From: a virus
Length of the DNA stretch: 26,970 nucleotides
IMG/VR virus record: IMGVR_UViG_3300032326_000117
Span: 1 to 26,970 of that record
Direction: 5' to 3' (one strand)
Below are positions 1-26,970 of the stretch, one piece after another. The notes under the pieces are model-generated. The model was not told the DNA's origin. It searched no databases and was given only the letters and a program-made list of their open reading frames with translations. How positions within the stretch are numbered: position 1 is the first letter of the stretch; each line of letters begins with the position of its first letter. The translations under genes and the position numbers were made by a program.

Positions 1-1
1 C

Positions 2-985
2 TACCCAATGGAGGTGGATGACATCTTCCTGAATGAGGATACCAACATCTTTGATATTGAATCAGCTAAGAGACAGAAAACCAAACTGTTACAACAAGAA
101 AGAACAGGAACTCCTGTTGTATTGTTCTCTGGAGAAAATGGTATTGAACATGAGTTTACGGACAAGCTTCCTATATCTAACTTTCCATTAAAGAACAGTG
201 ATACAAAAGATGCTCCTATAGTTATATATGAATTTCCTGTAGAAAACCCTCCTTATGGATTGTATGTAGCAGGAGTTGACCCTTATAGACAAGGTAAATC
301 TGCATATTCAAGCTCACTTGGTTCTGTGTTCATATATAAAAGGATGCATGAAATTAGTGGTGAAAAGTATCAAGATATGTTCGTAGCTTCGTATTGTGCT
401 AGACCTGATAAGAAAGAAATTTGGGAAGAACAAGCTAGACTTCTTATCAAGTATTATAATGCACGAACACTGTGTGAGAATGATGATATATCATTTATAG
501 AATATATGAAGGCTAAAGGGGATGCTCACTATTTAGAGAGACAACCTGAATGGCTTAAAGAAATTGTTCCAAACACAACAGTTAAAAGAGATTATGGAAT
601 TCATCGTTCAAGTGATAAAATAATTGAGTATCTTCACACCTGCTTAAAGAAGTATATGGAGTCTGTGATATTCAAAGAAACAAATGAGGCTGGTGATACT
701 ATAAGAGAAGTTCTAGGGGTGAGTAAGATATTTGATCCTGTATTGTTAGAAGAGATTATTCAATACAATGACTCAGGTAACTTTGACCGTATCATTGCTG
801 CAGAGTTAGCTATTGCACAAGCTCTTAAGATGGACCCTATTATGGGTAAGATTGGTGGAACTTCTGATGATAGGGTGAAAGCAATGTTTAGTAAGAAGCA
901 AGGAAACGTATTATTTACAGAATCAAGAGGAGGGATGTTTGGCACATCTCATAATAAATATAAAAGAAATAAATTGTTTACATAA
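2..985 (+). CDS. terL: Terminase large subunit, C-terminal part (5' truncated by window edge)
   Basis: The frame is open to the window edge, so the N-terminal ATPase domain lies outside; the ATG at base 8 is internal. What remains is the end of the ATPase linker (the 'YP-x4-D-x-F' stretch typical before the nuclease) and an RNase H-like nuclease. Numbered from the Met at base 8, acidic residues sit where the metal-binding triad is expected: Asp91 in GVDPYRQG, Glu157 in CEND, and Asp260 in NFDRIIAAE. In the family this enzyme pumps DNA into the prohead through the portal and cuts the concatemer. It ends in a TAATG overlap with the portal gene, a normal terminase-portal pairing. The assignment is by motif and context. 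Confidence 0.9.
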   Translation, partial: YPMEVDDIFLNEDTNIFDIESAKRQKTKLLQQERTGTPVVLFSGENGIEHEFTDKLPISNFPLKNSDTKDAPIVIYEFPVENPPYGLYVAGVDPYRQGKSAYSSSLGSVFIYKRMHEISGEKYQDMFVASYCARPDKKEIWEEQARLLIKYYNARTLCENDDISFIEYMKAKGDAHYLERQPEWLKEIVPNTTVKRDYGIHRSSDKIIEYLHTCLKKYMESVIFKETNEAGDTIREVLGVSKIFDPVLLEEIIQYNDSGNFDRIIAAELAIAQALKMDPIMGKIGGTSDDRVKAMFSKKQGNVLFTESRGGMFGTSHNKYKRNKLFT

Positions 986-3567
986 TGGCAATTATAAGAT
1001 ATACAAAAGACGCAACAATTAGGTATGCCTACTTAAACATCTTCCCAGATCAGTTTAAAACTGAGAAGGAAAAGATGGATGAGAGTTGGATAAAGAACAC
1101 CATGGACTACTTTGCAAACAAAGCTTATGCTGAGTATGTAAAGAACCGTGATACATTTGTTAAAAACTATGACTTAGTAAAAGGAATTTTGCGTCATGAG
1201 GATTTCTATCAAGAACCTGAGGTAAGAAGTTTTACAGATATGCTAACAGCAGATCTTGCTCTTCCTGCCTATGTAAAACATTATTCTATTTTAACCACTC
1301 CTATTAATGAATTGGTAGGTGAGATTTCTAAACGTCCAGATGCTTTTCAAGTAAAAGCTTTTGATGATGATAGTAAAGCAGAAGAGCTTGAATTTAAAAC
1401 AGGTATATTACAAGAATATGTAATTAATCAAGCTAAATCAAAATTACAAGAACAAGCTGCATTAAGGGGAGAAGAAATTCCTGATGAAGAGTTACAACAG
1501 ATGACAATAGATCAAGTGAAGGATCAATTAGATTCTTACACATCTATTGCTGAGAAATGGGCAAGTCACGTATTAACAGCTCAGAAAGCTGAGTTTGTTA
1601 TGAAGGAAAAGAGTGAAGATGCTTTTAGAGATTTATTAATTTCAGCTAGAGAATTTTACCACGTATACGAAGATAACTCAAAGGTAGGATTTAATGTAGA
1701 AGTATCTAACCCTAAAAATACATTCTTCTTAACTACACCAGATAGAAAATATATTTCAGATCCTACAGGACGTGCACAAGGAGCTTATGCTGCTGGTACA
1801 GTTATGGTGATGGAACTATCTGAGATTATTGAAACATTCCCTGATATCACTAAAGAAGAGATAGATCACTTACGTAGTTCATTACAAGACTACGGTTTGA
1901 TCAACGTACGTGAATCTAATTTGGGTAATCCTAATGCTATTCCAGGTATTGATTCAGTACAATATGATACATATGATCCATTAGTGTTACAAACAAGAAT
2001 GGTGATTGAGTCTGAAATGAAAGAAAACAATGATGGCTTACAAGACTTCTTAGGTCTTACGTCTAACGTTAGTTCATTTGGTTATAAGTATGTTGTTGTA
2101 CGTACATATTGGATTTCTAAAAAGAAGATTGGTAAGTTGATTTATTTAGATGAAATGGGCAATGAGCAATCTATGCTTGTTGATGAAAACTATAAATCAG
2201 GAACTATTCCTACAGAAGAATCTTTAGAATGGGGATGGATTAACCAATGGTACCAAGGTGTTAAAATTGGTCCAGATATCTATCACATTAAACCTTACAA
2301 GTTATTAAACTATTGTCCTATTATTGGATTAGTACATGAGGTGAAGAATACAGAAGCTAGAAGTCTAATAGACATGATGAAACCATTCCAGGTTCTTTAT
2401 AATGTTTGTATGAATCAGTTATACAAGCTATTAGAAAAAGAAGTGGGTAAGGTGTACTTAACATCTATTAGACATATTCCTATTCCTAAAGATGGAGATG
2501 CACAAGATGCTCTTGATGTATGGGAAATGGAAGCACGTAACCGTGGTGTGATGTTCATTGATGATAGCCCAGAGAACTTAAAGAGTCCAAGCTCATTTAA
2601 TCAATTTAGAGATATTGACCTTACACGTACGCAGGAGATTCAATCTCGTTACAATCTTGCAATGCAATTAAAGAATGAGTGCTGGGAATTGATAGGTATG
2701 TCTAGACAGCGTATGGGGTCTATTTCAGCCAGTGAATCAGCTACAGGTACCAACACTGCTATTCAACAATCTTATTCTCAAACTGAGCCTATATTCATTG
2801 CTCATGAGTATGTATTAGGTCAGCTATATCAAGCAATCATTGATGCTTCATTATATGTAGAATCTAAAAAGCCTGAATCAACTATTTCTTATATTACTAA
2901 TGAAGGAGAATCTGCTTTTGTACAAGTGAATGGTACAGATCTTAGATTTAGAGATTTAAAAGTGTATCTGACTAACAGACCAGAAGATCAAAAAATGTTT
3001 AATGAAATTAGAGGATTATCTCAAGCTGTTCTACAGAATGGTGGTTCATTACATGATATCATTGAACTTTACAGCACTAACTCTGTACGTCAAATGAAGA
3101 AGGTGTTTAAAACTCTTAAGGAAAGACAACAACAATTAGAAGATCAAAAAATGCAGCAACAACAGCAACAATTAGATCAACAGCAACAACAAGCTGACGC
3201 TCAAATACAAGCTGCTCAACAAGCTCAAGCTGAGAAATTAGCTCATGATGATTATCAAGCTGAATTAGATAGAATTAATAAAATTGAGATTGCTACAATA
3301 ATGGCTGAATCTAAAGGAGGATTACCAGACAATGATGTAAATGGAATTCCTGATGTATTAGAAATGAGTAAGTTAGAGTTTGAACAAACAAAAGCTGCTA
3401 GAGATTACCAAGCTAAACTTGCTGATATTCAAACTAAAAATAGACAGGACGCAGAAAAGATGGCAATAGAAAGAGAAAAATTACAAGTAGCTAGAGAAAA
3501 CCAAGCAAATGATTTAGCTGTTGCTAGAGAGAACGCTAAAGGTAGAGCTGCTAAAAAACCTAAGTAA
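985..3567 (+). CDS. Portal protein (860 aa)
   Basis: This is the large protein directly after the terminase, starting within the terminase stop (TAATG). Its length fits the long portals of crAss-like phages, larger than the roughly 500-700 residues of many other portals. The first ~650 residues are mixed alpha/beta with many aromatic and charged positions. Residues ~710-760 are Gln-rich and likely helical (crown/barrel-like coiled coil), followed by another long helical, Lys/Glu-rich tail. Between them, residues 782-793 form a D-x-D-x-N-G-x-x-D-x-x-E loop resembling an EF-hand or thrombospondin type-3 calcium site. In the family the portal is a dodecamer at one capsid vertex that serves as DNA channel, terminase dock and tail anchor. 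The identity rests on position, size and composition. Confidence 0.85.
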   Translation: MAIIRYTKDATIRYAYLNIFPDQFKTEKEKMDESWIKNTMDYFANKAYAEYVKNRDTFVKNYDLVKGILRHEDFYQEPEVRSFTDMLTADLALPAYVKHYSILTTPINELVGEISKRPDAFQVKAFDDDSKAEELEFKTGILQEYVINQAKSKLQEQAALRGEEIPDEELQQMTIDQVKDQLDSYTSIAEKWASHVLTAQKAEFVMKEKSEDAFRDLLISAREFYHVYEDNSKVGFNVEVSNPKNTFFLTTPDRKYISDPTGRAQGAYAAGTVMVMELSEIIETFPDITKEEIDHLRSSLQDYGLINVRESNLGNPNAIPGIDSVQYDTYDPLVLQTRMVIESEMKENNDGLQDFLGLTSNVSSFGYKYVVVRTYWISKKKIGKLIYLDEMGNEQSMLVDENYKSGTIPTEESLEWGWINQWYQGVKIGPDIYHIKPYKLLNYCPIIGLVHEVKNTEARSLIDMMKPFQVLYNVCMNQLYKLLEKEVGKVYLTSIRHIPIPKDGDAQDALDVWEMEARNRGVMFIDDSPENLKSPSSFNQFRDIDLTRTQEIQSRYNLAMQLKNECWELIGMSRQRMGSISASESATGTNTAIQQSYSQTEPIFIAHEYVLGQLYQAIIDASLYVESKKPESTISYITNEGESAFVQVNGTDLRFRDLKVYLTNRPEDQKMFNEIRGLSQAVLQNGGSLHDIIELYSTNSVRQMKKVFKTLKERQQQLEDQKMQQQQQQLDQQQQQADAQIQAAQQAQAEKLAHDDYQAELDRINKIEIATIMAESKGGLPDNDVNGIPDVLEMSKLEFEQTKAARDYQAKLADIQTKNRQDAEKMAIEREKLQVARENQANDLAVARENAKGRAAKKPK

Positions 3568-4097
3568 TGTTTGATAAATTAATTGAGATTATATCTAATT
3601 GGTGGTTACAACTGACCCCAATAATTATAATAAGAGATTATGAAAAGGCTGTATTACTAAGGTTTGGGAAATTTAAAAAAGTTCTTGAACCTGGAATACA
3701 TTTCAAAATCCCATTGTTTGATGAAGTGATTGATCAACATGTTGTAACCACAACGTTAAGTCTTGATGCCCAATCTTTGTATACAGCAGATAAACAAAAC
3801 ATTGTTGTAAAAGGATTGGTTAAATATAAGATAGCTGACGTTAAAATATTCTTATTAGAAGTTTGGGATGCCCAAGATGCTATATCAGATATGTCACAAG
3901 CCATCATTAAAAATGTCATTATGTCTATGACATTAGACGAGTGTACAGATTCTGAACTTGATAACACTCTTACTAAGAAAGTGAGGGTGGAAGCTAAGAA
4001 GTGGGGGGTTGAAGTTCAACAAGTTACACTCACTGACCTAGCTCCAATAAGAAGTATTAGACTTATAAATGACAACTTTATTAATAAATTAGATTAG
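3567..4097 (+). CDS. SPFH/band-7 (stomatin-like) protein, 176 aa
   Basis: The protein has a short hydrophobic N-terminal stretch (about residues 6-23, including WWLQLTPIIII) followed by an SPFH/band-7 domain. Visible hallmarks are 'AVLLRFGKF-x3-LEPGIHFKIP', the 'LSLDAQSLYTADKQNIVVKG' strand pair, and a 'WGVEVQQVTLTDLAP' end. It stops after the core domain and lacks the long coiled-coil tail of flotillins and HflK/HflC. Family members bind membranes and oligomerise into rings; HflKC surrounds the FtsH protease. The gene overlaps the portal stop as TAATG and is the last gene before a putative promoter, so it is co-expressed with packaging genes. Its role in the phage is not known to me; possibilities are membrane docking of proheads or modulation of a host SPFH/protease complex. 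It has the only TAG stop in the window, with an in-frame TAA five codons later. Confidence 0.85.
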   Translation: MFDKLIEIISNWWLQLTPIIIIRDYEKAVLLRFGKFKKVLEPGIHFKIPLFDEVIDQHVVTTTLSLDAQSLYTADKQNIVVKGLVKYKIADVKIFLLEVWDAQDAISDMSQAIIKNVIMSMTLDECTDSELDNTLTKKVRVEAKKWGVEVQQVTLTDLAPIRSIRLINDNFINKLD

Positions 4098-4217
4098 AGT
4101 AAAAAATATTAATGCTATATTATCTTAAATAATGATCTATATAGAGCTTCATCTCTTTGATATTAATTTACTATAGTATACTTTTACATTACAAAACCAA
4201 TTAAAACTCAACTACAT
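4098..4217 (+). other. Non-coding gap between SPFH and scaffold genes
   Basis: This 120-base, very AT-rich stretch has no credible reading frame. It contains the putative promoter at 4156-4186 and ends in a leader (ACCAA...CAACTACATATGG) that is nearly repeated before the 7257 gene. No rho-independent terminator was found after the SPFH stop. Confidence 0.6.
4156..4186 (+). promoter_or_regulatory. Putative Bacteroidota-type promoter for the capsid unit
   Basis: TTTG at 4156-4159 and TACTTTTA at 4179-4186 are separated by 19 bases. This matches the TTTG-N19-21-TAnnTTTG form known for Bacteroides/Flavobacterium primary sigma, with the last G replaced by A. Transcription would start about 4190-4200, just upstream of the scaffold gene. 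The same variant (final A) appears in the 16956 candidate. The region is AT-rich, so chance matches are possible. Confidence 0.45.
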
Positions 4218-5498
4218 ATGGCTGAAAATCTAGATAATCCAGGTTTTGGGAACTTTAGTATCCAAGATACAATGGAAATGGGAATGGGCAACGCTGAATT
4301 GTTAAGCGATTTAATGGGCCCTGATAGTGCTACATCTAGTCCTGATGACATTCAGGATATTGATAAGACTCCCCCTCCTGCTCCTGAGAAAAAAACTACT
4401 TCTGCAAATTCTGGTAAAAAACCTGATGCAGACAATTCTAGTGATGACACTTCTGATAAAAAACCTGATGAAAAGAAATCTTTAACAGACTTCTTATTAG
4501 GTGGAGAAGATGAAGATGGTGATGATGATTCAGAAGACACTGATAATCAACCAGTTACAAAAACTAGTAAACAAGATAGTAAAGAAGATGATGATGATGA
4601 TGAGGGAGATGATGCTCCTGAGTCAACATTTTCATCTTTATCTAAAGACCTTTTCAAATTGGGTGTATTCACTCAAGAAGATGACGAAGAAGAAACAATT
4701 ACAACTCCAGAACAATTCTTAGAAAAGTTTAATGCTGAGAAAAAGAAAGGAGCAATTGAAGTGGTTGATAACTTCTTAGGTCAATTTGGAGAAGATTATC
4801 GTAATGCATTTGATGCCATATTTGTAAAAGGAGTTGATCCTAAAGATTACTTTGGTGCATATAACCAAATTCAGTCATTTGCTGAAATGGATCTTGCACA
4901 AGAAACAAATCAAGTTTCTGTAATTAGACAAGCATTAGAAGATCAAGGATTTGATCCTGAAGATATTATATCTGAAGTTGAAAGACTTAAGAACTACGGA
5001 GATCTTGAAACTGTTGCTACAAAGCATCATAAGGTCTTAGTAAAAAAAGAAGCTGCAAAGCTTCAACAAATGGAACAAGAGAAAGAAGTACAATTACAAC
5101 AACAAGCTCAATATAAACAACAATATGCTGCAAATGTAAACCAAGTTTTACAAGATAAGCTAAAAGCAAAAGAGTTTGATGGTATTCCTCTTAATCCAAA
5201 ACTGGCTGGTGAACTACAAGATTTCTTAGTAACAGATAAGTATAAGACAAGTTCTGGTGAAACATTAACAGACTTTGATCGTACTATTCTAGAACTTAAA
5301 CGTCCTGAGAATCATGAAAGAAAAGTAAAAGTTGCTCTTTTGCTTAAGATCTTAGAAAAAGATCCTACACTTTCTACGATTCAAAAGAATGGTGTCACCA
5401 AAAAGTCAAATGAATTGTTTGGTGAGGTAGCCAGACAGGTTAGTAAAAGTGCTGTGAAATCTAAACAACCAGTCAAAGCTAACTCATGGTTTCAATAA
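4218..5498 (+). CDS. Acidic scaffold-like protein preceding the capsid gene (426 aa)
   Basis: This gene lies immediately upstream of the major capsid gene, where scaffolds are usually encoded. Residues ~40-140 are low-complexity and strongly acidic (runs of Asp/Glu with Lys, Ser and Pro), likely disordered. Residues ~150-260 look globular and helical, ~265-310 form a Gln-rich likely coiled coil, and the C-terminus is basic, ending in SWFQ. Acidic, helical, disordered composition with a basic end is typical of internal scaffolding proteins, whose C-terminus binds the capsid shell during prohead assembly. No protease motif was recognised. Function is inferred from position and composition only; a minor head protein remains possible. 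Confidence 0.6.
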   Translation: MAENLDNPGFGNFSIQDTMEMGMGNAELLSDLMGPDSATSSPDDIQDIDKTPPPAPEKKTTSANSGKKPDADNSSDDTSDKKPDEKKSLTDFLLGGEDEDGDDDSEDTDNQPVTKTSKQDSKEDDDDDEGDDAPESTFSSLSKDLFKLGVFTQEDDEEETITTPEQFLEKFNAEKKKGAIEVVDNFLGQFGEDYRNAFDAIFVKGVDPKDYFGAYNQIQSFAEMDLAQETNQVSVIRQALEDQGFDPEDIISEVERLKNYGDLETVATKHHKVLVKKEAAKLQQMEQEKEVQLQQQAQYKQQYAANVNQVLQDKLKAKEFDGIPLNPKLAGELQDFLVTDKYKTSSGETLTDFDRTILELKRPENHERKVKVALLLKILEKDPTLSTIQKNGVTKKSNELFGEVARQVSKSAVKSKQPVKANSWFQ

Positions 5499-5515
5499 AC
5501 AATTTCAATAAACAT
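5490..5515 (+). repeat. 13-base tandem duplication across the scaffold stop codon
   Basis: TTTCAATAAACAA (5490-5502) is followed directly by TTTCAATAAACAT (5503-5515), 12 of 13 bases identical. The first copy encodes the last residues Phe-Gln and the stop, so the second is a relic copy of the gene end in the 36-base gap before the capsid gene. It looks like replication slippage. Confidence 0.7.
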
Positions 5516-5534
5516 TAATTAAAAAAATAAAAAA

Positions 5535-7088
5535 ATGGCAATTCAAACAATTCCAGGTTTAACTGGTTTTACTTACGCAAGAGTAGCTTCTATGGACAAG
5601 CGTGCTGTAGGTAAATTAACAGATGCTAACCACTTGGAAAGCTTTCACTCTACAGAGCCAGCAGATTATGATAAGAAAATCATAAGCTTGTATACTCAAA
5701 GCTCTCTTTACAGTAATGACTTCTTGGACATGATTAACAAGAGCACTCCTTACTATATTGACAACAACAGTGATGCTTGGAAGTGGCAGGTACAAGTTCC
5801 TTACAAGTTTCCAAAAATCATTGACATTCCAACAAGTACTTTAGAGCTGAGCAAGCCAGGTATTGATGGTCAAGAGTTCCAATTAGTAATTGATACTAAT
5901 GAGTTCTCTAAGAATGCAATTGTATCTGTAGGTACTCGTCAGTATGGTCCTCGTTTCTATGTAATCAAAGATCCAGTAAACTGGAACATGGGTTACTTAT
6001 ACACTTTCACTTTAGTTACAGACAATCCAACTGTAGATTTCGTTAGTCCTAACTTCTTAAGAGTTGGTATTGAATTGGAATTAGTTGATGCTGCAATTGG
6101 TGAATTTGACCAAGACTTATTAGGTCTTCCTCGTTTAGGTGAGCAAATCACTATGTTTGAATCTTTAGGTTCTGCATATGGTTATGAGCACAAAATCACT
6201 GAGTGGGCTGATGACAAAATGATGCGTGATGCTTCTGGTAAGCCTCTTGATATCTTAGTATATGCTCCACAAAGACGTAACCAATTACCTTTAACTCGTA
6301 ACGATGTTAAATGGGAACCATTTATTGAGTTCTGGATGCGTAAGTCTATGTTAGAATTGAAAGTTAAGCGTATGATCTGGGCTAAGCCTGGTACCGTGAA
6401 GACTAATGGTTCTAAGCAAGAATTAAAGCGTACATCTGCTGGTGTTTACCACAGAATGCGTAACAACGGTAACTTAGTACAATACAACCGCGGTGAGTTC
6501 ACTGCAAACTTGATTCGTTCAGTGTTTGGTGACTTGTTCTACAGACGTGTTGATGTTAAGGATCGTAGAGTTAAAATGTACACTAACGAAGCTGGTTTTG
6601 ACGTGTTCCAACAAGCTTTAAAGAATGATGCATTGAATTCAGGTTTAACTTTCATGGCTGATTCTGGTAACAGATATTTACAAGGAGAAGGTCAACACAT
6701 TACTTACAACTTTGCATTTGATGCAATGGTTACACGTGAGACTGGTCGTGTTGAATTGATCCACTTGAAAGAATTAGATCTTCCTCAAACAAACTTAGAA
6801 TTTGGTCAGAATAAGAAGTCAACTCCAGTATTTATGGTGTTTGATGTATCTCCAATGTCTGATGGTTCTATGATCAACAACATTCGTGAAGTACGTATGA
6901 AGGGTGCTCCTTCTATGACTTGGGGTTATATTGATGGTACTCGTCACCACTTAGGCTTTGCTAAGTCTCAAGGTATGAGTTCTGCAAATAAATTCCCAGG
7001 ATACGAAATCTGGATGAAAGATCGTTGTGATGTATTCATTGAAGATTTATCTAGAACAGTATTGATTGAAGAAATTCCTCAATTCTAA
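5535..7088 (+). CDS. Major capsid protein (517 aa), HK97-fold expected
   Basis: Length (517 residues) and position (after portal and scaffold) fit the major capsid protein of crAss-like phages, which is about 490-520 residues with an HK97 fold. The C-terminal half has stretches I associate with these capsid proteins: KMYTNEAGFDVFQQALK, the HLKELDLPQTNLEFGQNKKS region, FDVSPMSDG, SMTWGYIDGT and CDVFIEDLSRTVLIEEIPQ. The start is preceded by a poly-A leader (AAAAAAATAAAAAAATGGC), a strong initiation context in Bacteroidota. Codon use differs from most neighbours (Arg often CGT, Asn often AAC, Gly often GGT), as expected for a very highly expressed protein. It would form the icosahedral shell. 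No obvious N-terminal propeptide is visible. Confidence 0.88.
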   Translation: MAIQTIPGLTGFTYARVASMDKRAVGKLTDANHLESFHSTEPADYDKKIISLYTQSSLYSNDFLDMINKSTPYYIDNNSDAWKWQVQVPYKFPKIIDIPTSTLELSKPGIDGQEFQLVIDTNEFSKNAIVSVGTRQYGPRFYVIKDPVNWNMGYLYTFTLVTDNPTVDFVSPNFLRVGIELELVDAAIGEFDQDLLGLPRLGEQITMFESLGSAYGYEHKITEWADDKMMRDASGKPLDILVYAPQRRNQLPLTRNDVKWEPFIEFWMRKSMLELKVKRMIWAKPGTVKTNGSKQELKRTSAGVYHRMRNNGNLVQYNRGEFTANLIRSVFGDLFYRRVDVKDRRVKMYTNEAGFDVFQQALKNDALNSGLTFMADSGNRYLQGEGQHITYNFAFDAMVTRETGRVELIHLKELDLPQTNLEFGQNKKSTPVFMVFDVSPMSDGSMINNIREVRMKGAPSMTWGYIDGTRHHLGFAKSQGMSSANKFPGYEIWMKDRCDVFIEDLSRTVLIEEIPQF

Positions 7089-7096
7089 TAAAAGAG

Positions 7097-7116
7097 TTAA
7101 GGGTTAAAATCCTTAA
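7097..7116 (+). promoter_or_regulatory. Small AT-rich hairpin after the capsid stop codon
   Basis: TTAAGG (7097-7102) pairs perfectly with CCTTAA (7111-7116) around an 8-base loop. It begins 8 bases after the capsid stop codon. The stem is weak and has no T-tract; it may cap the mRNA 3' side together with the next two structures. Confidence 0.45.
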
Positions 7117-7126
7117 AACTACACAG

Positions 7127-7166
7127 AGAAGATGTTCCCCCCTCCCTCAACGAGGGGGAATCTTCT
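7127..7166 (+). promoter_or_regulatory. Strong GC-rich hairpin after the capsid gene
   Basis: AGAAGA (7127-7132) pairs with TCTTCT (7161-7166), and TTCCCCC (7135-7141) with GGGGGAA (7154-7160), with a 2-base bulge (TG). An alternative inner pairing is CCCTC (7144-7148) with GAGGG (7152-7156) around loop AAC. The 3' flank is TACACAG, not a T-run, so a role in mRNA stability or processing, or in partial termination, is more likely than standard intrinsic termination. Confidence 0.65.
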
Positions 7167-7170
7167 TACA

Positions 7171-7228
7171 CAGATGGATGGGTTTGGGCTCCATGCCCCA
7201 CCGCATTCCCTTCAATGGGAACCATCTG
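7171..7228 (+). ncRNA. tRNA-like three-way-junction RNA structure
   Basis: A closing 7-bp stem CAGATGG (7171-7177)/CCATCTG (7222-7228) encloses two hairpins: GGGC (7186-7189)/GCCC (7195-7198), and TTCCC (7206-7210)/GGGAA (7217-7221) around TTCAAT. The 7-bp closing helix stacked directly on a 5-bp hairpin with a TTCAAT loop resembles a tRNA acceptor plus T arm (normal T loop TTCRANY, one base longer). The middle hairpin can be redrawn with loop CTCCATG, anticodon CCA, but only three pairs support it. There is no D arm and position 37 would be a pyrimidine, so this is not a normal tRNA. It may be a tRNA mimic, a processing signal or a structured leader for the next gene. Confidence 0.45.
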
Positions 7229-7247
7229 CAAATAAACCAATAAAAAA

Positions 7248-7260
7248 CAACTACATATGG
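7248..7260 (+). promoter_or_regulatory. Shared translation-initiation leader (copy of the one at 4209-4221)
   Basis: CAACTACATATGG here is identical to 4209-4221 at the scaffold start, and both are preceded by ACCAAT and an A-rich run at nearly the same distance (ACCAA at 7236-7240 and 4196-4200). A looser version (ACCAA at 17000-17004, then TAAAACCTATATG) precedes the 17018 gene. No Shine-Dalgarno site is present. Confidence 0.55.
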
Positions 7261-8225
7261 GTAAGATAGGAAAAATCTCTACGTTAAAAAAAGAGTATAA
7301 CAATTCTCAGTTACAAACGATGCAGGCTGGTCTTGCACAGAAAGGCTTAACAAGAATTCCTGGTACAGGTGTTTTCAAGTATCCTTATAAAGAACTTGAT
7401 GGACAGTACAGAACAGGTCTTGATCCAAATGCTGCTTACATTAGACGCATTAGTGATAATCTTGAAAGAGAGTTAGAAGTTGAAAGAGTTACAGCATTGA
7501 AAGCTAAACTTGAAGCTGCTATGGGTGATATTGACTTAGGTCCTCGTTCTAAATTTTGGAACTATGGATTGTCTACATCTACAGATGATGTGCTACATGT
7601 ACAAGCTGTTAAGTTAATGGATGGTGATAACTTCTTTGATTTTAGTAATCCATCTCAAGAGTTAGCTTTTGCATGGTTAAGAGTTCATCCAACAATTGCT
7701 TCTAGCTATCAAGCATGGGAGCGTGGTGAATATGCAGCAGATATACAATTTTATGTTGCTGATGATGAGATTGAAAACCAAGTGATTTTCAAGAAAAAAC
7801 AATTGATCAACAAGGCTATTGTTAAGTTTGATGCAATGACTCCTGAAAAGAAACGTAAGGTAGCAAGATTATTAGGTTTACCAGTTAGTGAAGATTCTAA
7901 AGAAGAGTCTGTATATAACCAAGTAGACAACCTATTAAAACAAACTGAATTCAAAAATGGTAAACACGCTGGTTTAAATCCTGTAGAAGTGTTTAACAGA
8001 TTTGCAGACATGAGTGAAAACTTACTCCATATTAAAGATTTAGTAAAACAAGCAGTTGCACATTCTATTTATAGAATAAAAGCAAATGACAAAGTATATG
8101 AAGGTGAACATGCTATTGCAAAAGATGAAGATGATTTAATCAGATTCTTAGCAGATGAAGATAATCAAGATGCATTGATCACTTTGGAACAAAAATTGAA
8201 ACTTAAAAAACTAGCCTCTGTATGA
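7257..8225 (+). CDS. Conserved post-capsid virion protein (322 aa), crAss gp75-type
   Basis: This gene follows the capsid gene and overlaps the next gene by ATGA. The N-terminal ~90 residues contain YKELDGQYRTGLDPNAAYI and a charged helix. The centre has an aromatic-rich part (LMDGDNFFDFSNPSQELAFAWLRVHP). The C-terminal ~150 residues are helical, including 'FKKKQLINKAIVKFDAMTPEKKRKVARLLGLPVS', an arrangement I associate with the conserved protein encoded after the capsid gene in crAss-like phages (the gp75 family). The function of that family is unclear to me; a head-assembly, head-completion or portal-associated role is likely from position. No catalytic motif is visible. The start uses the shared CAACTACATATGG leader. 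Confidence 0.6.
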   Translation: MGKIGKISTLKKEYNNSQLQTMQAGLAQKGLTRIPGTGVFKYPYKELDGQYRTGLDPNAAYIRRISDNLERELEVERVTALKAKLEAAMGDIDLGPRSKFWNYGLSTSTDDVLHVQAVKLMDGDNFFDFSNPSQELAFAWLRVHPTIASSYQAWERGEYAADIQFYVADDEIENQVIFKKKQLINKAIVKFDAMTPEKKRKVARLLGLPVSEDSKEESVYNQVDNLLKQTEFKNGKHAGLNPVEVFNRFADMSENLLHIKDLVKQAVAHSIYRIKANDKVYEGEHAIAKDEDDLIRFLADEDNQDALITLEQKLKLKKLASV

Positions 8226-8953
8226 TCCCTGTAGATAGTTTATTATATAAGATAGACCAGAAACTAAATAAACTATCAACTAACGAGCATCAACAAATTA
8301 ACCTAGAAGACAAAATTTTAGCTTTAAATGAAGCTCAGATAAAGCTTATAAAGCAAAAGGTTGATGGGTTTAGTACAGTTTCAGGTATGGGCCTTGACTC
8401 TTTTAAAAAGCGTTACGAAGACCTACAAAGATTGATAGTGAATTACGTTGATGGTGATCTATCTCTAGCTATAAAAGACGCAGAGTTAAATCAATGGTCT
8501 GCTAATTTAGATTTATTAGTTCCTAAATATATGTTCTATGTAGACTCATATGTTTTGGCTAATAAAGGAAGATGTACTGATAGAAAGATATGGATTAATA
8601 AGGATTTGGCAAAGCATGGTGATTTATCTGTGCTTTTAAACAACACTCATTATAGACCTTCTTTTGAATATCAAGAGACTTTTAACTTACTATCTTCAGA
8701 TGAGATTTCTATATTTACAGATGGTACATTTACACCAAGTAAAATATACATCTCTTATATGAGATACCCAGTGTATATTGATTCAGTAGGGTATACTGAC
8801 TTTGATGGACAACCATCAATCAACCAAGATTGCGAACTTGAATTATACTTAGAAGATGAGTTAGTAGATTTAACAGTTCAAAATTTAGCAATGTACACAG
8901 AAAACATGTCTGCAGTTCAAACAGCTCAGATGAGGATTCAAACAAACGAGTAA
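8222..8953 (+). CDS. Ring/connector-type neck protein (243 aa)
   Basis: Translation is coupled to the upstream gene by an ATGA overlap. The N-terminal ~100 residues are helical. The rest is predominantly beta, with 'YISYMRYPVYIDSVGYTDFDGQPSINQDCELELYLEDELVDLTVQNLAMY', the pattern (strand, Tyr-Pro turn, acidic loop, final helix) that I associate with ring/adaptor proteins assembled below the portal in crAss-like podoviruses. Adaptors of this class extend the DNA channel and stop genome leakage. Its neighbours (post-capsid protein upstream, abundant virion protein downstream) support a neck position. The exact ring number cannot be given from sequence alone. Confidence 0.55.
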   Translation: MIPVDSLLYKIDQKLNKLSTNEHQQINLEDKILALNEAQIKLIKQKVDGFSTVSGMGLDSFKKRYEDLQRLIVNYVDGDLSLAIKDAELNQWSANLDLLVPKYMFYVDSYVLANKGRCTDRKIWINKDLAKHGDLSVLLNNTHYRPSFEYQETFNLLSSDEISIFTDGTFTPSKIYISYMRYPVYIDSVGYTDFDGQPSINQDCELELYLEDELVDLTVQNLAMYTENMSAVQTAQMRIQTNE

Positions 8954-8979
8954 TTTTTCATAATTTAAAATAAAACAAA

Positions 8980-10119
8980 ATGGCGGATTTTTCATTAACC
9001 ACCCTCTTTGTTGTACCAGTAGGAAACGTATTACCTAGCTCTGGATCAACACAGAATTTAACAGCTGGTCAGTTTGGTATTTATACCAATAACTATGCTG
9101 TTGCAACTGTAGGTAACATTGCAGCTGCTCCTTATTTCTATTTAGCTCAAGGTAGAGTAAACACGTATTTACAAGGTTCTAAGCGTTCTGACAAGATTTC
9201 TGCAAACAATGTATCTGAATGGTACAAAGTTACAGGTAATCCAGTTGCTGCTAACCAAGTAACAGAAGTTGGTGATTTCACTGTAAAACCAGGTGAAATT
9301 GTAACTTTAACATTACGTGCATTCTCTAGCTACATTGACACATTGTATTTCAATGGCTTCACACGTTCAGTAACAGTAAACGCTCCATGTTTAGCATGTG
9401 GTGAAGATCCTTGTACTGATGTTGATGTACCTGCTTTAATTGATGAATTAATCATCAAGTTACGTCAAAAAGCTCCAGGTAACAACCCTGACAACATTAG
9501 CTTTGACACTTTCTATCAATTCCAAAGAGTTGGTAATGATCAGAATGCTAAGTTAGTTATCAGCGGTAAGCCTTTGACTATCTATGGACAACCATGTGAT
9601 GTGGCTGCATTCCCTTGGGAGTATGACCGTATGTACTTCCGTACATTCATCTTCTCTGGTCCAGCTACAACTGCTGACTTCATTGTTGCTGATCCTTGTA
9701 ACCAAGTAGCTCAAGCTGTAATTACTCAACGTAGTTCTTATGTTTCTGGTACTTCTGCAGAGATTCAACAATTAGAGAAAAACTTCTATAGCTACCAAGC
9801 TGGTTATTTGAAGCATTTGTACAGAATGGTTGGTTACAACGAGAACTTTGAGTCTTGGGTAACTGATGGTACTACTTACGATACTTTGTATATCAAGTTT
9901 AATGAGTATGACAAATCTGCTTACAAGTGGGGTGATTATATCATTGAAGATTCTCAAGTAATCATTGCTGCTCCACAAGCGTTAACTCAAGGCATCTTAG
10001 ATGTATTAGAGGCTGCTTTGGGTCTTGTATCTGATGAAAGTGGTGATATCACTTCTACAACTAGTACTACAACTACTATTTGGCCTAGTACTTCAACAAC
10101 AACTACTTTGATTCCTTAA
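8980..10119 (+). CDS. Abundant virion protein with Thr-rich tail (379 aa)
   Basis: I do not recognise the family. The first ~130 residues look beta-rich (many T/V/G). A Cys cluster (CLACGEDPC) near residues 136-146 precedes a mixed domain with 'YDRMYFRTFIFSGPATTADFI', and the last ~20 residues are a Thr-rich tail (STTSTTTTIWPSTSTTTTLIP). Codon choice matches the major capsid gene (CGT for Arg, AAC for Asn, GGT for Gly) and differs from the fibre genes downstream, suggesting a high-copy structural protein such as an auxiliary capsid, head-fibre base or major tail protein. A strong terminator follows at 10146. The Thr-rich tail resembles linkers in the adhesins, so it may carry or anchor surface material. 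Confidence 0.55.
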   Translation: MADFSLTTLFVVPVGNVLPSSGSTQNLTAGQFGIYTNNYAVATVGNIAAAPYFYLAQGRVNTYLQGSKRSDKISANNVSEWYKVTGNPVAANQVTEVGDFTVKPGEIVTLTLRAFSSYIDTLYFNGFTRSVTVNAPCLACGEDPCTDVDVPALIDELIIKLRQKAPGNNPDNISFDTFYQFQRVGNDQNAKLVISGKPLTIYGQPCDVAAFPWEYDRMYFRTFIFSGPATTADFIVADPCNQVAQAVITQRSSYVSGTSAEIQQLEKNFYSYQAGYLKHLYRMVGYNENFESWVTDGTTYDTLYIKFNEYDKSAYKWGDYIIEDSQVIIAAPQALTQGILDVLEAALGLVSDESGDITSTTSTTTTIWPSTSTTTTLIP

Positions 10120-10145
10120 GAATAAAAGTAGAATCATATTAACCT

Positions 10146-10189
10146 ATGCCAGAGGGTGAGAGGATAATCTCAAGTCCTCTGGCATTTTT
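10146..10189 (+). terminator. Rho-independent terminator after the capsid unit
   Basis: A perfect 10-bp stem ATGCCAGAGG (10146-10155)/CCTCTGGCAT (10176-10185) is topped by an inner 5-bp stem TGAGA (10157-10161)/TCTCA (10168-10172) with loop GGATAA, and is followed by TTTTTATTTT. It lies 26 bases after the stop codon of the 379-residue protein. No promoter of the Bacteroidota form was seen between it and the 10201 gene, so the fibre island is probably expressed by partial read-through, lowering fibre output relative to capsid. Confidence 0.85.
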
Positions 10190-10200
10190 ATTTTAAAGAC

Positions 10201-10761
10201 ATGACTCTAGATTTTTTAGTAATAAATACTTTCAATACAAAAACACTAGGTGTTGCTGATATATCAGTTTATGATACACAGCCTCCTAATGTTGTTGCTC
10301 CAACTATGGAGATTACTATTCCTGGATATACTGTTCCTGTGTCTATTCCTTTTATACCTCAAGATTTTAATGTTTATAATTCTATTATATTAGGACTTAA
10401 TAATCTTGCAGGAGGTATGCAACCTCTTCCAGATGGTGTATACTATATGAAATATTCTGTTGCTCCTGCGTATTTAAATTTTGTAGAAAAGAACATAATG
10501 CGTACTGAAAGAATTCAAGAAAAATTTGACAATGCTTTCATGAAGCTTGATATGATGGAATGTGATAGTGCGATTAGAACACAAGCAAAAGTGAATCTAA
10601 ATAGTATATATTATATGATTCAAGGCTCTATTGCTGCTGCTAATAACTGTGCAATAGATACAGCTAACAAATTATATGTACAGGCAGATAGACAATTAGA
10701 TAATTTTATTAGGAACAACTGTGGTTGTTCTGGAAACAACTATATAAATAACTTCTATTGA
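10201..10761 (+). CDS. Unrecognised protein at head of the fibre island (186 aa)
   Basis: The N-terminal ~90 residues look like a beta domain (alternating hydrophobics, 'ISVYDTQPPN', 'ITIPGYTVPVSIPFIP'), ending in 'PLPDGVYYMKYSVAP'. The C-terminal ~90 residues are helical ('VEKNIMRTERIQEKFDNAFMKLDM') and end in a Cys-rich tip, NNCGCSGNNY. I do not recognise the family. It starts a close-packed group with the 47-, 88-, 367- and 603-residue proteins, several with paired cysteines, so an adaptor that attaches fibres to the neck or tail is a reasonable guess. The start lies shortly after the terminator at 10146-10189. Confidence 0.6.
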   Translation: MTLDFLVINTFNTKTLGVADISVYDTQPPNVVAPTMEITIPGYTVPVSIPFIPQDFNVYNSIILGLNNLAGGMQPLPDGVYYMKYSVAPAYLNFVEKNIMRTERIQEKFDNAFMKLDMMECDSAIRTQAKVNLNSIYYMIQGSIAAANNCAIDTANKLYVQADRQLDNFIRNNCGCSGNNYINNFY

Positions 10762-10762
10762 T

Positions 10763-10906
10763 ATGGCAAACTGTAGAGATTGTGGCCTTAAAGTAGGTTG
10801 CGGATGTCAATTAATTAATGGCTTGTGTTCAGCATGTAATAACAAGTTGAAACAAATTAATCAAAGAATAAGAAATGTTATCACCAAGATTAACGGATTG
10901 TATTGA
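10763..10906 (+). CDS. Small Cys-rich (zinc-ribbon-like) protein, 47 aa
   Basis: A short frame begins one base after the preceding stop and overlaps the next gene by 32 bases. The 47 residues include CRDC, CGC and CSAC motifs (seven Cys in the first 25 residues), then a basic helix (KLKQINQRIRNVITKI). Four paired cysteines plus a helix suggest a small zinc-binding or disulfide-locked peptide. It lies between two other Cys-pair proteins in the same fibre module and its frame is fully open with a good start, so I think it is real despite its size. No family was recognised. Confidence 0.65.
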   Translation: MANCRDCGLKVGCGCQLINGLCSACNNKLKQINQRIRNVITKINGLY

Positions 10907-11141
10907 GTGTGCTAGCATACCTGCACTATTAACTGATATTGATCTTAGACTAACTGCGTTAGCTAATGATCAGTATAATAATATTGTATACTCCTTGAAT
11001 TATTTTATTCCAGGACAGGTAATTGGTGACTTACTACACTATAAACAAATATTAACTTACAAACTTTGTAATCCAGAATACTGTGCACCTTTTACAGTGG
11101 ATATGATTGCAAGCAGAGTAATAGTGTTAATTAATAAATAA
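10875..11141 (+). CDS. Small fibre-module protein (88 aa)
   Basis: The gene overlaps the end of the 47-residue gene by 32 bases in another frame. The protein begins with a CIEC pair, followed by helices ('LLTDIDLRLTALANDQYNN') and a second Cys pair (CNPEYC). It is mostly helical and has no signal peptide or membrane segment. The family was not recognised. Its place between the 186- and 47-residue proteins and the collar fibre gene suggests a role in fibre attachment or assembly. Confidence 0.6.
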   Translation: MLSPRLTDCIECASIPALLTDIDLRLTALANDQYNNIVYSLNYFIPGQVIGDLLHYKQILTYKLCNPEYCAPFTVDMIASRVIVLINK

Positions 11142-11149
11142 ATTATAAA

Positions 11150-12253
11150 ATGTCTTGTACAAGTTGTTTTAATGGATGTGTTGAGACTGTATCTGACCAA
11201 TGTGTTAGATATACAGGTCCAACTATTCCTGCTCTAAATATTACTACAGGAGATACATTACTTCATGTAGAAGAAATGATTACAACTAAACTTGTTCCGT
11301 TATTAACTGGTACAGGTGATGTTATAACTATTGCTTCTGGTGATAAGTGTGCTCTTATAAATGGATTCTTAATAGGAATCACTTCTCCTAATTCTACTCA
11401 ATTATTCACAGCATTAGTTAAATCTGTTTGTAGTTTACAAGCTCAGGTGACTGCAGTTGCTGCTGATATTGCTGTATTAAATGCAGATTATACAATAGGT
11501 TGTCTTACAGGTGTAACAGCCTCTTCTGACACACATGCTATCTTACAAGCTGTTATTACAAGACTTTGTGTTGTAGTGGCAGATTTAGCAGCGTTAAGTT
11601 TAGATGTAAGTACAAACTATGTAAAACTATCTGAATTAGATTCATTAATAGCTGCTTACATAGCTAGTCAATCAGGTAATGTAAATCAGAACTATTTAAA
11701 GATGGTTCCTTTTACAGTGGTTGAATACTACGGTCCTCTTACAAACTTTGATGGTACAGGTGCTGGTATAGGAACATTAGGATGGGATAAAATCTATTTA
11801 TGTAATGGCTCTAACGGCACTCCTGATAAAAGAGGTAGAGTTGGTGTAGGAGCTATTCTTAATGTTCCTGGTGGTCCATTAAACGCTGCTGTAGATCCTG
11901 TTTATACTGGTAATCCAAATTATGATCTTGAAGATATTGCTGGTGCAAACACAGTGGCTATAAATGTTAATCAACTTCCTAGTCATACACATGGTGCAAC
12001 AGCAAGTGCTACATCTATTGTAACAGATCCTGGACATAGTCACTTTGCAGGAAGACAAAATGATTTTGGTGGAGCAAGTGGAAGTATAGGTTTATCTAAA
12101 AATATACCACAAAATAATCAAACTACTACTTCTACAACAGGTATCACTGTAGCAACAACTGTAAATGTAAGCAACACAAACACTGGTAGTAATCAAGGTC
12201 ATCCAAACATTCAACCTGTAATTGCTTCTTATTACATCATGTATATTCCTTAA
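11150..12253 (+). CDS. Tail-collar-domain fibre protein (367 aa)
   Basis: The N-terminal ~50 residues (Cys motifs CTSC-x3-C, then 'YTGP-x-IP', 'ITTGDTL') are shared with the next gene and probably dock the fibre. Residues ~60-185 look like a helical shaft. From ~186 a phage tail-collar-type domain follows: 'LGWDKIYLCNGSNGTPDKRGRVGVG', 'NQLPSHTHG' and a final 'GHPNIQPVIASYYIMYIP'. The His-x-His pairs at about 279-281 (HTH) and 296-298 (HSH) match the metal-binding HxH motifs of trimeric phage fibre tips such as T4 gp37/gp12. It is expected to be a trimeric receptor-binding or appendage protein. Start context TATAAAATGTCTTGT is nearly the same as at 12273. Confidence 0.82.
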   Translation: MSCTSCFNGCVETVSDQCVRYTGPTIPALNITTGDTLLHVEEMITTKLVPLLTGTGDVITIASGDKCALINGFLIGITSPNSTQLFTALVKSVCSLQAQVTAVAADIAVLNADYTIGCLTGVTASSDTHAILQAVITRLCVVVADLAALSLDVSTNYVKLSELDSLIAAYIASQSGNVNQNYLKMVPFTVVEYYGPLTNFDGTGAGIGTLGWDKIYLCNGSNGTPDKRGRVGVGAILNVPGGPLNAAVDPVYTGNPNYDLEDIAGANTVAINVNQLPSHTHGATASATSIVTDPGHSHFAGRQNDFGGASGSIGLSKNIPQNNQTTTSTTGITVATTVNVSNTNTGSNQGHPNIQPVIASYYIMYIP

Positions 12254-12272
12254 TATTCTAAATCAACTATAA

Positions 12273-14084
12273 ATGTCTTGTTTACCTGGTACACCTTGCT
12301 ATGACGCTTATTATCATCCTAATCAAACTTCTGGATGCTCTCCTTGTGAGACAACAGCAGATCATGTTATATATAATGGACCTAACTTACCTAATACAGG
12401 AATTCACACTGGAGATAATCTAGACTGTGCACTATCAAAAATAGATGATTCTATTGGTACAGGTGGTGGAGGAACAGGTACATCAGGTACGTCTGGTTCT
12501 TCTGGCACTCGTGGAACTAGTGGTACATCAGGTACTTCTGGTATTAACGGTGCACCAGGAGCTGCTGGTTCATCTGGTACATCTGGTGCAAATGGTACTT
12601 CTGGTGGTAACGGTACTTCTGGTACTTCTGGTGTAAGTGGTACAAATGGTGCTTCAGGAACTAGTGGAACATCTGGTGGAAGAGGTGCTGATGGAACAAG
12701 TGGTATTAATGGAACTAGTGGTGCAAACGGTACAAGTGGTCTTACAGGAAGTTCAGGAACTGATGGTTCTTCAGGAACCTCTGGTATAGATGGAACCTCT
12801 GGTACAAGTGCTGTAGATGGAACTTCTGGCTCAGCTGGAACTTCTGGAATAGATGGCACCTCTGGTAGTTCAGGAACCACTGGAACTTCAGGAACAACTG
12901 GAACTTCTGGTACATCAGGTTTTGAAGGAGGTCTTGCACAATGGAGATTTAATCCTAGTACAAATACAAACGTTAACCCTGGTGTTACATACTTCACTTT
13001 AAATGATGCAAGTTGGTTAGCATCCGCTTCTCAAATTGCAATCAGTGATTTATCATATAATCCTAGTGCTGACTTCTCAGCATATCTAGATGCACTGAAC
13101 CCTTTCTCAGCACTTAAGCTAGTTAGTACTGTTGATTCTTCTAGATTTAAAATATTAGAAATTGTATCCACTTCTCCTTTTGAAGTGGGTTTTGAAAGAT
13201 TTATAGTTACTCAAACTGCAGCTCAGGGTACAAATCCTGTAAGTGGTGAAACATTCATGATAGTTCCTGTAGGTGCTGCTGGTAGTTCAGGAACATCTGG
13301 AACAGCTGGTTCTAGCGGTACCACTGGCACATCAGGCACATCAGGTACTAGTGGTACATCTGGTACAAGCGGCACGAGTGGAACCTCTGGTACTAGTGGT
13401 ACATCAGGCACATCTGGAACTACTGGTACGTCTGGTACAACAGGTACTTCAGGAACAACTGGAACCAGTGGGTCTTCAGGTTCTAGCGGTACAACAGGAA
13501 CCAGTGGATCTTCAGGTCAAAGTACAGGTGGTACATCTGGTACTTCAGGGTCTTCAGGATTAAGTACTGGAGGAACTTCAGGTACATCTGGAGCTAGCAC
13601 TGGGGGAACTTCTGGTACTTCTGGTTCTTCAGGAGCTAGTACAGGAGGTACATCTGGAACTTCTGGAACTAGTGGAGCTAATGGAGCAGGATTTAATTCT
13701 ATTTCTCCTACAACATCAGGAGCTGTTCTTACAGCAAACGGTACATCAAACAGTGCAACAGCTAATCCTTCAGTTTATATAAGTAGCACTAGTCAGTTAA
13801 ATGCTGGTTCATTCTTTGAAACTTCAGATATCAGATTTAAAAATGTATTAGAAACAAATCCTAATATTGATGTATTAGGAATACAAGTAATTAAATTTAC
13901 TCGTACAGATGAAGAGTCTAACCAAATTAGATATGGATATTCTGCACAACAGGTACAAGAAATTTTACCTGACGCTGTGTCAGGAGAAGATAAATTAGTG
14001 GTTAACTATTCAGATGTACATACATTGAAAATAGCACAATTAGAAAAACGCATAGCAGAATTAGAAGCTAAATTAAACCAATAA
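12273..14084 (+). CDS. Collagen-like fibre with C-terminal S74-type chaperone domain (603 aa)
   Basis: Domain order: Cys-containing docking module (1-60) resembling that of the preceding gene; Gly-X-Y repeats, mostly GTS (about 64-216, with one Gly-to-Ala break at 180); a globular insert (219-334); a second Gly-X-Y block (337-470); a short beta region (473-516); and an S74-type intramolecular chaperone (518-603) with SDIRFKN, 'YGYSAQQVQEILPDAV' and a terminal leucine-heptad coil. S74 domains trimerise the fibre and then cut themselves off, here probably just before Ser518. At ~86 residues the domain is on the short side. Collagen-like fibres in phages form triple-helical shafts, so this is likely a long, thin virion fibre. 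It overlaps the next gene as TAATG. Confidence 0.85.
   Translation: MSCLPGTPCYDAYYHPNQTSGCSPCETTADHVIYNGPNLPNTGIHTGDNLDCALSKIDDSIGTGGGGTGTSGTSGSSGTRGTSGTSGTSGINGAPGAAGSSGTSGANGTSGGNGTSGTSGVSGTNGASGTSGTSGGRGADGTSGINGTSGANGTSGLTGSSGTDGSSGTSGIDGTSGTSAVDGTSGSAGTSGIDGTSGSSGTTGTSGTTGTSGTSGFEGGLAQWRFNPSTNTNVNPGVTYFTLNDASWLASASQIAISDLSYNPSADFSAYLDALNPFSALKLVSTVDSSRFKILEIVSTSPFEVGFERFIVTQTAAQGTNPVSGETFMIVPVGAAGSSGTSGTAGSSGTTGTSGTSGTSGTSGTSGTSGTSGTSGTSGTSGTTGTSGTTGTSGTTGTSGSSGSSGTTGTSGSSGQSTGGTSGTSGSSGLSTGGTSGTSGASTGGTSGTSGSSGASTGGTSGTSGTSGANGAGFNSISPTTSGAVLTANGTSNSATANPSVYISSTSQLNAGSFFETSDIRFKNVLETNPNIDVLGIQVIKFTRTDEESNQIRYGYSAQQVQEILPDAVSGEDKLVVNYSDVHTLKIAQLEKRIAELEAKLNQ
12462..12920 (+). repeat. Collagen-like coding repeat, block 1
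   Basis: Nine-base units such as GGTACATCT/GGTACTTCT encode Gly-Thr-Ser and related Gly-X-Y triplets in tandem. The low-complexity DNA leaves long open frames in other readings, including the opposite strand (12404-12997), which are artefacts of the repeat. Such arrays can change length by slippage or recombination. Confidence 0.85.
13281..13683 (+). repeat. Collagen-like coding repeat, block 2, with a higher-order sub-repeat
   Basis: The first part is almost pure Gly-Thr-Ser. The second part contains four copies of the 10-residue unit STGGTSGTSG (protein residues ~417-426, 431-440, 442-451, 456-465) whose TGG breaks the Gly-X-Y register by two residues each time. The breaks would kink or locally melt a triple helix. 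Confidence 0.8.
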
Positions 14085-14950
14085 TGAAAGTTAATAATTT
14101 TTTAGTAACAGGAGCAGATCTTGCTACAATGGGATATAGACAAAAGCCTGGGACAACTCCTCCTCTTGATGGCAGCATCATGAGTAAAGGGGAAGCTGAT
14201 GCTAATTATTATATAGATGGTTCAGTTAGTCCTTGGTCTACCTATCCTAATACAAGAGCTCCTAAATATCAAGACTATCCATGTCCTTGTGTACAAAGTA
14301 TTGTAGTAGAAAATAATTTAGCATTTGGATTTAGTCAAACTATATCATACGAGGATTGTTCTGGAAATACATATTATTATTATCTTCCTTATGGTCAGGC
14401 TGTAGGAATTATTGCATGTTCATCTGGAGGAGAAGGTGGTGGACCTCCAACAGGTTGTGGAATTTTAAGAGGTTCAGTTGTTGGTGCTCGTTTATCTTCT
14501 GTAACTTATGACGGATGTTGTTATGCAAACTATCCATGCACTACAACTAGTACAACCACTTTACCTCAATGCAATTATGATGGACTCACTGTAGTTTGTA
14601 ACACTCCTGTAGGATATGCTACTTTAGAATGGAGTTTTTTACTTGATAGCGGAAGTGTTGGAAGTATGGAATTATATGTAAATGGTTCAGTTATTGAAAG
14701 TAGAAGTTTTAGTTCAAACGGTACTTGGAATGTTGGAGTTGGTGATCAAATATACGCTGAGGTATTTTCAAGTGGGTGTGATAGTTTTGCAACAAAAGCA
14801 AATGCATATACATTTGGTATTATAGCAGATGCAGCTTGTGGAGATGGTTCTGTAATATTAACAACAGGAACATATACTGTAACTGCTGGTGATATTGGAA
14901 ATACATTAATTTTCCAAACGTTTTCAGCTTGTGAGACTGCTTGTTTATAA
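14084..14950 (+). CDS. Modular virion adhesin with Thr-rich linker (288 aa)
   Basis: It begins within the stop of the collagen-like fibre gene (TAATG), so the two are translationally coupled. The N-terminal domain (about 1-150) has 'NNFLVTGADLATMGYRQKPG', 'NYYIDGSVSPWSTYPNTRAP' and several Cys (CPC, CGI, CCY); a Thr-rich linker (CTTTSTTTLPQC, ~152-163) follows, then a beta-rich C-terminal domain (~164-288) that looks Ig/jelly-roll-like ('ATLEWSFLLDSGSVGSMELYVNGSV'). The N-terminus differs from the GPFN docking module of later genes, so this may use another attachment point. The C-terminal domain is a candidate carbohydrate-binding or receptor-binding head. The family is otherwise not recognised. 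Confidence 0.65.
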   Translation: MKVNNFLVTGADLATMGYRQKPGTTPPLDGSIMSKGEADANYYIDGSVSPWSTYPNTRAPKYQDYPCPCVQSIVVENNLAFGFSQTISYEDCSGNTYYYYLPYGQAVGIIACSSGGEGGGPPTGCGILRGSVVGARLSSVTYDGCCYANYPCTTTSTTTLPQCNYDGLTVVCNTPVGYATLEWSFLLDSGSVGSMELYVNGSVIESRSFSSNGTWNVGVGDQIYAEVFSSGCDSFATKANAYTFGIIADAACGDGSVILTTGTYTVTAGDIGNTLIFQTFSACETACL

Positions 14951-14962
14951 AAAAAAATAAAA

Positions 14963-16210
14963 ATGGCTATAAATATAACATTAACATTAGGTGCTGGGTT
15001 AGGTGCTAACTTAGGACCAAACTTTAATCTTACAGCAGATGTTGGAAGTGTAATTCCATCAACTGCTACCAAAGCAGAATTGCTTGCAGGTAAAGTTGTT
15101 GATGTAGATAACTCTGCTAGTCAAGTGACAGTAACATCTACTGGAGCTTGTACAAATGTAATATCACAAGCTATTCCATGTGCTAGTACTACAACTACAA
15201 CCACTACAATTAATCCAACTAACAACCTTAATTTTATTCAGACTATTGTAAGTAGAGATGATGTTACTAGCTCAAATGATGGAAAATATGTAGCTACAAT
15301 ATGCGTTACAAATAATAAGTTATATCTTTCTAATGACTATGGACTTACCTATAGATCAATAACTGTATCTGGAACAAATACAGTAAGAAGTGTTGCAATA
15401 AGTGGAACAGGTCAATATATATATTGCATTGTAAACCCATCAGGACAGCCACATTTTATTGTAAGATCTACAGATTATGGTGTTAATTGGAATACTACAG
15501 GTACTGCAACAGGAGCATATTCTTCAATTACTACAAATAGAACAGGACAATATGTAATTGTTGGAGCAATAAATTTAGGTGAAGCAGAATCAGGGTTGGG
15601 TCAAATTTGGAGATCTTCAGATTATGGAGTATCTTTTGTAAGAGTAGATTTTTCTTTTGGTGGTCTTTATCCTCAAGCACCCTATGCTGTTACAGTAGAT
15701 AGTTCAGGTAATCGTCAATATGCTGCTACCATTAATCTTACTATGGCAGCATTTGATGGAACTGTAGGAAGAACAACAACTGCTTTAGGTAATTTTACAC
15801 CCAAAGCTCAAGATGGTAATCAAACATATTATGGAGTGAGTACCTCTGCTGATGGATCAAAAGTGGTTGTTGCTAATCAAGGTGGATTTTACGGATATAG
15901 TCCTGGAAATGTTCAGTTGAAAAGAAGTATAGATTATGGTGACACGTATGCAAATTTTGGTGGAGTTTCTACTCAATGGCTTGGTGTAACTATAGATGGA
16001 AGTGGTACAAATATAATAGCTGTTCCAGGTACTTCAGGAGCAAGCACTTTATATAAATCAGTTTCATTTGGTACACTTTCTTCAGTAGCAAGTTCTAAAC
16101 TTTGGACTAGTGTATCAATTTCTTATAATGCAACTGTAGCAATTGCTGCAGAAACAACTGGACTTTGGAGATCTACAAATGGTGGATCTACTTGGACAAA
16201 ATTACCTTAA
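14963..16210 (+). CDS. Docking-domain adhesin with Asp-box beta-propeller (415 aa)
   Basis: Residues 1-70 are a divergent copy of the N-terminal module shared with genes at 16225, 25117 and 25752 (here NLGPNFNLTADVG, KAELLAGK, TSTGAC). A Thr linker (75-82) leads to residues ~90-415, which carry five Asp-box (BNR) motifs: SNDYGLTY (123-130), STDYGVNW (169-176), SSDYGVSF (218-225), SIDYGDTY (322-329) and STNGGSTW (404-411). Asp-boxes mark beta-propellers of sialidases, exo-xyloglucanases and Vps10-type binders. I see no sialidase RIP motif or arginine triad, so a glycan- or surface-binding propeller is more likely than a sialidase. The start follows an AAAAAAATAAAA leader. Confidence 0.75.
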   Translation: MAINITLTLGAGLGANLGPNFNLTADVGSVIPSTATKAELLAGKVVDVDNSASQVTVTSTGACTNVISQAIPCASTTTTTTTINPTNNLNFIQTIVSRDDVTSSNDGKYVATICVTNNKLYLSNDYGLTYRSITVSGTNTVRSVAISGTGQYIYCIVNPSGQPHFIVRSTDYGVNWNTTGTATGAYSSITTNRTGQYVIVGAINLGEAESGLGQIWRSSDYGVSFVRVDFSFGGLYPQAPYAVTVDSSGNRQYAATINLTMAAFDGTVGRTTTALGNFTPKAQDGNQTYYGVSTSADGSKVVVANQGGFYGYSPGNVQLKRSIDYGDTYANFGGVSTQWLGVTIDGSGTNIIAVPGTSGASTLYKSVSFGTLSSVASSKLWTSVSISYNATVAIAAETTGLWRSTNGGSTWTKLP

Positions 16211-16224
16211 TTAAATAAACCAAC

Positions 16225-16836
16225 ATGACAGTATTAATAACTTTGACAACAGCTGGTTCTGATACAGGACCATTTAACATCTACTCAAATTCAAATGGAT
16301 TTTCAACAATAATCATCTCTGGTGTATCTAGAGCGTCTTTGGTAGCTGGCTATAATGCAACTGTTCCTGATGGAACTACAGAAGTTTTAGTTAGATCTAC
16401 AGGAGCTTGTCAAAGAGATCTTTATTTAGATGTATCAGGTGCTCCTGCTACAACAACTAGTACTACTAGTTCTACAACAAGTACTTCTACAACAGAAGCT
16501 CCTATTGTTCCAACTATCTACTTAGGACAACCAATTTGTAAATATAACAACTGTAATGATAATGCTGCTTGTGCTGTAGTTTATGATATAATTGTAAACA
16601 ACGCTCCTCCTGCATCATACGTAGAATTAGTTACAACTTTCCCTGCATCTACAGCTAATGTAAGTTTAACTGATACACAGCCTTCTACAGCTAGGATATT
16701 GTATTACGAGCCTTCTGGATCAGCAACTCCTGTATATTTTACAATACAGTTAAAGTTAGGATCAACAGTGTTAGCTTATAGTGATACATCATTAACCCAT
16801 CAATCATTCTGGCAATTTTTAACTAATTGCTCATAA
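16225..16836 (+). CDS. Docking-domain adhesin (203 aa)
   Basis: Residues 1-70 are the shared module in its clearest form: LITLTTAGSDTGPFNIYSN, SLVAGYNATVPDG, RSTGAC. A long Thr/Ser linker (75-91) follows, then a beta-rich C-terminal domain (~93-203) with a cluster of Cys (ICKYNNCNDNAAC) and alternating hydrophobics typical of an Ig-like or jelly-roll fold. The C-terminal domain is unrelated in sequence to that of the propeller adhesin just upstream, although the N-terminal modules match. It is the last gene before the terminator at 16873. Likely role: interchangeable receptor- or surface-binding protein on the virion. Confidence 0.68.
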   Translation: MTVLITLTTAGSDTGPFNIYSNSNGFSTIIISGVSRASLVAGYNATVPDGTTEVLVRSTGACQRDLYLDVSGAPATTTSTTSSTTSTSTTEAPIVPTIYLGQPICKYNNCNDNAACAVVYDIIVNNAPPASYVELVTTFPASTANVSLTDTQPSTARILYYEPSGSATPVYFTIQLKLGSTVLAYSDTSLTHQSFWQFLTNCS

Positions 16837-16872
16837 GATAGTAAAAACCCTGTTTGTTGGTTTACAGGGCAT

Positions 16873-16904
16873 CCCCTGGGGTTTCTACCCTGGGGGTTTT
16901 TTTT
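16873..16904 (+). terminator. Rho-independent terminator after the fibre island
   Basis: CCCC (16873-16876) pairs with GGGG near 16892-16895, and GGG (16878-16880) with CCC (16888-16890), around a single T/T mismatch and a 7-base loop. Eight T residues follow (16897-16904). An additional hairpin (CCCTGT...ACAGGG) lies directly upstream. The structure cleanly ends the transcript of the 16225 gene. Confidence 0.85.
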
Positions 16905-16955
16905 GCAAACTCTAATCAAATTGATTAAACTATATAATTAAATTAGTTAACTAAA

Positions 16956-16988
16956 TTTGGAAAATATCAAAAAAGTTTCATACCTTTA
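16956..16988 (+). promoter_or_regulatory. Putative Bacteroidota-type promoter for the tail unit
   Basis: TTTG at 16956-16959 is followed after 21 bases by TACCTTTA (16981-16988), matching TTTG-N19-21-TAnnTTTG except for the last base. It lies between a terminator and the first gene of the next unit, exactly where a promoter is needed. The predicted start is about 16993-17000, giving a short leader before the ATG at 17018. Confidence 0.55.
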
Positions 16989-17017
16989 CTTTAATTTTAA
17001 CCAAACTTAAAACCTAT

Positions 17018-18259
17018 ATGTCTGGAAACCAACCCCTTTTGGAGCAGCTACAGCAGATGTTACACTGGAAAAAATCAAAGAAATATTACGCTGACAAGCT
17101 AGGAGTGACAGAATTAGAGATTGATGAGTTGTTAACAGATATTAGAAAAAGAGAAGATGAAGCCATAGTTGGCAACTATATATCTGATTTAGAGGACACT
17201 GTAGTTAAGTTTACAGAAGATCTAATAAAAGGAACTGGAGAGATTGTAGCTAACGTTACAGAAGAGATTAAAAGCCTTGATGAGCTTATTGAGAAGTGTA
17301 AGATAGACACAGATAAGTGGGAGATAACTAAATACGTACAAAACTATTGGGGAAACGGAGATAGTCCACACTGGCAAGTAAAAGCCTGGTTAGGAAAGAA
17401 GTCTGCAGAGCAAGTGTTTCAAGATAGCTTTGTGGACTTTTTAGCTTCATATAAGCCTGTTAGTCAGGACATTATGAGTCCTAAGTTTGTAAACGGTAAG
17501 AGTAATGGTATGTTAGTTATCAACAAACAAGACTCTCACTTAAACAAATATGACATTGATGGCAACAATGATATAGTTGATAGACTTTCTAACATCATGT
17601 ACAAGGTAGAGTTGATTGCTAATCAAGCACAGCTTTCCAACAACTTAGAGCAAATTACATACATCATTGGTTCTGATGAGTTTAACAGTGAGTTTACAGG
17701 AATGACTACAAAAGGTACTCCTCAAACAAACACTCATACATATCAAACATCTTTTGAATACATCTGTGGGCATGAGGTGTTAATGATTACAATGTTATTA
17801 CAATATGCTGAGAACGTGAATGTTGTGTACGTAGCAGGTAATCATGATGAGTTTGTAGGATGGCATATGGTTAATTGGTTACAAACCTATTTTAGAAATA
17901 CAGATAGATTAACTTTTGACTGCTCTCCTAAGTATAGAAAGTATATAAGCTATGGTAATTCAGCAATGATGTTTAACCATGGGGATGCAATCAAACCTGC
18001 TAAGTTAGCAGCACTATTCCCAATAGAATTTAGAGAAGGATGGTCTTTCCATAATAACTTCTACATATTCACAGGAGACAAACACCATGAAGTAAGTCAC
18101 GACTTTAATGGTATTAAATTTTACCAAATACCAGCATTTTCTAATGCTAAAAGCCTTTGGGATGATAAGAACGGTCACACAATGTCTAAAGCAGAAGTGA
18201 CTGGATTCTTAATAGAACAAGGGTCAGGAATGACAAATATATTTAAACAGTATTTATAA
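17018..18259 (+). CDS. Calcineurin-like metallophosphoesterase with N-terminal HTH-like region (413 aa)
   Basis: The residues for a two-metal calcineurin-like site are visible: Asp172-x-His174 (NKQDSHLNK), Asp220 in 'YIIGSDEFN', Asn275-His276-Asp277 in AGNHDE, His321 in FNHGD, and His356/His357 in 'TGDKHHEVS'. Residues ~4-43 resemble a helix-turn-helix ('YADKLGVTELEIDELL') and ~55-100 form a helical linker. Family enzymes cut phosphomono- or diesters (proteins, nucleotides, DNA as in Mre11/SbcD). The gene heads the tail unit and overlaps the next ring-protein gene as TAATG, so it could be a virion-associated or early-infection enzyme, or one acting on DNA during packaging. The substrate cannot be told from sequence. 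The HTH assignment is weak. Confidence 0.8.
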   Translation: MSGNQPLLEQLQQMLHWKKSKKYYADKLGVTELEIDELLTDIRKREDEAIVGNYISDLEDTVVKFTEDLIKGTGEIVANVTEEIKSLDELIEKCKIDTDKWEITKYVQNYWGNGDSPHWQVKAWLGKKSAEQVFQDSFVDFLASYKPVSQDIMSPKFVNGKSNGMLVINKQDSHLNKYDIDGNNDIVDRLSNIMYKVELIANQAQLSNNLEQITYIIGSDEFNSEFTGMTTKGTPQTNTHTYQTSFEYICGHEVLMITMLLQYAENVNVVYVAGNHDEFVGWHMVNWLQTYFRNTDRLTFDCSPKYRKYISYGNSAMMFNHGDAIKPAKLAALFPIEFREGWSFHNNFYIFTGDKHHEVSHDFNGIKFYQIPAFSNAKSLWDDKNGHTMSKAEVTGFLIEQGSGMTNIFKQYL

Positions 18260-18993
18260 TGGCAACATTACGTAAGTTAGTTTCAGATGTGCGTGGAATG
18301 CATAAGCTTATATCCACAGATAACGTTATCACAGATAGAGTTATTGCATCAGAGATTAGAAACAACACACAGTTATTAGTTAAACGTGAGACAAATCTCA
18401 GAAAGCTTTGGGCTACTGATACTGTCTTTAATACCATCCAATGTTTGGAAATGGTAGAAGTTCCTATTTCTGACTGTTGTAATTACGTAGACCCATGTAC
18501 TGTTTCTAGAAGTAAATATAAACTTCCTAGGATTACAGAAGGAAATTATCAATATTTGATACAAGGTGTTTATTCTATAAACGCTATGGGAGGAATGGGT
18601 ACAAAGTTTAAAGAGATTACAATCAATAGATATTTAAATTTACTAGGACTTCCTATTATTAAAAAACAAACATACTATTGGATAGCAAATGAAGGTTACT
18701 TATATTTGAGTAATCCAAATTTAAAATCAGTTAGGATATCAGCATTCTTTGAAGAAGACATTCCTAATGATATTGCATATCCAGAATGTGGTTGTGGTAC
18801 TGGTCCTGAGGTTACTGATGAAGAATACTGTAAAAATCCTTTGGATAAAGAATATGGTTGTCCAGGATATCTTGAGAAACAAGTATTAGAGCTTACGTCT
18901 CAAAAATTATTATCTACATATTTTAGTATTAAAACAGATATGGCAGATAACGGTGTTGATGGGCAAGCTCCTAATGCACAACCAACCCAGTAA
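18259..18993 (+). CDS. Ring/connector-type tail protein (244 aa), Cys-rich
   Basis: It starts in the stop of the phosphoesterase gene and ends in a TAATG overlap with the next gene. The helical N-terminus ('DNVITDRVIASEIRNNTQLLVKRE') leads into a beta-rich body ('YWIANEGYLYLSNPNLKSVRISAFFEEDIP') and a C-terminal helix ('YLEKQVLELTSQKLLSTYF') before a polar tail. The layout parallels the 243-residue protein at 8222: helices, beta sandwich, final helix with conserved leucines. Several Cys pairs occur (DCC, ECGCG, YC, GC). I associate it with the ring proteins linking portal and tail nozzle in crAss-like phages. The exact counterpart is uncertain. Confidence 0.55.
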   Translation: MATLRKLVSDVRGMHKLISTDNVITDRVIASEIRNNTQLLVKRETNLRKLWATDTVFNTIQCLEMVEVPISDCCNYVDPCTVSRSKYKLPRITEGNYQYLIQGVYSINAMGGMGTKFKEITINRYLNLLGLPIIKKQTYYWIANEGYLYLSNPNLKSVRISAFFEEDIPNDIAYPECGCGTGPEVTDEEYCKNPLDKEYGCPGYLEKQVLELTSQKLLSTYFSIKTDMADNGVDGQAPNAQPTQ

Positions 18994-19469
18994 TGAGGAT
19001 AAAAATTGATTGGAGAAGCTCCAGTAAAGAAAACTACAATAACTTTTGCAAGAAGCATCCCACAATTAAAATTACATTTGATGAGTGGAGAAACATTTTA
19101 TATTCTTATAATGAGAATTTTAAAAGTTATATACTAGAAACTGGAGAAAAAGCAAAGCTACCTTTTGGGTTTGGTGAGTTCTCAATCAATAAAAAGAAAA
19201 GAAAGAAGGTTAAGGATATCAATGGTAAGGAGTACATTAACTTACCAGTAGACTGGCAAAAGTCTAAAGAGAAGGGAAAAATTATATACAACTTTAATTA
19301 TCACACAGAGGGTTACTTTTTTGGCTGGGTATGGTTTAAAGAAACTGCCAGACTAAGAAACATAGACTTGTGGTATTTTAAACCTTCAAGAGTTACATCA
19401 AGATTGCTCTCACATTATATAAAAACAAACGATACGTATCAACACATCTATCGTGAGTGGAAAAAATAA
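18993..19469 (+). CDS. Conserved basic protein of the tail block, function unknown (158 aa)
   Basis: This is a lysine-, tryptophan- and tyrosine-rich protein with 'KKHPTIKITFDEWRNILYSYNENF', a 'LPFGFGEFSINKKKRKK' turn, 'FNYHTEGYFFGWVWFKETARL' and 'FKPSRVTSRLLSHYIK'. Nothing points to an enzyme active site. I recall similar sequences next to ring proteins in crAss-like and related Bacteroidota phages, but cannot name a function. The basic, aromatic character and tight coupling (TAATG with the upstream gene, 3-base gap downstream) fit a small assembly factor or internal tail component that touches DNA. Confidence 0.55.
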   Translation: MRIKIDWRSSSKENYNNFCKKHPTIKITFDEWRNILYSYNENFKSYILETGEKAKLPFGFGEFSINKKKRKKVKDINGKEYINLPVDWQKSKEKGKIIYNFNYHTEGYFFGWVWFKETARLRNIDLWYFKPSRVTSRLLSHYIKTNDTYQHIYREWKK

Positions 19470-19472
19470 ATT

Positions 19473-20441
19473 ATGTCATACTATTATAAGTACAGATTTG
19501 TATCTCCTGAACCAGTTTATGCAACTGTTAAAGAAGAATTAAAAAGCTATTTTGACACAGGAGCTGTGGATGATTTGCTTTTCCCTACTTATTTAAACAA
19601 GTGTTTAAACAAGTTAGGTAGGACAACTTATGCTATTGCTGAGCAAGTTCTTTATATTGAAGACTTCCAAGCTAGGCTTCCTGATAACTTTTATGCTGCT
19701 AGAGAAGCTTGGATGTGTACTGAGATTCCAGGTTATCCTTATCAATCAGCTAACTCATTCTACTCACAAGCTGCATCTCAAACAACTATTCAAATAGCAC
19801 CTATCACTAGTGGTGGAGTTCCTTGCGTAGAACCTAACTGTACAACAGGTTGTCCTACATGTATGCCTGAGCTTATACAAGCTGTATACAAAACAAACAA
19901 TGCAATAGCTAGATCTTATAGACAAGAATATTTATTAAAACCAGGTAACATTTCTGCAAGAAACAACTGTGAGGTTGAATACAGCAATGCTTGGGAGTTT
20001 TATGCTCCACCTCCAACAGTACATGAGTTCACCCCTGGTTCTGCTGGTTATGATTCATTTGACATTAGAGATAATAAATTTGTTACTAACTTCAGAAATG
20101 GTGTAGTACATCTATTATTTTATGCTACAGAGTATGATAATATAGGTAATCAATTAATTCCTGATAACTATCGTATTAGAGAATTTGTAGAAGCATTCAT
20201 TAAATATAAAGTGTTTGAAACTCTTTCAAATCAAATTAATGATGAGACCTTCCAACAAATACAACAAAAGCTAGCTTATTACAAACAGTTACATGATGAA
20301 GCATTTATCATGGCTGATATTGAAATTAAGAAACAAACTCCTTGGGAGAAGCAAAGAAGAATTAAAAATGACTTGAACAGATTCCAAATGTATGAGTTAC
20401 CTAACAGAACTAACAGATACGGCAGGAGAAGAAATAATTAA
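19473..20441 (+). CDS. Tail ring/adaptor protein (322 aa), P22 gp4-like candidate
   Basis: The N-terminal half begins with 'YATVKEELKSYFDTGAVDDLLFPTYLNKCLNKLGR' (helical bundle) then 'VLYIEDFQARLPDNFYAAREAWMC', a strand-turn layout typical of adaptor proteins under the portal. A Cys-rich loop (Cys118, 123, 127, 130: CVEPNCTTGCPTC) could bind a metal. The beta-rich middle ('GVVHLLFYATEYDN') and C-terminal helix pair ('QQIQQKLAYYKQLHDEAFIMADIEIKKQTP') end in a very basic tail. It sits directly before the nozzle gene. In podoviruses the adaptor (P22 gp4, T7 gp11-like) precedes or neighbours the nozzle (P22 gp10, T7 gp12-like), which supports this reading. Confidence 0.55.
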   Translation: MSYYYKYRFVSPEPVYATVKEELKSYFDTGAVDDLLFPTYLNKCLNKLGRTTYAIAEQVLYIEDFQARLPDNFYAAREAWMCTEIPGYPYQSANSFYSQAASQTTIQIAPITSGGVPCVEPNCTTGCPTCMPELIQAVYKTNNAIARSYRQEYLLKPGNISARNNCEVEYSNAWEFYAPPPTVHEFTPGSAGYDSFDIRDNKFVTNFRNGVVHLLFYATEYDNIGNQLIPDNYRIREFVEAFIKYKVFETLSNQINDETFQQIQQKLAYYKQLHDEAFIMADIEIKKQTPWEKQRRIKNDLNRFQMYELPNRTNRYGRRRNN

Positions 20442-20446
20442 TAATT

Positions 20447-23400
20447 ATGGCAGATCAAGAACAAGGAAATATTAGACAGGAATTTAGTTTAGGTAGAACT
20501 GGACTAAATATGGACTCATCTGTAAACCAAGTTGAGAAGGGTAAGCTTACATATGCTTTAAATGCATCTGTTGAGAATTTTAGTGCCACTGCTGTAAACT
20601 ATCAAAATGAACCAGGTAATGAGGTATGTCTAAACTTTCCTGAGAACTTTCTTCTTATTGGAACACATTTTATTCAAGAGAAGAATCAACATATATTCTT
20701 TTTAACGAATCCTGAAACTGGAGCTTCTCAGATTGGATACATGGATAACAATGATTGTATATATCACATGTACGTAGAAGGACTTTGTTTAAACTTTAAT
20801 ATTAACTATCCAATACAAAAAGCTGTACACAAGATTTCAAACTGTAGTACAGAGATTTATTGGACAGATGGATTAAACCCTAGAAGATATTTAGATCTTG
20901 ATAACATTCCATATATTACAACTTTTCCAGATGGTGTTATTTGTGATCCTATTGTAACACCAATACTTGATTGTAATAAATTAAAGATACAACCTAATTT
21001 TAGTATTCCAGATTTAGAAGTTGTTGATGTTATTAATGGTGGAGATTTAAAAGCTGGTACATATCAATTTGCTATTCAATATTGTAGTGCACAAGGAGAT
21101 GCTTATACGTCTTACTATTCAGTAACTAATCCAACTCCTATTGCTAATCCAAAATTAACCACAGCTAACTTTGATTACGCTGTAGGTAGATCTATTGTAG
21201 TTGATATAAGCAATATTGATTTAACAGGATACTTTGAATATTACAATCTAGCTGTAATTAAAACAATAAATGATATCACCTCTGTTCAATTAGTAGGTAC
21301 ATATTTTATTGATGGTGCTACAAATCAAATTACTTATACAGGACAAGATGTAACAGCTATTAGTTTAGCAATTGCTGATATATTTGAAAAGTTTCCGTAC
21401 TATGAGATTGCACAAGATTTAACAGCTGTACAAGATGTTCTTGTATGGGATCAACTTACATCTATTGATAAAATTAATTATCAAAGTATTGCTAGTAAAA
21501 TTGATCTTCAATGGCAAACTTACAAAATTCCAGCTGGAGAAACTTACGCTGATGAACTAAATGCTACTAATTTACGTGGATATCTACGTGATGAAATATA
21601 TGCATTTGAAATTGTTTTCTTATTGAGAAATGGTAAGCAAACAGATGGTTTTCATATTCCTGGTAGGGCTGCTACAGCTGATGATTTAGTAATTGTTAAT
21701 AAATCTACAAATGCTGATTTTATTGGTACAGGAACAACTGCTCCTTATTGGAAAATATACAACACTGCAACTGTAGTTGGAGATGCTTTAGGACCTAATA
21801 TTGGAAATGCTACACCATATAAATTTGGTGATTTTGCGTATTGGGAATCTAATGAAGAATACCCATGTAACACTCTTGTATGGGGGGCTTTAGCTGGACA
21901 AAAGATTCGTCATCATAAGTTCCCTGATATTTTAGTTAGTCCAATGTTTGAGTCACAAACTCCAAACTATAATCTTCCAGAACTACAAACAGCAAATGCT
22001 TTATATCCTATTGGTGTTAAAATAAATACACAACAGGTAACATCGTTAATTGATAACTCTAATCTAACAGCTGATCAAAAAGCTGATATAGTTGCATATA
22101 AAATTGTAAGAGGTGATAGGGCTACAAACAAATCTATTGTAGCAAAAGGTATGTTAAGAAATGTTGGTACTTATGAAAGAGAAGGTACACAATATTACTA
22201 TCCTAACTATCCTTATAATGACATTAAGACTGATCCATTTTTATTAAAAGATAATAATGCTTATAACGCTCAATGTCAAACATTTAAAGTTGTAGTTGCC
22301 ACAGTTGGTACAATGCAAATAACTGATTGTTATACAGGAGAAGTTACTGCTGTTGCTATGCCTTTAGGAATGACTAGCATATGTTCTATTACAGTTCCTT
22401 TAGTAATTACAGGATCTGCTACATTTACTAATGTTACAGCTGTATCTTATACATTAACTTCTTATCTATCAATTCCTTCAACATCTACTACATTTATATA
22501 TACTGATCCAGTTACACTAGTGAGTGTTAATGTAACTGTTCCAGTAAATACTTCACTTACTGTTAGTTCTACAACTGTTCCTAGTCGTGTAAGTGGATCT
22601 CCTAGATATACAATATTAGAGACTACTAATAATAAAAATACAAATTGTTATCCAGTTAATTTAAGTGGATTTGATAATAGTTCTAAATATAGAATGGTGT
22701 TTAATTCACCAGAGACTTCTTTTGGGCAACCTTATTTAGGCAATGTGCTTAAGTTAGAAAGTGCTATGTTTGGAGGGGGTAGAGCACACTTTGTACAAGT
22801 TAAAAATCATGCATTATATAAGTTAATTACTAAACAAGCACAAGTAGATGCTTTAACCTCAAGTTACAATATTGCTAATATAACAGCTCCATTTAATGCT
22901 ACTGCAATGTTCACTGCTTACCAAGCGTATTTAACAATTTATATTAATGGTATTAGCAGAAGAAACTTTACATATTCATTTAATTCCACTGCTCAATATG
23001 ATTATAATGCGGATATTCAAAACGCTGCTCCTGATGCATTTGGTAACATAGGTGTTAAACAAAGGGAACTTGATTTATATCAATATCTTATTCCTGGTTT
23101 TCAATCTGTTGGTGATGTTTATAATGTAAATAACTTTCAAAGAGAATCTTCTGTTTATTTAAAAACATTAGATGCTATAACTCCATTGCCATTTGCTGAA
23201 CAAACTCCATCTTTAGTGGTTTCTGGAAACAGTTTAATTACTGATGATTCAAGATTTACAATTTCTTCAAGAGATAATTGTGCTTCTCCAGAGATGCAAG
23301 AACCTATTAAAGTGGTATCTTATTATGGGTCTATCAAGAACATAAATATTAATCAGTGGGGACAACTATATTCATATCAAACAATTGATACAGGTTTTCA

Positions 23401-25111
23401 AAAACATTTGTCTGATGTAGCAGGAGTTGATACTGTATTTGGTGGAGATACATTTATTGGTAGATTTGCTTATAAAACTAAACTTCCTTTCTTTATTGAT
23501 AATAGAGTGGGGGCTCCTGATGATAGTGATATTTTTTATGATGAATTAGGTAATGTTGCCTACCCACAATACTGGTACTCAGCTAGATCTATACTAAGCA
23601 ATTATAAAGCTGGTGCAACACTAATGAAAAATATTATATCTATTAAGGCACATTATCTTGATTGCCCTAATGATTATACTTTTATAAGTAATACTACTAC
23701 TACTACTTCTACTACAGCTGCTCCAGGTAGTACATCTTTGAGTGATACAACCTATTCATATGACGGTAAGATGTATCTATTTGCTTATGGTATTCCTTAT
23801 TACTATGTAGAAAGTTCTATAAATGTAGACTTGCGTCAAGCATTTAATAACTTAGAAGGTGATTACTATCCACACGTGAGCTCAGGTATTCCTGATAACT
23901 GGTTACAACAATCTGTTGTTCCAATTCAGTTTGACAATACATATACATATAATGTAACGTATTCAAAACAGAATAAAGAAAACTTCTTCTCTCACTTACC
24001 TGTAGATTTTGATGATGACCAATGTTATACAAGCTTTCCATTCAGAGCAGTTTATTCTGAGGCACAAGCAGATAATCCAAGCGTAAGAGTAAATAGTTGG
24101 TTAAATTATAAACCTGTAGCATTCTTTGATTTTCCTCAAAACTATGGCAAGTTAACATCACTAGATGGTATTCAAAATAAAGCTGTGTTAGCTAGATTTG
24201 AGAATAAGTCATTGTTATACAACACGTTGTTAACAATGAATACAAGTAATCCTCAAGCTGCTTATTTAGGCAATCCTTCTTTATTTAGATCTGCTCCTCC
24301 AATTGATTTTGCTGAGACAGACCTTGGATATGTAGGAAGTCAAAATAAGTTCTTATTAAAGATTCCTAATGGACAAGTGACTATAGATGCCAAGAGAGGA
24401 CAAGTATTTCTTATTAATGGAATGGGTGGTCAAATACAAGACTTATCTGCATTTGGTTCAGGACTTAATAAGTTCTTCACAGACCATCTAGCATTTGAAA
24501 TCTTACGTTACTATCCTAATGCTGATACAGATAATCATTTTAATGCTTGTGGTTTACATGGTGTATATGATAGTAAATATGATAGAATCATTATATCTAA
24601 GCTTGACTATATTCCTCAACCAGCATACGCAAGTGTTATTAAATACGATGAGTTGACAGGTGAGTACTATATTGATAAAGCTTATGGTGATTTATCTTTA
24701 AGAAAGGTAGTTAGTTTAACAGACAGACAATACTTCTGTAACAAATCATGGACCCTATCGTACAGTGTAAATATACAAAGCTGGGTTAGTTTCCATAGTT
24801 ATATTCCTAACTATTATATAGCTGAGAATAACTTCTTCTATTCAGGACTGAATGAAGGATGTGACTTAGAAGCTATTGCTGTCATGGAGATTCCTAGTCC
24901 AACTACTACAAGTACAACAACAGTTATATTAAATTGTAACTTAGGTGGTACAGCAGAATATGTTATACCAGTAACAACTACTAGTACAACAACTCCTACT
25001 CCTCCTGTTTATGATTGTACATTAACTGCAGGAAGTGCTGTTATAGTACCCTCACCAGTATATGATTGTACATTAACTGCTGGATCAGCTATTCTTCAAT
25101 TAACAAATTAA
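20447..25111 (+). CDS. Giant tail nozzle ('muzzle') protein (1554 aa)
   Basis: This is the largest gene in the window. The N-terminus ('FSLGRTGLNMDSSVNQVEKGKLTYALNASVEN') is the start pattern I associate with large beta-rich nozzle/muzzle proteins of crAss-like phages. The body is rich in Tyr, Asn and Thr with short strands and many aromatic turns, consistent with a propeller- or barrel-based nozzle forming the tail tip channel. A Thr-rich insertion occurs around residues 1082-1092 and another two near the C-terminus, followed by a tandem YDCTLTAGSA repeat. The ordinary-looking body ends near 'YYIAENNFFYSGLNEGCD', after which only linkers and repeats remain. In related viruses this protein controls genome ejection and carries fibres. 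Fibre-like and docked proteins follow directly. Confidence 0.72.
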   Translation: MADQEQGNIRQEFSLGRTGLNMDSSVNQVEKGKLTYALNASVENFSATAVNYQNEPGNEVCLNFPENFLLIGTHFIQEKNQHIFFLTNPETGASQIGYMDNNDCIYHMYVEGLCLNFNINYPIQKAVHKISNCSTEIYWTDGLNPRRYLDLDNIPYITTFPDGVICDPIVTPILDCNKLKIQPNFSIPDLEVVDVINGGDLKAGTYQFAIQYCSAQGDAYTSYYSVTNPTPIANPKLTTANFDYAVGRSIVVDISNIDLTGYFEYYNLAVIKTINDITSVQLVGTYFIDGATNQITYTGQDVTAISLAIADIFEKFPYYEIAQDLTAVQDVLVWDQLTSIDKINYQSIASKIDLQWQTYKIPAGETYADELNATNLRGYLRDEIYAFEIVFLLRNGKQTDGFHIPGRAATADDLVIVNKSTNADFIGTGTTAPYWKIYNTATVVGDALGPNIGNATPYKFGDFAYWESNEEYPCNTLVWGALAGQKIRHHKFPDILVSPMFESQTPNYNLPELQTANALYPIGVKINTQQVTSLIDNSNLTADQKADIVAYKIVRGDRATNKSIVAKGMLRNVGTYEREGTQYYYPNYPYNDIKTDPFLLKDNNAYNAQCQTFKVVVATVGTMQITDCYTGEVTAVAMPLGMTSICSITVPLVITGSATFTNVTAVSYTLTSYLSIPSTSTTFIYTDPVTLVSVNVTVPVNTSLTVSSTTVPSRVSGSPRYTILETTNNKNTNCYPVNLSGFDNSSKYRMVFNSPETSFGQPYLGNVLKLESAMFGGGRAHFVQVKNHALYKLITKQAQVDALTSSYNIANITAPFNATAMFTAYQAYLTIYINGISRRNFTYSFNSTAQYDYNADIQNAAPDAFGNIGVKQRELDLYQYLIPGFQSVGDVYNVNNFQRESSVYLKTLDAITPLPFAEQTPSLVVSGNSLITDDSRFTISSRDNCASPEMQEPIKVVSYYGSIKNININQWGQLYSYQTIDTGFQKHLSDVAGVDTVFGGDTFIGRFAYKTKLPFFIDNRVGAPDDSDIFYDELGNVAYPQYWYSARSILSNYKAGATLMKNIISIKAHYLDCPNDYTFISNTTTTTSTTAAPGSTSLSDTTYSYDGKMYLFAYGIPYYYVESSINVDLRQAFNNLEGDYYPHVSSGIPDNWLQQSVVPIQFDNTYTYNVTYSKQNKENFFSHLPVDFDDDQCYTSFPFRAVYSEAQADNPSVRVNSWLNYKPVAFFDFPQNYGKLTSLDGIQNKAVLARFENKSLLYNTLLTMNTSNPQAAYLGNPSLFRSAPPIDFAETDLGYVGSQNKFLLKIPNGQVTIDAKRGQVFLINGMGGQIQDLSAFGSGLNKFFTDHLAFEILRYYPNADTDNHFNACGLHGVYDSKYDRIIISKLDYIPQPAYASVIKYDELTGEYYIDKAYGDLSLRKVVSLTDRQYFCNKSWTLSYSVNIQSWVSFHSYIPNYYIAENNFFYSGLNEGCDLEAIAVMEIPSPTTTSTTTVILNCNLGGTAEYVIPVTTTSTTTPTPPVYDCTLTAGSAVIVPSPVYDCTLTAGSAILQLTN
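25010..25080 (+). repeat. Direct repeat encoding YDCTLTAGSA at the nozzle C-terminus
   Basis: TATGATTGTACATTAACTGC occurs at 25010-25029 and again, identical over 20 bases, at 25061-25080, offset by 51 bases (17 codons). The encoded unit is VYDCTLTAGSA; a weaker related unit (NCNLGGTAEYV) lies just upstream between two Thr-rich linkers, giving three related units in all. Confidence 0.85.
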
Positions 25112-25116
25112 AATAT

Positions 25117-25740
25117 ATGTCACAAACCGTAGAAATAACAATTGCAGCAGCAGGAGCTGACACAGGCCCATTTAATCTTTTTTCTAATGCAGATGCATAC
25201 GTTACTGCATTTGCTACAGGAATAGCAAAATCAGCTTTGTTGGCTGGTTACACTTCAACTGTAGTACCTGATGCAGCTACTATAGTTAGGGTAAAATCTA
25301 ATAGTGCTAATTGCACAAACTCTGTAGATATGACAATAACAAGTCCTGCACCACCACCAAGTATTACTTTTACTGTAAATAATCCAGCACAATTTAATTA
25401 TCCAATAAGTGCAGGTAATGGTAGTGCAAGTGGAACAATTAAAAATAATAGTGGTAGTACGATATATGTATATTCAAATTTTAATAGCGGAGGACAAGGT
25501 AGCGGTACTATACAAGGAGATACTGGATTTGTTGCTGGTGGAATAGCTTTAGATATACCTGGAGGTCCAATAACATCATTTGGACAGAATTTCTATTCAA
25601 CAAACTATGAAACACTACCTTCAGACAATACTTCATATGCTTGGAGTTTAAGTAAACAAGATGGATTTAGTAGTGGGGCAACTCTTAAGTTAGTATACTC
25701 AACAACAGTTGGTGGAACAAAGATAGCACTGGCACCATAA
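25117..25740 (+). CDS. Docking-domain adhesin (207 aa)
   Basis: The start is placed at 25117 (MSQTVEITIA), not at the upstream in-frame ATG (25066), because the shared module begins here and the upstream part only reads the nozzle repeat in another frame. Residues 1-75 are the shared domain: AGADTGPFNLFSN, SALLAGYTSTVVPD, and SNSANC replacing the usual STGxC. After a short Pro linker (PAPPPS) instead of a Thr linker, residues ~83-207 form a Gly/Ser/Asn-rich beta domain ('NSGSTIYVYSNFNSGGQGSGTI', 'SLSKQDGFSSGATLKLVYSTTVGG') resembling an Ig-like or lectin-like head. It lies five bases after the nozzle gene. Likely role: a small surface-binding protein on the tail. Confidence 0.65.
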   Translation: MSQTVEITIAAAGADTGPFNLFSNADAYVTAFATGIAKSALLAGYTSTVVPDAATIVRVKSNSANCTNSVDMTITSPAPPPSITFTVNNPAQFNYPISAGNGSASGTIKNNSGSTIYVYSNFNSGGQGSGTIQGDTGFVAGGIALDIPGGPITSFGQNFYSTNYETLPSDNTSYAWSLSKQDGFSSGATLKLVYSTTVGGTKIALAP

Positions 25741-25751
25741 AATAATTAAAA

Positions 25752-26618
25752 ATGGCTAAGACAGTAATAATAAAATTAACAGGAGCTGGTAACAGAACAG
25801 GACCGTTCAATATCTATGATAACTTAGGTACTGTTTTGGGCATAGCTGTGTCCAAGGATAACCTTATTGATGGTTACACAGTTAGTGTTGCTGATGCTGT
25901 TACTTCAATTATTATAGAATCTACAGGAAGGTGTAAGACTACTATTGATATAGACATTACAACAATGACTGTTGAACAAATAGCTGCTGTTACATACACT
26001 CCAATTAATACAGCTTCTTTATGGAGACATCTTGCTAACACAACTATTTATAATAAGTATTATGATATTGTAGAACCTTACATTATTGAATACCCATTCT
26101 CATATCAATCATATGATGAGATTCTTCAGAATGTAAAAGACTATACAAAGGCTTATAAATATCTTCCTATACCAGATGGTGTGTTTAATGATAATGCTCA
26201 GATAGAAACTGATAATCAATGGTTTAATAAAGCAGTATTATATAACGGACAGCAGTCCACAGGTGTATTAGAATTGGTACCAAAACCAATTAATAACCTA
26301 AAAGCCTATTTACAATATCCTTTATATAATGCTGAGAGCAAAACTATCACATATACTAAATCTGATAATTTTTATCAGTATAATACTTTTTGGAGTTTAG
26401 TTAAAAATAAAGCCGTACCTTTGTTTACGGTGAGCTGTGAGTCATTATCAATAGACAAGATTGTAAATCAAGCTAATATGGATTACGGAAAAAGATCATA
26501 TAAGAAAGAACCTTTAAGAGCTAAAGAACTTAAGGTAAGACACATTCTTGATAACACTTCAGAAGCTAATTTGGTATCTCAATTTATTATTACACCATCA
26601 CAAATTTCTTACAAGTAA
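25752..26618 (+). CDS. Docking-domain protein carrying a nozzle-like C-terminal region (288 aa)
   Basis: Residues 1-70 are the shared module (GAGNRTGPFNIYDN, NLIDGYTVSVADA, ESTGRC). There is no Thr linker. Residues ~80-288 are unlike the other adhesins: aromatic, Asn-rich and acidic, with 'NKYYDIVEPYIIEYPFS', 'WFNKAVLYNGQQSTGVLEL', 'KSDNFYQYNTFWSLVKNKAVP' and the end 'ASLVSQFII'-like stretch closing in SQISYK. This composition matches the body of the 1554-residue nozzle, and I recall such an ending as the C-terminus of nozzle proteins in related phages (not checked). I infer that this is the displaced C-terminal domain of the nozzle, held on the particle by the docking module. It ends in TAATG with the next gene. 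Confidence 0.6.
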   Translation: MAKTVIIKLTGAGNRTGPFNIYDNLGTVLGIAVSKDNLIDGYTVSVADAVTSIIIESTGRCKTTIDIDITTMTVEQIAAVTYTPINTASLWRHLANTTIYNKYYDIVEPYIIEYPFSYQSYDEILQNVKDYTKAYKYLPIPDGVFNDNAQIETDNQWFNKAVLYNGQQSTGVLELVPKPINNLKAYLQYPLYNAESKTITYTKSDNFYQYNTFWSLVKNKAVPLFTVSCESLSIDKIVNQANMDYGKRSYKKEPLRAKELKVRHILDNTSEANLVSQFIITPSQISYK

Positions 26619-26970
26619 TGGCTAAGTGGTTAGATAAATACAAACAAGGAGGATTAGTCTTAAAGAAAAAGACTAAAGATAACTTTGGTAAAAAGTTTAA
26701 TCCTAATGATGTAAAAGCATCTGTAGGTCCTGGCTTTGTAGGAGATGGTTATAATACAAAAGGTAGAAACTATTCTCCTGCATGGGGGGGTCAGTTTGCT
26801 ATGGGTGGAAGTATGCCAGGTGCTGTAGGATTCACATACGCACGCACAGCTGGTTCAGCTCCTGCTAATGGTAAGTATACAAAGAAGACAAAAGCTAGTG
26901 CTCAGAATGGAGCTGAGTTAGATCCTGAGTTATTTAATATAAATACTCAAGCAGCACAAGATGCTACAAG
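26618..26970 (+). CDS. Virion-associated protein, N-terminal part (truncated by window edge)
   Basis: The frame starts in the stop of the preceding gene (TAATG) and stays open to the window end, giving 117 codons. The N-terminus is 'MAKWLDKYKQGGLVLKKKTK', then a Gly-rich, basic region with 'GPGFVGDGYNTKGRNYSPAWGG' and 'MPGAVGFTYARTAGSAP'. I associate this opening with large virion-associated or ejected (cargo-type) proteins of crAss-like phages, some with lytic domains further on, but the diagnostic part is outside the window. Function cannot be assigned from what is visible. Confidence 0.6.
   Translation, partial: MAKWLDKYKQGGLVLKKKTKDNFGKKFNPNDVKASVGPGFVGDGYNTKGRNYSPAWGGQFAMGGSMPGAVGFTYARTAGSAPANGKYTKKTKASAQNGAELDPELFNINTQAAQDAT

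Follow-up and report, generated by a model that had tools for sequence, protein, structure and literature searches.

Specific receptor-binding proteins are known in which a shared N-terminal anchor carries exchangeable C-termini. In a wider description of phage receptor-binding proteins, protein fragments are reported to be shuffled (PMC10684548). For ΦcrAss001, the muzzle is described as a likely gatekeeper that is highly conserved among crassviruses; it consists of gp44, one protein for which five domains are described, and the same account places fibres on hubs at rings 1-2 and head fibres in hexon pockets (PMC10172136). The nozzle protein gp12 of T7 is described as carrying a fibre dock of six beta elements and one helix, located between the propeller and the C-terminal platform on the outer surface (PMC6702177). 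Here we describe a viral locus in which a crassvirus muzzle is divided over two genes, and in which the module that precedes its distal piece also leads three other proteins.

A module shared by four N-termini

The initial annotation of the window, i.e. the complete stretch of 26,970 nucleotides that was analysed, proposed that four otherwise unrelated proteins share an N-terminal module. Both blastp and leave-one-out HMMs identified one module of ~72 residues common to the following four genes:

14963-16210, + strand: gene of the 415-aa protein (module, then Thr-rich linker and Asp-box head)
14963..15181, + strand: module of the LGPNFNL subtype at the N-terminus of the 415-aa protein (HMM E 1e-18; 31.6 bits when left out)
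16225-16836, + strand: gene of the 203-aa protein (module, Thr/Ser linker, Cys-containing head)
16225..16446, + strand: module of the 203-aa protein (blastp, HMM, alignment, leave-one-out profile)
25117-25740, + strand: gene of the 207-aa protein (module, Gly-rich head), encoded between the two muzzle pieces
25117..25341, + strand: module of the 207-aa protein (blastp, HMM, leave-one-out profile)
25752-26618, + strand: gene of the 288-aa protein (module, then muzzle C-terminal domain)
25752..25961, + strand: module of the 288-aa protein, ahead of the muzzle C-terminal domain (AlphaFold2 model)

For the 207-aa gene the start was taken at 25117, the mechanical list of reading frames beginning upstream at 25066. 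In blastp comparisons the N-termini were the best-matching stretch for the pairs 203/288 (E 1.5e-15), 203/207 (4e-15), 207/288 (1.9e-10), 203/415 (2.1e-5) and 288/415 (1.2e-5); the pair 207/415 gave no match at E ≤ 10. Each copy was recovered by a profile from which it had been left out, with 31.6, 72.9, 54.8 and 64.0 bits, while the best of 1000 shuffled sequences per copy reached 8.6-10.9 bits (10.6 for the 415-aa copy). The proposal of a shared module was thus confirmed, and the sequence motifs with their STGxC end, as well as the arrangement of the copies in two clusters, one before and one after the tail unit, had been described correctly. No fifth frame with the module was found at E < 1 among the 97 reading frames of at least 50 codons in the window (database size set to 1000). 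Likewise, no known family had been named for the module, and we obtained no match to a sequence family in Pfam, NCBIfam, PHROGs or the PDB. In an alignment of 52 rows (numbering of the 203-aa protein), F17, G42, S58 and C62 were invariant, and L7, G11, G15, P16, L39 and V47 were conserved in at least 90%.

In relatives we counted 322 reading frames, representing 185 distinct proteins, each with a single copy of the module, and up to five copies per record among the records examined. This count used ATGs chosen near the module and is circular as regards its N-terminal position. A recount from stop to stop, in which no start was chosen, placed at most 26 residues ahead of the module in the 317 frames with a visible upstream stop. 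In 168 of 171 frames the first start codon lay at most 15 residues ahead of the module, five of the 168 being cut by the locus edge; in the other three (the 207-aa gene of the window, L054 and L057) the module lay 16-19 residues past this codon.

The module is predicted to be a small Ig-like domain. A first AlphaFold2 model of the 288-aa protein, made from sequences 68-86% identical, had a pLDDT below 50 over most of the C-terminal domain, and a model from a more diverse alignment reached a mean pLDDT of 79. Residues 1-80 were modelled with block means of 81-95 as six strands and one helix in the order bbb-helix-bbb. The modules of the 203-, 207- and 415-aa proteins are kin to this modelled domain by sequence.

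The split muzzle

The window encodes several Crassvirales proteins, detected as Crass_capsid (7e-27), CrAss_Ring_2 (6.5e-17), CrAss_Ring_1 (3.8e-10) and a P22-type portal (2.7e-14). Its muzzle is distributed over the following features:

20447..24853, + strand: residues 1-1469 of the 1554-aa protein, the proximal crassvirus muzzle piece (PF25731 crAss_MUZ, 1.1e-37)
24854..25108, + strand: variable, Thr-linked C-terminal tail of the proximal piece (tail comparison; DNA match breaks against L003 and L004)
26013..26615, + strand: distal piece, with the muzzle C-terminal domain, covering the 288-aa protein from residue 88 to residue 288 (phrog_15100, Lbo-JY46, 7qok_A)

The 1554-aa protein aligned with residues 30-1457 of the intact Lbo-JY46 muzzle and carried the motif FFYSGLN at residues 1463-1469. 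The C-terminal part of the 288-aa protein matched residues 1461-1654 of the same muzzle (3e-22) and positions 1588-1781 of the 1783 in phrog_15100 (5.5e-13). Indeed, the aligned ranges of the two pieces abut in Lbo-JY46, Fpv1, csAssE-Sib and a gut fragment. The best fold match in the PDB was the ΦcrAss001 muzzle, 7qok_A, residues 1242-1370 (VIA Z 6.6, rmsd 3.4, 125 residues), which ranked first in Foldseek at E 0.22; the Z of 6.6 is below the tool's caution level of 8. The 288-aa protein, in the window and also in L012, had no Pfam match at E ≤ 1, and hence none to PF25729 (crAss_MUZ_C). This model is present in gp44 and absent from the intact muzzles of Lbo-JY46 and csAssE-Sib, and therefore looks narrow. 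Sequence, and to a lesser degree fold, identify the C-terminal part of the 288-aa protein as the crassvirus muzzle C-terminal domain. The earlier view that the four C-termini differ was accordingly right for the propeller-type, Cys-containing and Gly-rich heads, whereas the fourth, which had been called nozzle-like, is in fact part of the muzzle. It follows that this C-terminus should hold the 288-aa protein in the virion, and that the module is an extra part.

The muzzle is thus split: it is encoded not as a single polypeptide but by two genes, each with a start of its own and with a stop codon in between, and the fold lends support to what is evident from the sequence. The break probably falls after the muzzle beta-propeller, and the C-terminal domain may serve as a ring-joining or platform domain. 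Of 80 loci kept with this domain, 76 had a split muzzle with the module and four an intact muzzle without it. None of eight records with an intact muzzle, the ΦcrAss001 genome included, contained the module at E ≤ 1; the identical profile detected it in 15 of 15 and in 17 of 17 records holding a split piece. A module hidden within intact muzzles was considered and rejected, the best E among four muzzle sequences, including one fragment, being 0.16. We found no published account of a split muzzle or of the module in the open-licence literature.

Beyond the point of the break, the proximal pieces continue into variable tails. The 80 muzzle ORFs carried 59 distinct tails of 27-805 aa, and every one of the 59 had a Thr/Ser run. 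Within the tail region of the window the DNA match ended at 25006 against L003 and at 25003 against L004.

Free modules, exchangeable heads and their possible place on the virion

Behind the free modules, i.e. those not borne by the muzzle, the window encodes the following heads:

15182..16207, + strand: head of the 415-aa protein, of Asp-box (propeller) type, with its Thr-rich linker (BNR_6, 6.3e-5)
16447..16833, + strand: exchangeable head of the 203-aa protein, with the Thr/Ser linker that precedes it (DNA match breaks against L007 and L011)
25342..25737, + strand: exchangeable Gly-rich head of the 207-aa protein (DNA match breaks against L007 and L011)

The BNR_6 match of the 415-aa head falls below Pfam's curated cut-off, as do its matches to NCBIfam glycosyl_F510_1955 (8.9e-8) and to a Ycf48-like model (0.012) below theirs. 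The same head recurs behind a different N-terminus in L164, L166 and L112, 94% identical over 324 aa. For the 203-aa gene, the DNA match to L007 ended at 16507 and that to L011 at 16482; both restarted at 16833, directly before the stop codon at 16834-16836. For the 207-aa gene, the match to L007 ended at 25343 and restarted at the stop codon (25738), and that to L011 ended at 25344 and restarted at 25748. Between such close relatives, with DNA 87-98.9% identical, the replacement of heads therefore spans the stretch from module or linker to the stop codon. About 40 clusters of heads were found behind the module. In a comparison of 27 genomes, from which near-identical genomes had been dropped and in which proteins of at most 100 aa were entered with a dummy string as head, the mean distance was 0.39 between the upstream modules versus 0.97 between the parts after them. 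The N-terminus is thus constant and the C-termini are exchanged, as expected of a shared anchor. This upholds the plug-in scheme of the initial annotation in that one module serves many exchangeable heads; the 288-aa protein, however, is not a fourth plug with a head of its own.

Free and muzzle-borne modules differ in several respects. Of 114 free proteins, 102 had a Thr/Ser run after the module, versus none of 63 muzzle-borne ones, and most free modules were ~3 residues longer in one loop. In the module tree the two kinds stood on opposite sides of a branch of length 1.28 when L103_2547, a truncated muzzle-borne copy labelled FREE in the tree, was set aside. Within the limits of this tree, which was built from few columns after dropping rows at least 85% identical and came with an unsettled bootstrap and a long-branch warning, the free modules form one group, with the module of the 415-aa protein in its starred subclade. 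Nine of the 114 free proteins were at most 105 aa long, and so nearly or wholly headless; the module hence persists without a head, alone or with a linker.

Homology places the muzzle pieces, and these alone, in the virion; the free module proteins are probably virion components as well, and the muzzle base, to which the 288-aa protein would bring its own module, is a candidate for the one socket that the initial annotation proposed. Heads were also found on muzzle tails (13 of 111, up to 89% identical), on fibres with another N-terminal motif (3 of 111) and in a class 'other' (41 of 111), into which module proteins truncated at locus ends also fall. Since carriers besides the muzzle share heads too, head sharing cannot place free modules at the muzzle, and we rejected it as proof of this location. 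Direct coupling of the muzzle-borne and free modules was likewise dropped as support after a wider control. With near-identical genomes removed beforehand, a partial Mantel test controlled for the muzzle C-terminal domain alone gave r 0.62 (0 of 2000; 27 genomes), whereas control for six proteins reduced this to a non-significant r 0.11 (70 of 1000; 24 genomes). Control pairs scored higher: 0.55 and 0.51 for the two modules with the large muzzle piece (0 of 1000 each), and, for the muzzle-borne module, 0.32 with the 413-aa protein (1 of 1000) and 0.24 with the 322-aa ring protein (0 of 1000). Moreover, four records of more than 112 kb each (G035, G036, G038 and G047) had the muzzle-borne module as their sole copy, also with the threshold relaxed to E ≤ 10, indicating that the muzzle module needs no detectable free partner; three shorter records likewise had one copy. 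Conversely, 15 records had a free module, and the distal piece was missing from four of them, two of which had no muzzle at all. Two of the four are short; the others measure 69.8 and 53.4 kb, and their genes run towards a contig end that is 2.6-4 kb away from the module, so that the distal piece may have been cut off.

The explanation we favour, and to which we give an even chance, is a split muzzle with a module of its own, where free modules, perhaps at the muzzle base, anchor exchangeable heads. The muzzle is divided, probably between the end of the beta-propeller and the C-terminal domain, and the Ig-like module in front of the distal piece would lie at the muzzle outer surface in a dock-like position; the proximal piece ends in variable Thr-linked tails and heads. 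Free copies lead separate proteins, usually with a Thr/Ser linker between module and head, and most likely serve to anchor the heads on the virion. The anchoring site would probably be the muzzle base, with the free module paired to the muzzle-borne one or to a neighbouring groove. The heads probably bind host surface molecules, in which case their exchange would alter the receptor repertoire and leave the gate untouched. In a further-reaching and rather doubtful version, the split would have made the gate an adaptor ring, with six muzzle-borne Ig modules around the muzzle base pairing with free ones, so that any head from a shared genetic pool could be joined directly to the gate and, on binding, could open it; heads would then attach either non-covalently via the module or covalently via the freed muzzle C-terminus.

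Free copies might instead dock elsewhere, for example at the tail hub collar between the upper rings or at the capsid hexons, sharing only ancestry with the muzzle-borne module. We regard this as possible but on balance unlikely. The long branch and the extra loop residues fit it, as do the fibre positions described for ΦcrAss001 and the free copy that adjoins fibre genes ~9 kb upstream in the window and many relatives. It does not account well for the additional free copies that, in the window as in some relatives, lie between the genes of the two muzzle pieces, nor for the lack of the module in any record seen with an intact muzzle. Ig-like folds are common in adhesins, and the module could itself be a ligand-binding adhesin, anchored by the muzzle piece in the 288-aa protein and by a C-terminal part or other partner elsewhere; that the C-terminus of the 288-aa protein is a virion part, and that headless copies exist, would agree with this. 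Yet the module is always N-terminal and far more conserved than the heads, the heads differ completely between close relatives, and no C-terminal part common to the remaining proteins was found, making this reading improbable. The top VIA-align match of the module part in both tables was a type 9 substrate domain, 8gl8_D (Z 5.8, rmsd 2.5, 65 residues, 20% identity), which would suit a module that mimics, or is related to, the sorting domain at the C-terminus of type 9 secretion substrates in Bacteroidota and binds this secretion machinery on the host. The Z is below 8, however, and fibronectin III and other Ig-like domains lie within 1 of it, as befits a generic fold; together with the lack of a sequence match in the PDB, this leaves such an origin very improbable.

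Comparison with known systems

In the large environmental lineage described here, the muzzle is broken at one fixed point and bears extra domains on either side. This arrangement offers a model, open to testing, in which crAss-like phages could alter their receptor binding yet keep their gate. The module provides a sequence handle for likely receptor-binding proteins in phages with otherwise unannotated fibres, such as Virus NIOZ-UU157, an unclassified marine virus described in one sediment study as its most abundant marine viral taxon. Its predicted structures in BFVD include a 287-aa protein 54% identical to our 288-aa protein, a module-sized protein of 77 aa (rmsd 1.7), a 939-aa protein with a module-like stretch (rmsd 2.3) and a less clear match in a 417-aa protein, all annotated as uncharacterized.

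As in gp44 of ΦcrAss001, which combines PF25731 with PF25729, the proximal piece matches PF25731; the first fold match of the distal piece is gp44 residues 1242-1370. Unlike gp44, which is one protein in a genome without a module match, the muzzle described here consists of two proteins, the distal one carrying the module at the break and the proximal one Thr-linked tails.

The module would sit where the T7 nozzle carries its fibre dock, at the propeller-platform junction on the outer surface, and its strand and helix count agrees with that of the dock as described; this comparison is one of descriptions. T7 gp12 did not appear among the fold matches listed, and this absence is no evidence. 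In T7 the dock is described within one chain, and to our knowledge it is not copied onto other T7 proteins.

Finally, the free module proteins resemble receptor-binding proteins with a shared anchor in their constant N-terminus, swapped C-terminus and recombination at domain borders. They differ in that the anchor, a member of an unnamed, predicted Ig-like family, forms part of the gate protein too, and in its abundance, with as many as five copies in one record and the ~40 clusters of heads.

The shared N-terminal module and its spread

Pfam matches to the crassvirus capsid protein, ring proteins 1 and 2 and the P22-type portal place the window, from a virus contig of 26,970 bases, among the structural genes of a crAss-like phage, and its muzzle is matched by PF25731 (1.1e-37). 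Directly after the portal gene, inside the structural gene region, positions 3567-4097 encode an SPFH/Band 7 (stomatin-like) protein (3.4e-27). The genes considered here are:

14963-16210, 415-aa module protein with an Asp-box head
16225-16836, 203-aa module protein
from 20447, 1554-aa protein, the proximal piece of the muzzle
25117-25740, 207-aa module protein
25752-26618, 288-aa protein, a module followed by the distal piece of the muzzle

As the initial annotation had proposed, the four module proteins share an N-terminal module, which spans ~72 residues. Pairs matched at E 1.5e-15 to 2e-5, with no direct match for the 207/415 pair in the pairwise comparison. In a leave-one-out design, profiles of three copies recovered the fourth at 31.6, 72.9, 54.8 and 64.0 bits, against 8.6-10.9 bits for the best of 1000 shuffled copies, and the module profiles found no other window frame at E < 1. 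The annotation knew of no named family for the module, and Pfam, PHROGs, NCBIfam and PDB sequences gave no family or sequence match at the limits used.

An IMG/VR scan with the 288-aa protein yielded 399 relatives, of which 80 were kept. These and the window contained 171 module frames, the module lying at most 15 residues from the first start codon in 168 and 16-19 residues after it in the other three. A scan with a free module, i.e. a copy on a protein separate from the muzzle, gave at least 563 relatives (80 kept). All loci together held 322 module frames, representing 185 distinct proteins, and none of the 322 carried two modules. At most 26 residues preceded the module in all 317 frames with a visible upstream stop, the other five being cut by the locus edge. 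Copies per record numbered 2 to 5 in 15/15 records of one set, 1 to 2 in 15/15 records with free modules, 1 to 4 in 17/17 of another set and, at a lax limit, 1 to 4 in 18/18 (four shared with the 17-record set). The two clusters described initially proved to be two sites, both in the window and in the relatives looked at, one lying upstream in front of a ~410-aa gene and the other surrounding the muzzle break. A bacterial genome collection gave one match, in a Tissierellales MAG. The matching contig also carries a partial muzzle, and another contig of this MAG encodes a 301-aa protein related to the distal piece; together these look like phage sequence binned with the MAG.

Some module proteins, of 72-94 aa, are headless (loci L172, L178, L180, L194, L181 and L197, near 4001-4285; L066, 9777-9995; L070, 1021-1242). 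Because those of the first six loci are similar in sequence and lie near a ~405-aa gene, the bare module may have a role of its own.

A muzzle split at the module

The initial annotation had read the four C-termini as differing heads on one module. Exchangeable heads were indeed found, but by sequence and fold the C-terminus of the 288-aa protein is a piece of the muzzle. Its residues 88-286 match phrog_15100 over the family's final 194 positions (5.5e-13), and tblastn located this domain in 31 phage records, including Lbo-JY46, Flavobacterium phages, csAssE-Sib and a gut fragment. Along the Lbo-JY46 muzzle, the alignment of the 1554-aa protein runs to position 1457, and that of the 288-aa protein begins at 1461. 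When a diverse alignment was used for structure prediction, the model (A5; mean pLDDT 79) had the ΦcrAss001 muzzle (7qok_A) as its first Foldseek match, at an E of 0.22 that is weak by itself. VIA-align superposed model residues 94-285 on 1242-1370 of that muzzle, gp44 (Z 6.6, rmsd 3.4, 125 residues), with 7qol, the tail of the same virion, second over the same range. A weak profile alignment predating the model had pointed to gp44 1224-1304 (E 0.002, probability 13%). Sequence and fold agree on the register.

The split and the module occur together. A general scan for the muzzle C-terminal domain gave 423 relatives; among the 80 kept, 76 loci had a split muzzle with the module and four an intact muzzle without it. 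The module was absent at E <= 1 from all eight intact-muzzle records, ΦcrAss001 included, while the same profile, as a positive control, found it in 15/15, 15/15 and 17/17 other records. At the unsplit junction of one intact muzzle (L208), six residues separate the end of the FFYSGLN-like motif from the distal domain. A muzzle match was present in 13 of the 15 records carrying free modules, and the complete distal piece in 11; each of the four without that piece in full is either a fragment or carries its module close to the end of a contig. Four records above 112 kb had only the muzzle-borne copy detected. In a tree of 116 modules, one long branch (98/98) divides free from muzzle-borne copies, the exception being a truncated muzzle-borne row that the script labelled FREE. 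The simplest order, from an unrooted tree and searches that may miss very divergent free copies, would be split and module first, free copies afterwards.

Exchange of heads and variable muzzle tails

BLAST clustering sorted the C-terminal parts into 52 groups. Setting aside the muzzle piece, which forms a single group, and eleven groups that are headless, linker-only or cut leaves ~40 head clusters, although distant kinship may escape this method. A Thr/Ser run follows the module in 102/114 complete free proteins versus 0/63 muzzle-borne ones. DNA comparisons with relatives showed that heads are exchanged. In L007 (87-94% identical around the exchange) the match to the window ends at 16507 and restarts at 16833, and at the second site it ends at 25343 and restarts at 25738; in the gene of the 207-aa protein, ~25341 is the end of the module and 25738 the first base of the stop codon. 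The L011 match breaks and restarts at 16482/16833 and 25344/25748. In L003 and L004 (98.9 and 98.8% identical before the exchange) the change begins in the muzzle tail and includes that slot's module (72 and 70%). The Asp-box head of the 415-aa protein also sits behind a different N-terminus, with 94% identity over 324 residues (L164, L166 and L112). Together with the head exchange, this shows that recombination between heads and carriers runs both ways. The N-terminus in question, which does not resemble the module, constitutes a third carrier (L164/L166, 2461-3978; L112, 3-1478).

By eye, a second recurrent N-terminal motif, approximately [VI]xYxGPxLP...GDxL...KID, heads fibre-type genes (window 11150-12253 and 12273-14084; L178 2044-3192 and 3203-3970; also L172, L180, L181, L194 and L197), with Thr-rich linkers and variable heads behind it in several loci. 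This motif might represent a further docking module that serves a different site.

The proximal muzzle piece varies as well. Across 80 complete muzzle ORFs, taken from the first scan plus the window, conservation extends to FFYSGLN or its equivalent, beyond which lies a tail of 27-805 residues. The 59 distinct tails all contain a Thr/Ser run, those above 60 residues form 19 BLAST clusters, and some share domains with free heads at up to 89% identity. With tails on the proximal end and the module on the distal end, each of the two ends created by the split bears an addition. Two muzzle frames, of 2132 (L065, 3587-9985) and 2229 residues (L062, 3285-9974), end in long repeats with an [RK][LI]..DGT-like pattern that by eye resemble propeller-forming repeats. 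Before the ring protein 2 gene of L180, a frame with paired CxxC motifs (5634-6191) looks by eye like an inserted HNH homing endonuclease.

Comparison with known systems

Proteins that combine an N-terminal anchor with exchanged C-termini are already known. The abstract of PMC10684548 takes up the shuffling of protein fragments in phages. As far as searches of openly licensed literature show, novelty lies in the module family, which has no name, in its location within the split muzzle and in the use of both break ends. Predicted structures suggest that the same protein set exists in Virus NIOZ-UU157, which according to a 2026 sediment study was the most abundant marine viral taxon there. Its proteins include one of 287 aa that is 54% identical to the 288-aa protein, one of 77 aa that has the size of the module, and one of 939 aa with a module-like stretch.

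The free module proteins are presumably located in the virion, where their heads would bind receptors. Free modules might pair with the muzzle-borne one; a co-variation test gave no support for direct module pairing. According to the sections consulted of PMC10172136, the crassvirus muzzle and the T7 nozzle have a ring-joining domain and a propeller in common, and no dock is named there for the muzzle. In the corresponding parts of PMC6702177, the T7 nozzle fibre dock connects the propeller end to the platform on the outer surface, consists of six beta elements plus a small helix, and grips the fibre together with the adaptor dock. The module model, having six strands and one helix, shows a similar count. 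Provided that, as we infer, the ring-joining domain corresponds to the C-terminal domain of the muzzle, the module would occupy the position of the T7 dock. Given this count and presumed position, we take the muzzle-borne module as a putative dock-like element and the free modules as candidate anchors, which would most likely dock at the muzzle base.
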